Of a DNA stretch of 64,000 nucleotides, positions 1 to 64,000 are shown in pieces. Within the stretch, counting starts at the first letter, position 1, and each line of letters starts with the position of its first letter. The notes beneath the pieces are model-generated. The model saw only the letters and a program-made list of their open reading frames with translations, did no database searches and was not told the DNA's origin. Source of the DNA: Fulvitalea axinellae. Its GTDB lineage: Bacteria > Bacteroidota > Bacteroidia > Cytophagales > Cyclobacteriaceae. The translations under genes were made by a program, and so were the position numbers. The stretch is from NCBI RefSeq assembly GCF_036492835.1, contig NZ_AP025315.1, forward strand, positions 310,001-374,000. The letters are read 5' to 3'.

Positions 1-578
1 TTGAGTCCGTGCCAAGTTTCCGATAGGGTCTTTGGGCTTTTCACCTCTAATCGCCGTAGCCAAACGAATGCTACGAGCCTTCGGCGCCAATCCCACCATT
101 TTACGGGGCTTTGCAAGTCCACAGCCGGAATCAGGAAGAGTTTTTCCTTCAGCAAAAGCGAGCCGAAAACTCCCGGAGGTTTTCCGAGGCGGTCATTTTT
201 CAGTGTTGTCCGGTAAACGCCACAACTCGGGCTTCCTTCCATAAATACAAAAGCTTCCACGCCGGCACGATCCAGTGTTCCCATACAGGTTTCGGCCCCG
301 AAGCGCAATTGCTCGGAGACTTCTTGGCCTTTTCTGTTTTTGATAATCGCTTTTTCTTCCCAAAAATCGTGTCCGTTTCCGCCTTGTAGTCGTATCGGCG
401 TGCGGGGTACGCCCATTCCGGCCATTACTTCCGGACAGACTGGCGTCCAGTAAAAATCTGAGCGTTCGCGGTTGAGGTTTGCGGGCATGTTCCAGCCTTT
501 GGCGTTGTAGCGGATTTTCGCTCCGTACATGCACGCCGATATGCCGACATGGATTTTGTCTTCGAGCAGGTATTCCAT
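1..578 (-). CDS. DUF523 family protein (TudS-like), 3' end outside window
   Basis: About 192 codons are visible and the frame runs off the window edge. The sequence carries the DUF523/YbbK signature: an N-terminal ISAC...RYN segment (Cys16), a PVCPEV...G...PR.P segment (Cys48), and a GSPSCGVY segment (Cys119). These three cysteines are the ones that hold a [4Fe-4S] cluster in TudS, the 2-thiouracil desulfurase of this family. Such proteins remove sulfur from thiolated nucleobases; whether this one does is inference. The ATG at 576-578 is the first ATG in a frame that is open only from a TAA about 60 bases upstream. It is divergent from a PP-loop thiolation-type gene, which fits a thio-nucleobase theme. 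The last visible residues look less conserved than the core. Confidence 0.8.
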   Translation of the reverse strand, partial: MEYLLEDKIHVGISACMYGAKIRYNAKGWNMPANLNRERSDFYWTPVCPEVMAGMGVPRTPIRLQGGNGHDFWEEKAIIKNRKGQEVSEQLRFGAETCMGTLDRAGVEAFVFMEGSPSCGVYRTTLKNDRLGKPPGVFGSLLLKEKLFLIPAVDLQSPVKWWDWRRRLVAFVWLRRLEVKSPKTLSETWHGL

Positions 579-860
579 CTGTTTTTTGTTAATACCATAA
601 AAGTCCCCCCGCTGTTTGGCAAGGCGACTGCTCCGTGATTACAATTTATACTTTTTCATCCGAATTATGTAAATTGCGGGCTGATTCTATTGGTTTGACG
701 GGTGATTGGGGCACTATGGGCTCCTTTTTTCCGTTCGGTAGAAGACTCCGTCCTGTTGGCCCAGCGAGAGTTCTTTTATTTCAACCTAGCTAGTAAGGCG
801 CTATTGGCTGTGTATTTTGCGTAGTCGGGGGCGTTTGAAAGCCCAAAAACTGTTTCGACC

Positions 861-1865
861 TTGGAAAAGAAGCAAAGAAGAGCGGTAGCGCTTTTCTCCG
901 GTGGACTTGACTCCACTTTGGCAATGAAACTGATTAAAGATCAGGGTGTTGACGTGGTAGCTGTTAACTTTGTATCGCATTTTTTCGGCGGAAAAAATCC
1001 GAATGCGGAGAAAATGTGCGAACAGATCGGCGTGAAGCTGGAATATGTTGACATTAAACCTATCCACACCGAAATCGTGAACGATCCGCAGTACGGCTAT
1101 GGAAAAAACATGAACCCGTGCGTGGATTGCCACGGTTTGATGATGCGTTACGCAAATGAAGAGTTGATGGCGCGTTTTGACGCCGATTTTATTATCAGTG
1201 GCGAAGTGTTGGGACAGCGTCCCAAGTCGCAGAACGGACGTGCGCTGGAAATCGTTAAGAAACTTTCCGGAGTAGAGGATTTGATCGTTCGCCCAATGTC
1301 TGCGAAGCTTTTGCCGGAAAGTAAGCCTGAGCGCGAAGGCTGGATCGATCGGGAAAAACTTGCGGACGTATCCGGACGTAGCCGTAAGCCTCAGATTGAG
1401 ATGGCGGAGAAGTTCGGAATCGAGGACTTTCCAAGCCCTGCGGGTGGCTGTTTGTTGACCGATCCGGGTTATTCTAGAAAATTGCGAGTATTGCTCAACG
1501 ACGGTTTGATCAAAGAAGAAAACTCCGAGCTTTTCTACTTGCTGAAGCTGGGAAGATTCTTCCGTATGGATAAAGGAAAATACATTTTCGTATCCAGAAA
1601 CGGCGATGAGAGCTCAAAGCTTGAGGAGCATATCAAGGTTTCGTCTCTATTGATCGAGGACACAAAAGAGGTTCACGGGCCGTTGGTGCTGGGCTTTGGT
1701 GAAATCAACGCTGAAGATACCGAGTTTGCCAAGCAATTGTTCTCGCGTTATTGCAAGTTGAAAGGAAAAGAACGCGTTCCGATGGTTGTGGATGGTGAAC
1801 CGGCAGAAATCCCCGCCTTGGATATTGAAGCTGTTGAGGCGAAAATGAAAGAACATTTGGTTTAA
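861..1865 (+). CDS. PP-loop ATPase, tRNA-thiolation-like (COG0482-type)
   Basis: A 334-residue protein with an N-terminal PP-loop, SGGLDS at residues 13-18, the ATP-pyrophosphatase motif of ThiI/MnmA-type sulfur transferases. A CVDCH motif (Cys87, Cys90) and a SPAGGCLLT motif (Cys197) follow; such cysteines could carry a sulfur relay or bind metal or Fe-S. The family is usually annotated as predicted tRNA thiouridine-modifying enzyme, but the substrate is not proven. The C-terminal third resembles the small DUF814/NFACT-R-like RNA-binding segment found with this PP-loop type (moderate confidence). The start is a TTG at 861: the frame has a TAG at 822-824 and no ATG or GTG between that stop and the PP-loop. 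A terminator follows. Confidence 0.75.
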   Translation: MEKKQRRAVALFSGGLDSTLAMKLIKDQGVDVVAVNFVSHFFGGKNPNAEKMCEQIGVKLEYVDIKPIHTEIVNDPQYGYGKNMNPCVDCHGLMMRYANEELMARFDADFIISGEVLGQRPKSQNGRALEIVKKLSGVEDLIVRPMSAKLLPESKPEREGWIDREKLADVSGRSRKPQIEMAEKFGIEDFPSPAGGCLLTDPGYSRKLRVLLNDGLIKEENSELFYLLKLGRFFRMDKGKYIFVSRNGDESSKLEEHIKVSSLLIEDTKEVHGPLVLGFGEINAEDTEFAKQLFSRYCKLKGKERVPMVVDGEPAEIPALDIEAVEAKMKEHLV

Positions 1866-1916
1866 GGTTTTCCCATTGAAAATATTTTTCTATCCGTGAA
1901 TTGATGGATAGAATTC

Positions 1917-1956
1917 GAAGAAGCTGTTCCCTTAGAGGAGTGGCTTCTTTTTTTGG
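1917..1956 (+). terminator. Rho-independent terminator
   Basis: GAAGAAGC pairs with GCTTCTTT across an 18-base loop, followed by a run of T. It lies about 50 bases after the stop of the PP-loop gene. Confidence 0.6.
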
Positions 1957-2080
1957 CTTGAATCATTTTAAATAATACTGATTTCAATCCAAAACCGCTT
2001 AATAACATGGGGTAATGTCATGTTGAAATATGATTTGCAAGCCAATCCGATGACTTGGTTTTATTTTTAATGCTAAAATG

Positions 2081-2111
2081 TTGAAATGTAGATTGTAGCA
2101 TTTTATGTTTG
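2081..2111 (+). promoter_or_regulatory. Bacteroidota-type promoter of the octaheme cytochrome operon
   Basis: TTG at 2081-2083, a 20-base spacer, then TATGTTTG at 2104-2111. This fits the Bacteroidota -33/-7 consensus (TTG-N19..20-TAnnTTTG) exactly and sits 35 bases upstream of the cytochrome start codon. Confidence 0.6.
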
Positions 2112-2146
2112 GGTAATGCCTTGGCATTTACCAAACGAATAAGGCT

Positions 2147-3721
2147 ATGAAAAAAAATCTCGTCATAATTATCGGGCTAAATATTGTTCTGGCTCTGGCG
2201 ATTCGGTGGGCATACAATGTCGAATTGTCGATGAACAGGCAAGAGAGTATGTCGGAGGTTCTGAAAAAGAAATACGGGCAAAAAAGCCTGCCGGCAACGG
2301 ACCATTCCAAGTTTGAAATTCTCCAGAAGAAATTCGACACGCCCCAGGCGGTGACGCAGGCGTGTATTTCCTGCCATACGGAAAGGCATAAGGAAGTAAT
2401 GGAATCGAACCACTGGAATTGGGAACGGGAGGAATACATCGAAGGCCGTGGCGTCACTTATCTCGGAAAGTCGAATTTGCTGAACAATTACTGTATCGGA
2501 GCTTCGAGTAACGAGCAGGCTTGCGCCAAGTGCCATATCGGGTATGACTTTGAGTCGACTCCAAATTTTTACAAAAAAGAGGAGAATGTGGACTGCCTTG
2601 TGTGCCACGACAACAGTGGCGAGTATATGAAAGGCGGTGGATTGGCGGGCCTTCCGGCCGGAACGGTTGATTTGGGAGCCTCGGCCAGGCATGTCGGTAA
2701 CCCTACGAAAGAGAGTTGCGGATCGTGTCATTTTTATAGCGGAGGCGGAAATAACGTGAAGCACGGCGATTTGGAGGAAGCGCAGACGGACTGTTCCCGT
2801 GAAGTGGACGTTCACATGGCTTCCCAAGGCGTGGATATGTCGTGTGTGGATTGCCATTCGGCAGATAAGCATAACATTAAAGGAAAGTTGTATTCTGTTT
2901 CGTCGGCGAATAAGAACCGGGCGGAGTGCCAGACTTGCCATGGTGAGTTGCCACATGAAAGCGAGGCCCTAAATACGCATACGGCCAAAGTGGCTTGCCA
3001 AACCTGTCATATACCGTCTTATGCCAAGGCAAACGCTACCAAGATGTCTTGGGATTGGTCTACGGCGGGCAAATTGAAAGACGGGAAGCCGTATTCTGAA
3101 GATGATTCGCTTGGCAACCACACTTATATGTCCATAAAAGGCTCTTTCACTTGGGCCAAGAACGTGACTCCCGAGTATGTTTGGTTTAACGGAACGGCTG
3201 ACCACTACGTACTTGGCGACAAAGTGGATACGCTAAAGGCCATAAAGCTTAACGAGCTTTTCGGAAGCTATTCGGACGGCAAAATCATGCCTGTGAAAGT
3301 GCACCGAGGACGTCAGCCTTATGATCCGGTCAACAAAACTCTGATTCAGCCTTTTACCTACGCCAAAGAGAAAGGGAAGGGAGCTTATTGGAAAGATTTT
3401 GATTGGCAAAAGGCATCGGAAATCGGAATGAAAGAAGTGGGCCTTCCGTTTAGCGGTGAGGTGACTTTCCCGAAAACGGAAATGTATTGGCCAGTTAACC
3501 ATATGGTTTCCCCGGCCGACAAGAGCCTTTCGTGCGCGGACTGTCATACAAATAGCCCGACTGGCCGTTTGGCAAATCTCAAAGGTTTTTACCTCCCGGG
3601 CCGTGATGGGCACTCGGGTGTGGACTTCTTCGGAAAATGGTTGTTGATTCTCTCCTGTATAGGTCTTGTGGGCCATGCGGGGCTCAGAATATTGTCAGGT
3701 TTAAAATCTAAACAGGCGTAA
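2147..3721 (+). CDS. Octaheme tetrathionate reductase-type cytochrome c
   Basis: 524 residues with an N-terminal signal anchor (hydrophobic residues 5-19) and a C-terminal hydrophobic helix, so it is probably tethered in the periplasm facing the inner membrane. There are eight CxxCH heme motifs, at about residues 73, 126, 150, 191, 233, 261, 284 and 463: seven in the first 290 residues and one late. This count and spacing match the octaheme tetrathionate reductase (OTR) family, whose characterised members reduce tetrathionate, nitrite and hydroxylamine in vitro; the true substrate here is unknown. It is the first gene of an operon with a membrane cytochrome b starting 2 bases after its stop, which could deliver quinol electrons, and two YeeE sulfur transporters. 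That context favours a sulfur oxyanion. Confidence 0.88.
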   Translation: MKKNLVIIIGLNIVLALAIRWAYNVELSMNRQESMSEVLKKKYGQKSLPATDHSKFEILQKKFDTPQAVTQACISCHTERHKEVMESNHWNWEREEYIEGRGVTYLGKSNLLNNYCIGASSNEQACAKCHIGYDFESTPNFYKKEENVDCLVCHDNSGEYMKGGGLAGLPAGTVDLGASARHVGNPTKESCGSCHFYSGGGNNVKHGDLEEAQTDCSREVDVHMASQGVDMSCVDCHSADKHNIKGKLYSVSSANKNRAECQTCHGELPHESEALNTHTAKVACQTCHIPSYAKANATKMSWDWSTAGKLKDGKPYSEDDSLGNHTYMSIKGSFTWAKNVTPEYVWFNGTADHYVLGDKVDTLKAIKLNELFGSYSDGKIMPVKVHRGRQPYDPVNKTLIQPFTYAKEKGKGAYWKDFDWQKASEIGMKEVGLPFSGEVTFPKTEMYWPVNHMVSPADKSLSCADCHTNSPTGRLANLKGFYLPGRDGHSGVDFFGKWLLILSCIGLVGHAGLRILSGLKSKQA

Positions 3722-3723
3722 TC

Positions 3724-4383
3724 ATGGCAAAGGAAAAAGTACTTATATACAAGCGTTTCGAACGCTTCTGGCATTGGGCTCAGGCTTTGTTGATTAGCTT
3801 ATTGGCATTGACGGGTTTTGAGATCAAAGGCTCGTACAGTCTTCTGGGATTTGAGTCGGCGGTATCGCTCCACAATTTTTCTGCCGTGGCGCTGATGATC
3901 CTTATCGTGTTCAGCATCTTCTGGCACCTGACCACCGACGAGTGGAGACAGTATATTCCGACATACAAAAACCTTTCGGCCCAATTGAAATACTATACTT
4001 CTGGAATATTTAAAGGCGAGGAGCATCCGGTAAAAAAGACCGTGAGGAGGAAGATGAATCCGCTTCAGGTGCTGTCTTATCTTGGGCTGAAACTGGTGTT
4101 GGTCCCGTTGCTGGTTTTCAGCGGTATTTTCTATATGTCATACCGTTTTACTTCCGGAGGCCAGCTGATGTCTTTTACTCCGTTTACGCTTGAGGATATC
4201 GCTTTTTGGCATGTGTTGGGGGCTTACCTTCTCGTACAATTCACCCTGATTCACATGTATATGACCACTACCGGCCATACCGTTACCGAAAACCTGAGAG
4301 CGATGCTAACAGGCTACGAGGACTTGGAAGTGGAAGAACAAGAGCCTCGGGAAGAATTGGATAAAAACCTACAAACGAACTAA
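3724..4383 (+). CDS. Membrane cytochrome b (b561/formate dehydrogenase gamma-like)
   Basis: 219 residues with four predicted membrane helices. Histidines in the first helix (FERFWHWAQ), the second (SLHNF...FWHL) and the last two (FWHVL, LIHMYMTTTGH) are placed as heme b ligands in the di-heme cytochrome b family. Such proteins oxidise quinol and pass electrons to a periplasmic multiheme partner. The start lies 2 bases after the octaheme cytochrome stop and the next gene starts 2 bases after this stop, so translation is probably coupled. An acidic C-terminal tail is expected to be cytoplasmic. The proposed role as quinol dehydrogenase for the octaheme cytochrome is inference from gene order. 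Confidence 0.82.
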   Translation: MAKEKVLIYKRFERFWHWAQALLISLLALTGFEIKGSYSLLGFESAVSLHNFSAVALMILIVFSIFWHLTTDEWRQYIPTYKNLSAQLKYYTSGIFKGEEHPVKKTVRRKMNPLQVLSYLGLKLVLVPLLVFSGIFYMSYRFTSGGQLMSFTPFTLEDIAFWHVLGAYLLVQFTLIHMYMTTTGHTVTENLRAMLTGYEDLEVEEQEPREELDKNLQTN

Positions 4384-4385
4384 GC

Positions 4386-4898
4386 ATGGAAGCCAAGAAG
4401 TATATGAATCCGTACCTGGCTGGGCTGATCTTGGGCTTGGTACTTTTGGGAACCATTTTTATCACGGGCCGTGGGCTTGGAGCCAGCGGAGCGGTAAAAA
4501 GTGCCGTAATGCAGACCGTAAAGACGGTTTCGCCTGAGCACTATGAAACGACGGGTTATTACGCCCGATACAACGAAGCAAACCCCAGCCCAATGAAAAG
4601 CTGGTTGGTCTTTGAAGTGGCGGGAGTAATATTGGGAGCCATGTTTTCCGGTATTATTTCCGGAAGAATGAAATTCAAATTGGAAAAAGGGCCGAATATT
4701 TCGAATAAGGTTCGTTTGGTTGGCGCATTGGTTGGCGGAGCGCTTTTCGGTATCGGGTCGCAGTTTGGGCGCGGATGTACCAGCGGATCGGCGCTGAGCG
4801 GTATGGCTGTTCAGTCCGCCGGAGGAATTCTGACCATGCTTTGCATATTCGGAGTGGGGTATCTGTTCGCCTATTTTTTCAGAAAACTTTGGATCTAA
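4386..4898 (+). CDS. YeeE/YedE family half-transporter, first copy
   Basis: 170 residues with about four hydrophobic helices. The family signature GIGSQFGRGCTSG is present near residue 130; the cysteine corresponds to one of the conserved thiol residues of the YeeE/TsuA thiosulfate channel. Full-length YeeE proteins contain two such halves. Here the halves are separate genes, the second one 12 bases downstream. They probably assemble as a heterodimer moving thiosulfate or another sulfur species across the inner membrane. Pairing with an octaheme tetrathionate reductase-type gene suggests handling of its product, since thiosulfate is the product of tetrathionate reduction (inference). Confidence 0.82.
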   Translation: MEAKKYMNPYLAGLILGLVLLGTIFITGRGLGASGAVKSAVMQTVKTVSPEHYETTGYYARYNEANPSPMKSWLVFEVAGVILGAMFSGIISGRMKFKLEKGPNISNKVRLVGALVGGALFGIGSQFGRGCTSGSALSGMAVQSAGGILTMLCIFGVGYLFAYFFRKLWI

Positions 4899-4910
4899 AA
4901 CATTAGTACG

Positions 4911-6110
4911 ATGGCACCATTAGTTCCAGAATATATCAATGAACACTTCGGTTTGCTGATAGCCGTGGTGATTGGTTTCGGTTTTGGGTTTGCGCTGGAG
5001 CAGGCCGGATTTTCATCCACAAGAAAGCTCGCGGGGCTGTTTTACGGCTATGATTTCACCGTTTTGCGGGTGTTTTTCACTGCGGGAGTCACCGCAATGC
5101 TTGGTACGCTTATGCTCTCGAAATTCGGTTGGCTGGATTTGGAGCTGATTTACATTAACCCAACCTACCTACAGGCCGCCGTAATTGGCGGTTCGGTCAT
5201 GGGGCTGGGATTTATAATCGGAGGTTTTTGTCCAGGTACCAGCGTGGTGAGCGCAGCGATTGGGCGGATCGATGGAATGGTTTTCGTTGTCGGAGGCGCT
5301 TTGGGCGTTTTTCTTTTCGGAGAGCTCTATCCTTGGTTGCACGACTATTATCTGGCGGACTATATGGGCGCACCGTTACTAGGAGAATGGCTGTCGGTTT
5401 CCAAAGAAACGATGGCCATAGCGATTACGCTGGTTGCCTTGTTCGCCTTCGCTTTTACATATTTTGTAGAGAAAAGAGTTAACGGGGAGAGTTCGGAATT
5501 TAGAAACCCGAAGACTTTGAAACGAGTTGGAGGTTTTTCCGCTTTATTACTTATCCCCGCCATTTTGATAATCTCAACCCCTGATTTTAAAGATGGAATA
5601 TTAGAAGAGTCGAAGCTAAGCGAGAATCTCGGAGAAATTCAAAGTTACAGTCCTGATAAGCTGGCTTATACGATAATGAACCCAGAGGACTTGCAAGTGA
5701 ATCTTATCGATGTAAGAGATTCATTGGCTTTTGCGAAAGGGAATTTACCTACTTCGTTCAATATTCCTCTAAAGGGTCTTCTTGATAGCAAATGGGAGGC
5801 GGTTTTAAAGGGTCCCAATCGTCTGAATATATTCTACGCTGAAGACGAAAAACAAGCCCAACGTGCCTGCTTTATAGCGAATAAATTAGGCTATGGAAAT
5901 GCTTTTATCTTGAAAGGAGGTAAGTCGCATTTTGAGGAAACAATTTTTTCGGAAAAGGCATTAGGTGACAATCCGACAATACAGGATCGGTTTGACCAAA
6001 GGTTTAGGGAAAAAGCCAGAATCGCTTTGCCAAGGATTGCGACAGAAAGGAAATTGAAACCGATAGCCAAACCCAAAAAGAAGAAAAAGGCCCAAGGAGG
6101 CTGTACCTGA
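4911..6110 (+). CDS. YeeE/YedE half-transporter fused to degenerate rhodanese domain
   Basis: 399 residues. The first ~210 form the second YeeE/YedE half, with the motif GFIIGGFCPGTS near residue 105 containing the conserved cysteine. After a hydrophobic segment (about 206-221) comes a soluble rhodanese-like domain (about 240-350), with the family's NLIDVRD...G.LP.S.NIP opening and a closing LKGG. The active-site loop reads FYAEDEKQAQR: the sulfur-carrying cysteine is replaced by alanine, so ordinary sulfurtransferase activity is not expected. The tail is rich in lysine and ends in GGCT, leaving one near-terminal cysteine. It is the last gene of the operon, followed by a strong terminator. 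The domain could be a binding or sensing module. Confidence 0.82.
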   Translation: MAPLVPEYINEHFGLLIAVVIGFGFGFALEQAGFSSTRKLAGLFYGYDFTVLRVFFTAGVTAMLGTLMLSKFGWLDLELIYINPTYLQAAVIGGSVMGLGFIIGGFCPGTSVVSAAIGRIDGMVFVVGGALGVFLFGELYPWLHDYYLADYMGAPLLGEWLSVSKETMAIAITLVALFAFAFTYFVEKRVNGESSEFRNPKTLKRVGGFSALLLIPAILIISTPDFKDGILEESKLSENLGEIQSYSPDKLAYTIMNPEDLQVNLIDVRDSLAFAKGNLPTSFNIPLKGLLDSKWEAVLKGPNRLNIFYAEDEKQAQRACFIANKLGYGNAFILKGGKSHFEETIFSEKALGDNPTIQDRFDQRFREKARIALPRIATERKLKPIAKPKKKKKAQGGCT

Positions 6111-6141
6111 TTCCTCCGTATAAATTTGTGTGATTTTGCGT

Positions 6142-6187
6142 AATCCCGTTCAGGCTTTATAATATGTCTGAGCGGGATTCTCTTTTT
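6142..6187 (+). terminator. Rho-independent terminator of the cytochrome/YeeE operon
   Basis: A 12-base stem (AATCCCGTTCAG with CTGAGCGGGATT, one G-T pair) with a 14-base loop, followed by a T-rich tract. It lies 31 bases after the last gene of the operon. Confidence 0.8.
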
Positions 6188-6369
6188 TAATCTATAATAT
6201 GTAGCTTTATTTTTCTTTAAAATCGACTTATTATCGATCCATTCGATTTTATTCCAAAAATATTGACTTTGTGCTATTTATTTTCGGTTTTTGACTAGGG
6301 TTTTATTAGTTCGGTGATTACCTTCCAAAAAGTATTTTTCGAGAAAATAAATGTAAAAGCAAAAGTGAT

Positions 6370-6933
6370 ATGCCAGAAAAATCAAGATGCGGATGGTGCC
6401 TGAAAGACGATCTATACAAAGATTACCACGATAACGAATGGGGTAAGGCAGAGCATGATGATGCGAAACTTTTTGAGATGCTTCTTTTGGAAGGAGCCCA
6501 AGCAGGTTTGAGTTGGTATACTATTTTGAAGAAAAGAGAGGCTTACCGTAAAGCCTTTGACGGATTTGATCCGGAATTGATCGCCGTATACGGAGATGAT
6601 AAGCGGGAAGAGTTGGCTCGTGATAAAGGAATTGTTAGAAATAAGCTGAAGATCAACGCTTTTATAGAGAATGCGAAAGCTTATTTGAAAGTGAAAAAGG
6701 AGTTCGGGACTTTTGATAAATTTATCTGGCAGTTTACCGATCATAAACAGATCGTGAATCATCCGAAAGATTTAAGCGAGGTGCCGGCGATTACTCCGGA
6801 GGCTGAAGCCATGAGCAAGGAATTGAAAAAGAGGGGATTCAAATTTGTAGGCCCAACAATCTGTTACGCATTTATGCAAGCCGTTGGCATGGTGGACGAC
6901 CACGTGGAGACCTGTTATTTGAAAAAGAAATAG
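6370..6933 (+). CDS. tag: DNA-3-methyladenine glycosylase I
   Basis: 187 residues, full length for the family. The N-terminal RCGWC...YHDNEWG motif and C-terminal VDDHVETC motif supply the Cys and His residues of the zinc site known from E. coli Tag (Cys7, His20, and the His and Cys of DDHVETC). The EGAQAGLSWYTIL segment is the conserved base-recognition region with its glutamate and tryptophan. The enzyme excises 3-methyladenine from alkylated DNA in base excision repair. It stands alone: the preceding operon ends in a terminator and the next gene begins 86 bases later. The ATG at 6370 aligns with the usual family start. Confidence 0.93.
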   Translation: MPEKSRCGWCLKDDLYKDYHDNEWGKAEHDDAKLFEMLLLEGAQAGLSWYTILKKREAYRKAFDGFDPELIAVYGDDKREELARDKGIVRNKLKINAFIENAKAYLKVKKEFGTFDKFIWQFTDHKQIVNHPKDLSEVPAITPEAEAMSKELKKRGFKFVGPTICYAFMQAVGMVDDHVETCYLKKK

Positions 6934-7019
6934 ATAGATTAAGGGGCGAGAGGCATTGTCTAGACTCACTGCTTTAATACGTAATACCTGATACCAAATA
7001 CCATAAAAAAACAATTCCA

Positions 7020-7973
7020 TTGGCAAGATTAGACAGACTAAGCGCTATTTTGACGATGCTCAGGAGTAAACGGGTCCTAACGGCGGAGAAAATCGCCGAG
7101 CGTTTCGACATCAGCGTCCGGACGGTGTATCGTGACATTCGGAGCTTGGAAGAGTCTGGAGTGCCGATAGGCTCTGAGGCTGGCGTCGGATATTTTTTGG
7201 CTGATGGCTACCATTTGCCTCCGGTTTCGCTAACGTCTGAGGAAGCTCGCGCTTTGCTGATCGGCGATAAGTTAATGGAGCGTTTTTCCGATAAAGAAAC
7301 CCGACGCAATTATGGTTTGGCTGTCGACAAAGTCAAAGCGGTTTTAAAGGCTTCGGAAAAAGAGTCGTTGGAAGATATCGAAGGCCGGATGCGCATAATT
7401 ACTTATTCGAAGGAGCGGGATAATGTTTTTTTGAGTGAGATTCAGGGGGCCTTGGCGGAAAGTAGGCGTTTGGGAATTGAGTATTACGCAAGATACCGTG
7501 ACGAAACCAGGGAGCGAAAAGTCGACCCTATCGGTTTGTGCCACTACGGTGACGAGTGGCATATGATCGCTTTTTGTCACAAAAGAAGTGATTACCGGGA
7601 TTTTAGGACGGACAGAATCAGGTCTTTGAAAGTTTTGGAAGAGAGTTTTAAGCCTTCAAAATTATTGAGTCTGGATGAGTATTGGGAGAAGTACGGAGAA
7701 GGTCATGATACTTTTCCAGCGGAAGTGCTCTTTGGGCTTGAGGCGAAAGCTTGGCTTTCAAGTCAAAAACATAGGATGGGAATGGTGAGTGAATCAGAAG
7801 AACAAGAGGGAGTCAGGATTAAATTTCGAACACCAGATTATAAAGGATTAGCTTATTGGCTTCTGAGTTTCGGAAAACATGTTCTTGAAATAAAACCAGA
7901 AGAGATGAAACAAGAATATAATAATATTCTGGGATGCCTTGCGGATAGGTTTCTTCAGAAAGTTGAGAGATAA
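7020..7973 (+). CDS. YafY-type HTH/WYL transcriptional regulator
   Basis: 317 residues. The N-terminal winged helix-turn-helix (about 1-60, RLSAILTMLRSKRVLTAEKIAERFDISVR... region) is of the DeoR/HTH_11 type, and the middle (about 135-215) is a WYL domain typical of YafY/PafC regulators, followed by the WCX C-terminal extension. WYL proteins sense a small ligand or nucleic acid and often respond to DNA damage or stress; no target is evident here apart from proximity to tag. The start is a TTG at 7020 (LARLDRL..., read as Met). The gene ends at a bidirectional terminator facing a convergent glycosyltransferase gene. Confidence 0.83.
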   Translation: MARLDRLSAILTMLRSKRVLTAEKIAERFDISVRTVYRDIRSLEESGVPIGSEAGVGYFLADGYHLPPVSLTSEEARALLIGDKLMERFSDKETRRNYGLAVDKVKAVLKASEKESLEDIEGRMRIITYSKERDNVFLSEIQGALAESRRLGIEYYARYRDETRERKVDPIGLCHYGDEWHMIAFCHKRSDYRDFRTDRIRSLKVLEESFKPSKLLSLDEYWEKYGEGHDTFPAEVLFGLEAKAWLSSQKHRMGMVSESEEQEGVRIKFRTPDYKGLAYWLLSFGKHVLEIKPEEMKQEYNNILGCLADRFLQKVER

Positions 7974-7975
7974 AG

Positions 7976-8019
7976 AAAAAACAACGCCCTTTTCTGTCTT
8001 AGAATAGGGCGTTGTTTTT
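7976..8019. terminator. Bidirectional terminator between convergent genes
   Basis: A perfect stem of about 15 bases (AAAAACAACGCCCT and its complement) around a 15-base loop, with A and T runs on opposite ends. It serves the WYL regulator on the plus strand and overlaps the stop codon of the minus-strand glycosyltransferase. Confidence 0.85.
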
Positions 8020-9115
8020 AACCTTCAATAAGCTCTTCGAAGAGCTTTTCGTAATTGTCTATTGTTCGATTGAGCGAGAAATCTTCGTAAGCGGTTTTTA
8101 ATCCCGCTTGCCTGAGTTTTTCGGCTAGTTCGGGCGTTTCCCTTAGGATACGTAACTGGTCGGCCAGTTGGCGGTCGTTGTTGTGCTCAAACAAGAAACC
8201 GTTTTCCTTATGCGTAATAAGAGACGGATTCCCAGCCAAGTTGGTACCCAAAACCGGGACGCCCAATGCCATAGATTCCAGCAAAGATTGCGATAGTCCT
8301 TCCATATCCGAGCAAAGCACGAACGCGTTGAAAGTGGTAACCAATGCCAGTGCGTCTTTTGCCTCTATTGACCCGAGGAAGTGTATCTTATGATGCTTAA
8401 GCGTTTCGGAGGCATCTGCCAGATCATCCTGTAGCCGCTCTTCTTTGCCAGTGATTCCGGCGAAGAAAACAGTCATCGGTTTTTCGATCAGTTTAAGCGA
8501 TCGTAACAAATGTTGTTGTTGCTTAAGTCTTGATACTGTTCCTATTACGAAATCATCTGGGCCAATGTCATACTTCTTTTTAAACTCTTCGGCTTTCTCA
8601 AAGTTGATGTTTTCGTATTTTTCCTTCGGCGTTCCGTTATTGATAACGTGTATATGATTGGGCGGAAGCCCTTTCTTTATCAGGTCCTTCCTGATCCCTT
8701 CGCTAACGGCGACAATCTTGTCCGTGCCTTTGGTGTAGAACGTGTTTTGGATAAAGCCGCCGATACTTTTCGTCATTTGTCGGCGGGTGTGAACCACTTT
8801 CACCTCTTTGCAGTGGAACCACTTCGTCAACACGCTGGTGTATCTGTCAATAGACGATTGGGCGTTGATAAGCTGGATGTCGTATTTACGAACCTGTTCA
8901 GCCAAAAACTTCACGTCCGTAAGGTTGAACTTGCCTTTGAAACGCGTCGGGATTACGGTCACCTTTGAATCTTTTACCAATTCGGCCAGCCAAGATTCCG
9001 TCCGGCAACCTACATAAACGTTATGCCCTTTTTCGGCGAGGCCCTTGCAGAGGTAGGCGATTGATTGAGTGGATCCGGCTAAGTCTCCTTGGTAGGTAAG
9101 GAACAGTATATTCAT
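8018..9115 (-). CDS. Glycosyltransferase family 4 (GT-B fold)
   Basis: 365 residues. The N-terminal Rossmann half starts ILFLTYQGDLAGSTQSIAYL, with the glycine-rich acceptor loop. The C-terminal half carries the glycosyltransferase group 1 signature: IGTVSRL..., FVLCSDMEGLSQSLLESMALG with the conserved E-x7-E pair, and VPVLGTNLAGNPSLI. It transfers a sugar from a nucleotide donor to a surface polysaccharide or lipid acceptor; the specificity cannot be read. It is downstream of the sugar-nucleotide epimerase gene on the same strand with a 58-base gap, so the two probably form one transcript that makes and then uses an activated uronic acid or similar sugar. Confidence 0.85.
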   Translation of the reverse strand: MNILFLTYQGDLAGSTQSIAYLCKGLAEKGHNVYVGCRTESWLAELVKDSKVTVIPTRFKGKFNLTDVKFLAEQVRKYDIQLINAQSSIDRYTSVLTKWFHCKEVKVVHTRRQMTKSIGGFIQNTFYTKGTDKIVAVSEGIRKDLIKKGLPPNHIHVINNGTPKEKYENINFEKAEEFKKKYDIGPDDFVIGTVSRLKQQQHLLRSLKLIEKPMTVFFAGITGKEERLQDDLADASETLKHHKIHFLGSIEAKDALALVTTFNAFVLCSDMEGLSQSLLESMALGVPVLGTNLAGNPSLITHKENGFLFEHNNDRQLADQLRILRETPELAEKLRQAGLKTAYEDFSLNRTIDNYEKLFEELIEG

Positions 9116-9173
9116 GTCGAGGTATTCGGGTCTATAGTTTGTGGCTTTTATTGTTTTTCGGAGAAATGGAAAA

Positions 9174-10202
9174 TCATTGTTTCTTTCCGTAAAAGGAAAT
9201 GTACCATTTTACAAATTCCCGGACTCCGGTTTCCAAAGGCGTCGAAGGTTTATAGTCTACGGTCTCTTCAAGCGTGCTTGTATCCGCCCAAGTCCGCTTT
9301 ACGTCGCCGTTTTGCATCGGAAGCATTTTCAGGTCGGCCTTGATGCCCAAAGCTGATTCCATGGTAGAAATAAAATCCATGAGTTTAATCGGCTGAGAGT
9401 TTCCGATATTGAAAAGCCTGTAGAATGGTCTTGTCTCGCTGGCTGTCGGGCTGTTGTCCAGCACTTTTGTGATTCCCTCAACGATGTCGGCGATGTAAGT
9501 GAAATCCCTTTCCATTTCGCCGTTGTTGAATACTTTTATGGGCTTTCCGCTGGTCATTGCCGAAGCGAAAAGCATTGGCGCCATATCCGGGCGCCCCCAC
9601 GGACCGTAAACCGTGAAAAACCGAAGGCCGGTGGTTGGCAACTGATACAGATGGCTGTATGTGTGGGCCATCAGCTCGTTACTTTTCTTAGTAGCGGCGT
9701 AGATGCTGACCGGGTGTTCGACAGGGTCGGTTTCCGAGAACGGGACCTTGTTGTTCATACCGTAAATCGAGGAGCTTGAGGCGTAAACGAAATGCTTTAT
9801 CCCGTATTGGCGACAACATTCCAACAGGTTAACGAAGCCAGCTACGTTTGATTGTACGTAGGCGTGCGGATTTTCGAGAGAATACCTTACTCCCGCTTGT
9901 GCGGCGAGGTTAATCACCTTGTCAATTTTCTCTTGCTCGAAGAGCTTCGACAGCTTTGATAATTCCGTAATGTCTATTTTGGCGAATCTGTATCGCTCAA
10001 ATGTGGAACTTTGTACCAAAGTGCCATCATTTCCGATTTCTTGCTCGTTAATTCCGCATTTTTCTAGTCTCGCATATTTCAGTCTAACATCGTAGTAGTC
10101 GTTGATATTGTCGATACCGACAACGTCAAAACCTTTATCAATAAGCGATCGAACCAAATGAAATCCGATAAATCCCGCGGCACCCGTCACTAATATCCCC
10201 AT
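9174..10202 (-). CDS. NAD-dependent sugar epimerase, UDP-glucuronate 4-epimerase-like
   Basis: 342 residues, an extended short-chain dehydrogenase. It begins MGILVTGAAGFIGFH (GxxGxxG dinucleotide site) and has NLAAQAGVRYSLENP, the SSSSIYG serine and the YAATK catalytic Tyr-Lys pair, followed by GLRFFTVYGPWGRPDM. The AAQAGVRYS and GPWGRPDMA segments are characteristic of the UDP-glucuronate 4-epimerase (CapI/LpsL) group, so UDP-galacturonate is the probable product. It lies upstream of a GT4 gene in the same direction. The upstream 307 bases contain only the terminator of the next gene and presumably this gene's promoter. Confidence 0.85.
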   Translation of the reverse strand: MGILVTGAAGFIGFHLVRSLIDKGFDVVGIDNINDYYDVRLKYARLEKCGINEQEIGNDGTLVQSSTFERYRFAKIDITELSKLSKLFEQEKIDKVINLAAQAGVRYSLENPHAYVQSNVAGFVNLLECCRQYGIKHFVYASSSSIYGMNNKVPFSETDPVEHPVSIYAATKKSNELMAHTYSHLYQLPTTGLRFFTVYGPWGRPDMAPMLFASAMTSGKPIKVFNNGEMERDFTYIADIVEGITKVLDNSPTASETRPFYRLFNIGNSQPIKLMDFISTMESALGIKADLKMLPMQNGDVKRTWADTSTLEETVDYKPSTPLETGVREFVKWYISFYGKKQ

Positions 10203-10509
10203 AGTACAATATTGGTTCTAGCCTGGCGTTGAATGGAATAGCCAGCAAACTGTTATCATCTCTTCTTAACTGATACCATGAGTGGGCTTCTGGGTAGAGT
10301 CAAGTTTGATAACATGTCAACTATAAACGTCTGCTAATATAAGTTCTTATGTAGAACGGTCAAATTATAGTCCTAATTTACTGGCTATTGGCGCTGGTTT
10401 TTTCCTAAAAATAGAGTATACCGGTATTAGTTGGGCTTGAGGTGAGATTTGATACAAAAAAAGCGTCCCTTTCGGGACGCCCAATCTGACTGTAAAGAAA
10501 GCCTAAGGC
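10203..10509. other. Intergenic region between epimerase and flavoprotein genes
   Basis: 307 bases without a gene. The right part holds the terminator of the flavoprotein gene (10455-10482). The remainder must contain the minus-strand promoter of the epimerase; no clear consensus promoter was found. Confidence 0.6.
10455..10482 (-). terminator. Rho-independent terminator of the nitronate monooxygenase-like gene
   Basis: Read on the minus strand: GGGCGTCCC-GAAA-GGGACGC followed by eight T. A tight GC-rich hairpin with a GNRA-type loop. Confidence 0.85.
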
Positions 10510-11895
10510 CTATTCGAAGGCCAATATTTTGTCCACAAGCTCTTGGGTGCTCGGGATATTTCCGTTTGCGTAAAGTGGATCTTTTTGGAATCTGAAAGCC
10601 GAATGCCCGGCGAACATGAGTTGGTTTTCGGTATCCTCGTCATCCACCAAATATTGCAAGGTCTTCATGATGCAGAAGCTACGTGGATCAGGACGGATTC
10701 CCGTGTTGTATTTCGTGTCAGGATTGGCGCTCCAAGAGCTGAAAGCGCAGGCTGCAAGGCAACCGGAGCAATCCTTCTGATCCTTTTGGATCTCTTTTGC
10801 TTTTTCTGGGCTAAGAAACAGAAGCGTGTTGTCAGGAGTACGCCTTACGACTGTGTAACCGGCTTCGTCCCACATTGCGGCTTGGGCTACGTCTGTGCCC
10901 TTGATGAAGAATTTTTGGAACTCGGTGTCAAACTCTTCATTTTTTTCTTCACTGAAAGGCAGTTGTCTTGAGGAACGGTCGTAGTGTTCGTCGAGAAAAT
11001 CGTTTCTGATCGCTGAAGAATAGAAACCTGTCGGGCTGAATTTATTTAGAACCACATTGTCTTCTCTTAGAGACAAGAGTTTCTGTTTAAACGCTGGCGG
11101 AATAGGACTTTCCTTTGTAAGCAAAGGTCTGGTGCCGAGTTGGAAAACGATTTTCCCCAACTCTGGATTATCTATCCAATCCTGATACTCGTTAAGGTTC
11201 CAAACACCACCGGCCATCACGATCGGTACGTGCTGGAGCCCCACTTTATTCATAAAATCGCGCAAGGCTTTTACGCGGGCATACGGTGCTTCCGGATTCA
11301 GCGGATTTTCTTTGTTAGAGAGGCCATTGTGTCCACCGGCTTTCCACGGGTCTTCGTAAACTACGCCTCCGAGCCAATCGGCCGTACGATGGTAAGCCCG
11401 CTTCCAGAGAACCATAAAAGCCCGCATCGAGGAAACGATCGGGTAGTAGTAGGTTTTGTTGGCAGCGCAGATATCGCCAAGCTGATAAGGCATCCCAGCC
11501 CCGCAAGTTACGCCATGCAGTTTCCCTTCGGCCATAGGCAACACCCGCTCGATGATTTCGTCGGTACCCATCAGTCCCCAAAGTAGGTTCATGTGGATTC
11601 TTCCTTCGCCTCCGGAAATTTCGGACGCAATACGCAACTGCGACATAATACCCTTGATCGTGTATTCGATCCGCTCGCGGGTACGTTCATAACGCGTTTT
11701 CCCGTTCAAAACCATCGGAATGATTTCGCCGTGCTCATTGATAAGAGGGGAGTGAACCCCTGAAAAAGTACCGACTGCACCTGCAGCCGCAAAGGCGCCA
11801 GAGGTGTAACCGTTTGTGATCCCAACTCCTTTTCCCCCTTCAATGATCGGCCAGACTTCTTTTCCGGAGATGCTGATCTTCTCGATTCGTTTCAT
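10510..11895 (-). CDS. Nitronate monooxygenase-like flavoprotein
   Basis: 461 residues of the 2-nitropropane dioxygenase/FMN-dependent TIM barrel type. Visible family features are the N-terminal GVGITNGYTSGAFAAAGAVGTFSG stretch (substrate/FMN loop), the GVVYEDPWKAGGHNG region (about 180-195) with a histidine placed as the catalytic His of NMO enzymes, and the VPIVMAGGVWN...FQLGTRPLLT phosphate-binding part (about 243-281). It is longer than typical NMO (about 320-360). The extra C-terminal part (from about residue 370) carries CSGCLAACAF and another cysteine 20-30 residues later, which could bind a metal or Fe-S cluster. The substrate is unknown; it may be a fatty-acid or quinone-related NMO relative. 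It is a single gene with its own terminator. Confidence 0.75.
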   Translation of the reverse strand: MKRIEKISISGKEVWPIIEGGKGVGITNGYTSGAFAAAGAVGTFSGVHSPLINEHGEIIPMVLNGKTRYERTRERIEYTIKGIMSQLRIASEISGGEGRIHMNLLWGLMGTDEIIERVLPMAEGKLHGVTCGAGMPYQLGDICAANKTYYYPIVSSMRAFMVLWKRAYHRTADWLGGVVYEDPWKAGGHNGLSNKENPLNPEAPYARVKALRDFMNKVGLQHVPIVMAGGVWNLNEYQDWIDNPELGKIVFQLGTRPLLTKESPIPPAFKQKLLSLREDNVVLNKFSPTGFYSSAIRNDFLDEHYDRSSRQLPFSEEKNEEFDTEFQKFFIKGTDVAQAAMWDEAGYTVVRRTPDNTLLFLSPEKAKEIQKDQKDCSGCLAACAFSSWSANPDTKYNTGIRPDPRSFCIMKTLQYLVDDEDTENQLMFAGHSAFRFQKDPLYANGNIPSTQELVDKILAFE

Positions 11896-12266
11896 GAGAT
11901 ATATCTAAACGCGTTTATGATTTCTTGCTCAAAATTTTTGGCGTACAGTATTCTTGCAAGTTTCCGTACGGCTTTCAGATAGATAGACAAATCGAGAGTG
12001 GCTCCGTGACAGTTTTTGAAATTTTATTTTGAATAAATATTTCACACTCACCTTAAGTGTGAGTTTTTCAGCGGTTTAAGATTGATTTATTTTGATGATA
12101 AAAAAGTGAAAAGAGTTTTTTTTTACAGTAAAAATGAACGAGTGTTTGTGTGAGTTTCCGTTTTGCTCTCCTTTCTTAAGAACCAAAGGAAACGTTGTTT
12201 TGCGGTTTTCGTTTCTTAGGGAATGGAAAGCTTTCCTTTTATATGTTTCAGCGCTTAATTTGCTAT
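11896..12266. other. Divergent promoter region
   Basis: 371 bases between the divergent flavoprotein and thioesterase genes. AT-rich. A small inverted repeat, TCACACT...AGTGTGA with a 7-base loop, occurs at about 12041-12061 and is followed by GTTTTTC. No protein gene is supported, although the thioesterase frame is open upstream to about 12195. Confidence 0.5.
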
Positions 12267-13001
12267 ATGGACAGAACAGGAATTTATACTTTTCCCGTTA
12301 AGGGATCGGACTATGACTATAAGGGACAGGTGTCGTACCCGACACTTGTGGATATGATGCTTGAGGCCGCCGGGCTTCACGCAACTGAGAGGGGATTTGG
12401 CCTGGCTGACATAATGCGGAATGGTCGTTCATGGGTTTTGACCCGTTTTCATCTGGATTTGCTGAAGTCAAGTAAATATGATCGGGAGATAAAGATTGAA
12501 ACTTGGGTGGCTAATGTCGGCGAGTTGTTTACGAATAGAAAGTTTAAACTTTATAACGGAAAAGGAGAGATATTCGCTGTTGGAAGCTCCAGTTGGGCTT
12601 TGATCGATATCCGTTTGCGCAAAGCGATAGAACTTGACGGAGTACTTGATGAGTCATTGGCGGAAACGGATAAAGGAACCGATATTCCTGCTCCAATTCG
12701 AATAGATTCGGTAAAAGAGGGTTCCGCGTTAGGCTCGGTAGAGGTAAAATACGGTGATTTGGATATCAACAGGCATGTGAACAGTGTTCGTTATATCCGT
12801 TGGGTTTTGGATTGTTTCCCGTTGGAACATTTTCTGTCTAGCAGAATAAAATCTCTGGATGTAAACTATGTGGCGGAGGTTCTTTATGGCCAAAAGGCCG
12901 ATATCTTTGCCAGTGGAGACGTGAGCGTTTCGAATGAAAATATCATAGAGTTGAAGGTGGACGAGAAAGCCGTTTGCAGAGCCAAAGTGGTCTGGGAATA
13001 A
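12267..13001 (+). CDS. Acyl-ACP thioesterase
   Basis: 244 residues from the chosen ATG. Two hot-dog domains of the FatA/FatB-like acyl-ACP thioesterase family are visible: an N-terminal one with GxYTFPVKGSDYD and TRFHLDLLKS...I.I.TWV, and a C-terminal one with the D-L-D-I-N-R-H-V-N-S-V-R-Y motif (about residues 166-178), which holds the conserved Asn and His. It hydrolyses acyl-ACP to free fatty acid and ends fatty-acid elongation. ATGs also occur in frame at 12195 and 12243; 12267 was chosen because family members begin a few residues before GxY. It is monocistronic, bounded downstream by a terminator shared with the Hc1-like gene. Confidence 0.83.
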   Translation: MDRTGIYTFPVKGSDYDYKGQVSYPTLVDMMLEAAGLHATERGFGLADIMRNGRSWVLTRFHLDLLKSSKYDREIKIETWVANVGELFTNRKFKLYNGKGEIFAVGSSSWALIDIRLRKAIELDGVLDESLAETDKGTDIPAPIRIDSVKEGSALGSVEVKYGDLDINRHVNSVRYIRWVLDCFPLEHFLSSRIKSLDVNYVAEVLYGQKADIFASGDVSVSNENIIELKVDEKAVCRAKVVWE

Positions 13002-13019
13002 CAGGTTTGCGGCTAAATG

Positions 13020-13058
13020 AAAAAAGCCTGTCTCCGTGTATCGGTAACAGGCTTTTTT
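13020..13058. terminator. Bidirectional terminator between thioesterase and Hc1-like gene
   Basis: AAAAAAGCCTGT pairs with ACAGGCTTTTTT around a 15-base loop. It is placed between the convergent genes and works in both directions. Confidence 0.85.
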
Positions 13059-13077
13059 GATGTTCGACAGTAAAGGT

Positions 13078-13257
13078 TTATTCCTTTTCCTTTTTAGTTT
13101 CGAGAACATGGAGACGCAAGTCTTGAGCTTTGGCTTTCACATCCTGCATGGCGTTACGAACACGTGTTCCAGCAGCCTTGTTGCCTTTGTTGTAGAATGC
13201 GTCAACATCCTTCTCGATGTCGGCGATGATCTCCTTCAATTGATTAAAAATTTCCAT
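13078..13257 (-). CDS. Hc1-like histone H1 family protein
   Basis: 59 residues from the ATG at 13257: a short, helical, lysine-rich protein with the EKDVDAFYNKGNKAAGTRVR...D.KA.AQDLR segment typical of the Bacteroidota histone H1-like (Hc1) proteins. These are abundant, nucleoid-associated DNA-binding proteins. The in-frame ATG 36 bases upstream would add 12 residues not found in the family, so the shorter start is preferred. It stands alone between a bidirectional terminator and a 369-base AT-rich upstream region. Confidence 0.8.
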   Translation of the reverse strand: MEIFNQLKEIIADIEKDVDAFYNKGNKAAGTRVRNAMQDVKAKAQDLRLHVLETKKEKE

Positions 13258-13626
13258 AATCCGGTTAAAAATTAATTTGGTTTTAGTCCTCAACGTTTGT
13301 TTTAAGAATACGAAACCTAAGCCTATTGCTTTGGATGATTGCGCATTCCCGAATAAATATATATTCTTTTTGTGAAAGAGAAAGCATTTTTTCCTTTAAA
13401 AAGTGCTTTCAGGATCCTTTAAAGCCTGTTTTTTTCTTATTTGGGCCTTTTGACTCAGAATGAATTGCCGTTTTTGGTAATAATTGAAGGAATCAACACA
13501 GGAGACTTCCAATCGTCAAAATTGTTTCCAAAGAAAAATCATCAACCTTTGGATTTATATAATTGTCATTTATTCATTAAAAAATTCATATTATAGCGCT
13601 TGCTGTCATTATGCAAATCGAATAGG
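13258..13626. other. AT-rich intergenic region upstream of the Hc1-like gene
   Basis: 369 bases with no supported gene. It must hold the promoter of the Hc1-like gene, reading leftward, and the 3' end of the adenosyltransferase transcript. No convincing hairpin or consensus promoter was identified. Confidence 0.5.
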
Positions 13627-14199
13627 TTATTTCCGATTCACTTTTGTTATAAATGGCCTCCATCGGTCCTCATCCACGCCGTTCTCAACCAGCGCAACTC
13701 TAGACAAGACAAAGAACAAATCTGAAAGGCGATTTACATATTTTGGAACGAAGCTAGGCAGAGGATCTTCCCTGTTGAGTTGTACCAGCCGCCTTTCGGC
13801 TTTTCTTACCGTTGTTCGGGCAATATGTAGAAGAGCGGAAATCTCGTTGCCGCCCGGAACCAAAAAATGTTGTGATTCGCTTTCCATGGCTTTTTCTTCT
13901 CTATCAATCCACTCTTCGCAGAACTTGTCGCCGTCTTCTGGGGCGGGAACATTTAATTCGAGAGTGGAAGATGAAGGTCGTGCCACATAGGCCATCATGT
14001 TCATCAGGTCCACTTGTATTCTGTGTAGACCTTCTTGCCAGCGATGTTCTTTACCCATCCTGACGCGCAATAAACCTAAGTGTGAGTTTAGTTCGTCGAT
14101 AGTTCCGAGACATTCCATCCTGATGTCGTCTTTTGCCACTCTTGGACCGCCAATGGTGGCAGTTGTGCCTTTATCTCCGGATTTGGTGTATACTTTCAT
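13627..14199 (-). CDS. Cob(I)yrinic acid a,c-diamide adenosyltransferase, PduO type
   Basis: 190 residues from ATG 14199 (MKVYTKSGDKGTTATIGG). The KSGDKGTTATIGGPRV loop is the PduO-type ATP-binding motif. GTIDELNSHLGLLR (about 32-45) and VNRLSDLFFVLSRVALVENG (near the C-terminus) are the other conserved blocks, with an Arg/Asp network binding ATP and cobalamin. It adenosylates Co(I) corrinoid to make adenosylcobalamin in the cytosol. An in-frame ATG 39 bases upstream exists but adds non-conserved residues. No other cobalamin gene is nearby; it probably serves salvage. Confidence 0.9.
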   Translation of the reverse strand: MKVYTKSGDKGTTATIGGPRVAKDDIRMECLGTIDELNSHLGLLRVRMGKEHRWQEGLHRIQVDLMNMMAYVARPSSSTLELNVPAPEDGDKFCEEWIDREEKAMESESQHFLVPGGNEISALLHIARTTVRKAERRLVQLNREDPLPSFVPKYVNRLSDLFFVLSRVALVENGVDEDRWRPFITKVNRK

Positions 14200-14514
14200 G
14201 TATATGGGATATAGTGAATCTAGATAGAAACCCGTCAAAGCTATGATGTTTGGGTTTTACTACTTGAAGGTTTCCGTTTGCGCTAATTTCAGCTTTTTTC
14301 TTGACCGAAGCTGATATTCCGTTCCCAAAAATTATCTGAATTTTCGTCAAGCGGAGGGACTTTTTATTATTTGAAAATAAAAGGTGTGGGTTTAATGTCT
14401 GATTGCTAAGTCAAAAAAGAACTTACAGTTAGTGGTTTTACCCTGAGATAGCAAAAGGTGTATAAACTAAAAAAGGAAAAGGTTCAGTCAGAGGGCTGAC
14501 CGAACCTTTTGTAA
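14200..14514. other. Intergenic region with terminator and promoter of the adenosyltransferase
   Basis: 315 bases. The right end holds the terminator of the small lipoprotein gene (14477-14510); the rest should contain the minus-strand promoter of the adenosyltransferase. No further feature is visible. Confidence 0.5.
14477..14510 (-). terminator. Rho-independent terminator of the small lipoprotein gene
   Basis: A stem of 15 bases (AAAAGGTTCAGTCAG against CTGACCGAACCTTTT, one G-T pair) with a 4-base loop. It lies directly after the lipoprotein stop on the minus strand and could also act on the plus strand. Confidence 0.8.
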
Positions 14515-15000
14515 TCACTTCTTGAACTTAATAAAATAAGTTCCGTCAATACCCGCAGTTCGGGCGGCTGTGCGTGACAGCTGAATCGGAGGAACGCCGG
14601 CAGCGCTGAATGTCATCGTGAACGTGGTGTCAGTGACATCAATTTGGACAGCCTCGTTTATGTATTGGCTACCTACCAATCGGATTGAGTTGGCATTTGT
14701 CTTATTGGAGTAAATCCAACCTGTAGATCCGGTAAAAAGCCCGTTGTCACCTTGAGTGGTTATATTGCCTCCGCCGTCGGAAGCGCTATAGGTCATGGTG
14801 ACACTCATGTTACTAAAGTGGCTTGTAACGTCCGTGCCGTTGACGGTTACTTGGCCTCGCTGTAATGTCCAAGGGGTTTTCGAAAGCTGTTTTCCGGTTA
14901 CTTCCTGTGGTGCCGGATCGTCTCCTCCGCTACTACCGCATGACCAAGCGAGGGTTCCGGCCACCAAAACGGCCAGAAGGTATTGGAATGTCTTTTTCAT
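14515..15000 (-). CDS. Small secreted lipoprotein, lipocalin-like fold possible
   Basis: 161 residues. The signal peptide MKKTFQYLLAVLVAGTLAWSC ends in a lipobox (AWSC, Cys21) followed by GSSGGDD, a Gly/Ser/Asp stretch common on exported Bacteroidota lipoproteins. The mature part (LSKTPWTLQRGQVTVNG..., ITTQGDNGLFTGSTGWIYS..., TFTMTFSA) alternates as in small beta-sandwich or lipocalin-like Bacteroidota proteins of unknown function. No function can be assigned. It is monocistronic with its own terminator; the upstream gene on the same strand is a sulfatase, itself ending in a hairpin. Confidence 0.75.
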   Translation of the reverse strand: MKKTFQYLLAVLVAGTLAWSCGSSGGDDPAPQEVTGKQLSKTPWTLQRGQVTVNGTDVTSHFSNMSVTMTYSASDGGGNITTQGDNGLFTGSTGWIYSNKTNANSIRLVGSQYINEAVQIDVTDTTFTMTFSAAGVPPIQLSRTAARTAGIDGTYFIKFKK

Positions 15001-15078
15001 TTCTGTTAAGCTTAGCTTTTTTCCTTTTGGCTAAACTCGTGGGGAACAGAAAAGATAATTCTTTTTTGGTGAAAAACT

Positions 15079-15125
15079 AACATGCGTCCAATAGCCGTTT
15101 GAAGCTGGCCTTTGAAACGCATGTT
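15079..15125 (-). terminator. Stem-loop terminator of the minus-strand sulfatase
   Basis: AACATGCGT at 15079-15087 pairs with ACGCATGTT at 15117-15125 around a 29-base loop that contains a second GCC/GGC pairing. On the minus strand it is followed by AGTTTTTC, so it could end the sulfatase transcript. Confidence 0.5.
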
Positions 15126-15137
15126 ACATATATTTTC

Positions 15138-16571
15138 TTAGTAAGGAATAGCTAGTCGCGGTTCGGTTAACCATTTCTGAAGTTCATCACCAAGTTTTTG
15201 AGTGATTTCCGGCTCAGATTTGATCAAGTTCCAACGTTCGTAAGGATCTTCTTTCAGATTATACAGTTCTTTAGGCTCTCCATTCAGGGCTAGAAGCTTC
15301 CAATCCCCATTTCTGGCAATTTCCGTATACTTTGTCTCTGGATCTGGATCTGTTGTGGCGTAGTAATTACCGTTTTTCTTAATCAGGTTTATCGCCCAAA
15401 ATACAGTGCCTCTTTCCGCAGTTTTTCCTTTGCCGGTAAGTTCGGGAAGGATATTGATCCCGTCGGGAGCGTAGCCGTTTAGGTCTGTTCCCGCAATTTT
15501 CGCAAAAGTAGGAAGCAGGTCGTTTGTGTGCGCAAGGTTATCGTTTGTCGTGTTTTTTTCGATAATTCCCGGCCAATACGCTATAAAAGGTACACGTATC
15601 CCGCCTTCGTGGAAGTCACGTTTTCTACCTTTTAAAGGTCCAGCACTGCCTCTATACGCTGGGCCATTGTCGCTAGTGAATATAACTAACGTATTTTTTT
15701 CGATTCCCAGTTCTTTAAGTTTGTCGAGTACTCGACCAACGCCACGATCCAAATGCTTGACCATTGCTCTGTAAAGTAGGTCGTCACCTTTGGCTTGTTT
15801 TCGGAATGGAGACATTGATTCTTCCGGCGTAGCTTCATAAGGAGCGTGCGGGGCGTCGAACCATAGGTTCAGATAAAATGGCTTCCCTTTTTTGTTCGCT
15901 TCTTCAATGAACGCAAGGGATTCGTTTACCTTGATGTCTGTCCAGTGGGCGGAATCTTTAGGGATTATCTTCTCGTCACGCACCAAGTGTTTGCCGGCGT
16001 CTTTGTAAAGGCGCCTTTCCAGCATTGCGGGACGACGATACAGCGGATCCTCAATCATAGCCAAGTAGTGATCAAAACCATGCTCGATAGGGCCGGGCAT
16101 GCTGTTAGCCCGGTCTAAAATGTGGCTTTCATTCAGCCCGCCGAGGTGCCATTTTCCTACGTGCTTTGAAATGTATCCGCTCTTGCGCAGGAATTGAGGG
16201 ATGGTTTTGGCCTCAGGCTGAAGATACATTTCACGGTCGTTGAAGTGGCTTTTTACGTTGAATCTAAGCGGATATTTTCCGGTAAGAACGCTCACTCGTG
16301 TTGGTGTGCAGACGGCCGATCCCGCATAAAACTGAGTGAAACGCATGCCTTCTTTGGCCATTTTGTCCAAGGAAGGTGTCAAATTGCGGGGACTGCCGTA
16401 GCAACCCAAATCGCCGTACCCGAGGTCATCGGCGAGGATAAAAACGATGTTCGGATTATTGGGGAGCGCTACTGAAGCGGTTTTCTTTGCTTCGGTATTT
16501 TTGTCTGCAGGAGCGCAGGACATACTAGTGGTAGCGGCCATAGAGGCCAGAAGGCACCATTTCTTTATCAT
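15138..16571 (-). CDS. Arylsulfatase-type sulfatase lipoprotein (CxPxR)
   Basis: 477 residues with a lipoprotein signal (MIKKWC...TTSMSC, Cys19). The sulfatase core starts NIVFILADDLGYGDLGCYG with the metal-binding Asp pair. The modification motif CTPTR is at residues 88-92: Cys88 must be converted to formylglycine by an FGE, and such an enzyme is encoded at 29714-30886. KHVGKWHLGG (about 141-150) and FTSDNGPAYRGS (about 300-311) supply further active-site residues. It removes sulfate esters from a glycan or other substrate in the periplasm or at the cell surface; substrate specificity is not readable. It stands apart from other polysaccharide genes. Confidence 0.9.
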   Translation of the reverse strand: MIKKWCLLASMAATTSMSCAPADKNTEAKKTASVALPNNPNIVFILADDLGYGDLGCYGSPRNLTPSLDKMAKEGMRFTQFYAGSAVCTPTRVSVLTGKYPLRFNVKSHFNDREMYLQPEAKTIPQFLRKSGYISKHVGKWHLGGLNESHILDRANSMPGPIEHGFDHYLAMIEDPLYRRPAMLERRLYKDAGKHLVRDEKIIPKDSAHWTDIKVNESLAFIEEANKKGKPFYLNLWFDAPHAPYEATPEESMSPFRKQAKGDDLLYRAMVKHLDRGVGRVLDKLKELGIEKNTLVIFTSDNGPAYRGSAGPLKGRKRDFHEGGIRVPFIAYWPGIIEKNTTNDNLAHTNDLLPTFAKIAGTDLNGYAPDGINILPELTGKGKTAERGTVFWAINLIKKNGNYYATTDPDPETKYTEIARNGDWKLLALNGEPKELYNLKEDPYERWNLIKSEPEITQKLGDELQKWLTEPRLAIPY

Positions 16572-16701
16572 AGTCCAAAAAAGTTAAAGGATATAATCTG
16601 TAAGCAATCTATGAATCGAGATTTAACAAAGGTGGGCTATAGTAGGTGTATAATGTTCGGGTTATAAAATATAGACGTCTTTTATATTGTTGAGTGGAAT
16701 T

Positions 16702-17310
16702 TCAGTCACTCTTGGGTTTGCGGAGTGGCCCTTTGTCTTTAGGGGTGTAAGTCATCAGATTTTGGATGGATATTGAGCTGTCATTGGATGTTCCTGCGGT
16801 TTTTAGGCCAGTGATATGGTCCATTTGGTTGATGACAATGAATAGTTCGTATGAACGGTTGTCCTCCAGATTGACCCTGAGCACTTCTTTTCCTGATATT
16901 TTGGAGAGTATCCCTTTATTGTAAGCAGTACATGCTCCGTTTGGGCTTGCGATTTCAAGGCCCTTCATATCTTCGGAGACAAAACACACTCGCCGGTTTG
17001 TAATGTAGAGCAAGCCGGGAGTAAGGCCAAAGCCCCTTACGTGTTGAACTCTGAGTACCCGCTTGAGCGTTTCGTTTTCGTCCCTTTTGAAAGAAATAGA
17101 CTTATATGGTGTGTAAAACCTAATGAAAACCTGAACGGCGATAATAGTGGGAAGATAAAGAAGCATGATGACAAGCATCAATTGTTCCTCATTCTTGTTG
17201 GTGAAGTGGAAAAATTTATTGAGATAGAAAATCACTTGGTATTCAAGAAAAAAGGCGAACGCCCATAGAATAAGGTACGTCCAGTTTATTTTTCCGAAGA
17301 GGTTGTTCAT
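16702..17310 (-). CDS. Membrane protein with PH/GRAM-like domain
   Basis: 202 residues from ATG 17310. Two hydrophobic helices (about 10-28 and 44-64) are followed by a soluble domain (about 75-165) with alternating strands, including LYITNRRVCFVS and VLRVNLEDNRSYELFIVI. That pattern is reminiscent of bacterial PH/GRAM domains, which bind lipids or proteins; the family assignment is tentative. An ATG 66 bases upstream would add a basic extension (GAKKKRNCE) with no visible role. The gene is alone and divergent from the large receptor gene. Function is not known. Confidence 0.6.
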   Translation of the reverse strand: MNNLFGKINWTYLILWAFAFFLEYQVIFYLNKFFHFTNKNEEQLMLVIMLLYLPTIIAVQVFIRFYTPYKSISFKRDENETLKRVLRVQHVRGFGLTPGLLYITNRRVCFVSEDMKGLEIASPNGACTAYNKGILSKISGKEVLRVNLEDNRSYELFIVINQMDHITGLKTAGTSNDSSISIQNLMTYTPKDKGPLRKPKSD

Positions 17311-17801
17311 TTCGCAGTTACGTTTCTTTTTGGCTCCGTTTCTGGCCAGGCCATATTTACTAAACGGAGCTATCAAATGTAAGTTGGCAATTTTGTTACT
17401 GTATTGGTAACAAGATTAGGCCGAAATTCCCATTTGGACATCAAGATAATATTATTTGTCTTGTTTCAAGGTTAAGTCTATAAACCTTTAAGTAAGATGC
17501 CGAGAACGTTATATTGAAATTCGCATTTATTTGGCTTCATTAGAACATGATTTTTTTATAACTTCTCTGTCAGGTTGCATTTCTAATGTTATTTTTCACT
17601 AAAAGAAGCATGCGGCTGTTTTAGGGTACTTAACTGTTATTTTGTCTGATCTTGTTCTTTTTTAGTGTTATTCGATATTAATCGGGGTGTGCGTTGACTC
17701 TGGTTTTTTCGGGTGTATTAAGGAAGGTGATGCGCAAGAAAATGCATTGGGTTAGTATCCGCTCAAATTCGGTATTTTGTCATACGTTAGAAATCTTTGG
17801 T
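17311..17801. other. Long AT-rich divergent promoter region
   Basis: 491 bases between the divergent PH/GRAM-like gene and the GAF/PAS receptor gene. The receptor frame is open leftward to a TTG at 17694, so the true receptor start could lie inside this region. No hairpin or RNA gene was recognised. Confidence 0.5.
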
Positions 17802-19733
17802 ATGAAAACGAATGAAATCGGAATCCGTTTCAATGGTCTTGGAGTTAGTTCGATAAAGAAAAGGGCTTTGGGTGCGCTCGGAGTCTTTGGGGCTATTTTA
17901 TTGTCTTTGGTCGCATTTAGGATATATTCTGGACAAAGAGTGGCTGAACTCGAACAGGATTTAGCTAAGCAACAGGCTTTGATGATGGGATATGAGGCTT
18001 TGGACAATAAAATTGAAGAAGCTTACGCCTCATGTTTTTGGGCATTGAGTGGTTTGGAATCAAAAGTTTCTAGAGAAATAGATTTCGGTGGAATTCCAAA
18101 AGGGATTTTGGAAGAAATGGAGATCGTTGTGCAAAGCTTTGAGAAGTCTCGAGCCGAATTTTTTGAAATCTCCGACACAGGAGGCGCAGTTGTGAAATCT
18201 TTACGACGTTTACGCTTGTCTCGTAATGAGCTGGAAAGCAAGGTTAGAGATGCCGTAGCTTCGGCCCGAAATATTCGGACAGAGCAACTGGGCCAGATTG
18301 AAAAGTACCGAAATCGCAGTGAAATAGTCTTTTACGGATGTGTCCTGCTAATCATAGTCGCTTCGGTTTATTATATATATATCATTGTTCAGGGAATCAG
18401 GCGAACAATTGCGGCGGTGGCTCGAGATGTTGATAGTCTGGCCAAAGGCCGACTTGATAGGGATATTCGAAATATACAGCTGAAAGAATTTTTGCCATTG
18501 ACCGAAGCCTGCCTTAAGTTGAAAGATTACTTGGAGAGAGTCACCGGTTTTGCTGCCGAGATTGGGAAAGGAAATATGAGTGCCGAGTTTCAACCGGACT
18601 CAGATGAGGACGTTATGGGTGGCGCTCTTGTGGATATGGCTGGAAAACTGCGCATATCTGCGGATCAGGACAAAGTTAGGGAATGGCAGAATATAGGCTA
18701 TTCGAAGCTTTCGGATACCGTAAAAAGAGTAAGGGAAGACGAAGCTTTTTATGATTTGGCGTTGCGGGAGCTGATTAGCTATTTGGGAATTAACCAAGGA
18801 GCTTTCTATGTAGTCAAAAAAGATCCTGAAGAAAACGTTGTGCTGGATTTAGTTTCGAGTTATGCGTTTGGCAGGAAAAAATACAGAAGGCAAACCCTTA
18901 CGCCCGGCGAAGGATTGGTAGGTCAGGCGTATTTGGAAGCGGATGTGATCTATATGACCGAGATACCGGATGATTACGTAAGAATAACTTCAGGCCTCGG
19001 CGATGCGCCTCCGCGTAACATTGCGATTATTCCACTGATTTTCGATGATAAGGTTACTGGGGTTTTGGAGCTCGCTTCATTCACAGTTTTTAAGGAACAC
19101 CATTTGGTCTTTTTGAAAAGAGTGGCCGAAATGCTTGCTTCTGAGCTGGCTACGCGTGTTGTGAACATAGAGACTAAACGCCTTTTGTCTGAATCCGTGG
19201 AGAAAGAAAATATGCTTCGGGCTCAGGAAGAAGAGTTAAGGCAAAACGTTGAGGAACTGCAAAGTACTCACGAGGCATTGGAGAGAATGAAGCGTGAAGA
19301 GGATGCCAAAAACGAGGAGATGCTTCAAAAGACTGAGCGTCAGTCAAGGATGATCAGGAACTTACTTAACGAGGTGGAAGAAAAAGTCTATCTCAAAGAC
19401 CATTCAGGTACAATGTACCTTGTAAATCAAGCCGTTGCGGATGATTACGGAGTGTCGATTGAAAAACTGATAGGCACGGACGATTTCGCTTATTACGATT
19501 ATGAAGTTGCGAAAGGATACTGGGACAGTGAGAAAGCGATAATAAAGGCGGGTAAGCCAGTGGACAGTGTGGAAGAGGTAACACTAAATGGCAGGACCAA
19601 AACGTGGAAAATCCGTAAGATGCCTTTCTTAATTGAGGAAACAGGAAAAGTTGGCCTGTTAGGAATACAGTTAGATATTACTGACAGGGTTGAGGCGATA
19701 AAACGGGCCGAGGCTCTTGAAAATAAGCAATAA
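17802..19733 (+). CDS. Membrane receptor with HAMP-like, GAF and PAS domains, no output domain
   Basis: 643 residues from ATG 17802. A first membrane helix (about 20-38) is followed by a periplasmic helical segment of about 135 residues, a second helix (near 175-195), a HAMP-like linker (around 200-280), and a GAF domain (about 310-455). A coiled coil rich in Glu/Gln (about 455-515) leads into a C-terminal PAS domain (about 515-640) with KVYLKDHSGTMYLVNQ and DITDR. The protein stops after the PAS domain: no histidine kinase, GGDEF, methyl-accepting or adenylyl cyclase domain is present, so it must signal through a partner. In-frame starts upstream (TTG 17694 and others) would put a non-typical extension before the first helix. 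Confidence 0.75.
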   Translation: MKTNEIGIRFNGLGVSSIKKRALGALGVFGAILLSLVAFRIYSGQRVAELEQDLAKQQALMMGYEALDNKIEEAYASCFWALSGLESKVSREIDFGGIPKGILEEMEIVVQSFEKSRAEFFEISDTGGAVVKSLRRLRLSRNELESKVRDAVASARNIRTEQLGQIEKYRNRSEIVFYGCVLLIIVASVYYIYIIVQGIRRTIAAVARDVDSLAKGRLDRDIRNIQLKEFLPLTEACLKLKDYLERVTGFAAEIGKGNMSAEFQPDSDEDVMGGALVDMAGKLRISADQDKVREWQNIGYSKLSDTVKRVREDEAFYDLALRELISYLGINQGAFYVVKKDPEENVVLDLVSSYAFGRKKYRRQTLTPGEGLVGQAYLEADVIYMTEIPDDYVRITSGLGDAPPRNIAIIPLIFDDKVTGVLELASFTVFKEHHLVFLKRVAEMLASELATRVVNIETKRLLSESVEKENMLRAQEEELRQNVEELQSTHEALERMKREEDAKNEEMLQKTERQSRMIRNLLNEVEEKVYLKDHSGTMYLVNQAVADDYGVSIEKLIGTDDFAYYDYEVAKGYWDSEKAIIKAGKPVDSVEEVTLNGRTKTWKIRKMPFLIEETGKVGLLGIQLDITDRVEAIKRAEALENKQ

Positions 19734-19735
19734 TG

Positions 19736-19768
19736 AAAAAAGCGGGAATATAGAGTTCCCGCTTTTTT
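19736..19768. terminator. Bidirectional terminator
   Basis: AAAAAAGCGGGAA pairs with TTCCCGCTTTTTT around a 7-base loop, between the convergent receptor and GDPD-like genes. Confidence 0.88.
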
Positions 19769-19778
19769 GTAATGAGGC

Positions 19779-20690
19779 CTACTTCCCTGGAGTAAAAGGA
19801 TTATTGACCTCGTCACCGAAGATAATCACCGCGTCTGAAGGGAATTTGGTGCAGACGCCATCCGCACCGTAAGACGCGGCCTTTCGCATCTCCGCAGGGG
19901 TGCTGATTTCTTCGATAAATACTCTGAATCCAGATTTGTTGAGCGATTCCAATTTGCCATCGTCAATGTTCTTCAGCTTGATTCTGTAAATATCCGGTTT
20001 GAACCCCACCGTTTTCCAGTGATGATCTTCATGGACATGTTGAGTTTCAAGGCCGAGTGGCATTTCGGGGTAGTGTCTATGGATATGCCGGAGTAAGATA
20101 GGGTCATCTGAGTAAATTACCAATCTCTCCGCAGGCAGTTGAGACAGCAAATTTTTGACAAATATGTGCACATCCATTAAATGCTCTCGATAGGAATGGA
20201 CGCCTTTGCTATTGGCCATAATCCCGATTTGGTACACGACTTTATTACCTATAGATTTTGGATATCTTTGATAATAAATACTGTCCAACCTTACCAAATC
20301 ACTTATGGAAGGGTAGGGAATAGTGTTCTTGAATACGGAAAACCCGTGTGATAATTTGAGGGGATGGGCTTGGCGAATTGCATGATATCCTAACTCAGAT
20401 AAGTGCGCTCTGTTATTCTTACTCCCAACGATATCAAAGTATGGGTTTGCCGCAATAATGGGGACGTCGTCATGAGTGAAGTAGACCTTGAACGAAAGCA
20501 TATCCGAGCCAATGCCTATTGAATTGGCAAAGGCAGAAAGTGTATTGTCGGGGACATCTTCGCCATTTGCGCCTGTGGCGATTATCAGGACATCGGAGTA
20601 ATCTGAGGGATTACTTTTGGTCCCTGAGCACGACCAGTAGGCAAAAGCCAGGATCGCCGTGACGATAACTGTTATCGCTTTCGTTTTCAT
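19779..20690 (-). CDS. Glycerophosphodiesterase-fold lipoprotein, catalytic residues lost
   Basis: 303 residues from ATG 20690 with a lipoprotein signal (MKTKAITVI...AYWSC). The GDPD TIM-barrel pattern is clear: IIATGANGEDVPDNTLSAF, IGIGSDMLSFKVYFTHDDVPIIAANP, and a C-terminal GFRVFIEEISTPAEMRKAASYGADGVCTKFPSD. In active enzymes these blocks read AHRG, ELDV and HD. Here His-Arg is Ala-Thr, the Glu and Asp of E-x-D are Ser and Lys, and the second His-Asp is Ala-Asn. All five catalytic or metal-binding positions are changed while the fold-forming residues remain, so a non-enzymatic binding role is likely. It is monocistronic, with a convergent terminator downstream. Confidence 0.8.
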   Translation of the reverse strand: MKTKAITVIVTAILAFAYWSCSGTKSNPSDYSDVLIIATGANGEDVPDNTLSAFANSIGIGSDMLSFKVYFTHDDVPIIAANPYFDIVGSKNNRAHLSELGYHAIRQAHPLKLSHGFSVFKNTIPYPSISDLVRLDSIYYQRYPKSIGNKVVYQIGIMANSKGVHSYREHLMDVHIFVKNLLSQLPAERLVIYSDDPILLRHIHRHYPEMPLGLETQHVHEDHHWKTVGFKPDIYRIKLKNIDDGKLESLNKSGFRVFIEEISTPAEMRKAASYGADGVCTKFPSDAVIIFGDEVNNPFTPGK

Positions 20691-20934
20691 AATTCCCAAA
20701 GTTTGCGGAGAGCCTAGTTCGTAGGTTTTTCCAAGTTTTAAGAATGTCTAATTCAACGTTATAAATTAAACAAATTGAAGTCTGTTCTACATTTAGGCCG
20801 ATTTTAGGCCATTTTTTTTGCTTTACTCCGATATTTCAAATAAGAAAATAAAATAGTTCACTTTGATGAATTTCAGGATGTAACTTATCTTATGAAGAGT
20901 TCGAAACCTAACAGCTTACATTAAACCCAGCTCA

Positions 20935-22068
20935 ATGAAAGTACTGATCGCTACAGATAAGTTTAAAGGGGCAATGGACAACTTCCAAGCTAGCTCTGCC
21001 ATGAGAAAAGGTGTATTAAGAGCGTGTCCAGATGCGGAAATCACCACGTTCAGTTTGTCAGACGGTGGAGAAGGTTTTTTGGAGCTCTTTAGAAGAGCTA
21101 AGGAACTGGTGGAGATTCGGGCGGAGACTTTTGATCCGTTGGGAAGGAAAATAGAGGCTTCGTTTCTTTACGATAACAAGCAACAAGAAGCTGTGGTCGA
21201 ATTGGCGTCGGCTTCGGGGTTAATGCTGTTGGCTGAAGAGGAGAGATGCTGTGCGGAAGCGAATACATTTGGCTCGGGAATCCTTATTAGAAAAGCTATA
21301 GAGAGTGGGGCGAAAAGAATTATTCTGGGCTTGGGAGGTAGCGCCAGTAATGATGCGGGGCTAGGAATTGCAAAAGCCTTGGGGGTGAAGATTCTGAGTG
21401 GAAATGGGGAAGAAATAAAGCCATGCGGAAAGAATCTATCCAAGATTCACAAACTTGATTTCTCACAAGTTCCGGACAGTGTTAAAAAGGCGGAAATCTT
21501 GTTGGCGTGTGATGTTCAGAATCCATTTACGGGACCCGAAGGTGCTGTAAATGTTTATTCGGAACAGAAAGGGGCGAATGAATGTGAAAGAGAGCGAATG
21601 GAATATGGGATGAAACACCTGTTGGAAGTTTTCAAGAAAGAGGAACGAACAGATATCTCAAACTTAGAGGGAGCCGGAGCGGCGGGTGGTTGTAGCGGAG
21701 GTTTAGTAGCCTTGTTTGACGCAAAGATAGTTTCCGGAGCTGAGTTAGCTGTTGAGTATTCTGGCTTTGTGGGAGCTTTGGGTTCGGCGGATTTGGTGTT
21801 GACTGGCGAGGGCAGTTTCGATAAGCAAAGCCTCAGAGGGAAGTTAGTGTCAATTGTAACAAAAGTGGCTCACAGATACGGAGTGCCTGTTGCTGGATTT
21901 TTTGGAAAAATAGATCCTGATGTGGATCCGTTAGATGTCTCTTGTCCTGACTTTTGCGGAGCTCTTGGCGCTGGACCAATTTCACTGAAGGAGAGTGTGG
22001 AGCGATCTCAGGAATTGTTGGAAGCGCGGGTGCTGGAAGTTATAAAGTTACTCAAACGCTTTGTATAG
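20935..22068 (+). CDS. Glycerate kinase, GarK/GlxK type
   Basis: 377 residues, family length. It begins MKVLIATDKFKGAMDNFQAS, continues with LSDGGEGFLE (about 39-48), LGLGGSASNDAGLG (about 129-142, glycine-rich nucleotide or substrate loop), and ends with GEGSFDKQSLRGK (about 289-301). These are the hallmark blocks of the glycerate kinase type-1 family. It phosphorylates D-glycerate to 2-phosphoglycerate (this family's usual product), feeding glycolysis from glycerate, tartronate or sugar acid catabolism. No pathway partners are adjacent; it is a single gene convergent with the Bat operon. Confidence 0.92.
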   Translation: MKVLIATDKFKGAMDNFQASSAMRKGVLRACPDAEITTFSLSDGGEGFLELFRRAKELVEIRAETFDPLGRKIEASFLYDNKQQEAVVELASASGLMLLAEEERCCAEANTFGSGILIRKAIESGAKRIILGLGGSASNDAGLGIAKALGVKILSGNGEEIKPCGKNLSKIHKLDFSQVPDSVKKAEILLACDVQNPFTGPEGAVNVYSEQKGANECERERMEYGMKHLLEVFKKEERTDISNLEGAGAAGGCSGGLVALFDAKIVSGAELAVEYSGFVGALGSADLVLTGEGSFDKQSLRGKLVSIVTKVAHRYGVPVAGFFGKIDPDVDPLDVSCPDFCGALGAGPISLKESVERSQELLEARVLEVIKLLKRFV

Positions 22069-22153
22069 AGACCTCCATATGAAAAGGGTTGTATTACAAT
22101 TCTCAATTTAACATAATCTAGATTATTGTTTTAATAAAGGAATTGTCCCAACC

Positions 22154-23497
22154 TTAAGGGTTGATCCAATTTCTACTATTCGATTGTATATCAGCTCTTT
22201 TACGACCTTTTATGAAGTTTTTGCGGGCATTTCTCCATTCGTCTTTATTCATGATGCCACTTTTGCGATGACGTTGCGCGTCTTTTTCAAAACGTTCAAA
22301 CATCGCTTGTAATTCGGCGCTTCCATAAGTCTGTATAAAATCGGAAGCGGTTTTGTCTTTGACCGGAATATTATCAATCCACTTGTACAGAAGCTCCAAC
22401 GCCCGGATATTGTCTTTTCCTAAAGCGTTCAAAAATTGGTTGAATATATATTGTTCCGAGAGTAAATATTCCCGCCTTCTTTTCCTGAAAACACGAAAAG
22501 TTAAGACTGTGATTCTCAGCAAAACCATTAAGATTATAATCCCTGCAATGACAAGCAGAATGAACTTTCTCAGAGGCATTCCAAAAACGCTATAGCCTTT
22601 TTCCTTTTCCTCAGTTATGGTTTCCACTTGGGCTTGCGCTACGGTGGCCAGCGAATCTTTTAATGTGCTCAACATTCCCAAATCCGGGTTTGGAGCCACT
22701 TCAATTGCCCTTGCCTTAAGAGTCTTCTTATAAAGTCTCTGTTGCCTTGGGTTCCACCAAAGAACAACCTTTTCAGGAATCGTTACGGTTCCCTCTTTCT
22801 CGAAAAGATAGCTGTAACGGTCAGTGCGTTTGGCGCTGATCGCGGTGGACGTTTTGATATTCTTGAAGTTGGTCTTGCCGGGGTAAATGCTGATTCCGGG
22901 GACTGAGTCCCAAGATATTTGCGGAAGCATTTCGTAAATGGTGCCTTGGGCCTCTCTTGTGATCCTTCGCTCGATCACGTCACCGACTTTCACTCTGTCG
23001 GTTCTGCGAGACCATCTTTCATAGCCAGTCAGATTATTGCTGACCAACCAAGTGTTTTCATCGAAACCGTCCGGGATGGATTTTACATTGACAAACCGTG
23101 GGCGCGTCCGGATAGTGCGTTTTTTCCCCTTATAATCGTCTTCATCGGGCGTTTCCACAGTTATTTCCAAAGAAGGGATTTCGATTTGCACATCTTCGTA
23201 CGGGAAAATATTGTAGAAGAACTGTACGCCCGCATAGTTCTTTCCCTTAATGGTTTTTGATGAACTAAGCGATCTGAAATAGACGGAGAACGCGCCGTCA
23301 ATCTTCGGGGTTTGCAGGTCAACGCCTTTCGTGAACCATGTGGATGTATAGACACTAATAGTCACTTGCACCGGCTCGCCTATATAGGCGTTCCTTTTAT
23401 TTATCGATACTTCGCTGAACAGGTGTTTTTGGGCATAGGATTGATGGAAGCCCAAAACTGTCCAGACGATCAAAGTAATTTTGAATAACTTCCTCAT
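22154..23497 (-). CDS. batD: BatD-like membrane protein of the aerotolerance operon
   Basis: About 447 residues. A signal peptide (MRKLFKITLIVWTVLGFHQSYAQ) is followed by beta-rich domains of the BatD/oxygen-tolerance type (ISVYTSTWFTKGVDLQTPKIDGAFSV..., YLFEKEGTVTIPEKVVLWWNP). A membrane helix lies near residues 310-330 and a basic helical C-terminus follows. It is the last gene of the operon. The ATG at 23497 shares one base with the TGA of the upstream gene (TGATG), indicating coupled translation; an ATG 6 bases earlier is possible. BatD is thought to form a complex with the VWA proteins BatA and BatB in the membrane; its biochemical role is unresolved in the family. Confidence 0.82.
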   Translation of the reverse strand: MRKLFKITLIVWTVLGFHQSYAQKHLFSEVSINKRNAYIGEPVQVTISVYTSTWFTKGVDLQTPKIDGAFSVYFRSLSSSKTIKGKNYAGVQFFYNIFPYEDVQIEIPSLEITVETPDEDDYKGKKRTIRTRPRFVNVKSIPDGFDENTWLVSNNLTGYERWSRRTDRVKVGDVIERRITREAQGTIYEMLPQISWDSVPGISIYPGKTNFKNIKTSTAISAKRTDRYSYLFEKEGTVTIPEKVVLWWNPRQQRLYKKTLKARAIEVAPNPDLGMLSTLKDSLATVAQAQVETITEEKEKGYSVFGMPLRKFILLVIAGIIILMVLLRITVLTFRVFRKRRREYLLSEQYIFNQFLNALGKDNIRALELLYKWIDNIPVKDKTASDFIQTYGSAELQAMFERFEKDAQRHRKSGIMNKDEWRNARKNFIKGRKRADIQSNSRNWINP

Positions 23498-25230
23498 CAC
23501 CATTTGTCAGATTTGTTCTTGGCCTTAAGCCCTTGTTTCTTTACCTGGAAGGCGAATTTCTTTTTCAGGAAAATTGTCGGGTCGTCGCCCGTGTCTCGGA
23601 TAAGGATTTTTTGGAGATCTTGCTTCTGGATCGGTCCCAAATCTTCAGGCACTTCCTCCAATTCTTCGCCTGTGTGGGTGTCTGTAGTCACTTCTTCCTC
23701 AAGGCGTTCCTTCTCCATATCTTCTTTTGTGGCTTCTTGTCCGCCTCCGCCCAAGTCTTCCGGTCCGGTGTTTTCCTTGTTTTTACCGTTGTTGAGCTTT
23801 TCTTTCTGCTCTTGGGCCTCTTCTGGATTCAGCACGTTTTTTTCGTCCATTATATTTTTCACAATGGACTTGCTGTTTTGCGCCTGTTCCATATCAGGGT
23901 CCAGTTCTGTGGCTTTTTCAAAGGCTTTCTGGGCGGCGACCAAGTTGCCGTTTTTATAATATGCCAGCCCGAGGTTATATGCGCCGTATGCTGTAGAATC
24001 TTGCCTAAAAGCCTTTATAGCGCCGTTTATGTCCCCGGATTTGTATAGTGCGACACCTTTGCGCAGTTGATTGTCATAAAGTTCAGAGGCCTTTTTGTAT
24101 TCTTTTTTGTCCGAAAGCTTTTGTGCTTGGTAGTCGTGGGTAAACCAAAGATCCTGAAACTTGAATGTCCCCTTTTCCTTGGGAGCGCAACCTGTAAAGG
24201 CCATAAGTACAATGATTGAAAAGGCAACGGAGCCTTTTCTGGAAAGGAACAGGATTGCGATCAAAAAAGGAATCATAAACCAGAAGCCTTTGTCGTCCCA
24301 TTCGTCTTTTTCCTGATCTTTTACCTCTTGGAATTTTAGCCCGGCCCTGACTCTTTTTGCGATCGCAGCCATATCGCTTCGATCCAGTGTCATTTGGTTG
24401 ACCGTGATATTTTCAACGGAAGCAAGGCGTTGGAGAGTGACGGGATCTTGGGCTGAGTGGACAGGATCTCCGTTTTTGTCTTTCATCGTGCCTTTGCCTC
24501 CAAAATTCGGAACCTCAGCGCCTTGGGGCGTATTCAAAGGGATAATTTCAAGCTTTTTGTCGGCTTTGGCATACTCTTGTAAGGCCTCGAAGTCGTCTTC
24601 GGAGAAATCATCGGAGAAAACGATTAGTGTGGATGGGGCCTTCGAGTATTGGGTCACCGTATCGGCCATGTTGAGGGCCGTGGCCATGTCTGTGCCCGGA
24701 ATCGGCATCATCGATGGGTTTAGCCCGTCCATAAACGATTTGATAATATTGTAATCTTTTGTCAAAGGCACCACCGTATGGGCCGATCCCGCAAAAGCGA
24801 CCAACGACATTCTGGCTTGGGGGTTCTCTTCTATTAGGTCAAGAATCTTGAATTTGGCCCGTTCCAACCTGTTTGGTTGAATATCGGTAGCCATCATACT
24901 TTGCGATAGGTCCAAGGCTATGACTACGGGTGTCTCCACAATTTGGCCCGGGATTTTTATCTTTCCCCAAGTCGGGCCGGAAACGCTTACAATACCGAAA
25001 ATCATCCCGAAAAGACTGATGGTCAGGATCCAGATCTTTAGCGTTTCGCTTCCCCTCTTGATCATGAAAGGCTGAAGGTGTTGCGCAATATGTTTCCGCC
25101 ATTTTACCTGATCCCGAACACTCCATACGCTCAGAATATAAATCAAAAGCAATGGAATGATCAGCCAAAGAAACTGTGGCCGCAGGAAATGGAATTGTTC
25201 CCAATCAATATTTTGGATATCGTTAAGCAT
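23497..25230 (-). CDS. batB: Fused BatB-BatC: VWA membrane protein with TPR tail
   Basis: About 577 residues from ATG 25230. N-terminal helices (about 18-35 and 60-80) precede a VWA domain (about 88-290) with the MIDAS motif DLSQSM and later TDMATAL and FSDDFSED. A third membrane segment (about 310-345) ends in a lipobox-like FTGCAP. The C-terminal part contains TPR helices (GDINGAIKAFRQDSTAYGAYNLGLAYYKNGNLVAAQKAFEKA) and a charged Glu/Lys-rich tail. In many Bacteroidota BatB and BatC are separate genes; here they are one protein. The start overlaps the BatA stop by 8 bases (ATGCTTAA). Confidence 0.85.
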   Translation of the reverse strand: MLNDIQNIDWEQFHFLRPQFLWLIIPLLLIYILSVWSVRDQVKWRKHIAQHLQPFMIKRGSETLKIWILTISLFGMIFGIVSVSGPTWGKIKIPGQIVETPVVIALDLSQSMMATDIQPNRLERAKFKILDLIEENPQARMSLVAFAGSAHTVVPLTKDYNIIKSFMDGLNPSMMPIPGTDMATALNMADTVTQYSKAPSTLIVFSDDFSEDDFEALQEYAKADKKLEIIPLNTPQGAEVPNFGGKGTMKDKNGDPVHSAQDPVTLQRLASVENITVNQMTLDRSDMAAIAKRVRAGLKFQEVKDQEKDEWDDKGFWFMIPFLIAILFLSRKGSVAFSIIVLMAFTGCAPKEKGTFKFQDLWFTHDYQAQKLSDKKEYKKASELYDNQLRKGVALYKSGDINGAIKAFRQDSTAYGAYNLGLAYYKNGNLVAAQKAFEKATELDPDMEQAQNSKSIVKNIMDEKNVLNPEEAQEQKEKLNNGKNKENTGPEDLGGGGQEATKEDMEKERLEEEVTTDTHTGEELEEVPEDLGPIQKQDLQKILIRDTGDDPTIFLKKKFAFQVKKQGLKAKNKSDKW

Positions 25231-26245
25231 CTGCTGTGGACCTTGTCGGTTGTTTATCCTTTTTGAATTTTCTGACAAGCGAGATGGCGCTTGCTAGAAA
25301 CATGAGGGCTAATCCGAGCGCAACGGCCAAGCCCAAGGGGTAATAATAAAGGAGTGTGACGGGCACGTATTCTTCCTCTTCGTACTCTATCGGTTCGAGT
25401 TTGTCTAGCGTGGCGTAAATCTTTTCAAGCTCCGCTTTGTCAGTCCCAAGGAAGTACTTCGCGTCTGTCAGTTCCGCAATGTTTTTTAGGGTTTCCTCGT
25501 CCAGATCAGATTCCGATTTGGCGGGGTCCCCTATCCCGATAGTGTAAATCTGGATCGAATCGCTTTTGGCAAGTTCCGCCGCGTCAAGCGGTTGGATGTC
25601 GGTTCCGGCGTCTACGCCGTCGGTCAAAACCAGCATCACTTTTGACTCCACGGTATCTTGCTCGAACATGCTGATTCCCTTGACGATGGCTTTGCCGATT
25701 TTGGTAATCTGACCTGCCATACCTACGTCCGCTTCGTCGAGTAGTTTTTCTACAACGGGCAAATCGGCAGTAAACGGCGCTTGGATAAAGGCGTTGCTCG
25801 CAAAAAAGACCAGACCCATTCTGTCCCCTTCCCTTTTTGCGATGAAATCGTGGATCACTTCTTTCACAGCGTCCCATCGTCGGACCTTTTCTCCGTCAAC
25901 CACCCAGTCGGATTGCGACATGCTGAAGGAAATGTCGGCCACAATAAGGAAATTTCTGGCGTTTTTGACTTTTAGCTCGGGCTTCCCCACAATCTGCGGC
26001 GAGGACAAAGCGCAAATCGACAGAATCCAGATAATGGATAGCGTGAGCGAGACAAAAATATTACGTCTGCGTATGCTGGCGGCCTTTCGGGGCTTTTGGT
26101 TAGAGTACTCGCTGGCTTTCTTGAAGTTGGGATAATTCAAGGCCGAGCTCTTCATTCTAAGTGCAGGCAGAATCCAATACAGGAGCAATGGAAGCGGAAG
26201 CAGGTAGAATGCCCAGATGTTCGCTATTTCGAAATTTTCAGGCAT
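25223..26245 (-). CDS. batA: BatA: VWA domain membrane protein
   Basis: 340 residues with N-terminal helices (about 10-28, 60-78), a VWA domain (about 90-285) whose MIDAS motif is DISFSMS, with FAPFTAD and LTDGVDAGTD as further metal-site regions, and a C-terminal membrane helix (about 300-320). It is the first VWA protein of the Bat operon. The start overlaps the upstream DUF4381 gene by 8 bases (ATGCCTGA) and the downstream BatB start overlaps its stop by 8 bases, so the whole set appears translationally coupled. Confidence 0.88.
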   Translation of the reverse strand: MPENFEIANIWAFYLLPLPLLLYWILPALRMKSSALNYPNFKKASEYSNQKPRKAASIRRRNIFVSLTLSIIWILSICALSSPQIVGKPELKVKNARNFLIVADISFSMSQSDWVVDGEKVRRWDAVKEVIHDFIAKREGDRMGLVFFASNAFIQAPFTADLPVVEKLLDEADVGMAGQITKIGKAIVKGISMFEQDTVESKVMLVLTDGVDAGTDIQPLDAAELAKSDSIQIYTIGIGDPAKSESDLDEETLKNIAELTDAKYFLGTDKAELEKIYATLDKLEPIEYEEEEYVPVTLLYYYPLGLAVALGLALMFLASAISLVRKFKKDKQPTRSTADA

Positions 26246-26750
26246 GGCTGTGAATCCAGGTTTTGGATATAGTTACAAACCGATCGAACTCCTCGTCGCC
26301 GATTTCCCCATTTTGGTAAAGGGCGGCCGAAAAGGATTTTCCGAATTTTGAGAAAGGGGTGTCGTTGGCTTTTGATTCCAAGAACTTCAGCCATTCATCG
26401 CCAAAAAGACGAGCGGTTTCCTTCCTTCCGAAAGTTTGGAGCGCAACTTGTTTGAGTACAACGTTTATCGCCTCAATACCCGAACTGTTGTCTTTCTTGT
26501 TTGTCCGAATTGATTCAATCACACTGACGGCGTATTTTCTGTACGCATTTTTCTTGAACTGGAGGTAAATCCTATACGCAAGAACGCAGGCGATAACCGA
26601 AAGCGTAACGAACAGTATGGGCCAACCCGGCGTATCGAAAGCGAATTTTACCGGAGGCGGTTCGTACAGGTTACCAAGGTCCGGCAGATTGGCGTTTTGC
26701 AACGAGTCGGTCACTGAAAATGATTGTGATGTTGGAGTCTGATCAATCAT
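26238..26750 (-). CDS. DUF4381-like single-pass membrane protein of the Bat operon
   Basis: 170 residues. A proline-rich N-terminal part (LYEPPPVKFAFDTPGWPI) leads into a membrane helix (about 45-63), followed by a cytoplasmic helical domain (NAYRKYAVSVIESIR..., LKQVALQTFGRKETARLFGDEWLKFL). This order is that of DUF4381 proteins, which sit between DUF58 and BatA in many MoxR operons. The role is unknown, probably an assembly factor of the VWA complex. The start overlaps the DUF58 gene stop by 4 bases (ATGA). Confidence 0.75.
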   Translation of the reverse strand: MIDQTPTSQSFSVTDSLQNANLPDLGNLYEPPPVKFAFDTPGWPILFVTLSVIACVLAYRIYLQFKKNAYRKYAVSVIESIRTNKKDNSSGIEAINVVLKQVALQTFGRKETARLFGDEWLKFLESKANDTPFSKFGKSFSAALYQNGEIGDEEFDRFVTISKTWIHSHA

Positions 26751-27682
26751 TTTGGCATTTTTATAATTTCCTTGAGCTGTTTGTCAACGTCTCCCAAGGT
26801 GTCGAGTTGTATTAGCGGAATACGGTATTGGTGCATCAACGCCTCAAAGGCGTGAAGATTCTTTTCGTAACCGGTTTTGAATTTCTCCCGAAGGCTTTTG
26901 TTGTTGCCTTTGGCTAGGATTTGCCTACTGCCTTCGCCAAGGGTTATTTCTTCGCTAGGCAATGTACAGTCCATCGGGTCGGAGATTCTCGCAAGTATCA
27001 CGTCGTTTTTCCTGTTCATTATCCTTAGCGTTTTAATCATCTCTTCCGAATAATGAATGAAATCGCTGATGATGATTACCAGAAAATCGTGAGTCACCAG
27101 ATTGTTTACCCTGATGATGCTTTCGTGAATCTGTTTTTCGAAGGTCAAATCGCCTTCTATATCCAATTGGTGGTTGTAGGAGACGATCTTTTCCAGAAAA
27201 CGGAGCGTATTCCTTCGGTCACGCTTCGGGGGCAGTAACTCCATTTTGTCATTTGAGAAAACGGCGCCTCCTACCCTGTCCCCTTCCCGGGCAACCCGAA
27301 AGGCAGCTAAAGCCGCGACTTCGGCCGCGACGGTGGCTTTCGTTTTGAACTGGGAACCGAAGAACATGCTCTGCGACTGGTCGACGATAATCAGGGCCGG
27401 TTTTTCCTTTTCCTCACTGAAAACCTTTGTATGTGTCCTTTGGGTTCTGGCGGTGACTTTCCAGTCAATGTTCCGGATATCGTCTCCGGGGACGTAGTTT
27501 CGGGACTCTTCGTAGTCCATGCCCCTGCCCCGTAGCTTGGAGGCGTGTTTTCCCCCCAATATCGACTTCACTTTCTGTTTTTTTGCCAGAAAGCTAAACC
27601 CCATCGCTAGATGTTCCATGCTCAGCAGGGACTCTAGCGAGGTGTAGACGTTTTCGGGATATTGAGTTTTTTTCTTTTTCAT
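26747..27682 (-). CDS. DUF58 domain protein
   Basis: 311 residues. It has the DUF58 signature GRGMDYEESRNYVPGDDIRNIDWKVTARTQRTH (about 50-83), followed by a VWA-like half with IIVDQSQSMFFGS and a closing region around LDTLGDVD. DUF58 proteins are invariably found with MoxR ATPases, which are thought to remodel them or their VWA partners. It is cytosolic or peripheral, with no membrane segment. The gene starts 7 bases after the MoxR stop and overlaps the next gene by 4 bases. Confidence 0.87.
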   Translation of the reverse strand: MKKKKTQYPENVYTSLESLLSMEHLAMGFSFLAKKQKVKSILGGKHASKLRGRGMDYEESRNYVPGDDIRNIDWKVTARTQRTHTKVFSEEKEKPALIIVDQSQSMFFGSQFKTKATVAAEVAALAAFRVAREGDRVGGAVFSNDKMELLPPKRDRRNTLRFLEKIVSYNHQLDIEGDLTFEKQIHESIIRVNNLVTHDFLVIIISDFIHYSEEMIKTLRIMNRKNDVILARISDPMDCTLPSEEITLGEGSRQILAKGNNKSLREKFKTGYEKNLHAFEALMHQYRIPLIQLDTLGDVDKQLKEIIKMPK

Positions 27683-27689
27683 GGGAAAC

Positions 27690-28658
27690 TTATCCTGCTA
27701 CGGCCACTAGCTTAAGGATCTCGTCGATCACTTGGTCTGGCTTGATCGACTGGGCAGTGGCTTCATAACTGAGGATCAGCCTGTGGCGGAGGCAGTCGTG
27801 TACCACGGCTCTGATGTTGTCCGGGCTAACGAAGTCTTTGCCTTCCATCCAAGCGTGAGTACGGCAAGCCTTGTCAATGGCGATGCTACCGCGCGGGCTG
27901 GCGCCGAAATCGATCCATTCCGCAAGCTCTTTGCTGTATTTTTCAGGCCTTCTGGTGGCTGAGATTATATCGACAATGTAGCGTTCCATGCTTTCGGAAA
28001 TCTTGATGTCTGCGATTTCCTTACGGGCTTGGAAAACGGTTTCAGGCGAGAGTTTTTCCTTCTTCTCCTTTTTCTTGGCGTGTCCGGATTCTTGTCGGTT
28101 AAGCCTGATGATTTGGAGTTCGGAGTCGTCGTCTGGGTAGTCGATGATCACGTGCATGATAAAACGGTCCATCTGCGCCTCGGGCAACGGGTACGTACCT
28201 TCTTGCTCCACAGGGTTTTGGGTTGCCATTACCATGAACAGGTCTTCCATCGGATAAGTGCTTCCCGCAACGGACACCTGCCTTTCCTCCATTGCCTCCA
28301 ACAACGCCGATTGCACTTTGGCGGGTGCGCGGTTAATTTCGTCGGCCAGAATCAGGTTGCTGAAAATAGGGCCCTTCTGAAAGATAAATTTCTCATCGGA
28401 ATCAGGCTGGTAGATTTCTGTACCCGTGATGTCGGAAGGTAACAGGTCGGGAGTGAACTGGATACGGCTAAGCCCGCAGTTCAGCTCTTTGGCCAAAGAC
28501 TTAATAGCTTTTGTTTTGGCCAAACCAGGAAGTCCTTCGAGCAGAAAGTTTCCGTCGGCGAGCAAGACCAAAACCAGTCTTTCGACTAGTTTTCTTTGGC
28601 CTATGATCGACTCGCCAATGTTGTCAATTAGTGACTGAATGTTTTGGTGAGCATTCAT
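27690..28658 (-). CDS. MoxR family AAA+ ATPase
   Basis: 322 residues. Walker A is LEGLPGLAKTKAIK (about 38-51), Walker B is LILADEINRAPAKVQ (about 103-117), sensor 1 is VMATQNPVEQEGTYPLPEAQMDRF (about 149-172) and the C-terminal lid carries a sensor 2 region around WIDFGASPRGSI. MoxR ATPases act as chaperones for VWA proteins, here BatA and BatB. It lies 12 bases after the HAD phosphatase gene and heads the classical part of the Bat operon. Confidence 0.92.
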   Translation of the reverse strand: MNAHQNIQSLIDNIGESIIGQRKLVERLVLVLLADGNFLLEGLPGLAKTKAIKSLAKELNCGLSRIQFTPDLLPSDITGTEIYQPDSDEKFIFQKGPIFSNLILADEINRAPAKVQSALLEAMEERQVSVAGSTYPMEDLFMVMATQNPVEQEGTYPLPEAQMDRFIMHVIIDYPDDDSELQIIRLNRQESGHAKKKEKKEKLSPETVFQARKEIADIKISESMERYIVDIISATRRPEKYSKELAEWIDFGASPRGSIAIDKACRTHAWMEGKDFVSPDNIRAVVHDCLRHRLILSYEATAQSIKPDQVIDEILKLVAVAG

Positions 28659-28670
28659 GATATCTTCTCT

Positions 28671-29696
28671 TTATTTTTTCAGTTCAAAAGGGTATATAAC
28701 CTTCCAGTCATCCTTCATATCGGCGATTGTCCAGCCGTCTTTCAGCGCTTGGTCAAGGCCTTTGTTCAGGCGCCCGACACTGGAGTTGCGGTCATATGCC
28801 CATTCCCTTTTCACGTCGGTATGGTGAACGTAAAGCATAAAAGCCTTGTCGCCTTGCGAAGAAGTCCACTGCATCATAGGCAAGTCTCCGTCGGAATTGC
28901 CGGCACAGAAAGTCGGTTTTTTTCCGATGATAGTGTTGATATTGAGAGGCTTGCCGTCTTTGTCGTCGATGAATCCGATTTTAGGCAGGCGGGTGATCGA
29001 GTAGTTTCCGTTCTCGCTGTTGAACTTTGTCTTAAGGCTGCTTCCGATGATCTGTTCAGAAGGGATTCCGTAAACGTTTGTCAGCGTAGCTCTCATAAAG
29101 TCTACCCCGCCACCGGAGACGATATACGTTTTGTAACCGTTTGCTCTCAAGTAGTCGAGAAGCTCCAGCATAGGTTGGTATACCAGTTGGTCAAAGCGCT
29201 TGTGTTTGGTAGGGTGCTGGGCTGTTGCCATCCAGGCTTTAACCATTTCCTTGTACTCGGCTGGGGTTGATCCAGCGAGCGTGTTTTGAACCAATTCCAG
29301 CAATTGGTGAACGTCTGTTTTTTTCAGTTGGGCGAGATCGTTTTCCAAAATCGCTTTGTAAGGCTGGGTGTTTTTCCACTCCGGGTGTTGATCGGCCGTA
29401 GCCTTTACCCTATCGATAATGTAGAAAAGCTGAAAATAGAACGGTTTCTCACTCCAAAGCGTCCCGTCATTGTCAAAGCAAGCGATTCTGTCTTCTTCAG
29501 GAACGAATGTTGGGCTATTCTTGTCAGTTGATTTTTCTATAAACTCAATGATCGAAGCCTTTGTCTTACCTTCATTCCAAGACGGAAGAGGGTTTGTTAA
29601 CTGGACATTATCCGCTCCTTTTTCTTCTTCTGGCCTACAGGAGAAAAGAATACTGACCCCGACAAGGGAAAGTATCAAACCTCTTAACGTTTTCAT
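28671..29696 (-). CDS. HAD-family phosphatase lipoprotein
   Basis: 341 residues from ATG 29696. A lipoprotein signal (MKTLRGLILSLVGVSILFSC) is followed by HAD motif I in ACFDNDGTLWSEKP, motif II in YIVSGGGVDFMRA, and motif III/IV in FCAGNSDGDLPMM. The layout resembles phosphoserine-phosphatase-like HAD hydrolases exported by Bacteroidota. It would dephosphorylate a small molecule in the periplasm; the substrate is unknown. It is 17 bases after the FGE stop and 12 bases before MoxR, so it links the FGE gene to the Bat operon in one apparent transcript. Confidence 0.8.
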   Translation of the reverse strand: MKTLRGLILSLVGVSILFSCRPEEEKGADNVQLTNPLPSWNEGKTKASIIEFIEKSTDKNSPTFVPEEDRIACFDNDGTLWSEKPFYFQLFYIIDRVKATADQHPEWKNTQPYKAILENDLAQLKKTDVHQLLELVQNTLAGSTPAEYKEMVKAWMATAQHPTKHKRFDQLVYQPMLELLDYLRANGYKTYIVSGGGVDFMRATLTNVYGIPSEQIIGSSLKTKFNSENGNYSITRLPKIGFIDDKDGKPLNINTIIGKKPTFCAGNSDGDLPMMQWTSSQGDKAFMLYVHHTDVKREWAYDRNSSVGRLNKGLDQALKDGWTIADMKDDWKVIYPFELKK

Positions 29697-29713
29697 GTTT
29701 TTGCGGTCCAATT

Positions 29714-30886
29714 TTACTGGTAATTTTTAACGCAACGAAAACCGATGTGCTCCATTCCCGTGTCGGGAGTCGTTCGCATTCGGCGCGAATTCCGGTATCC
29801 TGAGCACCAATCGTCATGACACAGGAAGGAGCCCCCGCGAACTACTTTGTTCTTTTCGTTTCTACCAATTACCTCAAAAGAGACTTCCGGGCCAAGAGGA
29901 TTGTGCGCAAGGTCACCAGATTCTTTTTTTAGTACATCGTAATAATTGGCTCCATACCAATCGGAAGTCCATTCCCAGACATTTCCGGCCATATCATAAA
30001 GTCCATAGCCATTTGGAGGGAACGATTTTACTGGTGAAGTCCTCTCGAATCCATCCTCTGCCGTATTAAAATAAGGAAATTCTCCCTGTAGGTGGTTTGT
30101 CATGTGTTTGCCGCTTTCTGTCTTCTCATTTCCCCACGGATACATCTTGTCGATCAACCCGCCTCGCATGGCGTATTCCCATTCGGCTTCGGTCGGTAAT
30201 CTTTTTCCGGCCCACTTAGCGTATGCTTGCGCATCATACCAACTAACATGCACTACAGGATGATTATCCTTCCCTTTTATGTCACTATCAGGCCCCTGAG
30301 GGTGTTTCCAGTTGGCTCCTCGTGTTAAAGTCCACCAGTTTTCAAGGTGTCTTTTCGAAGCGTTTTTCTCTGCGTAGTTAAATACAAGGGATGCGGGCTG
30401 TAGATTTTCTTCAGCTGGACGAGGAGTGTTTGGCGGTAATTGAAGCTTTAATTCTTCCCAATTTATTGGCTGTTCGGCAGTTGTGATGTAACCTGTCGAT
30501 TCTATGAATTTTCTAAATTCTGCATTTGTCACCTCATGCTCATCTATCCAGAAGTTGTCGATACGGACTTTATGTTTAGGAAACTCGTCGTTTTGGGATA
30601 ATGCGGTTTGTGGCATGCCCGCAAATTCATCGGAATAGTCACCTCCCATATTAAAGGTTCCGGCTGGTATCAGGACCATTCCCTCTGTATTTGAAGCTAA
30701 TTCAGGATTGGTTTTAATGCTGTTTATCTGCGAAAGGTAAGTAGTGCTTAGATGTTGTTTGCCAATGAAACTAGTTGGTGCGCTGGAGTTGCAAGAGACG
30801 GGCTCATTTGATTGTATTTTTCCTTTGTTGCTTTCACAGGCCCACATGCTATATAATATAGCGAAAGGGATGAGTCGTTTTTTCAT
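29714..30886 (-). CDS. Formylglycine-generating enzyme (sulfatase-activating), lipoprotein
   Basis: 390 residues with a lipoprotein signal (ILYSMWAC). The FGE-sulfatase fold begins GMVLIPAGTFNMGG (about 69-82) and continues through HPVVHVSWYDAQAYAKWAGKRLPTEAEWEYAMRGG and YGLYDMAGNVWEWTSDW. It ends with GGSFLCHDDWCSGYR, in which Cys356 and Cys361 match the catalytic C-x4-C pair of human and bacterial FGE. It oxidises the sulfatase cysteine to formylglycine using copper and oxygen. Likely clients are the two sulfatases at 15138 and 31074. It is divergent from the second sulfatase and appears to be the first gene of the run leading into the Bat operon. Confidence 0.9.
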   Translation of the reverse strand: MKKRLIPFAILYSMWACESNKGKIQSNEPVSCNSSAPTSFIGKQHLSTTYLSQINSIKTNPELASNTEGMVLIPAGTFNMGGDYSDEFAGMPQTALSQNDEFPKHKVRIDNFWIDEHEVTNAEFRKFIESTGYITTAEQPINWEELKLQLPPNTPRPAEENLQPASLVFNYAEKNASKRHLENWWTLTRGANWKHPQGPDSDIKGKDNHPVVHVSWYDAQAYAKWAGKRLPTEAEWEYAMRGGLIDKMYPWGNEKTESGKHMTNHLQGEFPYFNTAEDGFERTSPVKSFPPNGYGLYDMAGNVWEWTSDWYGANYYDVLKKESGDLAHNPLGPEVSFEVIGRNEKNKVVRGGSFLCHDDWCSGYRNSRRMRTTPDTGMEHIGFRCVKNYQ

Positions 30887-31073
30887 AGGAAATGGCCTTT
30901 TGGTATGGCAAGCACATATTGTAAGTATTGAGCATTACACTCTCGCCACCAAAAAAAAGGCCAAGCTATTTTCTGTTATTGATCTGGAAATTAGGTCTTA
31001 GGCGTAAGTGTGAGGCATTTCTTCAAAACAAGATGGGCTGTGAAATGTCTGGTTTCTAAATCTATTCAACTAC

Positions 31074-32642
31074 ATGATGAGACTGAAACCATTATTTATT
31101 TGCGTGGCAGTACTATTGACTCAGATAGTTATGCCGGCAAGTGCGGAAAAGAGTCCCGCTGCAAAGAAGGGGAAGAACAGGCCGAATATTCTGGTTATTT
31201 TTGGGGATGATATCGGTATTACAAACGTAAGTGCGTATAGCCGTGGGCTGATGGGCTACCAGACTCCTAACATCGACCGAATAGCCAAAGAAGGCGTAAT
31301 GTTTACCGATTATTACGCCGAACAAAGCTGTACGGCGGGGCGGGCTGCGTTTATTACGGGCCAATCTCCAGTAAGAACAGGTTTGACAAAAGTGGGACTT
31401 CCTGGTTCTCCTGTCGGGCTTCAGAAAGAAGACCCGACTATAGCCCAGTTATTGAAGCCGATGGGCTACGCTACGGCTCAATTCGGCAAGAATCACTTTG
31501 GCGACAGAGACGAGTTTCTTCCTACAAATCATGGTTTTGATCTGTTTTTCGGTAACCTTTACCATTTGAATGCGGAGGAGGAACCGGAAAACCCGGACTA
31601 CCCAAAAAGTATCGAGTTTAAAAAGAAATTTGGGCCAAGAGGGGTTTTGAGAGCTACCGCTGACGGAAAGATCGAGGATACGGGACCACTGACAAAGAAA
31701 AGAATGGAAACCGTAGATTCTGAATTTCTGGCCGCGGCCAAAAAGTGGATAACGGAACAAGTAAAGAATGACCAGCACTTCTTTACTTGGTTTAATACTA
31801 CGGCGATGCATTTCCCGACTTACCCTAGCCCGGCGGCAAGGGGACTTTCGAAAGGGCAAGGGTTTTATGCCGATGTTATGGTTCAACATGACAATTATGT
31901 GGGAGAGCTTCTCAATCTTCTTGATGAATTGGGCATAGCGGATAATACTATAGTAATTTATACTACAGATAACGGTCCGCATTTTAACATGTGGCCTGAT
32001 GGGGCGATTTCCCCGTTCAGAGGAGAAAAAAACACAAACTGGGAAGGCGGTTATCGTGTGCCGGCAATGGTGCGTTGGCCTGCCAAAATACCGGCCGGAG
32101 TGATTTCCAATGAGATTGTTTCGCATATGGATTGGACTCCGACATTGGTTGCCGCTGCGGGAAATGATAAAGTCAGATCACAATTGCTGACCGGACACCA
32201 AGCTGATGGACATACTTTTAAGGTTCATCTTGACGGTTATAATATACTGCCTTACCTGATGGGCAAGGAAGACAAAAGTCCAAGAACAAACTTCTTCTAT
32301 TTCAGTGATGACGGACTGCCTGTGGGGATGCGTACTGGCGATTGGAAATTGGTGTTTGCGGAACAACGTGCGCATGGGTTCGGTGTTTGGGCGGAGCCTT
32401 TCGTGAAGTTGAGGTTACCGCATATCCTGAACTTGAGAAGGGATCCGTTTGAAAGGGCTCCGACTGACGCTAACAATTACGAGAAATTTAGAATTGATCA
32501 CGCCTTTATGATATATAAAGGCCAGGACGAGATGGCCCAATTCCTAAAAACTTTCGTGAAATACCCGGTTCGGCAGAGGCCGGCTTCATTTTCTGTAGAT
32601 CAAATTGCGGAGAAGTTTCTGAAACCAGATTTGGAAAGATAG
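31074..32642 (+). CDS. Arylsulfatase-type sulfatase (CxAxR)
   Basis: 522 residues with a cleavable signal peptide ending near MPASAEK. The core begins NILVIFGDDIGITNVSAYS with the metal Asp pair. The modification site is CTAGR at residues 86-90, an aerobic-FGE-type motif with Ala in place of Pro, followed by FGKNHFGDRDEFLPT and YTTDNGPHFNMWPDG. The C-terminal part (LRRDPFERAPTDANN..., QRPASFSVDQ) resembles the large group of arylsulfatases of marine Planctomycetes and Bacteroidota. Divergent from FGE with a 187-base shared upstream region. Substrate is unknown. Confidence 0.9.
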   Translation: MMRLKPLFICVAVLLTQIVMPASAEKSPAAKKGKNRPNILVIFGDDIGITNVSAYSRGLMGYQTPNIDRIAKEGVMFTDYYAEQSCTAGRAAFITGQSPVRTGLTKVGLPGSPVGLQKEDPTIAQLLKPMGYATAQFGKNHFGDRDEFLPTNHGFDLFFGNLYHLNAEEEPENPDYPKSIEFKKKFGPRGVLRATADGKIEDTGPLTKKRMETVDSEFLAAAKKWITEQVKNDQHFFTWFNTTAMHFPTYPSPAARGLSKGQGFYADVMVQHDNYVGELLNLLDELGIADNTIVIYTTDNGPHFNMWPDGAISPFRGEKNTNWEGGYRVPAMVRWPAKIPAGVISNEIVSHMDWTPTLVAAAGNDKVRSQLLTGHQADGHTFKVHLDGYNILPYLMGKEDKSPRTNFFYFSDDGLPVGMRTGDWKLVFAEQRAHGFGVWAEPFVKLRLPHILNLRRDPFERAPTDANNYEKFRIDHAFMIYKGQDEMAQFLKTFVKYPVRQRPASFSVDQIAEKFLKPDLER

Positions 32643-32665
32643 AGCGACAAACAAACTCAAAATGT

Positions 32666-32700
32666 GAAAGCCGACAGGAAAATCCCCGTCGGCTTTCTTA
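32666..32700 (+). terminator. Rho-independent terminator of the CxAxR sulfatase
   Basis: GAAAGCCGAC pairs with GTCGGCTTTC (10 bases) around a 12-base loop, followed by TTATTTTTT. Confidence 0.85.
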
Positions 32701-32735
32701 TTTTTTCAAGAAATATTTTATGCTGTTAATGAAAA

Positions 32736-32749
32736 ATGACGTAGGTCAT
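32736..32749. promoter_or_regulatory. FNR/CRP-family-like dyad
   Basis: ATGAC-GTAG-GTCAT, a perfect 5-base dyad with a 4-base spacer (8-base arms if flanking A and T are counted). The spacing equals that of FNR/HcpR/NnrR-type boxes (xTGAx-N4-xTCAx). It lies after the sulfatase terminator, over 400 bases upstream of the large cytochrome gene. Function inferred only. Confidence 0.3.
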
Positions 32750-32904
32750 TTTCTGTGTTAATTTGAATATAATGCGGGTTTATGAGGCGTGGAGTACGCT
32801 TGTCACAAAGAGAGACTACATATTTTTCATTTTTTTAAACATAAATAATATTCATAGGCCATTGATAAAATATTCTAGGCAATGTTTTTTCATAAATTGC
32901 AGTG

Positions 32905-32934
32905 TAGCTAAGGTTTAACAATTTAGCTAAGGTT
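32905..32934 (+). repeat. Tandem 11-base direct repeat upstream of a candidate promoter
   Basis: TAGCTAAGGTT occurs twice, with starts 19 bases apart (about two helical turns). The second copy supplies the TTG (32933-32935) of a possible -33 element, with TAAATTTG 16 bases further. Such a placement suits an activator site. Confidence 0.45.
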
Positions 32935-32951
32935 GCGCGTCTTCGTAATAT

Positions 32952-32959
32952 TAAATTTG
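32952..32959 (+). promoter_or_regulatory. Candidate -7 element of the large cytochrome gene
   Basis: TAAATTTG matches TAnnTTTG perfectly. The -33 spacing of 16 bases is shorter than usual, so confidence is modest. It would give a leader of more than 200 bases. Confidence 0.35.
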
Positions 32960-33179
32960 TAAGAAGTAATAATACACTAACCTTCTTGTAAAACAGGATT
33001 CAATGTTTATTTTTGCGATATGCCATATAATAAATGGCGTTTCAGAATTTAAACGAAACGAAATCTGTTGAAGAGTTGCGTCTGTACAGATATGGTTTTG
33101 GTGGGGATGGTCTGTGTGTTTGCGTGGAATCATATCAATGCGTCCTATGAGAAATACTTAATCAGTATTAATTAGATAA

Positions 33180-36100
33180 ATGATGGTTAGACACGGATTT
33201 TTTACGGCATTTAGAAAAATTGTATGGTGGTCCGGGGGTGGCTTAGCGTTGCTCCTATTTTTATTGCCGGGCTTAACGCTCGCGGCAAAGAAGAAAAAGG
33301 GCCACTTCTATGTTAAACGCGACACTTGGGAGGCGACTATGGCGGCTTCCAAGAAAGCTTATGGCGACTACGTCGCTTCTTTGGGATTCACTCCGGTATC
33401 TTCAGGCGTATTGAAACACAAGCAGGCGGCGGAGCCAATTTCCGTTGATGTTAGTGGTTTGTCTGAGCTTATCCTTGTGATCTCTGGCGGAGCGAACGGG
33501 AACTCTTATGACCATGGTGTTTGGGGAAATGCTCGTTTGATCGACAGGAAAGGTAATGTTACTTGGCTTGAGGATCTTGATTGGGTTTCGGCGAAATCGG
33601 GATGGAGAAAGACGACCCCAGGCGCAAATCTTTACGGTGAGAAAGCGAACATTGGAGGTAAGAAGTACGAGCACTGTCTTACTGTTCACGCCGAAGGAAA
33701 AGTTGTTTATAAACTGGATAAGAAATACGCCAAGTTTGAGGCTGAAGTGGGTGTGGACACTCGTGGCGGTAACAAGCGCAGTAGTATTATCTTCCAAGTC
33801 CATGGTTCTGAGCCGGGTAGTGTTCTTCGCGAAGTGGCGAAGGATTTCCCGCAGGAGTCTGGCATGTATAGCCTTTTTGCGGGTACCTCTGGTGCGGATT
33901 ACCTGACTATGGGCGGTACGGAATATGAGCGTGCTTTGCTGACAAAGGTTTTGGGCAAACTCGAAAGCCCTGAATTCTTCAGAAACGAAGCGCTTAAGAT
34001 AAAAGCGAACGGTGGCGAGTCAATCGATTACCTGAAGCTTTTCAAGAAAGTGGTTGGAGCCATTGACGCTCAGGACCAGTTGGCCATGATCGATTTTGAG
34101 GCTATGCGTCTTTCTATCGAAAATATGGACAAGGAGTTCGGAGCTAAGTATAACGGAAAAGCTTACTTGTCTGAGTTGAAGCGTTTGGAATCGCAGAAGC
34201 CGGCCATGGAGCACGCACTTTACAAAGGTGACCCTAAGGCTGTTGCTTGGATTAACAAAACATCAGGATTTAAGCGTAAAGCTTTGATGGCCAACCCGCT
34301 TTTGGATTTTGATCAGCTTCTGGTTGTTCGTCACAAATTGGGTAACAGAGCCAGAACAAGCGGACCAAACGCACCGGATATGGTACTTCCTAGATCAAAC
34401 TGGAAGACTATCGGTTCTACCAGCAACCCAAGCAAAGGGTGGGACACTGAAATCGCTGTTCTTTCTAACCTTAGAGGCGGTGTAGATTCTAAAACTCTCT
34501 ACAAGCCGAAAGGCCCGCACGCTATCACTGACCTTGACTTGCATTTTGACGCTGGCAAAGTGATGTTTACTTCCGCTACTGACAACGGACGTTGGGGATT
34601 GTTCGAAGTGAATATTGACGGTTCGAACGTTAAGCAACTTTCGCCGGATAAGTATCCTGATCTTGACTTTTATGACGCTTGTTATTTGCCTGACGGTCGC
34701 GTGGCGATGGTGTCGAACGTTTCTATGCAGGGTGTTCCTTGCGTAAACGGTTCTGACCCAGTGGGTAGCATGTGCTTGCTCGATCCTGAAACAAGAACTT
34801 TCAAGCAGATCAACTTCGGTCAGGACAATGACTGGGATCCTGTTGTATTGTCGAACGGTCGTATCATGTACCTCCGTTGGGAATACACTGACAACGTTCA
34901 CTATTTCACCAGGGTTTTGATGCACATGAACCCTGACGGAACTGGTAAGAAAGAATACTATGGTAGTGCTTCTTACTGGCCGAACACTATCTTCGACGCT
35001 AAGCCGATTCCGGGTCACAAAACCAAATTGGTAGGTATCGTTTCTGGTCACCACGGTACAGCCCGTTCGGGTGAGTTGGTGATTTTTGATCCAGCTAAAG
35101 GTCGTCAGGAAGCTGACGGAGTGGTTCAGAGAATCCCGGGCCGTGGACAAAAAGTAGAGCCTATTATCAAAGACAAGTTGGTTGACGGCGTATGGCCTCA
35201 GTTCACCAACCCCTACCCTCTTGACGACAACTATTACTTGGTAACGGCCAAGATGAAGCCGGGTGGTCTTTGGGGACTTTACCTTGTCGATACTTTCGAT
35301 AACCTGACTCTTGTAAAAGAATACGAAGGCGAAGGAATCCGTGACGTATTCCCACTTAAGAAGCGTCCGACTCCTCCTGTTATTCCGGACAAGATCAAGC
35401 CAAACGCAAAAGACGCAACTGTTTATATCGCTGATGTTTATGAAGGTCAAGGCCTTAAGGGCGTGAAGCGTGGTTCGGTTAAAGAACTTCGTGTTTTCGC
35501 TTACAAATTTGCGTACAACACTTCTAAGAGTAACAACGATGCCATGGGTATCGAGGCTGCTTGGGACGTGAAGCGTGTTTTGGGTACCGTTCCTGTATAT
35601 GAGGATGGTTCGGCAATGTTTAAAATTCCTGCCAACGTAGCGATTTCTCTCCAACCTTTGGATGAGCATGGCCAAGCGATGCAGATCATGCGTAGCTGGT
35701 TGACCGCTATGCCGGGCGAAACGATTTCTTGTATCGGTTGCCACGAAGACCAGAATACTGTTCCGGTTCCGAAAAGGACAATCGCTTCAAACCGTTCGCC
35801 GGTGGATATCAAGCCTTTCTATGGCGAAGTAAGGCCATTCTCTTTCGTTAACGAAGTGCAGCCGGTACTTGACGCCAAGTGTGTGGGATGTCACAACGGT
35901 AACGACCCTGAGTTGCCAAACTTCGCTGACAAAACTACTCTGCCTTACCGTAACGTAAGCCGCAGTTACTTCGATCTTCAGAAATTCGTACGTCGTCCTG
36001 GTCCGGAGTCTGACCTTCACGTACTTACTCCGATGGACTTCCACGCCAGTACATCTGAAGTGATTATGAAGCTGAACAAAGGACACCATAACGTGAAGCT

Positions 36101-37259
36101 TACTAAAGAAGAGCGTGATCGCTTGGTGACTTGGATTGACCTTAACGTTCCTTATCACGCTGATTTCCATGATGTTCCTGACTACCGCGGTAGTAACCAA
36201 AAGGATCGTCGAGTTCAGTTGATGAAGGAAATCAACAATATGGAGTACACAGCTGAGGACGAATTGGCGCGCGCCAACGCTCTTCGCGAAGCTCGCGGAC
36301 CGATCCAACCGATCATGCCGGAAACAGCTCCCGCTCCGAAATACAAGAAGGTAAAAGCCCGCAACTGGCCATTCGACGCTACAAAAGCTAAAGAATTGCA
36401 AGCCAAAGTTGGAACCGAGACTAAGAAGATTGACTTGGGTAACGGACAGACTATCGAATTGGTGAAAATTCCTGCCGGTGAGTTTGTTATGGGATCTGAT
36501 GACGTTGAGGCTCAGGCTTTGCCAAAGACTCGTGTGAAGGTTAAGAAATCTTACTGGATGGCTAAGTACGAAATCAGTAATGGCCAATTCCGTTCGGTAT
36601 TCCCAGAGCACAACAGCCGTGTGATGGACCAGCAGTGGAAAGACCACACCCGTCCTGGTTACGAAGCCAACCGCGATGAGCAACCCGCTATCAGGATGTC
36701 ATGGCAAGAGGCCCAGGCTTTCTGCGAAGAGTTGAGCAAGAAGACTGGCCTCAAGGTTAAGCTTCCTACTGAGGCTCAGTGGGAATGGGCTTGCCGCGCA
36801 GGTAGCGATAAGGATATGGCATTCGGTGACCAGACAGCTGACTTTACCGCTTACGCTAACTTCGCTGACGAAAGTTTGCAGAAGATGGCCGTTATCGGTG
36901 TGGATCCAAAGCCGATGAACCCGAACCACACTTACTTCAAGTACTACGACTACATCCCGAGAGCTTCCGGCACTAATGACAACAGCATGTTGCAGTCCGT
37001 TTCCGGAAAGTATAAGCCAAACGCGTGGGGCTTGTACGATATGCACGGTAACGTAGCTGAGTGGACTCGTTCGGATTATGTTCCTTACCCTTACAACGCT
37101 AAGGACGGACGTAACGCCGGAAACCTTGATTCGGAAAAAACCGTTCGCGGTGGTTCTTGGAAAGAGCGTCCGCGTCATGGTGCCGCCGGTTACCGTAACG
37201 GATACAAGTCATGGCAGAAGGTTTACAACGTAGGTTTCCGTGTTGTAATCGAAGAATAA
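33180..37259 (+). CDS. Giant di-heme exported protein: NPCBM + hydrazine-synthase-alpha-like + FGE-like domain
   Basis: 1359 residues. A signal peptide (hydrophobic segment about 18-35, cleaved near TLAAKK) is followed by an NPCBM-like carbohydrate-binding domain (about 42-215; LTVHAEGKVVYKL and FEAEVGVDTR are its markers). A helical linker comes next, then a beta-propeller-type region (about 400-720; LHFDAGKVMFTSA, DACYLPDGRVAMVSN) as in hydrazine synthase alpha and TolB/PD40 proteins. Two heme c sites follow, CIGCH at 851 and CVGCH at 901. The C-terminal FGE-sulfatase fold (about 1088-1355) reads GGSWKERPRHGAAGYR where active FGE has its two cysteines, so it cannot make formylglycine. Codon use is strongly biased to CGT, GGT, AAC, GAC and TAC, suggesting very high expression. 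Hydrazine synthesis itself is not implied. Two adjacent ATGs could start translation. Confidence 0.8.
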   Translation: MMVRHGFFTAFRKIVWWSGGGLALLLFLLPGLTLAAKKKKGHFYVKRDTWEATMAASKKAYGDYVASLGFTPVSSGVLKHKQAAEPISVDVSGLSELILVISGGANGNSYDHGVWGNARLIDRKGNVTWLEDLDWVSAKSGWRKTTPGANLYGEKANIGGKKYEHCLTVHAEGKVVYKLDKKYAKFEAEVGVDTRGGNKRSSIIFQVHGSEPGSVLREVAKDFPQESGMYSLFAGTSGADYLTMGGTEYERALLTKVLGKLESPEFFRNEALKIKANGGESIDYLKLFKKVVGAIDAQDQLAMIDFEAMRLSIENMDKEFGAKYNGKAYLSELKRLESQKPAMEHALYKGDPKAVAWINKTSGFKRKALMANPLLDFDQLLVVRHKLGNRARTSGPNAPDMVLPRSNWKTIGSTSNPSKGWDTEIAVLSNLRGGVDSKTLYKPKGPHAITDLDLHFDAGKVMFTSATDNGRWGLFEVNIDGSNVKQLSPDKYPDLDFYDACYLPDGRVAMVSNVSMQGVPCVNGSDPVGSMCLLDPETRTFKQINFGQDNDWDPVVLSNGRIMYLRWEYTDNVHYFTRVLMHMNPDGTGKKEYYGSASYWPNTIFDAKPIPGHKTKLVGIVSGHHGTARSGELVIFDPAKGRQEADGVVQRIPGRGQKVEPIIKDKLVDGVWPQFTNPYPLDDNYYLVTAKMKPGGLWGLYLVDTFDNLTLVKEYEGEGIRDVFPLKKRPTPPVIPDKIKPNAKDATVYIADVYEGQGLKGVKRGSVKELRVFAYKFAYNTSKSNNDAMGIEAAWDVKRVLGTVPVYEDGSAMFKIPANVAISLQPLDEHGQAMQIMRSWLTAMPGETISCIGCHEDQNTVPVPKRTIASNRSPVDIKPFYGEVRPFSFVNEVQPVLDAKCVGCHNGNDPELPNFADKTTLPYRNVSRSYFDLQKFVRRPGPESDLHVLTPMDFHASTSEVIMKLNKGHHNVKLTKEERDRLVTWIDLNVPYHADFHDVPDYRGSNQKDRRVQLMKEINNMEYTAEDELARANALREARGPIQPIMPETAPAPKYKKVKARNWPFDATKAKELQAKVGTETKKIDLGNGQTIELVKIPAGEFVMGSDDVEAQALPKTRVKVKKSYWMAKYEISNGQFRSVFPEHNSRVMDQQWKDHTRPGYEANRDEQPAIRMSWQEAQAFCEELSKKTGLKVKLPTEAQWEWACRAGSDKDMAFGDQTADFTAYANFADESLQKMAVIGVDPKPMNPNHTYFKYYDYIPRASGTNDNSMLQSVSGKYKPNAWGLYDMHGNVAEWTRSDYVPYPYNAKDGRNAGNLDSEKTVRGGSWKERPRHGAAGYRNGYKSWQKVYNVGFRVVIEE

Positions 37260-37287
37260 TCTTCCGAAAGGAATCATGATAATAGTG

Positions 37288-37318
37288 AAAAGGCTTCCCA
37301 ATCGGGAAGCCTTTTCTG
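37288..37318 (+). terminator. Rho-independent terminator of the giant cytochrome gene
   Basis: A perfect 12-base stem (AAAAGGCTTCCC/GGGAAGCCTTTT) with a 4-base loop, 28 bases after the stop codon. Confidence 0.88.
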
Positions 37319-37449
37319 TTATATAGCAGAATATTTTTCAATCCATATTTGTCCTAAATCCCTTTGTAACGATTTGTTTTTGTGTTGCTTATAAGTTCAG
37401 TTGTATTGCGAAATTCTAGCTGGATTATTATTTGTAAATAAACTGGATT

Positions 37450-37497
37450 TTGAAAATGAATCTAAAGAGGTATATTTGTTCGGTAATCTACGAACAA
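37450..37497 (+). promoter_or_regulatory. Promoter with overlapping ArsR-type operator
   Basis: TTG at 37450-37452, an 18-base spacer and TATATTTG at 37471-37478 (perfect TAnnTTTG). A perfect dyad TTGTTCG-N8-CGAACAA at 37476-37497 begins within the -7 element and ends 2 bases before the arsR start codon. A repressor bound there would block both polymerase and translation start, as expected for arsenic-responsive autoregulation. The transcript would have almost no leader. Confidence 0.6.
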
Positions 37498-37499
37498 CT

Positions 37500-37799
37500 A
37501 TGGCGCTATTGGAAAACAACGAAGCTAGACGAAAAAGAATGGCCCGGTATGCGAAAGCGATGGGGCATCCTATCAGGCTGTATGTGCTTGAGCTTTTGTC
37601 AAAACAGTCTTGTTGTTATAGTGGAGATCTGAGTGAGGAATTGCCGATAGCCAAATCTACCTTGTCCCAGCACCTTAAGGAACTGAAGGACGCAGGTCTT
37701 ATTCAAGGACAAATCGAGACCCCCAGAGTCAAGTATTGTATAAATAGGGAGAATTGGAAAGAGGCGAGTACGCTTTTCAAAACCCTTTTTGATTCGTAA
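37500..37799 (+). CDS. arsR: ArsR/SmtB family repressor
   Basis: 99 residues from ATG 37500. A winged helix-turn-helix with MGHPIRLYVLELLSKQSCCYSGDLSEELPIAKSTLSQHLKELKDAGLIQGQ. A Cys-Cys pair sits just before the recognition helices (near residue 38), where arsenic-binding cysteines occur in some ArsR proteins. Its DNA-binding helix is STLSQHLKELKDAG. It is the first gene of an arsenical-resistance cluster, with dyads at its own promoter and just before arsE. A longer in-frame version would start upstream of the promoter and is rejected. Its inducer is probably a trivalent arsenical (inference). Confidence 0.87.
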   Translation: MALLENNEARRKRMARYAKAMGHPIRLYVLELLSKQSCCYSGDLSEELPIAKSTLSQHLKELKDAGLIQGQIETPRVKYCINRENWKEASTLFKTLFDS

Positions 37800-37816
37800 A
37801 AAAATTTATCTTTAAA

Positions 37817-37841
37817 GTTCGTTGTTTTACGAACAACGAAC
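37817..37841. promoter_or_regulatory. Second operator-like dyad between arsR and arsE
   Basis: GTTCGTTGT-N7-ACAACGAAC, a perfect 9-base dyad containing the same GTTCG/CGAAC half-sites as the operator upstream of arsR. A TATCTTTA (one mismatch to TAnnTTTG) lies just before it at 37807-37814. It may be an internal operator-promoter, or a hairpin that trims expression of arsR relative to arsEFG. Confidence 0.5.
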
Positions 37842-37856
37842 ATAAATGCGTTTACT

Positions 37857-38096
37857 ATGGAAATTATGGTTTTGGGCCCAGGATGCCCCAAATGCAAAAA
37901 ACTAGAAGAGGCTACGAATCAGGCTGTTGCCCAGTCTGAAACACAGGTCAACGTTACGAAGGTGGAAGATATCATGAAAATTATGGAATACGGTATCATG
38001 AGCACCCCTGCTTTGGTGATAGATGGTGAAGTCGTGATGAAAGGTAGGGTCCCTTCCGTAAATGAACTGGCCGAATTGATTACATCAAAAAAATGA
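37857..38096 (+). CDS. arsE: Small thioredoxin-like protein ArsE
   Basis: 79 residues with the compact thioredoxin fold of the MTH895/TM0996 redox-disulfide group: MEIMVLGPGCPKCKKLEEAT with active-site CPKC (residues 10-13), and the cis-proline region STPALVIDGEVVMKGR. In Shewanella arsEFG clusters, such a protein acts with ArsF to reduce nitro groups of aromatic arsenicals (established for that system; here by homology of gene order). It is cytosolic, with no signal peptide. The stop overlaps arsF start by 4 bases (ATGA). Confidence 0.8.
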   Translation: MEIMVLGPGCPKCKKLEEATNQAVAQSETQVNVTKVEDIMKIMEYGIMSTPALVIDGEVVMKGRVPSVNELAELITSKK

Positions 38097-38527
38097 ATTC
38101 CATGAGAAAATTAGTAGCCATTATCGTTTTTGCGCTTATGATTAGTGCTGGCCAGACTTGGGCCCAATGTTGTGCCACTACCGCTTCGGCAAAAGAAAAG
38201 ACGGCGTGTGTTACCGCCAAGAATGCCGAAAGCCCCGTAAAGGTATATTATTTTCATGCATCACGTCGATGCGATACCTGCGTGGCCGTAGAGAAGGTAA
38301 CCAAAGAGGCTGTTCAGGAATATTTTGGGGATATAAAATCGTTTCAATCCGTAAATAGGGAAAAAGAAGCTGATTTGGTAAAGAAGTTCAAAGTTAGCGG
38401 ACAAACTCTACTAGTTGTTAGTGGAGACAAGCAAGTTAACCTCACAAGCTTGGCGTTTCTGAATGCCCGAATGCACCCCGATAAGCTTAAGAAGAAAATA
38501 AAATCAACGATCAGCTCAATGGAATAA
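38093..38527 (+). CDS. arsF: ArsF-like nitroreductase-subunit protein, exported thioredoxin fold
   Basis: 144 residues. A signal peptide (MRKLVAIIVFALMISAGQTWAQ) is followed by a thioredoxin-like domain, VKVYYFHASRRCDTCVAVEKVTKEAVQEYF with CDTC, and a conserved C-terminal SGQTLLVVSGDKQVNLTSLAF. The short Cys-rich region right after the signal (QCCATT...KTACV) offers extra thiols. It matches the family named nitrophenyl compound nitroreductase subunit ArsF. It may work with ArsE across the membrane through the ArsG permease. Start ATG 38093 (overlap) or 38102 are both possible. Confidence 0.78.
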   Translation: MNSMRKLVAIIVFALMISAGQTWAQCCATTASAKEKTACVTAKNAESPVKVYYFHASRRCDTCVAVEKVTKEAVQEYFGDIKSFQSVNREKEADLVKKFKVSGQTLLVVSGDKQVNLTSLAFLNARMHPDKLKKKIKSTISSME

Positions 38528-38530
38528 GCG

Positions 38531-39229
38531 ATGGAAGTGTTGTTGGAATTTTTGGAAACGTCTAAGGCGCCGGCGCTTTCAGCGTTTGTCTTGGGCCTAA
38601 TGACAGCCATAAGCCCTTGCCCGTTAGCCACGAATATTACGGCGATAGGTTTTATTGGAAAAGATATTTCGGATAGAAATACCGTTTTTGTCAAAGGCTT
38701 GGTCTACACCCTTGGCAGAGCGCTTACCTATACCGGAATTGGGTTGGTTTTCTATTTCGGCGCAAGCCAATTCGAAATATCTGGATTTTTACAAGATTGG
38801 GGAGAAAAGCTCCTCGGCCCTCTTCTTATTCTGGTGGCCTTGATGATGCTCGATGTTTTTAAAATTAATTTCCCTGGATTATCGGATTTGACCGAAAAGC
38901 TAGGGCAAAAATCGGCGAACAGTCTTTTGGGCGTATTGGCTTTGGGAGTAGTTTTCGCATTGGCGTTTTGTCCCTATAGTGGCGTATTATATTTCGGAAT
39001 GCTTATCCCGATGACTATTAGCGGGCCGGAAGGACTTTACCTGCCTATTATTTTCGCTTTGGCTACCGGTATTCCCGTTATCATATTCGCTTGGTTTATT
39101 GCCTTCAGCGTTTCGTCAATAGGTAAAATGTACAATAAGATAGCAATTGTTGAACTGTGGTTTAGACGAATTGTCGCTTTGGTTTTCCTTTTGGCGGGAT
39201 TGTATTACGTGGCTTTGTTCTTTATTTAA
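38531..39229 (+). CDS. arsG: ArsG-family permease (CcdA-like) for aromatic arsenicals
   Basis: 232 residues with six hydrophobic helices in the DsbD/CcdA pattern. The paired motifs MTAISPCPLATN (about 30-41) and ALAFCPYSGVLY (about 148-159) each contain a cysteine next to a proline, as in DsbD transmembrane domains. ArsG proteins extrude trivalent aromatic aminobenzyl arsenicals in the Shewanella system. The CcdA-like cysteine pair also suits electron transfer to ArsF, so the function may be transport, redox or both. It lies 3 bases after arsF and 11 before the ArsP-type gene. Confidence 0.82.
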   Translation: MEVLLEFLETSKAPALSAFVLGLMTAISPCPLATNITAIGFIGKDISDRNTVFVKGLVYTLGRALTYTGIGLVFYFGASQFEISGFLQDWGEKLLGPLLILVALMMLDVFKINFPGLSDLTEKLGQKSANSLLGVLALGVVFALAFCPYSGVLYFGMLIPMTISGPEGLYLPIIFALATGIPVIIFAWFIAFSVSSIGKMYNKIAIVELWFRRIVALVFLLAGLYYVALFFI

Positions 39230-39240
39230 ATAATACAGAA

Positions 39241-40290
39241 ATGCTGGATAAATCGATAGCCATAAACCGTAAGGCAAATGGTTGGCTCCTACCCATTCTT
39301 CTATTGCTGATTTGGATAGTTATCTATCGTAATCTCACTGCGATTTCCGATTTTATCGTATTGGATTTAATGGGAATGCAAGCAGGCGAACATCTTACCG
39401 AAACACTACGGTTTTTTATATTCGAAGTTCCTAAGGTAATGCTCCTGCTGGCCTTAATCATTTTCGTGGTAGGAGTTCTCAGGACTTATGTGACTCCAGA
39501 AAAAACAAGGAGTTTACTTGAAGGCAAATCATTGTTTACGGGCAATATTCTAGCCTCTGTTTTGGGAATAATTACGCCTTTTTGTTCATGTTCGGCGATC
39601 CCTCTTTTTCTCGGGTTTATAGAAGCTGGAGTGCCTTTGGGCGTAACTTTTTCTTTCCTGATCGCCGCTCCAATGATCAACGAAGTGGCTCTGATACTGC
39701 TTGCGGGAATGTTTGGTTGGAAAATCGCAATGATTTATGTATTGACAGGCTTGGCTATAGCGATATTCTCGGGATGGATAATCGCAAAACTAAGGCTGGA
39801 ACGTTATGTAGCGAACTGGGTATATAAAGTCAAATCCGGTGGCCCAAAAGAAACGACAGTAGCCATGACACAGGTGCAACGTGTAGCTGAGGGTTTTTCC
39901 GAAGTAAAGAGCACGGTCGGTAAGATTTGGCTTTATATCGTTATCGGAATAGCGGTGGGTGCCGGTGCGCACGGTTACGTGCCCGAGGACTTTCTCGGTG
40001 AGTTGTTGGGAAAAGACAATCTTCTCGCTGTCCCTATGGCCATTGTGTTTGGCGTGCCGATGTATTCCAACGCCGCTGGGGTAATTCCAATCGTTAGTGT
40101 ATTAATTGAGAAAGGAGTTTCTCTAGGTACGGCATTGGCATTTATGATGTCGGTTATAGCACTTTCCCTTCCGGAAATTATAATTCTTAAAAAAGTATTG
40201 AAATGGCAATTGATAGCCGTTTTTGTGGGAATCGTTACTCTGGGGATTATTTCGGTGGGTTTTCTCTTTAACCATATTATTCAAATCTGA
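39241..40290 (+). CDS. arsP: ArsP-like permease (DUF318 family)
   Basis: 349 residues with 8 or so membrane helices. The TPFCSCSAIPLFLGFIEAG motif (about 112-130), rich in cysteine, is the hallmark of ArsP/DUF318 permeases, and a second half repeats the pattern at GVPMYSNAAGVIP. ArsP effluxes trivalent organoarsenicals such as methylarsenite and roxarsone(III); some relatives move other metals. It is the last gene of the arsR-E-F-G cluster and is followed by a strong terminator. Together with ArsG it gives two different exits for organoarsenicals. Confidence 0.82.
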   Translation: MLDKSIAINRKANGWLLPILLLLIWIVIYRNLTAISDFIVLDLMGMQAGEHLTETLRFFIFEVPKVMLLLALIIFVVGVLRTYVTPEKTRSLLEGKSLFTGNILASVLGIITPFCSCSAIPLFLGFIEAGVPLGVTFSFLIAAPMINEVALILLAGMFGWKIAMIYVLTGLAIAIFSGWIIAKLRLERYVANWVYKVKSGGPKETTVAMTQVQRVAEGFSEVKSTVGKIWLYIVIGIAVGAGAHGYVPEDFLGELLGKDNLLAVPMAIVFGVPMYSNAAGVIPIVSVLIEKGVSLGTALAFMMSVIALSLPEIIILKKVLKWQLIAVFVGIVTLGIISVGFLFNHIIQI

Positions 40291-40310
40291 TAAGCGAAAC
40301 GGTCCAATGT

Positions 40311-40355
40311 TGTCCCGTAAGAAGACGCTTCGTTCTTTTTACGGGACATTTTTTT
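40311..40355 (+). terminator. Rho-independent terminator of the ars cluster
   Basis: TGTCCCGTAA pairs with TTACGGGACA (10 bases) around an 18-base loop that itself pairs partly, followed by seven T. Confidence 0.88.
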
Positions 40356-40549
40356 GATAATATCAGACTTGAGGGTATTACAAGGTATTAAACTGAAGTA
40401 AGAGTATAATTTATTAGATCAATTTGATGTAAAAGAAGATATATTCCCCCTTTCCCTTTCTGTCGATACTTTAAATTTACCTACGTAGTTCTTTTTTCTT
40501 TTCCGGATACTTTTTGTTTCTCGGGAAAGGCAACCTCGATATTTTTATC

Positions 40550-42745
40550 ATGAAGCACAGACTGTTATTACTGTTGGTATTCCTTTATTCAGGAATGCTT
40601 TTTGGCCAAAACCTGGAATCTGAAAAATATAAAGATCCGGACCTTTCGGTAGAGGAAAGGGTAAACGATTTATTATCAAAAATGACCATGCGGGAAAAGG
40701 TGATGCAATTGACGCAAAGTACCGCAGGCAAAAACAATAATGTAAACAACATTGGAGAAAGGGTAAAGAAGATGGACCCTATGATCGGCTCCTTGATTTA
40801 TTTCGATATGGATCCGAAAGTGCGTAACGCCATTCAGCGAAAGGCAGTTGAAGAGTCTCGGTTGGGCATTCCGATTATTTTCGGTCAAGACGTTATTCAC
40901 GGTTACCGAAGTATCTACCCTATTCCGTTGGCGCAGGCTTCCAGTTTTAATCCCGGGCTTTCGGAAAAAGCGTCGGCGATGGCCGCGCGTGAGGCGTATT
41001 TGTCGGGTGTAAACTGGACATTTTCCCCGATGATCGATGTATCTCGTGATCCGCGATGGGGCCGTGTGGCTGAGTGTTACGGCGAAGACCCTTACGTAAT
41101 CGGAATTTTTGCCGAAGGTGCTGTAAAAGGATACCAAGGCGATGACCTAAGTGCGCCGAATACAATAGCGGCGTGTTTGAAACACTTTATCGGATACGGA
41201 GTGTCTGAAGGCGGACGTGATTATCACTATACTGATATTTCGAAACAAGCTCTTTGGGAAACATATCTTCCGCCATACGAGGCTGGCGTAAAGGCAGGCG
41301 TAGCCACGCTGATGAGTTCTTTCAATGATATCAGTGGTGTCCCGGCGACTGCTAATAGTTATATTTTACGGGATATTCTTAAAGAAAAATGGGGACACGA
41401 CGGTTTTGTAGTATCTGACTGGAAAGCTGTAGCCCAATTAAAAAATCAAGGAGTGGCCAAAGACGATAAAGAGGCCGGGCTTAAGGCTTTTATGGCCGGC
41501 GTGGAGATGTGTATGGTTGACGGCATTTATGACGAGCATCTTGAAGATCTTGTAAATGAGGGGAAAGTGCCTGCCGATATCTTGGATGATGCCGTAAAAA
41601 GGGTGCTTCGCATAAAGTTTCGGTTGGGTTTATTCGATAATCCTTATTGCCCGGAACTTCCCGAGAAAAAGCGTTATTTGACCAAAGAGGATAAGGCTTT
41701 GTGCGAGGAAATGGCGGCCGAGTCTATGGTCTTGCTCAAAAATAAAGACAATACCCTTCCTTTGAAAAAAGGAGTAACTGTGGCCCTAATCGGACCTATG
41801 GCAAATGAGCAGGAACACTTGCTAGGTTCATGGCATGATCTGGGGAAAGCGAAAGACGTAACCTCAATTTATACCGCTTTTAAGAAAAAGCATCGTGGTA
41901 AAGTAAAATACGCTAAAGGATGCGATTTTAAAGGAAATGACCGTAGTGGTTTTGCCGATGCCATAGCTACTGCAAAGGCCTCCGATGCGGTGGTGGTGTG
42001 CGTAGGCGAAATGAATGATATGAACGGCGAAAATGCGTCGCGTTCGACAATCAAGCTTTCGGGGATCCAAGAAGATTTAGTGTTAGAGATGATAAAAACC
42101 GGAAAACCTGTAGTCGTTGTTTTGGCTACGGGTCGTCCTATTGAGTTGCAGAGAATAGAGCCTAAAGCAAACGCTATAATGCAGATGTGGCAACCGGGTA
42201 TCCGTGGTGCGGAGGCTTTGGTGGACCTGCTTTCGGGTAAAAAGAATCCTTCCGGAAAACTGGCGATGACTTTTCCTCGTACTACGGGACAAATCCCCGT
42301 TTATTATAATATGCGTCAGGCGGCGCGTTTAAGTTGGGGAGGCCAATACCAGGACATCAGCACCAAACCGATGTATTGGTTCGGTCACGGCTTGAGTTAT
42401 ACGAATTTTGAATACGGAACCCCAGTGGCGGATAAGTTAAAATTCAAGCGAAATGATGTAATCACAGTTACTGTAGATGTAAAAAATGCGGGTAATATGG
42501 CAGGTAAAGAAACAGTAATCTGGTATGTGACTGATCCGGCATGTTCTATTTCCCGTCCAATGAAAGAGGTTAAGTTTTTTGAAAAGAAAATGTTGCCTTC
42601 AGGAGGTACTGAACGTTATTCGTTTGTTATTAACCCTTGGCGTGATTTGAGTTATGTCAATGACACTGGAAAACGTTTTCTTGAGGCAGGAGAATATATA
42701 ATCACTGTCGGAGGAAAAGAAGTTAAATTGGAATTGTTGGATTAA
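40550..42745 (+). CDS. Glycoside hydrolase family 3 beta-glucosidase-type enzyme
   Basis: 731 residues from ATG 40550 with a signal peptide (LLLLLVFLYSGMLFGQ). The GH3 N-terminal barrel carries LGIPIIFGQDVIHGYRSIYPIPLAQASSFNP, PMIDVSRDPRWGRVAECYGEDP and KHFIGYG, and the nucleophile Asp290 sits in GFVVSDWKAV. The (alpha/beta)6 sandwich and a C-terminal fibronectin III-like domain (YWFGHGLSYTNFEY onward) are complete. This order (BglX type) indicates a periplasmic beta-glucosidase or beta-xylosidase acting on oligosaccharides. An upstream in-frame TTG at 40514 is less likely. It is convergent with the LytTR gene and shares its terminator. Confidence 0.93.
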   Translation: MKHRLLLLLVFLYSGMLFGQNLESEKYKDPDLSVEERVNDLLSKMTMREKVMQLTQSTAGKNNNVNNIGERVKKMDPMIGSLIYFDMDPKVRNAIQRKAVEESRLGIPIIFGQDVIHGYRSIYPIPLAQASSFNPGLSEKASAMAAREAYLSGVNWTFSPMIDVSRDPRWGRVAECYGEDPYVIGIFAEGAVKGYQGDDLSAPNTIAACLKHFIGYGVSEGGRDYHYTDISKQALWETYLPPYEAGVKAGVATLMSSFNDISGVPATANSYILRDILKEKWGHDGFVVSDWKAVAQLKNQGVAKDDKEAGLKAFMAGVEMCMVDGIYDEHLEDLVNEGKVPADILDDAVKRVLRIKFRLGLFDNPYCPELPEKKRYLTKEDKALCEEMAAESMVLLKNKDNTLPLKKGVTVALIGPMANEQEHLLGSWHDLGKAKDVTSIYTAFKKKHRGKVKYAKGCDFKGNDRSGFADAIATAKASDAVVVCVGEMNDMNGENASRSTIKLSGIQEDLVLEMIKTGKPVVVVLATGRPIELQRIEPKANAIMQMWQPGIRGAEALVDLLSGKKNPSGKLAMTFPRTTGQIPVYYNMRQAARLSWGGQYQDISTKPMYWFGHGLSYTNFEYGTPVADKLKFKRNDVITVTVDVKNAGNMAGKETVIWYVTDPACSISRPMKEVKFFEKKMLPSGGTERYSFVINPWRDLSYVNDTGKRFLEAGEYIITVGGKEVKLELLD

Positions 42746-42750
42746 CAGAA

Positions 42751-42789
42751 AAGGCCCGTACAGAAGTATTAATGCTTCGTACGGGCTTT
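42751..42789. terminator. Bidirectional terminator
   Basis: AAGGCCCGTAC pairs with GTACGGGCTT around a 17-base loop with a GAAGTATTAATGCTTC inner pairing, between convergent GH3 and LytTR genes. Confidence 0.82.
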
Positions 42790-42790
42790 G

Positions 42791-43498
42791 TCAACGTTGC
42801 AAGTACTCGTTTAATAATCGTTCTCTGAAAGTCCTACCTATTGGAACGGGATTTCCTTCTTGGAAAAAGATTTGATTGCCAGATACTTTCCGGATCTTTT
42901 CCACATTTACGATATAAGATTTATGGACTTGCGTAAAAGTTTTCTTGGGCATTTTGTCCAACCAATACCGCAAAGAGTGTGAACTTAGTACTTTGTCGTT
43001 TTCGGTGAATATTTCCGTATAATCTAATTCCGAACGGATATACAAAATTGATTTGACGCTTATTCCCAAGTGTTCGTGTCCCGATTTTACAAATAGTACA
43101 TCCATGTTTGAAGGTTCTTCCTTTTGGACATTTCCATTATCATCCTCAGTCTCTATTTTCACTTTTGAAACAGCTTGCAGAAAACGTTCGAATGAAAACG
43201 GTTTAAGAAGATAGTCCGTTACGTTCAATTCGTATCCTTTTAACGCGTATTCGGAATATGCGGTGGTCAAAATAACTTTTGGGCGTTTGGGTAGGATAGT
43301 CAAAAAATCCAGTCCGGAAATTTTAGGTAAATGGATATCCAGAAAAATCAAATCCACCGAATTGTTTTTAAGATATTCCAAAGCCGAAACCGAATCCGAA
43401 AAACAGGCGCTGAGTTCCAGATGTCCCACATCCTGAATATACTTTTTCAGAATGCGTTGGGCTGGAGCTTGGTCCTCTATGATGATACAAGTAATCAT
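42791..43498 (-). CDS. LytTR family response regulator
   Basis: 235 residues. The receiver domain (1-120) has IIIEDQAPAQ, phosphoacceptor Asp54 in LIFLDIHLPKISG, and TTAYSEYALKGYELNVTDYLLKPFSFERF. The LytTR DNA-binding domain (about 135-235) contains HKSYIVNVEKI and GNPVPIGRTFRERL. It binds direct repeats upstream of target genes. Its start overlaps the upstream kinase gene by 4 bases (ATGA), forming a two-component pair. Targets are unknown; flanking GH3 and outer membrane receptor genes are candidates. Confidence 0.92.
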   Translation of the reverse strand: MITCIIIEDQAPAQRILKKYIQDVGHLELSACFSDSVSALEYLKNNSVDLIFLDIHLPKISGLDFLTILPKRPKVILTTAYSEYALKGYELNVTDYLLKPFSFERFLQAVSKVKIETEDDNGNVQKEEPSNMDVLFVKSGHEHLGISVKSILYIRSELDYTEIFTENDKVLSSHSLRYWLDKMPKKTFTQVHKSYIVNVEKIRKVSGNQIFFQEGNPVPIGRTFRERLLNEYLQR

Positions 43499-44523
43499 GA
43501 ATCGCTTAGTTTTAAAATCAGTTCCAATTCCACCCGAAAGTATTCCTTTTCTTTTGACAAACGGAGCGTATGGCGGTTCGGATATATCAAGGCTAACCGT
43601 TTGCGTACGTTTTCCAAACCTATACCTTGGTTGAGATGAGCGTGGTTTGGGTTTTCCCGAAAACTATTTTCGCAGGAAAAGTTAAGTGTTCCTTCCTCGT
43701 TTAATTCCGTATTTATATTGATTTCGATATCACCGCTCTGGCTTGCCATACTATGTTTAAAAGCGTTTTCCACAAATACGGTGAGAATCAAAGGGGCTAT
43801 ACGATATTCGCTGGTGATGTTTTTTGCTTTAAAACGAACTTCTCCCCTATTTTCAATTTGCAATTCGTTTAAAGCTGTGAAATTCCGGAGATGCTCTATT
43901 TCGCTTTCCAGATTAACAAGGTCCTCTCTGCAATCATACAGCATATAGCGCAATACGGAGGACAGTTTCAGAATAATAGAAGGTGTTTTTGGAGAATGTT
44001 CCAGGGAATAAGAATAGATATTATTCAGGTTGTTAAACAGGAAATGAGGATTAATCTGATTTTTCAAAAACTGTAATTCGCTTTCCTTTATAGCGATTTT
44101 CAGTTCGTCTAGCTCATGTTGTTTTCTTGTGGCGTCCCAAGCGAATTTGAAGCAGACCATCAATATAATCGGCGGGGCAATTTCCGCTAAAGTATGGATT
44201 ACACCTGGAAAGGATTGGCCACGGGTAACAGGGTAAACCAATCTTTCGACCAACAACTCTTCCGTTATCATTACGAAAGCAAAGGTTAAAATCATGCCCA
44301 ATACGAATGGCCAGTATTTTTTCCGATAATAAAACCGGGGCATCAAATAGTAATTGATAAAAAGGGCACTTACAATATAATTGATGAAGAACCATATCTG
44401 ATTCCAATCTATATTGCTGTTTTTTCTGTCATACGAATACAAAATGAATATGACGAAATAAAGCGTGCTCAAGCCGAAGAATTCATAAACCCGCCTTTTG
44501 TTTGTTGGTGATAGCCCCTTCAT
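43495..44523 (-). CDS. LytS-type sensor histidine kinase (His_kinase family)
   Basis: 342 residues with four membrane helices in the first 130, followed by a linker helix and the His_kinase domain: LQFLKNQINPHFLFNNLNNIYSYS, with phospho-accepting His160, then a HATPase part with LILTVFVENAFKHS and NQGIGLENVRKRL. No extracytoplasmic sensor domain is present, so the stimulus is probably sensed in or near the membrane. It is the first gene of the two-gene operon with the LytTR regulator and is divergent from the receptor gene. Confidence 0.92.
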   Translation of the reverse strand: MKGLSPTNKRRVYEFFGLSTLYFVIFILYSYDRKNSNIDWNQIWFFINYIVSALFINYYLMPRFYYRKKYWPFVLGMILTFAFVMITEELLVERLVYPVTRGQSFPGVIHTLAEIAPPIILMVCFKFAWDATRKQHELDELKIAIKESELQFLKNQINPHFLFNNLNNIYSYSLEHSPKTPSIILKLSSVLRYMLYDCREDLVNLESEIEHLRNFTALNELQIENRGEVRFKAKNITSEYRIAPLILTVFVENAFKHSMASQSGDIEININTELNEEGTLNFSCENSFRENPNHAHLNQGIGLENVRKRLALIYPNRHTLRLSKEKEYFRVELELILKLSDS

Positions 44524-44719
44524 ATAGCAAACATAGTAAAGAATTATTCCAAGCAGAATTATTTCCCGTGTACGTCCGCTTTCACCCCTTCAATGGCGGT
44601 TTTAAGGCTACAAAACGTATATCGTCGTTCGCGGGGCTTTTTGTGTCGTTCGGCGATTCTTTTTTTATCTTTCCACTTCGTGTTTAACCTTTGCGCTATG
44701 ATCAAAAACCAAAACCATA

Positions 44720-47095
44720 ATGAATAGACGATTAATCTTTTTCGTTTTGCTATTTACGGTTAGCTGGATGAGTCCCGCTTTTTCACAAAAACCGATAATA
44801 GTCGGAACGGTGCTGACGGAGAAAGAGAAACAGCCGATTGCGTATGCCTCGGTGGTGGCATTGGACAAAGAGACGGGCAAGATCGTTTCGGGGATAACAA
44901 CAGATGATACTGGGAAATTCAGTTTGCCGATACCGAAAGAAAGTTTTTGGATCGAGGTTCGGTTTATGGGCTTTCTAACATGGAAATACAAGGATACCGT
45001 TTTGGGCAAAAACATCGATTTAGGAAAAATTTATCTTAAAGAAGACGCTCAAGTACTGGACGGGGTTGTTGTAAAAGGCGCTAAATCCGAAACGGTTTTT
45101 AAATTGGATCGCCGTGTGTTTAATGTAGGTGCGGATTTAAGTAATTCCGGAGCAAGCGCTTTGGAAGTGTTGGATAAAGTCCCTTCCGTTGATGTTAATA
45201 TTAAAGGGGAAATAAGTTTGCGCGGGAGTACAGGCGTTAATATGCTGATAAACGGAAAACCTTCGGTTTTGGCAAAAGGTGACGGAAATGCATTGGGAAC
45301 TATCACGGCAGATATGATCGAACGTGTGGAAGTTATCACCAACCCTTCTGCAAAATATGAAGCTGAAGGTACTTCGGGTATTATCAATATTATCCTAAAG
45401 AAGGAAGAAAAGAAAGGCTTGAATGGTTCGGTAACGGTAAATACGGGAGCTCCTCAAAACCATAGTTTGGGGGTTAGTTTGAATAAACGTACGGAGAAAT
45501 TCAATTTGTTTAGCCAAATGGGAATCGGTAAGCGGACGATGCCCGAAGATTTCGAATCAATAAATCGTGATTTGAAAACAGGTAACGAGGTTTCAAATTA
45601 TGGTGACCGTGAGAAAAATGAAGCTTTTTACAATCTCATCTTGGGGACGGATTATCACATAAACCGATATAACGTGTTGACACTTTCCGGTCATTTCGCA
45701 TATGAAGACGAGGATGAGTATTCCAATCTTTATTACCGTCAACGGAATAAAGAAGGAGGGCTTTTGCGTGAATGGTATCGCCGTGAAGATACTGAGGCCG
45801 TTAATCCGAAATATCAGTATGAGTTACAGTATAAGAAAAGCTTCAAACGTGATGAAGAACAGAGCTTGATATTTAGTGCGTTAGGTGATTTTTTTGGAAA
45901 AGACCAAAGTTCTGTTTTTAAGGAAGACGGAAGTGAGAAGCAAAAAACCGAAACTGACTTTGCGGAAGCTGAATACGTTTTCAATCTCGATTATACCCAT
46001 CCGTTTTCTAAAAAGATAAAGACTGAATTTGGCGCTCAGTATAAAATAAATGACGTTACGAATGATTACAGTGTTGAGAATAAAAATGCTGATAATTGGG
46101 ACAATGACGCAACATTGACCAATGTATTCGATTATTTGCAAAACGTTTTCGGATTATACATGACCGGAGCTTATGAGGGGGATAAGTGGGGCTTGAAAGC
46201 GGGCTTGCGAATGGAAAATACGGATCTGGATACTAAACTTCAGAATACAGGGGAGAAAAACGGACAACGGTATACGGACTTTTTCCCAAGCGTCCATACC
46301 TCATATAAGTTTAATGACGATTATTCGGTACAGGCCGGATATTCTCGCAGAATTAAAAGACCTAATCTTTGGAGTCTGAATCCATTCACACGCTTGCGGG
46401 ATAATTATAATATAAGTACCGGAAATCCGGAATTGCAACCCGAATATACTGACTCTTATGAGGTTTCAAACTTGTTTAAGCATGGGGATTTGTCTTTAAG
46501 TTTCAGTACTTATTTCCGGTTGACAGAAGATGTGATGGAACGAGTATATACATTCGATAATAATGTCAGTGTATCTCGTCCTGAGAATATCGGTACCAGC
46601 GAAACGTTCGGTATGGAGCTTAATTTCGAATACTTGCCTCTTAAGTGGTTGTCCTTGTCTGGCGACGTAAACTATAATTACTTTAACCGTAACGGAAATT
46701 GGACTACAGAACGAAGCGGTAATTCGGTGACGCAAGACTTTGATTTTAACTCCGATTTTTGGTCGGCCCGACTGAAATCCAAACTGCGTTTACCTGCCGA
46801 TATCGATGTGGAGATATCGGGTCGTTACCGGTCAAGTCAGCGAAATGTGCAATCGGTTGTTTCATCCAATTTAACTGCTGACCTGGGCTTACGAAAAAAA
46901 CTATTTAAAGGAAAGACTGTCGTAAACCTCAGTGTTAGAGATGTTTTTGCTTCGCGTCGATATGAAAGTGTTACTGACAATGATGATTTTTACCTTTATG
47001 AATACGGAAAACGTGGACGCTTTATTATTCTGGGACTGAGTTATGGTTTTGGAAAAGGCGAAGCAATGCACTTTTCAGGACAAAAACGCTTTTGA
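44720..47095 (+). CDS. Outer membrane receptor with CarboxypepD_reg-like and beta-barrel domains
   Basis: 791 residues with a signal peptide (LIFFVLLFTVSWMSPAFSQ). An N-terminal carboxypeptidase-regulatory-like domain (about 26-105; IVGTVLTEKEKQPIAYASVVAL) is followed by a TonB plug (about 110-225; GASALEVLDKVPSVDVN..., LINGKPSVLAKGD, ITNPSAKYEAEGTSGIINIILKK) and an outer membrane beta-barrel of the OMP_b-brl_3 type to the end. It probably transports or senses a ligand in a TonB-dependent way. There is no SusD partner, so it is not a classic polysaccharide utilisation locus. Divergent from the two-component pair over about 196 bases. It ends at a strong terminator right before the prophage. 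Confidence 0.9.
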   Translation: MNRRLIFFVLLFTVSWMSPAFSQKPIIVGTVLTEKEKQPIAYASVVALDKETGKIVSGITTDDTGKFSLPIPKESFWIEVRFMGFLTWKYKDTVLGKNIDLGKIYLKEDAQVLDGVVVKGAKSETVFKLDRRVFNVGADLSNSGASALEVLDKVPSVDVNIKGEISLRGSTGVNMLINGKPSVLAKGDGNALGTITADMIERVEVITNPSAKYEAEGTSGIINIILKKEEKKGLNGSVTVNTGAPQNHSLGVSLNKRTEKFNLFSQMGIGKRTMPEDFESINRDLKTGNEVSNYGDREKNEAFYNLILGTDYHINRYNVLTLSGHFAYEDEDEYSNLYYRQRNKEGGLLREWYRREDTEAVNPKYQYELQYKKSFKRDEEQSLIFSALGDFFGKDQSSVFKEDGSEKQKTETDFAEAEYVFNLDYTHPFSKKIKTEFGAQYKINDVTNDYSVENKNADNWDNDATLTNVFDYLQNVFGLYMTGAYEGDKWGLKAGLRMENTDLDTKLQNTGEKNGQRYTDFFPSVHTSYKFNDDYSVQAGYSRRIKRPNLWSLNPFTRLRDNYNISTGNPELQPEYTDSYEVSNLFKHGDLSLSFSTYFRLTEDVMERVYTFDNNVSVSRPENIGTSETFGMELNFEYLPLKWLSLSGDVNYNYFNRNGNWTTERSGNSVTQDFDFNSDFWSARLKSKLRLPADIDVEISGRYRSSQRNVQSVVSSNLTADLGLRKKLFKGKTVVNLSVRDVFASRRYESVTDNDDFYLYEYGKRGRFIILGLSYGFGKGEAMHFSGQKRF

Positions 47096-47125
47096 TAGAA
47101 TATTGATAATACTTGGAGAATGATT

Positions 47126-47155
47126 AAGAGCGCATAAATATTATGCGCTCTTTTT
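47126..47155 (+). terminator. Rho-independent terminator of the receptor gene
   Basis: A perfect 12-base stem (AAGAGCGCATAA/TTATGCGCTCTT) with a 3-base loop followed by T. It is the last clear host feature before the phage. Confidence 0.9.
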
Positions 47156-47206
47156 AGACATATTCTTATAGTAGGACCACAAGGTTTTCAGATATTTATA
47201 ATCCGG

Positions 47207-47260
47207 AAAACGAAATGTACGCATTTTAAAAACGAAACGTGCCTGAAAAATTCACGCACG
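47207..47260. repeat. Candidate phage end with transposase-site-like repeats
   Basis: Two imperfect direct repeats, AAAACGAAATGTACG (from 47207) and AAAACGAAACGTGCC (from 47229), 22 bases apart, followed by CACGCACGCAC. The segment CATTTTAAAAACGAAAC at 47222-47238 fits 15 of 17 positions of the inner part of the published MuA site consensus (CAYTNNAARYRCGAAAR). A TG at 47215 would be the terminal dinucleotide. Confidence 0.35.
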
Positions 47261-47273
47261 CACAAAGATACAA

Positions 47274-47307
47274 GTCTTTAGGAAGCATTTAAACGCCTCC
47301 TAAAGAC
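47274..47307 (-). terminator. Inverted repeat at the end of the phage late operon
   Basis: GTCTTTAGGA and TCCTAAAGAC form a perfect 10-base stem with a 14-base loop, overlapping the stop codon of the last phage gene. There is no T tract after it on the minus strand, so termination is uncertain. Confidence 0.35.
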
Positions 47308-47726
47308 TCTTCAATATGGTTTATAGTCTCCCTTGCCTCGATTCTTTTCTGGGCTATCTCAGGGTAATTTCCCTGTATCGTCAACCCCAATTCAAGGCAT
47401 TTTGTAACCACCCAATCCGTTTCCTTCAGGTATTCCTGGCACTCGATAATTCTTTCCTTTTTCTTGCCCTCCAGTTCCACCTCTCTGGCCTTGTCCATCT
47501 CCTCCGAGGCTCTTTGGAAAAGTTTGCCGTCGGCGTCCATATCCATAACACAAACACCGTATAGGGTGACAGGTATTGAGTTTTCGGAAACAACCCCCTC
47601 AACAGGTTTAACCGACTCCTCGGATACGGTAAGTCCCCTTCTTTGTAACTCCTCGACGGACTTCGCCACACATTCGAATTCCAGGTACGGCGGAAAATCC
47701 AGCTTAACGCCTTTGTAATACTTCAT
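47289..47726 (-). CDS. Probable tail fibre assembly protein
   Basis: 145 residues, mostly helical in the second half (ASEEMDKAREVELEGKKKERIIECQEYLKETDWVVTKCLELG). The KETDWVVTK segment recalls the YLxxTDW(x) motif of phage tail fibre assembly chaperones (DUF4376/Tfa-like), which sit directly after the fibre gene, as here (1 base after its stop). It would trimerise or cap the fibre. A 10-base inverted repeat (GTCTTTAGGA/TCCTAAAGAC, 47274-47307) spans its stop codon and may end the late transcript. Confidence 0.6.
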   Translation of the reverse strand: MKYYKGVKLDFPPYLEFECVAKSVEELQRRGLTVSEESVKPVEGVVSENSIPVTLYGVCVMDMDADGKLFQRASEEMDKAREVELEGKKKERIIECQEYLKETDWVVTKCLELGLTIQGNYPEIAQKRIEARETINHIEESLGGV

Positions 47727-47727
47727 A

Positions 47728-49125
47728 TCAATTCAGGTCATACATTATGAATGTGAAATTGTGGTCTACCATATCGGCGTTACTGTTGAGTTTGTAGGTC
47801 CTAACCACAAAGTCGTTAGGGTTTTTCTCTTCCAAAGCGACTCCGCCTGAGGCCGTATCCCTGATTCCGCCGATAACGCCATAATACTGCTCCCCGAAAT
47901 TATGGGTGATCCGGTATTTGGAGTCGGCTATTTTAGCGCTTGTGAATGGAAACCCACCGACTCGGTCTTTACCCCAATAATCCTTCCTTGTACCCGCCGA
48001 GGAAACATTCCCGGCACAAATAACCTTAAGGAAATCTTCCCGGTCAGTGGCCCAATTCGGGATTTTGTCCGCTTGGGTTTTCGCTTCTCCAGCCTTGTTA
48101 AGAGCGTTGACAGCTTGGTCATACGCCACCTTTACAGCCTTGGAAGTGGCCAACACATTACCGTTGTCAGAGCTGACCAAATCACTCCTGTCCAGATTAA
48201 ATCCCGTTTTCTTAGTGAACTTGGGCTCCTTACCATTAGCCAGATCATAAGCGCTATCCGCCCGGTCTTTGGCCTTCTTAACGGCTGAACTGGTGGCCAA
48301 CGTATCCGACGAGCCGGAAGTGTCGCTGTCGCTCTTATCCTTATTAAACCCCGTTTTCTTGGTAATCTTCGGCTCCTTGCCTTCGGCCAGAGAATAAGCG
48401 CTGTCCGCCCGGTCCTTGGCCTTCTTAACGGCTGAACTGGTGGCCAGCGTATCCGACGAGCTGGAAGTGTCGCTGTCGCTTTTGTCCTTGTTAAACCCGC
48501 TTTTCTTGGTGATCTTCGGCTCCTTGCCTTCGGCCAGAGAATAGGCGCTGTCCGCCCGGTCCTTGGCCTTCTTAACGGCTGAACTGGTCGCCAACGTGTC
48601 CGACGAGCCGGAAGTGTCGCTATCGCTCTTATTGAGGTTAAATGCGCTGTTTTTATCGAATGCAGGCTCCTTACCTCCAATCTGCTCAAAAGCCGTCGCC
48701 ATCTTCGCTGTAAGAGCTTCGAGCGTATCGGGCCTTACAAACTGAAAAGGCTGTCCGGCTTCGGAGAACCTGAGATAGCGGGACATATAAACGTCTTTCA
48801 GGCTTTTGTCCTTGTACCGGCTCGGACCTATGGCCGGGTCCACCTCCTCGACGAGCTCCACCTTTCCTCCGGCGTTCTTGGTCGATGCCCGAAAGTGGAT
48901 TGTTTCGCCCTGCCAAGCGACCCAGCCCTCGTTTACCTGTTCGCCCACCGACGCGGTGGCCAAGTTTTCCATCCCCGTAAGGATAAGGGCTTTTGTAGGG
49001 CCCGTGAGGCCCACGGTTCCACACAGCGCCCGAAAAGCCGAGACATAGGCCTGTTGCATGTAGAGCAGTGTCGTACTCTCAAGGGGAAAGCCCTTCAACT
49101 TGCCCTCCAGTTCCAGTCTTTTCAT
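47728..49125 (-). CDS. Tail fibre protein with four 49-residue repeats
   Basis: 465 residues. The N-terminal 150 residues probably attach to the baseplate. Residues 151-346 are four tandem repeats of 49 residues (each starting GKEP and including TLATSSAVKKAKDRADSAY), related to the phage fibre repeat with LATxxAVxxAYDxA that occurs in P2-like fibres. The last ~120 residues form a tip domain, with ITHNFGEQYYGVIGGIRD and a C-terminal FTFIMYDLN. It should form a trimeric fibre for receptor binding. Its start overlaps the upstream gpI-like gene by 4 bases (ATGA). Confidence 0.85.
   Translation of the reverse strand: MKRLELEGKLKGFPLESTTLLYMQQAYVSAFRALCGTVGLTGPTKALILTGMENLATASVGEQVNEGWVAWQGETIHFRASTKNAGGKVELVEEVDPAIGPSRYKDKSLKDVYMSRYLRFSEAGQPFQFVRPDTLEALTAKMATAFEQIGGKEPAFDKNSAFNLNKSDSDTSGSSDTLATSSAVKKAKDRADSAYSLAEGKEPKITKKSGFNKDKSDSDTSSSSDTLATSSAVKKAKDRADSAYSLAEGKEPKITKKTGFNKDKSDSDTSGSSDTLATSSAVKKAKDRADSAYDLANGKEPKFTKKTGFNLDRSDLVSSDNGNVLATSKAVKVAYDQAVNALNKAGEAKTQADKIPNWATDREDFLKVICAGNVSSAGTRKDYWGKDRVGGFPFTSAKIADSKYRITHNFGEQYYGVIGGIRDTASGGVALEEKNPNDFVVRTYKLNSNADMVDHNFTFIMYDLN
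48088..48675 (-). repeat. Four tandem 147-bp in-frame repeats in the fibre gene
   Basis: Unit boundaries are 48675-48529, 48528-48382, 48381-48235 and 48234-48088. Units 1-3 are nearly identical at DNA level and the fourth is diverged. Unit length is exactly 49 codons, so unit loss or gain keeps the frame. Confidence 0.85.
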
Positions 49126-49643
49126 ACCGTTACTATTTTGTATTTCTTTCCCGCCAATTTGAATTTGTTGACCAGCGATTTCATCACCGCCACGTCGTAG
49201 TTTACCGTACTGGGCACCTGTATTATGAAATCGGCGTAATCCGCCGCGTATTCCTCCTTCAGGTGCGTGTATGTCGGGCCGTCCGTATAGATCGGGTTGT
49301 TCTCTACGTTCAAATAAGAGAACACCCGAAGGGGAGAGCTTCCGTCCGCGATCCTGATCAGCGGATCGGTAGGCCCGGCGCCGAGGTTGAAGCGGTCGTT
49401 AAGCAGTTTCTCCATATACACGACCGTACTGTTGTGCCGGAGATCGTAGAGCGTCTTGTCCCGGAAGCTCCACAGGTCCGGGATTTTGCTCTCCCTGTTC
49501 TCCGTGACGCAGTAGGCCGTATACAGCTCGACTACCGGAGCCGTAAGGCTAAGCAACCACGCCAGACGCTTTGGCTTGCGGAAGGCCACGGGAACCATCC
49601 ACGTGACCAGCTTTTTGTAATCGATATTAAATATCCGGCTCAT
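49122..49643 (-). CDS. Tail protein I-like baseplate/fibre connector
   Basis: 173 residues. Position after the J-like gene and before the fibre is that of P2 gpI/Mu gp48, which links baseplate wedge to fibre. The sequence (VPVAFRKPKRLAWLLSLTAPVVELYTAYC, HNSTVVYMEKLLNDRF) resembles Bacteroidota homologues of this position, but direct similarity to gpI is weak. It overlaps the J-like gene by 17 bases and the fibre gene by 4 bases. Confidence 0.55.
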   Translation of the reverse strand: MSRIFNIDYKKLVTWMVPVAFRKPKRLAWLLSLTAPVVELYTAYCVTENRESKIPDLWSFRDKTLYDLRHNSTVVYMEKLLNDRFNLGAGPTDPLIRIADGSSPLRVFSYLNVENNPIYTDGPTYTHLKEEYAADYADFIIQVPSTVNYDVAVMKSLVNKFKLAGKKYKIVTV

Positions 49644-50562
49644 AGGCTATTACCGCTCCCGAATTTTCGGACCTGTCGGCTAACGCCTTAATCGCCAGCT
49701 CCCTGCCCGCATTGTCCAACACTGTATAAGGTTCCGCTTTCCACTCCCCGGCTATGGCCAGATAACCGGCGAAGGGACTGTAAAGGCTCTTGAATTCGAA
49801 CCAGTCCAAACCGCCGTATCGGGCCTCCATCCGTACCGCCGTTACATCGCTTACGCCTTCGGCTTTCTGGATACGGTCGAGCAGGTCGGTATTGACGAAA
49901 TCGCCGTTAAAGTCCAAGTTGGCCAGGTAAGTGGTAACCGCCTCGTTTACGGGAAAGGCCCTCGGATCGGTTACCAAAGAGCCGTCCGGCGACATCACCA
50001 ACGGGTTGTATCTTATCCAGATTCTCATACGCAGATCGTCCGGCGGATTGTTTACTATATCCAGCCTGTTGCCCGCGTCTTTTACCTTGTTCATGTATGC
50101 GCTGAAGCGGGTGTATTGCTCCTGGCTAAGAGGCTGTACCGTTCCGTTTTCCTCGGTCGCCACCTTGATCACCAGCACCTCTTCGCCTTCGACCACGGCG
50201 CAACGTCTGATCACGGCCAAGTCTTCCGTCTCTTCCTCCGTGGGCTTGCGGTATTCTTCGCCTTCCGAAACCGCCTGGGCGTAGCGCTCGCCGTCCCAGA
50301 CAAGATCCAGCCCGTCCAGAAAACCCAGGCATTGTTCCCTGTACCAGCGGATGTTATGCGGACGGAACCGCTCGGCGATCTCCGCCACCTCGGCCCGGTG
50401 AGCGTCCATGAGCTTCTCCAGCGCCCAGATAGCCACGGCCACCACGTAAGCCCACAGGCGCCACTCGGCCACTTTCTTGGGGCTGTCCAGAGTGGCCAGT
50501 CCGGGCTCCGCTTCCTTGGCGGTTAGGATGGATTGTTGTATCTGTGTTATACTTCTTGCCAT
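49627..50562 (-). CDS. Baseplate J-like protein
   Basis: 311 residues. Features of the baseplate wedge J/gp47 family are an N-terminal helical part ITQIQQSILTAKEAEP, the central QPLSQEQYTRFSAYMNKVKDAGNRLDIVNNPPDDLRMRIWIRYNP, and the region VNEAVTTYLANLDFNGDFVNTDLLDRIQKAEGVSDVT that matches the C-terminal J domain. It forms the wedge ring of the baseplate. The start is 1 base downstream of the stop of the small gene before it. Confidence 0.7.
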   Translation of the reverse strand: MARSITQIQQSILTAKEAEPGLATLDSPKKVAEWRLWAYVVAVAIWALEKLMDAHRAEVAEIAERFRPHNIRWYREQCLGFLDGLDLVWDGERYAQAVSEGEEYRKPTEEETEDLAVIRRCAVVEGEEVLVIKVATEENGTVQPLSQEQYTRFSAYMNKVKDAGNRLDIVNNPPDDLRMRIWIRYNPLVMSPDGSLVTDPRAFPVNEAVTTYLANLDFNGDFVNTDLLDRIQKAEGVSDVTAVRMEARYGGLDWFEFKSLYSPFAGYLAIAGEWKAEPYTVLDNAGRELAIKALADRSENSGAVIAYEPDI

Positions 50563-50563
50563 A

Positions 50564-50776
50564 TTACATAGGTATAATCGCCCCTATTCTAACTTCCGGC
50601 TTCGGTCGGTGTTGCCGGACGCTGAGCGCTAAAAAGTACGGTTTGTTCCGTACGCGGTCCAAGTCCGGAACGGTCACGCCCCGGACCGACACGGCCCCGG
50701 TCCGGGTTTCGCGGAGCCGTTCGGACGGGGCCGACTTCCCCCGGACGCTTACCGATTGTGTTTTGGCCGAACTCAC
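50564..50776 (-). CDS. Small Arg/Val-rich phage protein
   Basis: 70 residues, with two similar halves (SVSVRGKSAPSE and AVSVRGVTVPDL). No family is recognised. Support is positional: its start overlaps the upstream gene by 4 bases (ATGA), its stop is 1 base from the J-like start, and no other frame fills the gap. Basic composition and strand-like pattern suggest a small structural or capping protein. Confidence 0.5.
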   Translation of the reverse strand: MSSAKTQSVSVRGKSAPSERLRETRTGAVSVRGVTVPDLDRVRNKPYFLALSVRQHRPKPEVRIGAIIPM

Positions 50777-52077
50777 GCCGTCACCTCCTTGCGGAGCGTG
50801 AACCCGATCTTGATCTGCGTTACGTTCGGGATCAGCTGGGCGGTGTCCGGGTCATATCCCGTGTCCATGTTTCCCTTCCCGTTCGAGTCTACGAAGCCTA
50901 CGCCGGGCTCCATCTTCTTCCAGCCGGTCCACGCTCCGTTGGAAAAGAAATCGGCTTCGAACACGAAAGCGCTCCGCTGTTCCGTGGCGGGGTCCGCGGT
51001 TTCGTACGGGGTGTCGTCCATCCGGGCGTTGGCCCAGCCTTCGGCGCTCCACGCCGTTTCGGAAGCGAAATCGATTCCGTCCACCGTAAGCGCATGCCCG
51101 AGCGGAATGGCCGTCGAGTGGAAAACGCCCTCTTGGCTGTTATCTAGCGTGATGAAAAATCCCGATTCCAAAACCAAATTCTGGCTGGTCGATTTGTAGT
51201 CGTTCCACAAGCTTTCCGCCGTTAGCCTTACGGCTACGTCGTACGCCCCCAGATATCCGCCCGTATCGCCTCCGTATCTCACCTTTTCCGAAACTTCGGG
51301 CCGTAACGAAAAGTCCGCGAACATGAAATTTGATTCCGTAACGTCTATCGGGTTGTTGAAAATATCGAAAGCGGTTGTCGCTCCAATATCATTCTCATCA
51401 AACGATTTGAGCCACTCTCCGCCCGCTTTCAGCTCCGCCAGACTTTTCAGCTCACCGTTGCGGTTTAGCTTCGTGTTTACAAAAAGCGAATAGTCATGGG
51501 CGTAAACGTCCGAGTACATATAAGACGTCTCTCTCAGATCGACAAAGATACAGTCCCGCACATCCGCCGACCGATCGGCGATGTAGCAATCGACGGCCGT
51601 CACGTTCCTCATTATCAGGTGATTTTGGCTGGACGTGCTGACCAAAGTCGATTTGATGATAACGGAATCATAAATGTCTTTCGAGCTTACGTTAAGGCAA
51701 AAACAACCGTAGAAATAGTTGCCGTTGTTGCCGTGATTGGATCTGCAATTTATTGCCCAAATATTATGGAATTTGGACGCTAAAATATATCCGCTTGTTT
51801 TTACGATCACATAGCCGTCACCGACAATCGTACGGTAACTATAGTCGGAAGAAAGATTTATCCAGGCAGAATCCAGCATGCATACACTGGAGTTTAGAGA
51901 AGACTGGTAAAACTTCTCAAAGCTCTTAAGCGGATTCGCCGGCCCGCCGTAAGCCGTGGGATCGGGATTGTCAACCGGATGATAAGCGGGATCTTCGGGC
52001 AAGTCCCGCCCGTAACGGGCCGAAACGTAATACCCGGACGTGCCGTAATCCGTTATCTTCTTTGTCCACTTTCTCAT
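50773..52077 (-). CDS. Beta-helix-type structural protein (tailspike-like)
   Basis: 434 residues from ATG 52077, which overlaps the upstream gene by 4 bases. The middle (about 60-210) has the repeating pattern of a right-handed parallel beta-helix: short strands alternating with Asn/Ser turns, with HNIWAINCRSNHGNNGNYFYGCF, NHLIMRNVTAVDCYIADRSADVRDCIFVD. Such folds are found in tailspikes that bind or cleave surface glycans. No catalytic residues could be assigned. The C-terminal third is a different beta-rich domain (WTGWKKMEPG...IKIGFTLRKEV). Confidence 0.6.
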   Translation of the reverse strand: MRKWTKKITDYGTSGYYVSARYGRDLPEDPAYHPVDNPDPTAYGGPANPLKSFEKFYQSSLNSSVCMLDSAWINLSSDYSYRTIVGDGYVIVKTSGYILASKFHNIWAINCRSNHGNNGNYFYGCFCLNVSSKDIYDSVIIKSTLVSTSSQNHLIMRNVTAVDCYIADRSADVRDCIFVDLRETSYMYSDVYAHDYSLFVNTKLNRNGELKSLAELKAGGEWLKSFDENDIGATTAFDIFNNPIDVTESNFMFADFSLRPEVSEKVRYGGDTGGYLGAYDVAVRLTAESLWNDYKSTSQNLVLESGFFITLDNSQEGVFHSTAIPLGHALTVDGIDFASETAWSAEGWANARMDDTPYETADPATEQRSAFVFEADFFSNGAWTGWKKMEPGVGFVDSNGKGNMDTGYDPDTAQLIPNVTQIKIGFTLRKEVTA

Positions 52078-52274
52078 ACCGCCGTGTATTTTGTTTTCTT
52101 GCCCAGATAAGCGTCCCCGTGCTCCGGCGGATAGCCGTACGTGTTTTCCTCTACGATCTTCCGCCCGTCTTCCAAGTCCCATTCCCGGCGCTCCCAGCGT
52201 CCGCTTACCGGGCATTTCTCCGTTTTGGTGGCCGGGTGTTCGGCTATGTATTTTTGTATTTCTTCGCTTGTCAT
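52074..52274 (-). CDS. Small phage protein in the fibre block
   Basis: 66 residues (MTSEEIQKYIAEHPATKTEKCPVSGRWERREWDLEDGRKIVEEN...). No family recognised. It overlaps both neighbours by 4 bases (ATGA at each end), which supports translation. A single cysteine and charged composition suggest a soluble protein. Confidence 0.6.
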   Translation of the reverse strand: MTSEEIQKYIAEHPATKTEKCPVSGRWERREWDLEDGRKIVEENTYGYPPEHGDAYLGKKTKYTAV

Positions 52275-52726
52275 TTTCGTTTACATTTCAGGTTTACAAG
52301 TGAAATTCCGTCTGGTTCTGTTGTGGTGACCCCGACACGGACAACCTTGCCCTTCGCCACATCGAAAGGAAAAGAGGTTTTCAGCGCGTCGTCCAGGTAT
52401 ACCCGCACATCGGTGACATTATCGGATTCGGAGGTTCCCAATACCTCAAAATCCGTCTCTGCCAAAATATTGGCGTTCAGGTTGGTGGCGATAAACTCGA
52501 TCGGGTAATGGAATTCCTCTTCCCCCGAAGCCACCTTCCAATTCTCCGCCTGATCCTGCGCCCCCCGAAACCACACGTATTTTTTATACGCTTGATCCTT
52601 CACCTTCACCTCAATCCCCAAACAGGCGTACTCCAGCGTAAGCAGATCGTCAAACGTCGCTACGCTGTCCCGGTTTTTGTCAAGAGGCTCGGCCTCTTTC
52701 ATCTCGATTCCTTCCGTAAATCTCAT
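52271..52726 (-). CDS. Phage structural protein of unknown function
   Basis: 151 residues, predicted mostly beta (ANILAETDFEVLGTSESDNVTDVRVYLDDALKTSFPFDVAKGKVVRVGVTT...). Reminiscent of fibre or adhesin domains, but no family is recognised. Coupled by 4-base overlaps to both neighbours. Probably part of a fibre or baseplate appendage encoded by the five-gene block. Confidence 0.55.
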   Translation of the reverse strand: MRFTEGIEMKEAEPLDKNRDSVATFDDLLTLEYACLGIEVKVKDQAYKKYVWFRGAQDQAENWKVASGEEEFHYPIEFIATNLNANILAETDFEVLGTSESDNVTDVRVYLDDALKTSFPFDVAKGKVVRVGVTTTEPDGISLVNLKCKRK

Positions 52727-53715
52727 AGCCTTAAATCATAGCCGAATCCGGTCACGGTCTTCGGCGTCTTGGAAACATAAGCGTAAGCCTTTTCGGTCGT
52801 TCCGTCAGGCAGTCGCAAATCGATCTCGGTCTCTGTGAATCCGCTTTGGGCGAGGTTGTTCTCGTCGTATACGGTCATTCCGGACCGTGTGGAAATAAAC
52901 CAAACGTATTGGTTGTTCGGCGAAAAGCTCTGCCGTGGAACGGTTCGCCCGGTCTGAACAAGTTTCGTAAACCCGGTGCCGTAAGGGTCCGCTTCAGGGT
53001 AGGTGCTCTCGGCGCTAACCCCATAAAAAACGGGCACCACCGCCGACACCCCGGCACTCTTCACCAGATCGCCCTTAGGCGTGCCGTCCGAAGCCGTCCG
53101 TTTCGCCCGGAGCGTAAAGGTCCAGCTGTCCCGGAGCCCTACCGTACGGTTCCCGCTGTTACCCGGCGTCCCGTCGATGCCCGCCACCGTAACCTCCGTA
53201 ATATTGTCGTCGCCCGCCGACACGTTCCAGGACACGTTTATATTCGTGTCCGCCGTAAGGCCTTTCTCGATCACCGCCCTGTTCCGGCTTATCGAGGCCG
53301 TGGCGTTAATGTACACGCCGGCCAAAAGCCTGCTCACCTGCGTATCGGTAAACTCCGCGGGCAAGGCGCTCCAATTCCCGTTATCCGCCAGATCCCCGGA
53401 CGCCTTCCCCTCCGTGAGCCTGAAGCTCTTTCCCTCCGACACCACCCTGATCTCCTGATCCCAAGCCCGCAGATACGAGGGGATGGCGTCCCTGGCCGAA
53501 AGATCCGCCACGGCGAAACTAAGCCCCGGCTTCAGCCGGATCTCGTCCTTGAGCGCGTAAGGCGTCAGCGCCTCCGACAGGTCACTGATCTTACTGGCCG
53601 TAAGCGTGTCTTCGTTGTGAAAAAACACCGAATCGATAAAGTCGGCGAAATCTTCCCGCGACGGCGTGTCCCCCGTTTCGAAGAAGCTCTTTATAGCGTT
53701 TCTTGATCTTCTCAT
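52723..53715 (-). CDS. Fibre-like structural protein, first gene of accessory block
   Basis: 330 residues from ATG 53715, overlapping the LysM-like gene by 4 bases (ATGA). The N-terminus is helical with NAIKSFFETGDTPSREDFADFIDSVFFHNEDTL, a motif I associate with Bacteroidota phage and tail-like fibre proteins (recollection, not checked). The rest is beta-rich (ATASISRNRAVIEKGLTADTNINVSWNVSAGD, GTPGNSGNRTVGLRDSWTFTLRAKR). Likely a baseplate-attached fibre or its adapter. An upstream in-frame ATG at 53757 would overlap the preceding gene by 46 bases. Confidence 0.6.
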   Translation of the reverse strand: MRRSRNAIKSFFETGDTPSREDFADFIDSVFFHNEDTLTASKISDLSEALTPYALKDEIRLKPGLSFAVADLSARDAIPSYLRAWDQEIRVVSEGKSFRLTEGKASGDLADNGNWSALPAEFTDTQVSRLLAGVYINATASISRNRAVIEKGLTADTNINVSWNVSAGDDNITEVTVAGIDGTPGNSGNRTVGLRDSWTFTLRAKRTASDGTPKGDLVKSAGVSAVVPVFYGVSAESTYPEADPYGTGFTKLVQTGRTVPRQSFSPNNQYVWFISTRSGMTVYDENNLAQSGFTETEIDLRLPDGTTEKAYAYVSKTPKTVTGFGYDLRL

Positions 53716-54035
53716 GTCTTCTTTTTTGTCACCTTGAATGTCGAGCCAATAACCCAATACCCGATACCCTCCGGTCCCGGTGGCGGTTCCACCGTACCGC
53801 CGCCGTCCACGGCTTCCCGTCCGGTGGCCGGGAAAATCCCGTTCCTCCCGAAGAACCCCGCCGTCTCCGGCCTTATCGCCTCCCGGTCCGTCTCCAGCTC
53901 CAGCCCGTCGCCCAAAGCGTCCGTTACCGAAAGCCCGTTGTCGCCGGCCAAATCGAACAAAGCCTCCAGGCTCCCCGATTCCCGCACCGCCACGTCGGCC
54001 AGCGTCTGCCCGCTAAGCGTCCTGATCTTCCGCAT
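53712..54035 (-). CDS. LysM/gpX-like tail protein
   Basis: 107 residues. The N-terminal 45 residues (RTLSGQTLADVAVRESGSLEALFDLAGDNGLSVTDAL) follow the LysM pattern used by tail protein X of P2-type phages and the baseplate of contractile tails. After a loop comes a Pro/Gly-rich hinge and a short C-terminal strand (GYWVIGSTFKVTKK). It overlaps the gp25-like gene by 23 bases. Confidence 0.6.
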   Translation of the reverse strand: MRKIRTLSGQTLADVAVRESGSLEALFDLAGDNGLSVTDALGDGLELETDREAIRPETAGFFGRNGIFPATGREAVDGGGTVEPPPGPEGIGYWVIGSTFKVTKKKT

Positions 54036-54300
54036 CCACCCGAAGTTTGCCGTCCGAAATACGGGCGCCCTTCACCCGGTAGCCGTCGCGTCCCATACTG
54101 TCCGCCACGGCCCGGTACAGGTTTCCGCCCGCCTCGTCGTTAAGCTGGCGGGCCAGATCGGCCCCCAGCTCCGGGTACTGCTTCCAGTCGCCCGGCGCCG
54201 TCACCAGATGCGCCAGCTCGTTCCTGTCGCCAGCTTCGCCCCGAAGGAAATCGCCGTCTTCCACGGCCAAATCCATATCCTTGTCCATCAGATAGTCCAT
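54013..54300 (-). CDS. gp25/gpW-like baseplate wedge protein
   Basis: 95 residues. The order MDLAVEDGDFLRGEAGDRNELAHLVTAPGDWKQYPELGADLARQL is the typical pattern of gp25-like wedge proteins, in which DWKQYPELG-type residues follow the first strand pair. It forms the wedge core in contractile tails. It shares one base (TAATG) with the preceding gene. Confidence 0.72.
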   Translation of the reverse strand: MDYLMDKDMDLAVEDGDFLRGEAGDRNELAHLVTAPGDWKQYPELGADLARQLNDEAGGNLYRAVADSMGRDGYRVKGARISDGKLRVDAEDQDA

Positions 54301-54551
54301 TACGTTTTGTTTGTCGTTTCCCCCGAGTTTCCGGTCGTCCCCACGGCGGGCGAGCCCGATCCGCCCGCAACCCCCACGATCACGCCACCGTGCGTATGCC
54401 CGTTATAGGCTTCCTCCAAAGGCCGTACATACTCGGCTATCTCCTCTGCCAGTATCCTCACCAGCGAAGCCGTGGCGCCCTTGTCCGTAAGGTCCACGCC
54501 CTTTATCCGCACGGCGATGTTCGCCTCCAGCTTGTTCTTGTCCAGCGCCAT
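54300..54551 (-). CDS. Small phage baseplate protein with HTHGG motif
   Basis: 83 residues. A helical N-terminal part (LVRILAEEIAEYVRPLEEAYNGHTHGG) is followed by a Gly/Ser/Thr-rich tail. The HxH pattern (HTHGG) recalls the metal-coordinating histidines in phage spike tips and related baseplate proteins. It lies 1 base after the spike gene and may form its apex or an accessory. No family is certain. Confidence 0.5.
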   Translation of the reverse strand: MALDKNKLEANIAVRIKGVDLTDKGATASLVRILAEEIAEYVRPLEEAYNGHTHGGVIVGVAGGSGSPAVGTTGNSGETTNKT

Positions 54552-54552
54552 A

Positions 54553-55164
54553 TCAGTGTTGTACTTTATCGTCCTTCAAATCTTCCACCGTAGTCTTTAC
54601 GAAAGCCTTTCCGAACCACTTAGACGTTATCGCCTTTAGCGCCCCGCCACCGTCAAAAGGAGCGGGGGTCCACGTTTTAAACGCGTTCTTAACCGTGTTC
54701 AGATCCTCCTCCAAGGCGTTGATCCTCTTCACCAGGCTATTGATATTCGTCAGGTAACTGTCATTAGCCTGGTCGTTGAACACCACCTTCTTTCCGTCCA
54801 TCTTCACCGACACGTCGCCCACCTCCAGCGCCACCCTCTTGGCCGGATCGTCCAGCCTGAAAGCGATATTCCCGCCCTTGTAAATCACCTTCTCCACCTC
54901 GTTAAGGGCCACCGCCAGATACCGCTCCTTGCTGTTTCCCTCGCTTACGCAAAACACGAAGCTCTCCTTTTCGGGAATCGCAATCATATGACTTCCAGCT
55001 TTGTCTATTATACTTTTCAGCTTCACGTCATATTGCATCCCGTCACGCTCCACCGTAATCACGGCCTCGTTCTCGGCCTTGTCCGTCTCCTTCACCTTGC
55101 CCACGAAGGCCGACGAAAGCATATTGCCGAAAAACACCTCCAGCTCCCGCAAAGCGTCCTTCAT
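54553..55164 (-). CDS. Baseplate spike-like protein (gpV/gp45 position)
   Basis: 203 residues. An OB-fold-like N-terminal region (GKVKETDKAENEAVITVERDGMQYDVKLKSII) is followed by the long strand repeat section (YKGGNIAFRLDDPAKRVALEVGDVSVKMDGKKVVFND) characteristic of spike beta-helices, and a coiled-coil segment (NSLVKRINALEEDLNTVKNAFKT). Overlaps the hub gene by 4 bases. It should be the trimeric needle at the tube tip; assignment is by position and pattern. Confidence 0.62.
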   Translation of the reverse strand: MKDALRELEVFFGNMLSSAFVGKVKETDKAENEAVITVERDGMQYDVKLKSIIDKAGSHMIAIPEKESFVFCVSEGNSKERYLAVALNEVEKVIYKGGNIAFRLDDPAKRVALEVGDVSVKMDGKKVVFNDQANDSYLTNINSLVKRINALEEDLNTVKNAFKTWTPAPFDGGGALKAITSKWFGKAFVKTTVEDLKDDKVQH

Positions 55165-56135
55165 ATCCCCGTAAGTTTAGGCCCGAGCCTCACCGTCTGC
55201 GTAAGGCCCGAAGACCCCGAAAAAGCGTATTTCACCGACCGGACGAAATACCGCCCCGCCGTACCGTCGCCGTAGCTGGCGTTCGAATAGTCCACCGACC
55301 CGCCCGGCTCGCACCAAGGCAAAAATTTCAGTGTCAAGCTACCCCTGAACCCGTCAAAGCTGTATCTCTCCAGTATCTCGGTCGCCATCCGCTCCAGCAG
55401 TTTCTTGTCCGTCACATTGTATTTAACAAAGGTCATCTTCGATCCGCCCTCCATGCCCTTCGTCACCTTTACCTCCTCGCCGTCGGCCATCTTGCCCACC
55501 ACTTCCACCATCACGGGATTCGTCTCGGCGTACTCGTATTTCAGGCTGTTTTTTATAATGTTCACCCCGTAAATACACTTGGCCGACCCCTTCGGATTCA
55601 GCTGGGCACCGCCCACATACAGTTCCCCGTTGTCAAAATAACAGCTAAGGTTCAGCGTCTCCTTTATCCTCGCCAATGCCCCCGCCGAGTTTCCGCTGTA
55701 GTTCATCTTGTCGATTTTCACCTTGGCCGTCCGGTCCGATACCTTCAGGTCCGTGCCTTCCACCAACTTGGCGCAGATCTGGGCCAAGCTCTTGCCGTAG
55801 TCCCGCTTGTCGAACACCACGGCCTTTTTGCGCAATAGATAGGTTTGGTCCTCCAGGCGTATCCGCACCCGGTCGCTCGGGTCCACGTTCACGGCGAATC
55901 CCCTGAACACCTCCCTGATCCCGTGGCCCCTGTACCCGGCCCGGACCGTCACGGCGTCGCCCGGCCTCACTTCCCGGCTTACGGTCACTTCGCCCTCGCC
56001 CTTCAGCACCGCCTTCAGCGGAAGCGTAACCAGCCCCGTCACCGACAGCCGGTCCACGTCCCTGGTCACCTCGAAGGACACGCACCCCTTAAAGAGCAAA
56101 TCGCCGATCTCTATCTCCATTTCAGGTCTTAGCAT
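55161..56135 (-). CDS. Baseplate hub protein (gpD/gp44-like)
   Basis: 324 residues. Late control D/hub signature: EIEIGDLLFKGCVSFEVTRDVDRLSVTGLVTLP at the N-terminus, RPGDAVTVRAGYRG...EVFRGFAVNVDPSD, a YGKSLAQICAKLVEGT helix, and GGSVDYSNASYGDGTAGRYFVRSVKYAF near the C-terminus. It forms the trimeric hub connecting tube and spike. ATG 56135 overlaps the preceding gene by 14 bases; an ATG at 56120 is also possible. Confidence 0.75.
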   Translation of the reverse strand: MLRPEMEIEIGDLLFKGCVSFEVTRDVDRLSVTGLVTLPLKAVLKGEGEVTVSREVRPGDAVTVRAGYRGHGIREVFRGFAVNVDPSDRVRIRLEDQTYLLRKKAVVFDKRDYGKSLAQICAKLVEGTDLKVSDRTAKVKIDKMNYSGNSAGALARIKETLNLSCYFDNGELYVGGAQLNPKGSAKCIYGVNIIKNSLKYEYAETNPVMVEVVGKMADGEEVKVTKGMEGGSKMTFVKYNVTDKKLLERMATEILERYSFDGFRGSLTLKFLPWCEPGGSVDYSNASYGDGTAGRYFVRSVKYAFSGSSGLTQTVRLGPKLTGI

Positions 56136-56724
56136 TGCCTTTCAGTCTTTCGGCGTCCAGCGTAGAGTCGCTGATCGCCTTGATCTCGTACAGTTGCATA
56201 CCCGGCGCCTTGTTCAGCTCCTTAAGTTTTATGTCCGTGATCACCACGTTCTCAAACAGCCCGTCCGTAGCCACGTTCGAAAAAAACAGCGACTCGTTCC
56301 GCAGCCAAAGCCCCTTCAGCAAATCAGCCTCGTCCACGGGGTAGGCCCCCTGCGTTTTCCTGTTTGCCAACACTCCGAACACCCGTATCTTATAGTCGTC
56401 GAAGTTGATAAACTCTTTCACCGTGCCGTCATACAGACCGCCCGCTATCACGCTTTTCACTATCCGCTTCTTGCCTTCCAACACCACCATAGGCTGAAGC
56501 CCCACCGTCGTCTTGCCCTCTTCCACATGCCCCAGCGCCACGTCGCCAAGCGTTACCGGCGCTATGACCGGCTGGCCGTCCACGGCCTGCCCCGTAAGCA
56601 AGCGGTAACGGTTCCTCTGCTGTTCCAGAACAGCCTTCGGCAACTTGTCCAGGTCCACAGGGAAAGGGTAGCCCCTGTAGCCGGCCACCTCTTCGTAAAG
56701 TCCGTTAAGGTCAAATTCCGCCAT
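56122..56724 (-). CDS. DUF6046-like phage tail protein
   Basis: 200 residues. The DUF6046-type content I recall from Bacteroidota phages (low-certainty name) fits the position between tape measure and hub, equivalent to Mu gp43 or the LysM-tail adapter. Segments: QPMVVLEGKKRIVKSVIAGGLYDGTVKEFINFDDYKIRVFGVL and ENVVITDIKLKELNKAPGMQLYEIKAISD. It overlaps the tape measure gene by 14 bases and the hub gene by 14 bases. Confidence 0.55.
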   Translation of the reverse strand: MAEFDLNGLYEEVAGYRGYPFPVDLDKLPKAVLEQQRNRYRLLTGQAVDGQPVIAPVTLGDVALGHVEEGKTTVGLQPMVVLEGKKRIVKSVIAGGLYDGTVKEFINFDDYKIRVFGVLANRKTQGAYPVDEADLLKGLWLRNESLFFSNVATDGLFENVVITDIKLKELNKAPGMQLYEIKAISDSTLDAERLKGNAKT

Positions 56725-59086
56725 GCGCCGCTTGGTTTGCCGTGTTCAGTGTCCTCGCCCAGGCCTCGTTCATTAGCTCTTCCATATCCTCGGCCTTGTC
56801 CGCCAGATCGCCCACCGCTTCCTTCACGTGGAAGTTGATGGCGTCCTGAAACTTGTCCACCTGAATATTTATAATCCGCTGGGAGGCTCCGCCGGAAATA
56901 ATGTTTTCGCTCATCTTCTTGTCGTCTTTGCCTCCGGTTGTCAACGGTCCGCCCAGTGGGCTGTCTTGTTTTTCGGGCAGACGCTTAAGTGTCCAGGACA
57001 AAAGCTCCTCATTTTTCTTTAAGGTCTTATTCAGTCTGCCTGATTCCTTTACATAACGAGACATAAAACCGGAATCGGTCATTTTCCCGTATTGTGCCTC
57101 CAGATCTTTTTTGCGCTCTCTATGGTACCTGATGGCATTTCTTTTGTCGTGCGCAGGGAGCTTACTTTTCTTCCACTCCTCAATCTCCTTTTCTTCTTTC
57201 TGTATGGCTTCCCAAACCTTCGGAACATGCTTCTTTCGCAACCCGACCTCATCCTGATATTGCAGACGCATATCTACCCGCTGATCCTTGATTTCGGCAA
57301 TTCTCGCTTTTGCCCGACGTTTAAGACCCGCTATCTGGTCATTAGTCAATCCTTCAAGTTTTGACTTTTTCAGGTCCAGATCGGTCGCCTTTTCCGTTCC
57401 CAGTCTGTCTTTCTTCGATTCGTCCGATTTACGTTGGGCTTCATTCAGACTCACCTGGGCTTCGGTGGCCTTTTTAGTTTTCTTGCTTAGTAAAACAATC
57501 GCAGCGGTAACAGCCGTTATACCAGCCAGTATCAAACCCGTGGGACTAGCCATCATAGTGGTATTCATAGCTCTTAGCGCCACAGTGGCCCCTCGGGTTG
57601 CCGTTATATAGGCGAATTTCGCTGTTCGAGCAGCTGCTAAAAGACCCGTCTCTATCCGTAAGCCTACAGCATAGGCGAGGGTTGCTGACTTCAAAACCAA
57701 TACTGCTTTGGCTAACCCTAAAACAGTCTTTCGGTGTTTAAAAAGAAAGCCGACTGCTTTTTTCCCCTTTGTCACTAACGAGGTCATATAGAGTCCAACC
57801 TCCTTAGTATCCATAGCCCGAACAAACCCGGTAGCGTCCTTAGTGGCCGACCGCAACGAAGGCCCCAGCTGATCGTAAATCTTCAGGCTCGCTTCCTGCG
57901 TAGCGCTTTTCAGCATCTGGAAGTCACCGGCCAGATTGTCCAGCTTCGTATCCGCCATACGCTTGGCCGTGCCTTCGGCGTTCTCCAGCTCCCCGGTCCA
58001 GTAGCGTATCTTTTCAGACCCCTCGGCCAACAGGATATTCATCTCCTGTATCGCCTCCGACCCGAACACTGTCGAAAGCGCCGCCTGCCTCTGCTTGTCG
58101 TTCAGGCCGGCCATGCGCTCGTTCAGCATCCCGATCATGCCCGACATGCCTATAAACCGGCCCTCGCCGTTAAAAAAGCTCAGATTCAGTTCGTCCATTA
58201 CGCCCCGCATGGCCTTCGTCGGCTTGGTAAGCCGGACAATGGACGTACCCAAAGCCCTGGTCGCCAACGATCCCTTAAGGCCGTTGTTGGCCAACAGGCC
58301 TATCGTGGCGTTACTCTCCGCCAGCCCGACCCCCATAGCCTTGGCCGTGGGCCCCCAGTAGTTCATGGCGTCCGAAGCCTCCTCAATATTGGTATTGAAC
58401 CGGCTTTGGGTAAAGGCCAGCTGGTCCACCACCACGCCCGTTTGCGAGGCTTTCATACGGTACTGGCTTAGGATGTTGGTGGCGATATCCGCCGACCTCG
58501 CCAGCTCCATACCGCCCGCCGCCGCCAAATTCAGGGTGGCCGGCAAGGCCTGTATCTGCTGGTCGGCCTTAAAGCCCGCCAAGGCCAGATACCCCATACC
58601 GTCGGCGCTTTGCCGGGCGCTGAACACCGTAGTGTCCCCGGCTTCCCGCGCCGCAGCTTTCAGGCCCACCATCTCGGTGCGGGTAGCGTTCGAAAGAGCC
58701 TGCACGTTGCTCATGCTCTTCTCGAATCCCGCCCCCGTGCCCACAAGGCCGGTGGCCAAGGCGCCCGTGCTCAGCGTAAGCCCGAGCCCGGCCACCATAC
58801 TCCGCAGTCCGGCCATAGCGCCGGTGCCGGCTTTCGCCCGCCTTTCCAGCGTGCCAAGACCCCTTATCGAGGCCGGACCCAGACCGCCCACCTTGCGCCT
58901 TACGCCCTCCGCCGACCGGCCGAGCGTCACAAAGCGCCCGTTGGCGTCCCGCAGTCTGCCGTTGGCGTCCTTGGTAAAGCGGTTCAGCGACGCGTCCGCC
59001 CGCTCGGCGTTATTCACCAGGCTTGGCAGTACGGCGTTGCCGTTGGTGTCAACGTCTATTTTGTAAGAATAACCCTGAGAGCTCAC
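56711..59086 (-). CDS. Tail tape measure protein (TP901-type)
   Basis: 791 residues beginning with GTG at 59086. N-terminal coiled region (VLPSLVNNAERADASLNRFTKDANGRLRDANGRF), then the PhageMin_Tail domain (about 115-330; FEKSMSNVQALSNATRTEM..., GDTTVFSARQSADGMGYLALAGF, SDAMNYWGPTAKAMGVG). Hydrophobic helices lie around 450-560 and a long charged helical stretch follows. It sets tail length. The start lies 38 bases upstream of the end of the frameshifted chaperone product, the usual overlap for this gene pair. Confidence 0.9.
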   Translation of the reverse strand: MSSQGYSYKIDVDTNGNAVLPSLVNNAERADASLNRFTKDANGRLRDANGRFVTLGRSAEGVRRKVGGLGPASIRGLGTLERRAKAGTGAMAGLRSMVAGLGLTLSTGALATGLVGTGAGFEKSMSNVQALSNATRTEMVGLKAAAREAGDTTVFSARQSADGMGYLALAGFKADQQIQALPATLNLAAAGGMELARSADIATNILSQYRMKASQTGVVVDQLAFTQSRFNTNIEEASDAMNYWGPTAKAMGVGLAESNATIGLLANNGLKGSLATRALGTSIVRLTKPTKAMRGVMDELNLSFFNGEGRFIGMSGMIGMLNERMAGLNDKQRQAALSTVFGSEAIQEMNILLAEGSEKIRYWTGELENAEGTAKRMADTKLDNLAGDFQMLKSATQEASLKIYDQLGPSLRSATKDATGFVRAMDTKEVGLYMTSLVTKGKKAVGFLFKHRKTVLGLAKAVLVLKSATLAYAVGLRIETGLLAAARTAKFAYITATRGATVALRAMNTTMMASPTGLILAGITAVTAAIVLLSKKTKKATEAQVSLNEAQRKSDESKKDRLGTEKATDLDLKKSKLEGLTNDQIAGLKRRAKARIAEIKDQRVDMRLQYQDEVGLRKKHVPKVWEAIQKEEKEIEEWKKSKLPAHDKRNAIRYHRERKKDLEAQYGKMTDSGFMSRYVKESGRLNKTLKKNEELLSWTLKRLPEKQDSPLGGPLTTGGKDDKKMSENIISGGASQRIINIQVDKFQDAINFHVKEAVGDLADKAEDMEELMNEAWARTLNTANQAAHGGI

Positions 59087-59272
59087 CCGCCGTCCTTTCT
59101 TTTTCCTTGTTCCTTATATCCTCCAGTATGGCGTATTTCATCGCCCATTCGCCGTCCGAAAGGCTGTCCGGATCGGCGCTGATATTGTGGTATTGGAGAA
59201 GCGTGTTGACATAAAGGAGCGAGTCCTCGCGGACCCGCTCCTTGGCCTTCCCTAACAGCTTCCCCAGCTCAC
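59049..59272 (-). CDS. -1 frameshift extension of the tail assembly chaperone
   Basis: After slippage at 59273-59279 the -1 frame is open for 74 further codons, reading RELGKLLGKAKERVRED, then LLYVNTLLQYHNISADP, and ending at a TGA at 59049-59051 inside the tape measure start. This makes a fusion of about 190 residues with the 122-residue chaperone, the gpG/gpGT pattern of tailed phages. The extension has no start codon of its own at its beginning. Confidence 0.75.
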
Positions 59273-59620
59273 GTTTTTTCTTTCCACCAGTCTAAAAAGG
59301 CAGTATTCCGTCACGGCCATATACACCTCTACATCGTCCAGCACCTGCTCCAGCGTCAACTCGCCGCCCAGAAAACAGTCCACAAAAAGCTTTTCCGCTT
59401 TCTTGTAGCTGTCCATCCGGCCGTTCTCGTCTTCCGCCAGATTCTCGGCCGCCGCCATTTCCTGACGCGTAGGCATTCGGAAAAACAAGGCCTTGCCGTC
59501 CATGTCCAAATACTTAACCTTGCCGTGCTTCTCTTTCCACGCCCTCACGTCCGCCTCGCAAGCTTTCGGCACTTTGAATTCTTGCGCTTCCGCGTCTTTG
59601 TTTCCCGTTTTGTCAGCCAT
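59252..59620 (-). CDS. Tail assembly chaperone (G-like), frameshift site inside
   Basis: 122 residues, mostly helical and acidic (QEFKVPKACEADVRAWKEKHGKVKYLDMDGKALFFRMPTRQEMAAAENLAED). Position between tube and tape measure is that of the G/gp41-type chaperone that binds the tape measure protein during tail assembly. Near its end the codons AGA AAA AAC carry the slippery heptamer A_AAA_AAC (59279-59273); a -1 slip produces a longer product. The in-frame stop is a TAG at 59252-59254. Confidence 0.8.
   Translation of the reverse strand: MADKTGNKDAEAQEFKVPKACEADVRAWKEKHGKVKYLDMDGKALFFRMPTRQEMAAAENLAEDENGRMDSYKKAEKLFVDCFLGGELTLEQVLDDVEVYMAVTEYCLFRLVERKNVSWGSC
59273..59279 (-). promoter_or_regulatory. 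Programmed -1 ribosomal frameshift site
   Basis: A_AAA_AAC in the correct register of the zero frame (X_XXY_YYZ). The downstream GTGAGCTGGGGAAGC region is GC-rich and may stall the ribosome. See the chaperone entries. Confidence 0.75.
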
Positions 59621-59696
59621 CTGAATACCGTTTAAACAGTTTTTAAATACTTGTTAAAAAGGGATAAGGCCCCGTAGCCGAGGCCAAATCCGAACT

Positions 59697-60146
59697 CTAC
59701 ACGCGATGCTCGATCCGCAAGCACTTGAAAGGTATCGACACCTTCATATGGGTGTTGCCCTGGCCGAACTTCTTGCCCGACTCCGCGAACTTCACGCCCA
59801 CAAGGCGGTCCACCGTAGTCTTGGCCGCCAAGCCTCCGGCTGTCTGGCCCTTCGGCACATAGCTCACGATAATGTCCACTTCCAGATCGGTCACGTCATC
59901 ATCGCCCCGTTTCTTGGCTTCGGCCACCATCGCCTCATAGCCCGACTGAAGCATTTCCATGCTTCCCTCGTGCGTCTTGTTTCCCTCGCCGATAAACAGC
60001 GGATTCCTTCCCGCGCCGTACACGTGCTCCAGCTCCTTGCTCGTCTTGTACTCGATATCAGTCAGCTCCGCTATCGGCCTGCCGTCCATGATCACCGACA
60101 GCTCGTACCAGCTGTATTGCGCCGTTTTGGTATTGAATGTCTCCAT
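59697..60146 (-). CDS. Tail tube protein
   Basis: 149 residues, 76 bases upstream of the chaperone. Beta-rich with ELSVIMDGRPIAELTDIEYKTSKELEHVYGAGRNPLFIGEGNKTHEGSMEM, and a second strand set DVTDLEVDIIVSYVP...DRLVGVKFAESGKKFGQGNTHMKVSIPFKCLRI. The order and length match Bacteroidota Mu-like tube proteins. It forms the inner tube beneath the sheath. Its start base is shared with the sheath stop (TAATG type), so the pair is coupled. Confidence 0.72.
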   Translation of the reverse strand: METFNTKTAQYSWYELSVIMDGRPIAELTDIEYKTSKELEHVYGAGRNPLFIGEGNKTHEGSMEMLQSGYEAMVAEAKKRGDDDVTDLEVDIIVSYVPKGQTAGGLAAKTTVDRLVGVKFAESGKKFGQGNTHMKVSIPFKCLRIEHRV

Positions 60147-61303
60147 TACTCCAGGCTTTTAGCGAATCCCAAATTAACCTCTATGTTCTTGTGGTAAGAC
60201 CTGGGCAACACCGACAAACGGACCTCCGTTTTACCCGTGCCCAGCGTGTCCTGTCCGGCGTCCACATAACTGCCGAAAGCACTTATCTCGCCGTTCGCAG
60301 TCATAGCTTGGTTCACCGCGTCGTCGATTTTGCCCTGCAAGCGCTTCAGCTCGCCCGGCGAAATCCTGCCCCCGCGGTCCACGGCGTAGTCGTCGTTCAC
60401 AAAGTCCAGGTACACCCCGTAGGCTATCCGCTGTACCTTGTCTATCACCCTGCCTCTGGCGAAGCTGGCGTAATCGTCCGTATTCGAAGTGGCCGCGGGG
60501 TCGTCGTTGTAGAAGTACCCGGCCTTGCCCACCCGCACCAGCGGAAACACGTAACCCTTGTCGTGCAACGTGTCCGCCTTGGGCACAAAGGCCTCAGCGG
60601 TGGTCGCCCCGTCGGTCAGGTAAGCCTCGTCCACGCCAAGGTCGCCCGAGGCCACGCGCCCGATATTCCGCTGTACGGCGATTTTGGAGTAAAGCCCCAG
60701 CAGAAATCCCACCTTGGCCTCTTCGGTCGCCTTGGCTCCGTGCATCGTTATCTGCACCCGGTTGTCGCTCGCCGTCTTCAGGTTTTTCAGCTTGCTCACG
60801 TCTCCGTCCCAAGCCCTGCCCGGAAGGATGCACCGGGTAGGCATATGCCTGCCCGCCAAGTCCTCGCAAAGCGCCTGCGCCTTGCCCATCGCCGCATATA
60901 CGTCCGGGTCCAGCCCTTCCGTTATCGTCGGCGTATAGCTCTCGGCCCTCTCGGGGTTCACGCCCCAGATCCGCACCCGCCCGTTCGACGCCTGCAACAG
61001 CTTTTTGGCCAAGTCCTTGGTCACGTCGCAAATGTCCTCCAAACTTGTCTCCCCGCTCACCAGCAACAGCCAAAGCTCCTGGCCGTCACCGGCCTGTCCG
61101 TAAAATTCCCGGACCTCCGCCAGCGCCAAGCCCGTCAGGCCCAGGGCCTCGGCCTCCGCCAGGCTATGTACCGCCTTGGCCTCGTTTAGACCGATATGGT
61201 CCGTGGCCGTACCCGAAAGCACCAGCCCGGCCACGCCGTCGCCCGAAGGGTCGGAGCCCCCGAGGGCCCCGTTCCCAAGCGTAAATGTTACGTCCGGTTT
61301 CAT
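60146..61303 (-). CDS. Tail sheath protein (DUF2586)
   Basis: 385 residues of the DUF2586 sheath family of Bacteroidota phages. Landmarks are VAGLVLSGTATDHIGLNEAKAVHSLAEAEALGL, WLLLVSGETSLEDIC, PTRCILPGRAWDGD, and the C-terminal IDDAVNQAMTANGEISAFGSYVDAGQDTLGTGKTEVRLSVLPRSYHKNIEVNLGF, the handshake-like end that links neighbouring subunits. Presence of a sheath defines the tail as contractile. It overlaps the 108-residue gene upstream by 4 bases. Confidence 0.85.
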   Translation of the reverse strand: MKPDVTFTLGNGALGGSDPSGDGVAGLVLSGTATDHIGLNEAKAVHSLAEAEALGLTGLALAEVREFYGQAGDGQELWLLLVSGETSLEDICDVTKDLAKKLLQASNGRVRIWGVNPERAESYTPTITEGLDPDVYAAMGKAQALCEDLAGRHMPTRCILPGRAWDGDVSKLKNLKTASDNRVQITMHGAKATEEAKVGFLLGLYSKIAVQRNIGRVASGDLGVDEAYLTDGATTAEAFVPKADTLHDKGYVFPLVRVGKAGYFYNDDPAATSNTDDYASFARGRVIDKVQRIAYGVYLDFVNDDYAVDRGGRISPGELKRLQGKIDDAVNQAMTANGEISAFGSYVDAGQDTLGTGKTEVRLSVLPRSYHKNIEVNLGFAKSLE

Positions 61304-61626
61304 TCGCCTTTCAGTTTAGCCAGTTCCTCTTCGTCCTTCTTCAGGCTCGCCTCGCGCTCCGCGCGGGTGTCCTCGTCCAGATCCTCCAGAAGCTTCTCTT
61401 TTCCCCAAGCTATATCCCTTTCCAGCGCCTCGATCCGTTCCGCTTCCAGCCCGTCCGCCGCAGGGTCGGGCCTGTCCACCGTCTCCACTTCGCCCGGCTT
61501 GCCCGTCAGCGTCAACTGGTGGTTCCTGGCGTCGTTGGGCTTCGCGAAAGCCATCCCGTCCGTAGTAAAGTGGAAGCGCTTCACGTCCGGGTGCGCGTCA
61601 AAATATTCCTTATGCCTTTCTTCCAT
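61300..61626 (-). CDS. Hypothetical phage protein with coiled-coil C-terminus
   Basis: 108 residues. An N-terminal part (HPDVKRFHFTTDGMAFAKPNDARNHQL) is followed by a charged helix (ERIEALERDIAWGKEKLLEDLDEDTRAEREASLKKDEEELAKLK). No family assigned with confidence; small proteins of this kind occur next to the sheath in Bacteroidota phages. It overlaps the holin-like gene by 17 bases and the sheath gene by 4. Confidence 0.6.
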   Translation of the reverse strand: MEERHKEYFDAHPDVKRFHFTTDGMAFAKPNDARNHQLTLTGKPGEVETVDRPDPAADGLEAERIEALERDIAWGKEKLLEDLDEDTRAEREASLKKDEEELAKLKGE

Positions 61627-62005
61627 TCCGTTTCCTTTTGTCCATTACGTTCCTGATCATATGCGACCCGAAGAAAAAGGCCGCCACCATCATCGCCAAG
61701 GTGAAAATGCTTGTCGCCACCTCGAAGATGAACTTGGCGTATTCCCGGTCGAAAGGGTAGGCCGCTACGGCCCCCACCACCAAACCCAGAAACACCGCCA
61801 TAATCATCACGGCCAGATAGCGCCGTGTCACGCTCCGTGTACCGTTTTCCTCCAGCGTGCCCTTCACATACTCCGTATGCGCCCGCACCCTTTCCATATC
61901 CGCCTCGGCCCGCTCTTCGTTTGTATAAAACATCTTGTCGATGCCCGACGTCACGGTGTCGAACATCTTCTGGGCGTCCAGGTTCTTTTTGCCGAAAAGC
62001 CCCAT
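61610..62005 (-). CDS. Holin-like membrane protein
   Basis: 131 residues. A charged N-terminal region (MFYTNEERAEADMERVRAHTEYV) is followed by two hydrophobic helices (about 67-84 and 94-116) and a short basic tail (RNVMDKRKRNGRKA). This matches the 3TM_holin-like group found in Mu-like and gene-transfer-agent-like elements. It would make pores releasing or activating the lytic enzyme encoded 1 base upstream. Confidence 0.7.
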   Translation of the reverse strand: MGLFGKKNLDAQKMFDTVTSGIDKMFYTNEERAEADMERVRAHTEYVKGTLEENGTRSVTRRYLAVMIMAVFLGLVVGAVAAYPFDREYAKFIFEVATSIFTLAMMVAAFFFGSHMIRNVMDKRKRNGRKA

Positions 62006-62006
62006 A

Positions 62007-62480
62007 TCAAGCCTTGTCCAAAGCCCAATATTGCGTCTTCCCGGCCACCTTCACGGCTCTCAGCGCCTGCTTGCGGTTGCCTTTCTCCCGAAGCGACACA
62101 TGCACCCAGGCGGGCTCAATATCGTCGCCGAATTCCCAAATCAATTGGTCAAACTCGCAGTGCTTCAGGATAAAGCGGAAGATCTCCCTGTTCGAGATAC
62201 CGCCGTACACATGCCCGTCCACGTCCATCGCCTGCCCAAAGCAGTGCTGGCTCGTCGGCGACCCGCCGATACGGCGGTTAAGCGCCGGACTGCGGAAAAA
62301 GCTCGTCACCGCCACCGGACCGCCGGCCCGTTTCCTGAGCGGTTCGAACACCTCTTCGGCCAAACGGCGCATATTCGCCAGCGCCTTCTCCGTAGGCTCG
62401 TTCACTATCGCGTGCCTGATCGCCGTTTCCGACTTCACGGCCTCCCGGTAGCTCACGTTTTCGCTAATGTTATTCTTCAT
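62007..62480 (-). CDS. Peptidase M15 endolysin
   Basis: 157 residues. Zinc peptidase M15A motifs: VTSFFRSPALNRRIGGSPTSQHCFGQAMDVDG (about 59-90), with SQHxxGxAxDVD giving two zinc ligands (His and Asp), and AWVHVSLRE (about 124-132) giving the third (His). It cleaves peptide cross-links of peptidoglycan at lysis. No signal peptide, so it relies on the neighbouring holin-like protein. Confidence 0.85.
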   Translation of the reverse strand: MKNNISENVSYREAVKSETAIRHAIVNEPTEKALANMRRLAEEVFEPLRKRAGGPVAVTSFFRSPALNRRIGGSPTSQHCFGQAMDVDGHVYGGISNREIFRFILKHCEFDQLIWEFGDDIEPAWVHVSLREKGNRKQALRAVKVAGKTQYWALDKA

Positions 62481-62483
62481 GGG

Positions 62484-62738
62484 TTATTCCCGTTTAGAGT
62501 AAATTTCACGTTCCACCTCCGCCACACGCCCCTCCAGCCTGTCCACCTTTTCCTTCTGGTCGATAGCCTTGTTAAAGAGCGTCTTCAGCTGTTCGTTCTG
62601 CTTCACCAGCTCCATCCGGATCTCGTTTATAAGCGTCTTCAGGCTTCCCATATTCTGAAGGAACACCCGGAACAGCAACAGCAGGACCGCCACCAAAAAG
62701 CCGGCGACCCCGCCCAACACCCACACTTGCGTCTCCAT
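62484..62738 (-). CDS. Small membrane-anchored coiled-coil protein of the lysis block
   Basis: 84 residues. One N-terminal membrane helix (VWVLGGVAGFLVAVLLLLFRVFL), then a coiled coil (LKTLINEIRMELVKQNEQLKTLFNKAIDQKEKVDRLEGRVAEVEREI). This build suits an i-spanin-like or holin partner; the family is not certain. It is 3 bases upstream of the endolysin gene. Confidence 0.65.
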   Translation of the reverse strand: METQVWVLGGVAGFLVAVLLLLFRVFLQNMGSLKTLINEIRMELVKQNEQLKTLFNKAIDQKEKVDRLEGRVAEVEREIYSKRE

Positions 62739-62747
62739 AGCCTACGC

Positions 62748-63659
62748 TTATGCGGTAGCCTGGCGGATCACCACCACGCCCTTGTTGTCCTTGCGTCTAC
62801 GGCGTCCGCCGGCGCGTACCAGCATCGAGCACAGATCCCCGTAATATTCGGGCTTGCCCTGCTCTTCGAAAAACTTCACCGTACCCATCGCCTTGGAAAG
62901 AGCCCCTTTCTGCCAGCATAAGGCGCCTTCGCAATCGCCCGAAGCGCCCGCCGATCCCGGTGCCTTCAAGGTTCCGTCCGAGGCGTAAACCAACACCGTG
63001 CTTCTTTCCAAAACCTTGAAACTATGAAGCTTGGCGATAACGCCCATCCGTCGCTCTTCCTCCGTCAGGTTCTGCTGGAGCAGGGCCGACGTTTGGTCGT
63101 CCGGAAAGAGCTGCGACTCCATATCGGACGGGAGAACCGCGAAACGGTCTTCCTTGGAAACCCCTTGCTTGTTTAGCTTTACCTTCGCTTTCTTCAAATC
63201 GTCCCGCACACAAGATTTACGGTTTCCTGTAGCCGAATCGGCTGTGGCTCCCGTCGATGCGCCCGACGTCTCGATAATGCTCGACGCGGGCAAGTCCTTG
63301 GCCCACTTATAAAAAAAGTCCTCGGCCACGGTCTCCTTCAGCGCCTGCTTGTCCTCGCCAATCACCGAGTTGCGTTTGTCGTAACTCAGTTCCACCTTCT
63401 CCGCGTTGGTGATCAAAGTGGGGTCCGTGGTGTACTCGTCCAGCGGATACACGATGTCGGTATCGTCCCTGCGCCGGATGGAAGCGGGCAAAGTTCCCCT
63501 GTTTTTCTCCACGTTCCCCGGTCCGCCACTCTGCGGAATATGAACCACGGCGCCGTTCAGCACGTATTCCGACTCGTCATGAACATGCCGAAGGAATTCG
63601 TTGTCCTTAAAGACCGCCTCCTGAATGTCCTTTTGCCAAATTTCTACTTGTACGGCCAT
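62748..63659 (-). CDS. Major capsid protein
   Basis: 303 residues. It has the extended N-arm (QVEIWQKDIQEAVFKDNEFLRHVHDESEYV) and coat-like content (NAEKVELSYDKRNSVIGEDKQALKETVAEDFFYKWAKDL, RFAVLPSDMESQLFPDD, LHSFKVLERSTVLVYASDG) of Bacteroidota Mu-like capsid proteins. The C-terminus is highly basic (AGGRRRRKDNKG). It follows the protease/scaffold gene, the standard order. Two in-frame bases separate the stop and start. Confidence 0.8.
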   Translation of the reverse strand: MAVQVEIWQKDIQEAVFKDNEFLRHVHDESEYVLNGAVVHIPQSGGPGNVEKNRGTLPASIRRRDDTDIVYPLDEYTTDPTLITNAEKVELSYDKRNSVIGEDKQALKETVAEDFFYKWAKDLPASSIIETSGASTGATADSATGNRKSCVRDDLKKAKVKLNKQGVSKEDRFAVLPSDMESQLFPDDQTSALLQQNLTEEERRMGVIAKLHSFKVLERSTVLVYASDGTLKAPGSAGASGDCEGALCWQKGALSKAMGTVKFFEEQGKPEYYGDLCSMLVRAGGRRRRKDNKGVVVIRQATA

Positions 63660-63661
63660 GC

Positions 63662-64000
63662 TTACGCGCTTTTTGGTTCAACTCCATACTCGGCTTTGTA
63701 CAGCGCGTTGAAGCGGGCCGAGTCGTTCAGCTTCAACTTTTCCAGATAATCCGGATGCTTCTGGCTAAGCTCCGCGAAGCCCATATTCTTGGCTCCCTCG
63801 GGCGCTCCCGGATTCCCGTCGCCACCGCCTTGGGGCACATCGCCAAGGTTCACCACGGCGGGCATTGTCTCGAAGATGTTCTTCAGGTCAGCGTCCGACA
63901 GCTTCATATAAGTCTCTTTCGAGCCCGCCGTAATTTTCCTGTCCGCTATCGCCTTGTCCACCAAGGCTTCGCGGTCCTTAAGCTCCAGGGCTTTTTTAGC
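63662..64000 (-). CDS. Phage protease/scaffold C-terminus (Mu gpI-like), 5' end outside window
   Basis: 113 codons visible, open to the window edge. It begins inside the protein (AKKALELKDREALVDKAIADRKITAGSKETYMKLSDADLKNIF) and ends ...YKAEYGVEPKSA. The LVDKAIADRKIT segment, a helical scaffold domain with a short Gly/Pro linker (QGGGDGNPGAPEG), matches the C-terminal assembly part of Mu protein I, with the protease half upstream. The scaffold directs capsid assembly before being cleaved. Confidence 0.7.
   Translation of the reverse strand, partial: AKKALELKDREALVDKAIADRKITAGSKETYMKLSDADLKNIFETMPAVVNLGDVPQGGGDGNPGAPEGAKNMGFAELSQKHPDYLEKLKLNDSARFNALYKAEYGVEPKSA

Follow-up and report, generated by a model that had tools for sequence, protein, structure and literature searches.

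A hydrazine synthase alpha-like di-heme protein of Fulvitalea axinellae as a candidate subunit of a sugar-directed redox complex

The window, a DNA stretch of 64,000 nucleotides from Fulvitalea axinellae, encodes a 1359-residue homologue of the alpha subunit of hydrazine synthase (HZS). The genome carries eight such alpha genes and one strong match to a fused HZS beta-gamma protein. The explanation that we favor, with roughly even confidence, is that the alphas target carbohydrates and can replace one another on a single beta-gamma core, forming a sugar-directed redox complex in the periplasm.

Domain Organization of the Window Protein

The protein is encoded in one open frame (ORF translation), with the following features.

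33180–37259, forward strand: HZS-alpha-like di-heme protein, 1359 residues (ORF, Pfam and phmmer matches)
33180–33284, forward strand: probable Sec signal peptide, residues 1–35, without a lipobox (read by eye)
33561–33812, forward strand: NPCBM/NEW2 domain, the best of two stretches being residues 128–211 (Pfam)
34470–35459, forward strand: putative counterpart of the beta-propeller of HZS alpha, residues 431–760 (assigned from the domain order)
35472–35747, forward strand: HZS_alpha middle domain, residues 765–856 (Pfam, profile alignment)
35730–35744, forward strand: CxxCH, residues 851–855, the HZS heme alpha-I site; invariant E856 comes next, and position +4 is N859, not Tyr (alignment)
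35880–35894, forward strand: CxxCH, residues 901–905, the HZS heme alpha-II site (alignment)
36084–36086, forward strand: H969, aligned with alpha-His772, the distal ligand of heme alpha-II (alignment, residue number counted by hand)
36456–37247, forward strand: FGE-like domain, residues 1093–1356 (Pfam, phmmer)
37149–37196, forward strand: GGSWKERPRHGAAGYR, the FGE motif without either catalytic Cys (alignment)

Pfam matches were obtained for NPCBM at residues 128–211 (5.7e-30; 104.6 bits against a cut-off of 23.9), which is putatively carbohydrate-binding, for HZS_alpha (PF18582) at residues 765–856 (2.2e-34; 118.3 bits against 26.6), and for FGE-sulfatase at residues 1093–1356 (4.7e-40; 138.3 bits against 23.3). 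The propeller region showed no Pfam match and a non-significant profile alignment to the HZS alpha chain 5c2v_A; it is 84–85% identical among the three nearest paralogues. Across the core, identity among these paralogues is 79–89%, compared with 68–77% in the FGE-like domain and 48–61% in the N-terminal head. A conserved core is thus joined to a variable, fast-changing head. The dN/dS value against the nearest paralogue was 0.08, with dS near saturation, which speaks against an artefact.

The C-terminal domain matches PvdO, PorK/GldK, and FGE, from which it differs in lacking the catalytic Cys pair and in being fused to a cytochrome. In an alignment to the true FGE of the window (RGGSFLCHDDWC), none of the 32 alpha rows, the window protein included, carried a catalytic Cys at either column, which rules out an active FGE.

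An earlier note on this DNA had read a single exported protein with an NPCBM-like domain, an HzsA-like region, two CxxCH hemes at 851 and 901, and a C-terminal FGE fold without both catalytic cysteines. The reading frame, the Pfam matches, and the alignment to the true FGE bear out this description; the hemes are confirmed by the motif positions and the alignment with 5c2v_A, and the N-terminus supports probable export.

Comparison with Hydrazine Synthase

The origin of hydrazine synthase is debated. A phmmer search with this one sequence reached just the alpha-II region of 5c2v_A; a core-only profile matched at 1.8e-22, with both heme motifs in register. As in HzsABC of Kuenenia stuttgartiensis (PDB 5c2v), the alpha-I and alpha-II c-heme sites follow each other in the HZS order, and both motifs are present in all full-length alphas listed. 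The distal His of heme alpha-II is also kept: H969 aligns with His772 in a significant domain (3.8e-07) and is invariant in 30/30 and 29/29 aligned rows. C521, H625, PGE 845–847, and E856 are invariant in the same rows and among the most conserved residues, and they may line the heme alpha-I pocket. Of the beta-gammas, 9 of 17 were used in one row set; of the alphas, 21 of 30 were used in one and 29 in another. The alpha tree contained 31 rows, without L017, L019, L023–L025, L027, L030, L033, and L047–L049; L033, a locus whose alpha is seemingly split or doubled and cut by a contig end, was excluded from the alpha alignments.

Some other hallmarks of HZS are missing. With His587 placed by profile alignment, the position of alpha-Tyr591 (His+4) is occupied by N859, and a Tyr occurs only in L017 among the aligned rows. 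At the Zn site residue alpha-Cys303 the alignment was non-significant, and the invariant C521 is found elsewhere in the alpha. The partner lacks equivalents of gamma-Cys165 and gamma-His144, showing no Cys in the aligned stretch and Ile at the 144 column (hand-counted, the F. axinellae copy included), and 21/22 beta-gamma rows carry an extra Cys seven residues N-terminal of the gamma-I heme motif. The window alpha reached 50.4 of the 800 bits, and the F. axinellae beta-gamma 109 of the 1250 bits, set by the NCBIfam HZS cut-offs. Together with the missing alpha-Tyr591, gamma-Cys165, and gamma-His144, these scores rule out a true hydrazine synthase, and the loss of defining residues supports the earlier judgment against hydrazine synthesis. 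In contrast to HzsABC, the window protein adds NPCBM and FGE-like domains, beta and gamma are fused, and the gene neighbors of the relatives are of the sugar type.

According to the parts of PMC12758564 considered here, HZS has no close relatives with known function, its beta and gamma subunits are fused in Scalindua, and HZS-like alpha/beta-gamma clades I–IV that have lost key HZS residues exist outside anammox bacteria. These parts place the alphas in Planctomycetota, Desulfobacterota, and a few others, and assign only beta-gamma to Bacteroidota; the supplementary tables of PMC12758564 may list Bacteroidota alphas. They also describe FG-GAP neighbors in clades I–III, the absence of alpha-His772 from clade I, and Trp at gamma-144. 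The present relatives resemble these clades, as so described, in the co-localization of alpha with a fused beta-gamma and in the loss of key residues. They depart from that account in several respects: H969 of the window protein aligns with His772, the gamma-144 column holds Ile, and the extra Cys before gamma-I, the sugar operon, and the NPCBM/FGE fusion come in addition. Among the literature matches listed, supplements aside, we found no paper linking an HZS-like complex to Bacteroidota or to the use of sugars.

Relatives and the Beta-Gamma Partner

The same architecture occurs in Parabacteroides, Carboxylicivirga, Prolixibacteraceae, and Sediminicola, i.e., in several families and independent assemblies, with near full-length alignment and common domains. 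The earlier note had described HzsA-like proteins as mostly planctomycetal or verrucomicrobial; a scan that reached close relatives only showed that Bacteroidota, gut Parabacteroides included, have full-length ones too. NPCBM was found in 21/29 alphas and the FGE-like domain in 25/29, so that neither domain is essential.

A fused HZS beta-gamma homologue lay near the alpha gene in 17 of 20 relative loci. This alpha-neighbor gene matched HZS gamma (1.1e-18) and HZS beta (1.8e-18), or 1.3e-25 and 4.2e-29 as a profile, and kept both gamma heme motifs in the profile alignment. This linkage makes the window protein a probable alpha subunit in a complex of the HZS type; the homology is strong, and physical assembly is presumed. 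The neighbor analysis of homologues proposed in the earlier note thus improves on its statement that the electron partner was unknown, by pointing to a conserved di-heme neighbor. The three loci without a beta-gamma sit on short contigs or at the end of a contig.

In F. axinellae itself, none of the eight alpha genes, the window gene included, is adjacent to the beta-gamma gene, which lies elsewhere in the genome in the run Mala-betagamma-RidA-LyxI-VOC-DhaK-DhaL-LsrF, without an alpha (genes recognized by BLAST, 'VOC' labeled by eye). No signal peptide was seen by eye in the LyxI-like protein of this run.

HZS_alpha at E≤1e-30 and beta-gamma at E≤1e-60 were found in the same two genomes, F. 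axinellae and G382, among 395 Bacteroidota genomes that include F. axinellae, with up to three beta-gamma candidates scored per genome. This co-occurrence depends on one genome beyond F. axinellae. A beta-gamma was present in 13/13 genomes with full-length strong alphas, which were chosen for having an alpha; one of these beta-gammas is a contig-end fragment. No beta-gamma at E≤1e-20 was detected in G093, G286, G011, and G034, which carry weaker or shorter HZS_alpha proteins, and no strong beta-gamma in G227, despite weak HZS_alpha matches in long frames (1346 and 1235 residues).

Gene Neighborhoods

The operons of the relatives encode IclR, a D-lyxose-isomerase-like cupin, a chorismatase-like protein, DhaK/DhaL, an LsrF-like thiolase, and ResB/CcsA. 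The ResB/CcsA cluster occurred in 10/20 relative loci and DhaK with the LsrF-like thiolase in 7/20, for which reason the sugar route may be lineage-specific. LsrF and LsrK form a route of autoinducer-2 (AI-2) catabolism. The thiolase resembles it in exceeding the curated LsrF cut-off (435 against 297 bits), and the gene sets differ from it in that the adjoining kinase is DhaK/DhaL and in their joining to an HZS-like gene set.

Some alphas lie in polysaccharide utilization loci (PULs). Relatives show the orders SusC-SusD-GH88-alpha (L069) and SusC-SusD-IclR-FeADH-alpha-GH2 (L073). In F. axinellae, one paralogue lies in a sulfatase-sulfatase-alpha-GH2 locus (L011), matched by L046 in another genus, and SusCD adjoins another (L012). 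The neighbors scanned around the F. axinellae alphas were a subset of 37 ORFs, with open-ended ORFs at locus ends excluded; for four of the eight alphas (L009, L010, L014, and L015) there was no sulfatase within 5 kb and no SusCD among them. The operons and PULs of relatives carry a carbohydrate theme, and a sugar would be the candidate substrate.

The surroundings of the window gene contain the following features.

15138–16571, reverse strand: second sulfatase within 20 kb (domain match)
29714–30886, reverse strand: true FGE with both catalytic Cys (RGGSFLCHDDWC), a neighbor (alignment)
31074–32642, forward strand: neighboring sulfatase, probably a separate transcript (domain match)
32661–32702, forward strand: terminator-like hairpin between the sulfatase and alpha genes (−20.4 kcal/mol, z −5.9; missed by the terminator scan)
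37287–37316, forward strand: terminator-like hairpin 3' of the alpha gene (−23 kcal/mol, z −7.9)

The window alpha gene looks monocistronic, and its link to the sulfatase is therefore weak. The genome contains 62 sulfatase matches, and 3/8 of its alphas have one within 5 kb, which is marginal (p 0.04, and p 0.13 at 10 kb) by shuffling over the four alpha-bearing contigs with distances measured to domain matches. A sulfatase operon including the window gene is weakened by both the hairpin and this proximity test. No SusD was matched among the 22 window proteins scanned beside the alpha. A Bacteroidota-type promoter pattern was absent upstream of the alpha gene and occurred in the window at chance number; the sigma-70 promoter scan was likewise at chance level. 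The domain matches confirm the true FGE and two sulfatases noted earlier within 20 kb. The glycan theme drawn from them held in part: the operons and PULs of relatives speak for it, whereas the window sulfatase lies behind a hairpin and genome-wide proximity is marginal.

Proposed Model and Alternatives

In the model that we favor, F. axinellae would form an HZS-like complex in the periplasm with any of eight alternative alphas, among them the window protein. The core of the window protein, made up of the propeller region, the HZS_alpha domain, and two c-hemes, would dock in trans onto the single fused beta-gamma, whose gene lies elsewhere in the genome and which comprises a beta-propeller and a CcP/MauG-like di-heme part. 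The NPCBM head and the catalytically dead FGE-like domain may hold or orient a carbohydrate, and the sugar would be acted on at the heme alpha-I pocket. Electrons would pass to or from periplasmic cytochromes via the beta-gamma hemes and heme alpha-II, and the product would enter a cytosolic ketose kinase (DhaK/L) and LsrF-like thiolase route. Several observations weigh against this model: no F. axinellae alpha adjoins the beta-gamma gene, and four of the eight showed neither a sulfatase within 5 kb nor SusCD in the neighbors scanned; the window gene looks monocistronic and had no SusD beside it; DhaK and LsrF are limited to 7/20 relative loci; the F. axinellae LyxI-like protein showed no signal peptide; weaker or shorter HZS_alpha proteins occur in genomes without a strong beta-gamma; NPCBM and the FGE-like domain are dispensable; sulfatase proximity is marginal; and the strict co-occurrence depends on one further genome.

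It is possible, though rather unlikely, that the alphas are non-catalytic, serving as glycan-binding electron conduits or redox sensors near the envelope, and that beta-gamma is the enzyme. N859 in place of alpha-Tyr591, by which heme alpha-I may be an ordinary His-ligated heme, the dead FGE-like domain, and the ratio of eight alphas to one strong beta-gamma fit this idea; C521, H625, PGE 845–847, and E856, the putative heme alpha-I residues, appear conserved beyond scaffold needs, which argues against it. We regard nitrogen chemistry, in which an HZS-like complex would handle NO or hydroxylamine by reducing NO or by forming N─N or N─C bonds, as improbable: anammox HZS supplied all solved HZS-like relatives found, the alpha-His772 equivalent is kept, and a qNOR-like gene lies ≈2.4 kb from the paralogue L013, but the equivalents of alpha-Tyr591, gamma-Cys165, and gamma-His144 are missing and the operon genes are of the sugar type.

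An accessory role, in which the FGE-like protein aids maturation or docking of adjoining sulfatases, seems still less probable. A sulfatase adjoins the alpha in the window and at L011/L046, and another is near L013; against this stand the absence of the catalytic Cys from 32/32 rows, the hairpin separating the window sulfatase from the alpha, and the 5/8 F. axinellae alphas without a sulfatase within 5 kb, with the marginal proximity values. A chance fusion or assembly error, in favor of which no evidence emerged, is hardly conceivable and is ruled out by the paralogues in the same genome and by relatives from several families, whose separately assembled genomes show the same architecture. The homologue check raised in the earlier note thus found the regions together and the fusion genuine.

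Biological Implications

The frequent placement of relatives in sugar-use operons or glycan-use loci suggests a second, sugar-directed life for a nitrogen-cycle enzyme design. The homologous alpha/beta-gamma pair lies in metabolic gene sets that can be interpreted, in bacteria of which strains have been isolated (Parabacteroides among them), so that gene deletions and sugar growth assays can address the function of non-anammox HZS-like complexes. HZS_alpha or beta-gamma matches are no markers of anammox. We propose, tentatively and with more doubt than the complex itself, a second HZS architecture class: in Bacteroidota, including gut Parabacteroides, a modular redox complex directed at sugars would combine several interchangeable carbohydrate-targeted alphas with one beta-gamma di-heme core and supply a kinase-thiolase route for a C5 dicarbonyl (AI-2/DPD-like). 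If true, heme redox chemistry would join the glycan-use toolkit of Bacteroidota, and the ancestor of the anammox enzyme would stand among glycan-processing cytochromes.

Domain architecture of the alpha protein

The window encodes an HZS-alpha-like di-heme protein (alpha) in one uninterrupted frame:

33180-37259, + strand: alpha, 1359 aa

Its NPCBM, HZS_alpha and FGE-sulfatase domains all scored well above the Pfam cut-offs, and its CxxCH motifs start at residues 851 and 901, bearing out the single NPCBM-bearing, two-heme frame described in the earlier note. The score against the NCBIfam hydrazine_alpha model was far too low (50.4 bits; cut-off 800). The FGE-like C-terminal end matched PvdO, PorK/GldK and FGE structures; the fold of FGE is C-type-lectin-like. 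In an alignment with the true FGE of the window, in which both catalytic Cys are present, none of the 32 alpha rows had a Cys in the catalytic columns, confirming the proposed lack of catalytic cysteines in the FGE-like domain. One row, L016, carries a nearby Cys in a different column.

Distribution of alpha

A named-genome scan, which reaches close relatives only, recovered 20 relatives of the window alpha (41-50% identity), all from Bacteroidota. Nineteen aligned up to a few residues short of the query C-terminus, L033 only partially, and all full-length relatives possess two hemes. HZS_alpha was detected in all 29 alphas scanned for domains, the FGE-like domain in 25 and NPCBM in 21. The genome of the window (7.39 Mb, 15 contigs) holds eight HZS_alpha genes. 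Counting this genome, HZS_alpha occurred in 5 of 39 near genomes and in 17 of 395 Bacteroidota genomes, 13 of them above the cut-off. In the tree, the window alpha clusters with three paralogues from its own genome (support 100/100), separately from the main operon-alpha clade (15 rows, support 97/99); L069, from a polysaccharide utilisation locus (PUL), falls inside that clade, and the operon alpha L045 outside it.

The putative beta-gamma partner

A gene that falls into one cluster across loci and encodes a fused homologue of the HZS beta and gamma subunits (beta-gamma) lies close to alpha in 17 of the 20 relative loci; of the other three, L019 and L024 are on short contigs and L032 begins at the alpha gene. 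The protein comprises a beta-propeller and two hemes. It directly matched HZS gamma (1.1e-18) and HZS beta (1.8e-18), more significantly in profile form, and the NCBIfam fused form, hydrazine_BC, was named below its cut-off. Because this neighbour matches both subunits, the relatives encode an alpha/beta-gamma pair, very probably homologous to an HZS-like alpha/beta-gamma pair. A ResB/CcsA gene, for heme attachment, adjoins alpha in 10/20 of these loci, and cytochrome c assembly genes are present in the window's genome.

Across the 395 genomes, the thresholds of E<=1e-30 for HZS_alpha and E<=1e-60 for beta-gamma each picked out the same two (the window's and G382); less strong HZS_alpha matches, part of them in long reading frames (as in G227), also occur in genomes lacking such a beta-gamma. 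Among genomes chosen because they were known to have alpha, all 13 with full-length strong alphas contained beta-gamma (one as a contig-end fragment only), G004 combined a short alpha with a more distant beta-gamma, and no beta-gamma was found in four with weaker alphas. A pair from another genus of the same family is a different HZS-like subtype:

L047, 8815-12283, + strand: 484-aa short alpha with one CxxCH, adjoining beta-gamma with three CxxCH

Residues were mapped by hand, for alpha on a printed alignment to 5c2v_A (HZS alpha, Kuenenia stuttgartiensis; chain index plus 27) with numbers from PMC12758564 and PMC12607021, and for beta-gamma with chain index plus 39. HZS alpha-Tyr591 corresponds to N859 and alpha-His772 to the invariant H969; around alpha-Cys303 the alignment is not significant and gives no safe counterpart, and an invariant C521 lies elsewhere in alpha. 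In beta-gamma, gamma-Cys165 and gamma-His144 have no equivalents. PMC12758564 describes alpha homologues lacking Tyr591 (its clades I-III) and His772 (clade I); PMC12607021 gives heme properties of HZS. An additional Cys, 7 residues before the gamma-I motif in 21/22 beta-gamma rows, might, speculatively, link the heme a third time, from its opposite side.

One beta-gamma and eight alphas

The window's genome gave one strong beta-gamma match (5.3e-254) and three short, weak ones. Its gene run (one label, VOC-like, assigned by eye) is:

L043: Mala_s_1-like propeller, beta-gamma, chorismatase/RidA-like, lyxose-isomerase-like, VOC-like, DhaK, DhaL, LsrF-like

This run contains no alpha gene; therefore, any complex in this organism needs an alpha encoded elsewhere. 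Among the three nearest paralogues, the propeller, HZS and heme parts keep 79-89% identity, whereas the NPCBM head and the stretch after it drop to 48-61%, as would suit a docking core held constant while the recognition head varies. The dN/dS of the window alpha was low, at 0.08 against L014 and 0.13 against L013, with synonymous sites near saturation. Two further genes were observed near alphas:

L013 (own paralogue), 14421-16706, + strand: qNOR-type NorB, ~2.4 kb from alpha
L070, 5580-6458, - strand: Mala_s_1-like propeller gene adjoining a stand-alone alpha, the sole operon gene recognised there

Neighbourhood of the window gene

A hairpin with a T-tract separates the upstream sulfatase from alpha and a second hairpin follows alpha, so the gene is probably transcribed alone, judging from these sequence features. 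A sulfatase match lay within 5 kb of 3/8 own-genome alphas, against 0.8 expected (p 0.04); with the limit widened to 10 kb, p was 0.13. Given the hairpin and these values, the glycan theme that the earlier note had seen as shared with the local sulfatases does not rest on them; its basis is NPCBM, relatives and paralogues. Elsewhere in the window we observed:

37401-40290, + strand, directly after alpha: ArsR-type regulator, small multi-Cys protein (no Pfam match), DsbD-like protein, ArsP-like permease; possibly a metal/arsenic or thiol-redox operon
2147-6110, + strand: octaheme cytochrome of the tetrathionate reductase family (562.6 bits to TIGR04315, cut-off 375), then cytochrome b561 (3724-4383) and a sulfur-transport/rhodanese protein (4911-6110); perhaps a sulfur-oxyanion redox cluster
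47728-59086, - strand: phage-tail-like genes, for a tail fibre repeat protein at 47728-49125 and, at 56711-59086, a minor tail protein of 791 aa; perhaps of a prophage or a tail-like particle

Sugar-related neighbours of relatives and paralogues

Glycan-locus genes surround several alphas:

L069: SusC-SusD-GH88-alpha
L073: SusC-SusD-IclR-FeADH-alpha-GH2 (SusC and IclR recognised by BLAST)
L011 (own genome): two sulfatases-alpha-GH2
L046 (another genus), matching L011: alpha 67%, sulfatases 73% and 66%, GH2 53%
L012: SusC-SusD adjoining alpha

No such neighbours were found among the scanned genes of the own-genome loci L009, L010, L014 and L015, or of L071, L074 and L076. One relative has a cupin, seemingly exported to judge by the N-terminus, with a match to D-lyxose/D-mannose isomerases (2.5e-14). 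An LsrF-like protein scored above the curated cut-off as 3-hydroxy-5-phosphonooxypentane-2,4-dione thiolase and matched LsrF structures at 3.6e-100. Xylose isomerase and D-xylose transporter genes occur near two alphas:

L017 (Carboxylicivirga mesophila), 14856-17744, - strand: XylE and XylA, both above cut-offs, after the alpha gene on the opposite strand
L069, 1455-4401, + strand: XylE, above cut-off, ~3.4 kb from alpha, and beside it an XylA-like frame with 69% identity to L017 XylA

In L031, two frames equal these genes in length (463 and 438 aa).

Proposed function

Among the papers listed from a mostly non-subscription literature, none described this Bacteroidota HZS-like system; the supplement of PMC12758564 may list Bacteroidota alphas. 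PMC10732223 suggests possible other substrates for HZS-like enzymes. The favoured model, to which we give even chances, is a periplasmic alpha/beta-gamma complex whose sugar chemistry would take place at heme alpha-I while electrons pass via the gamma hemes. In a catabolic gene set, oxidation would be likelier than reduction. A C5 unit is a possible substrate, in view of the lyxose isomerase, the xylose genes and LsrF.
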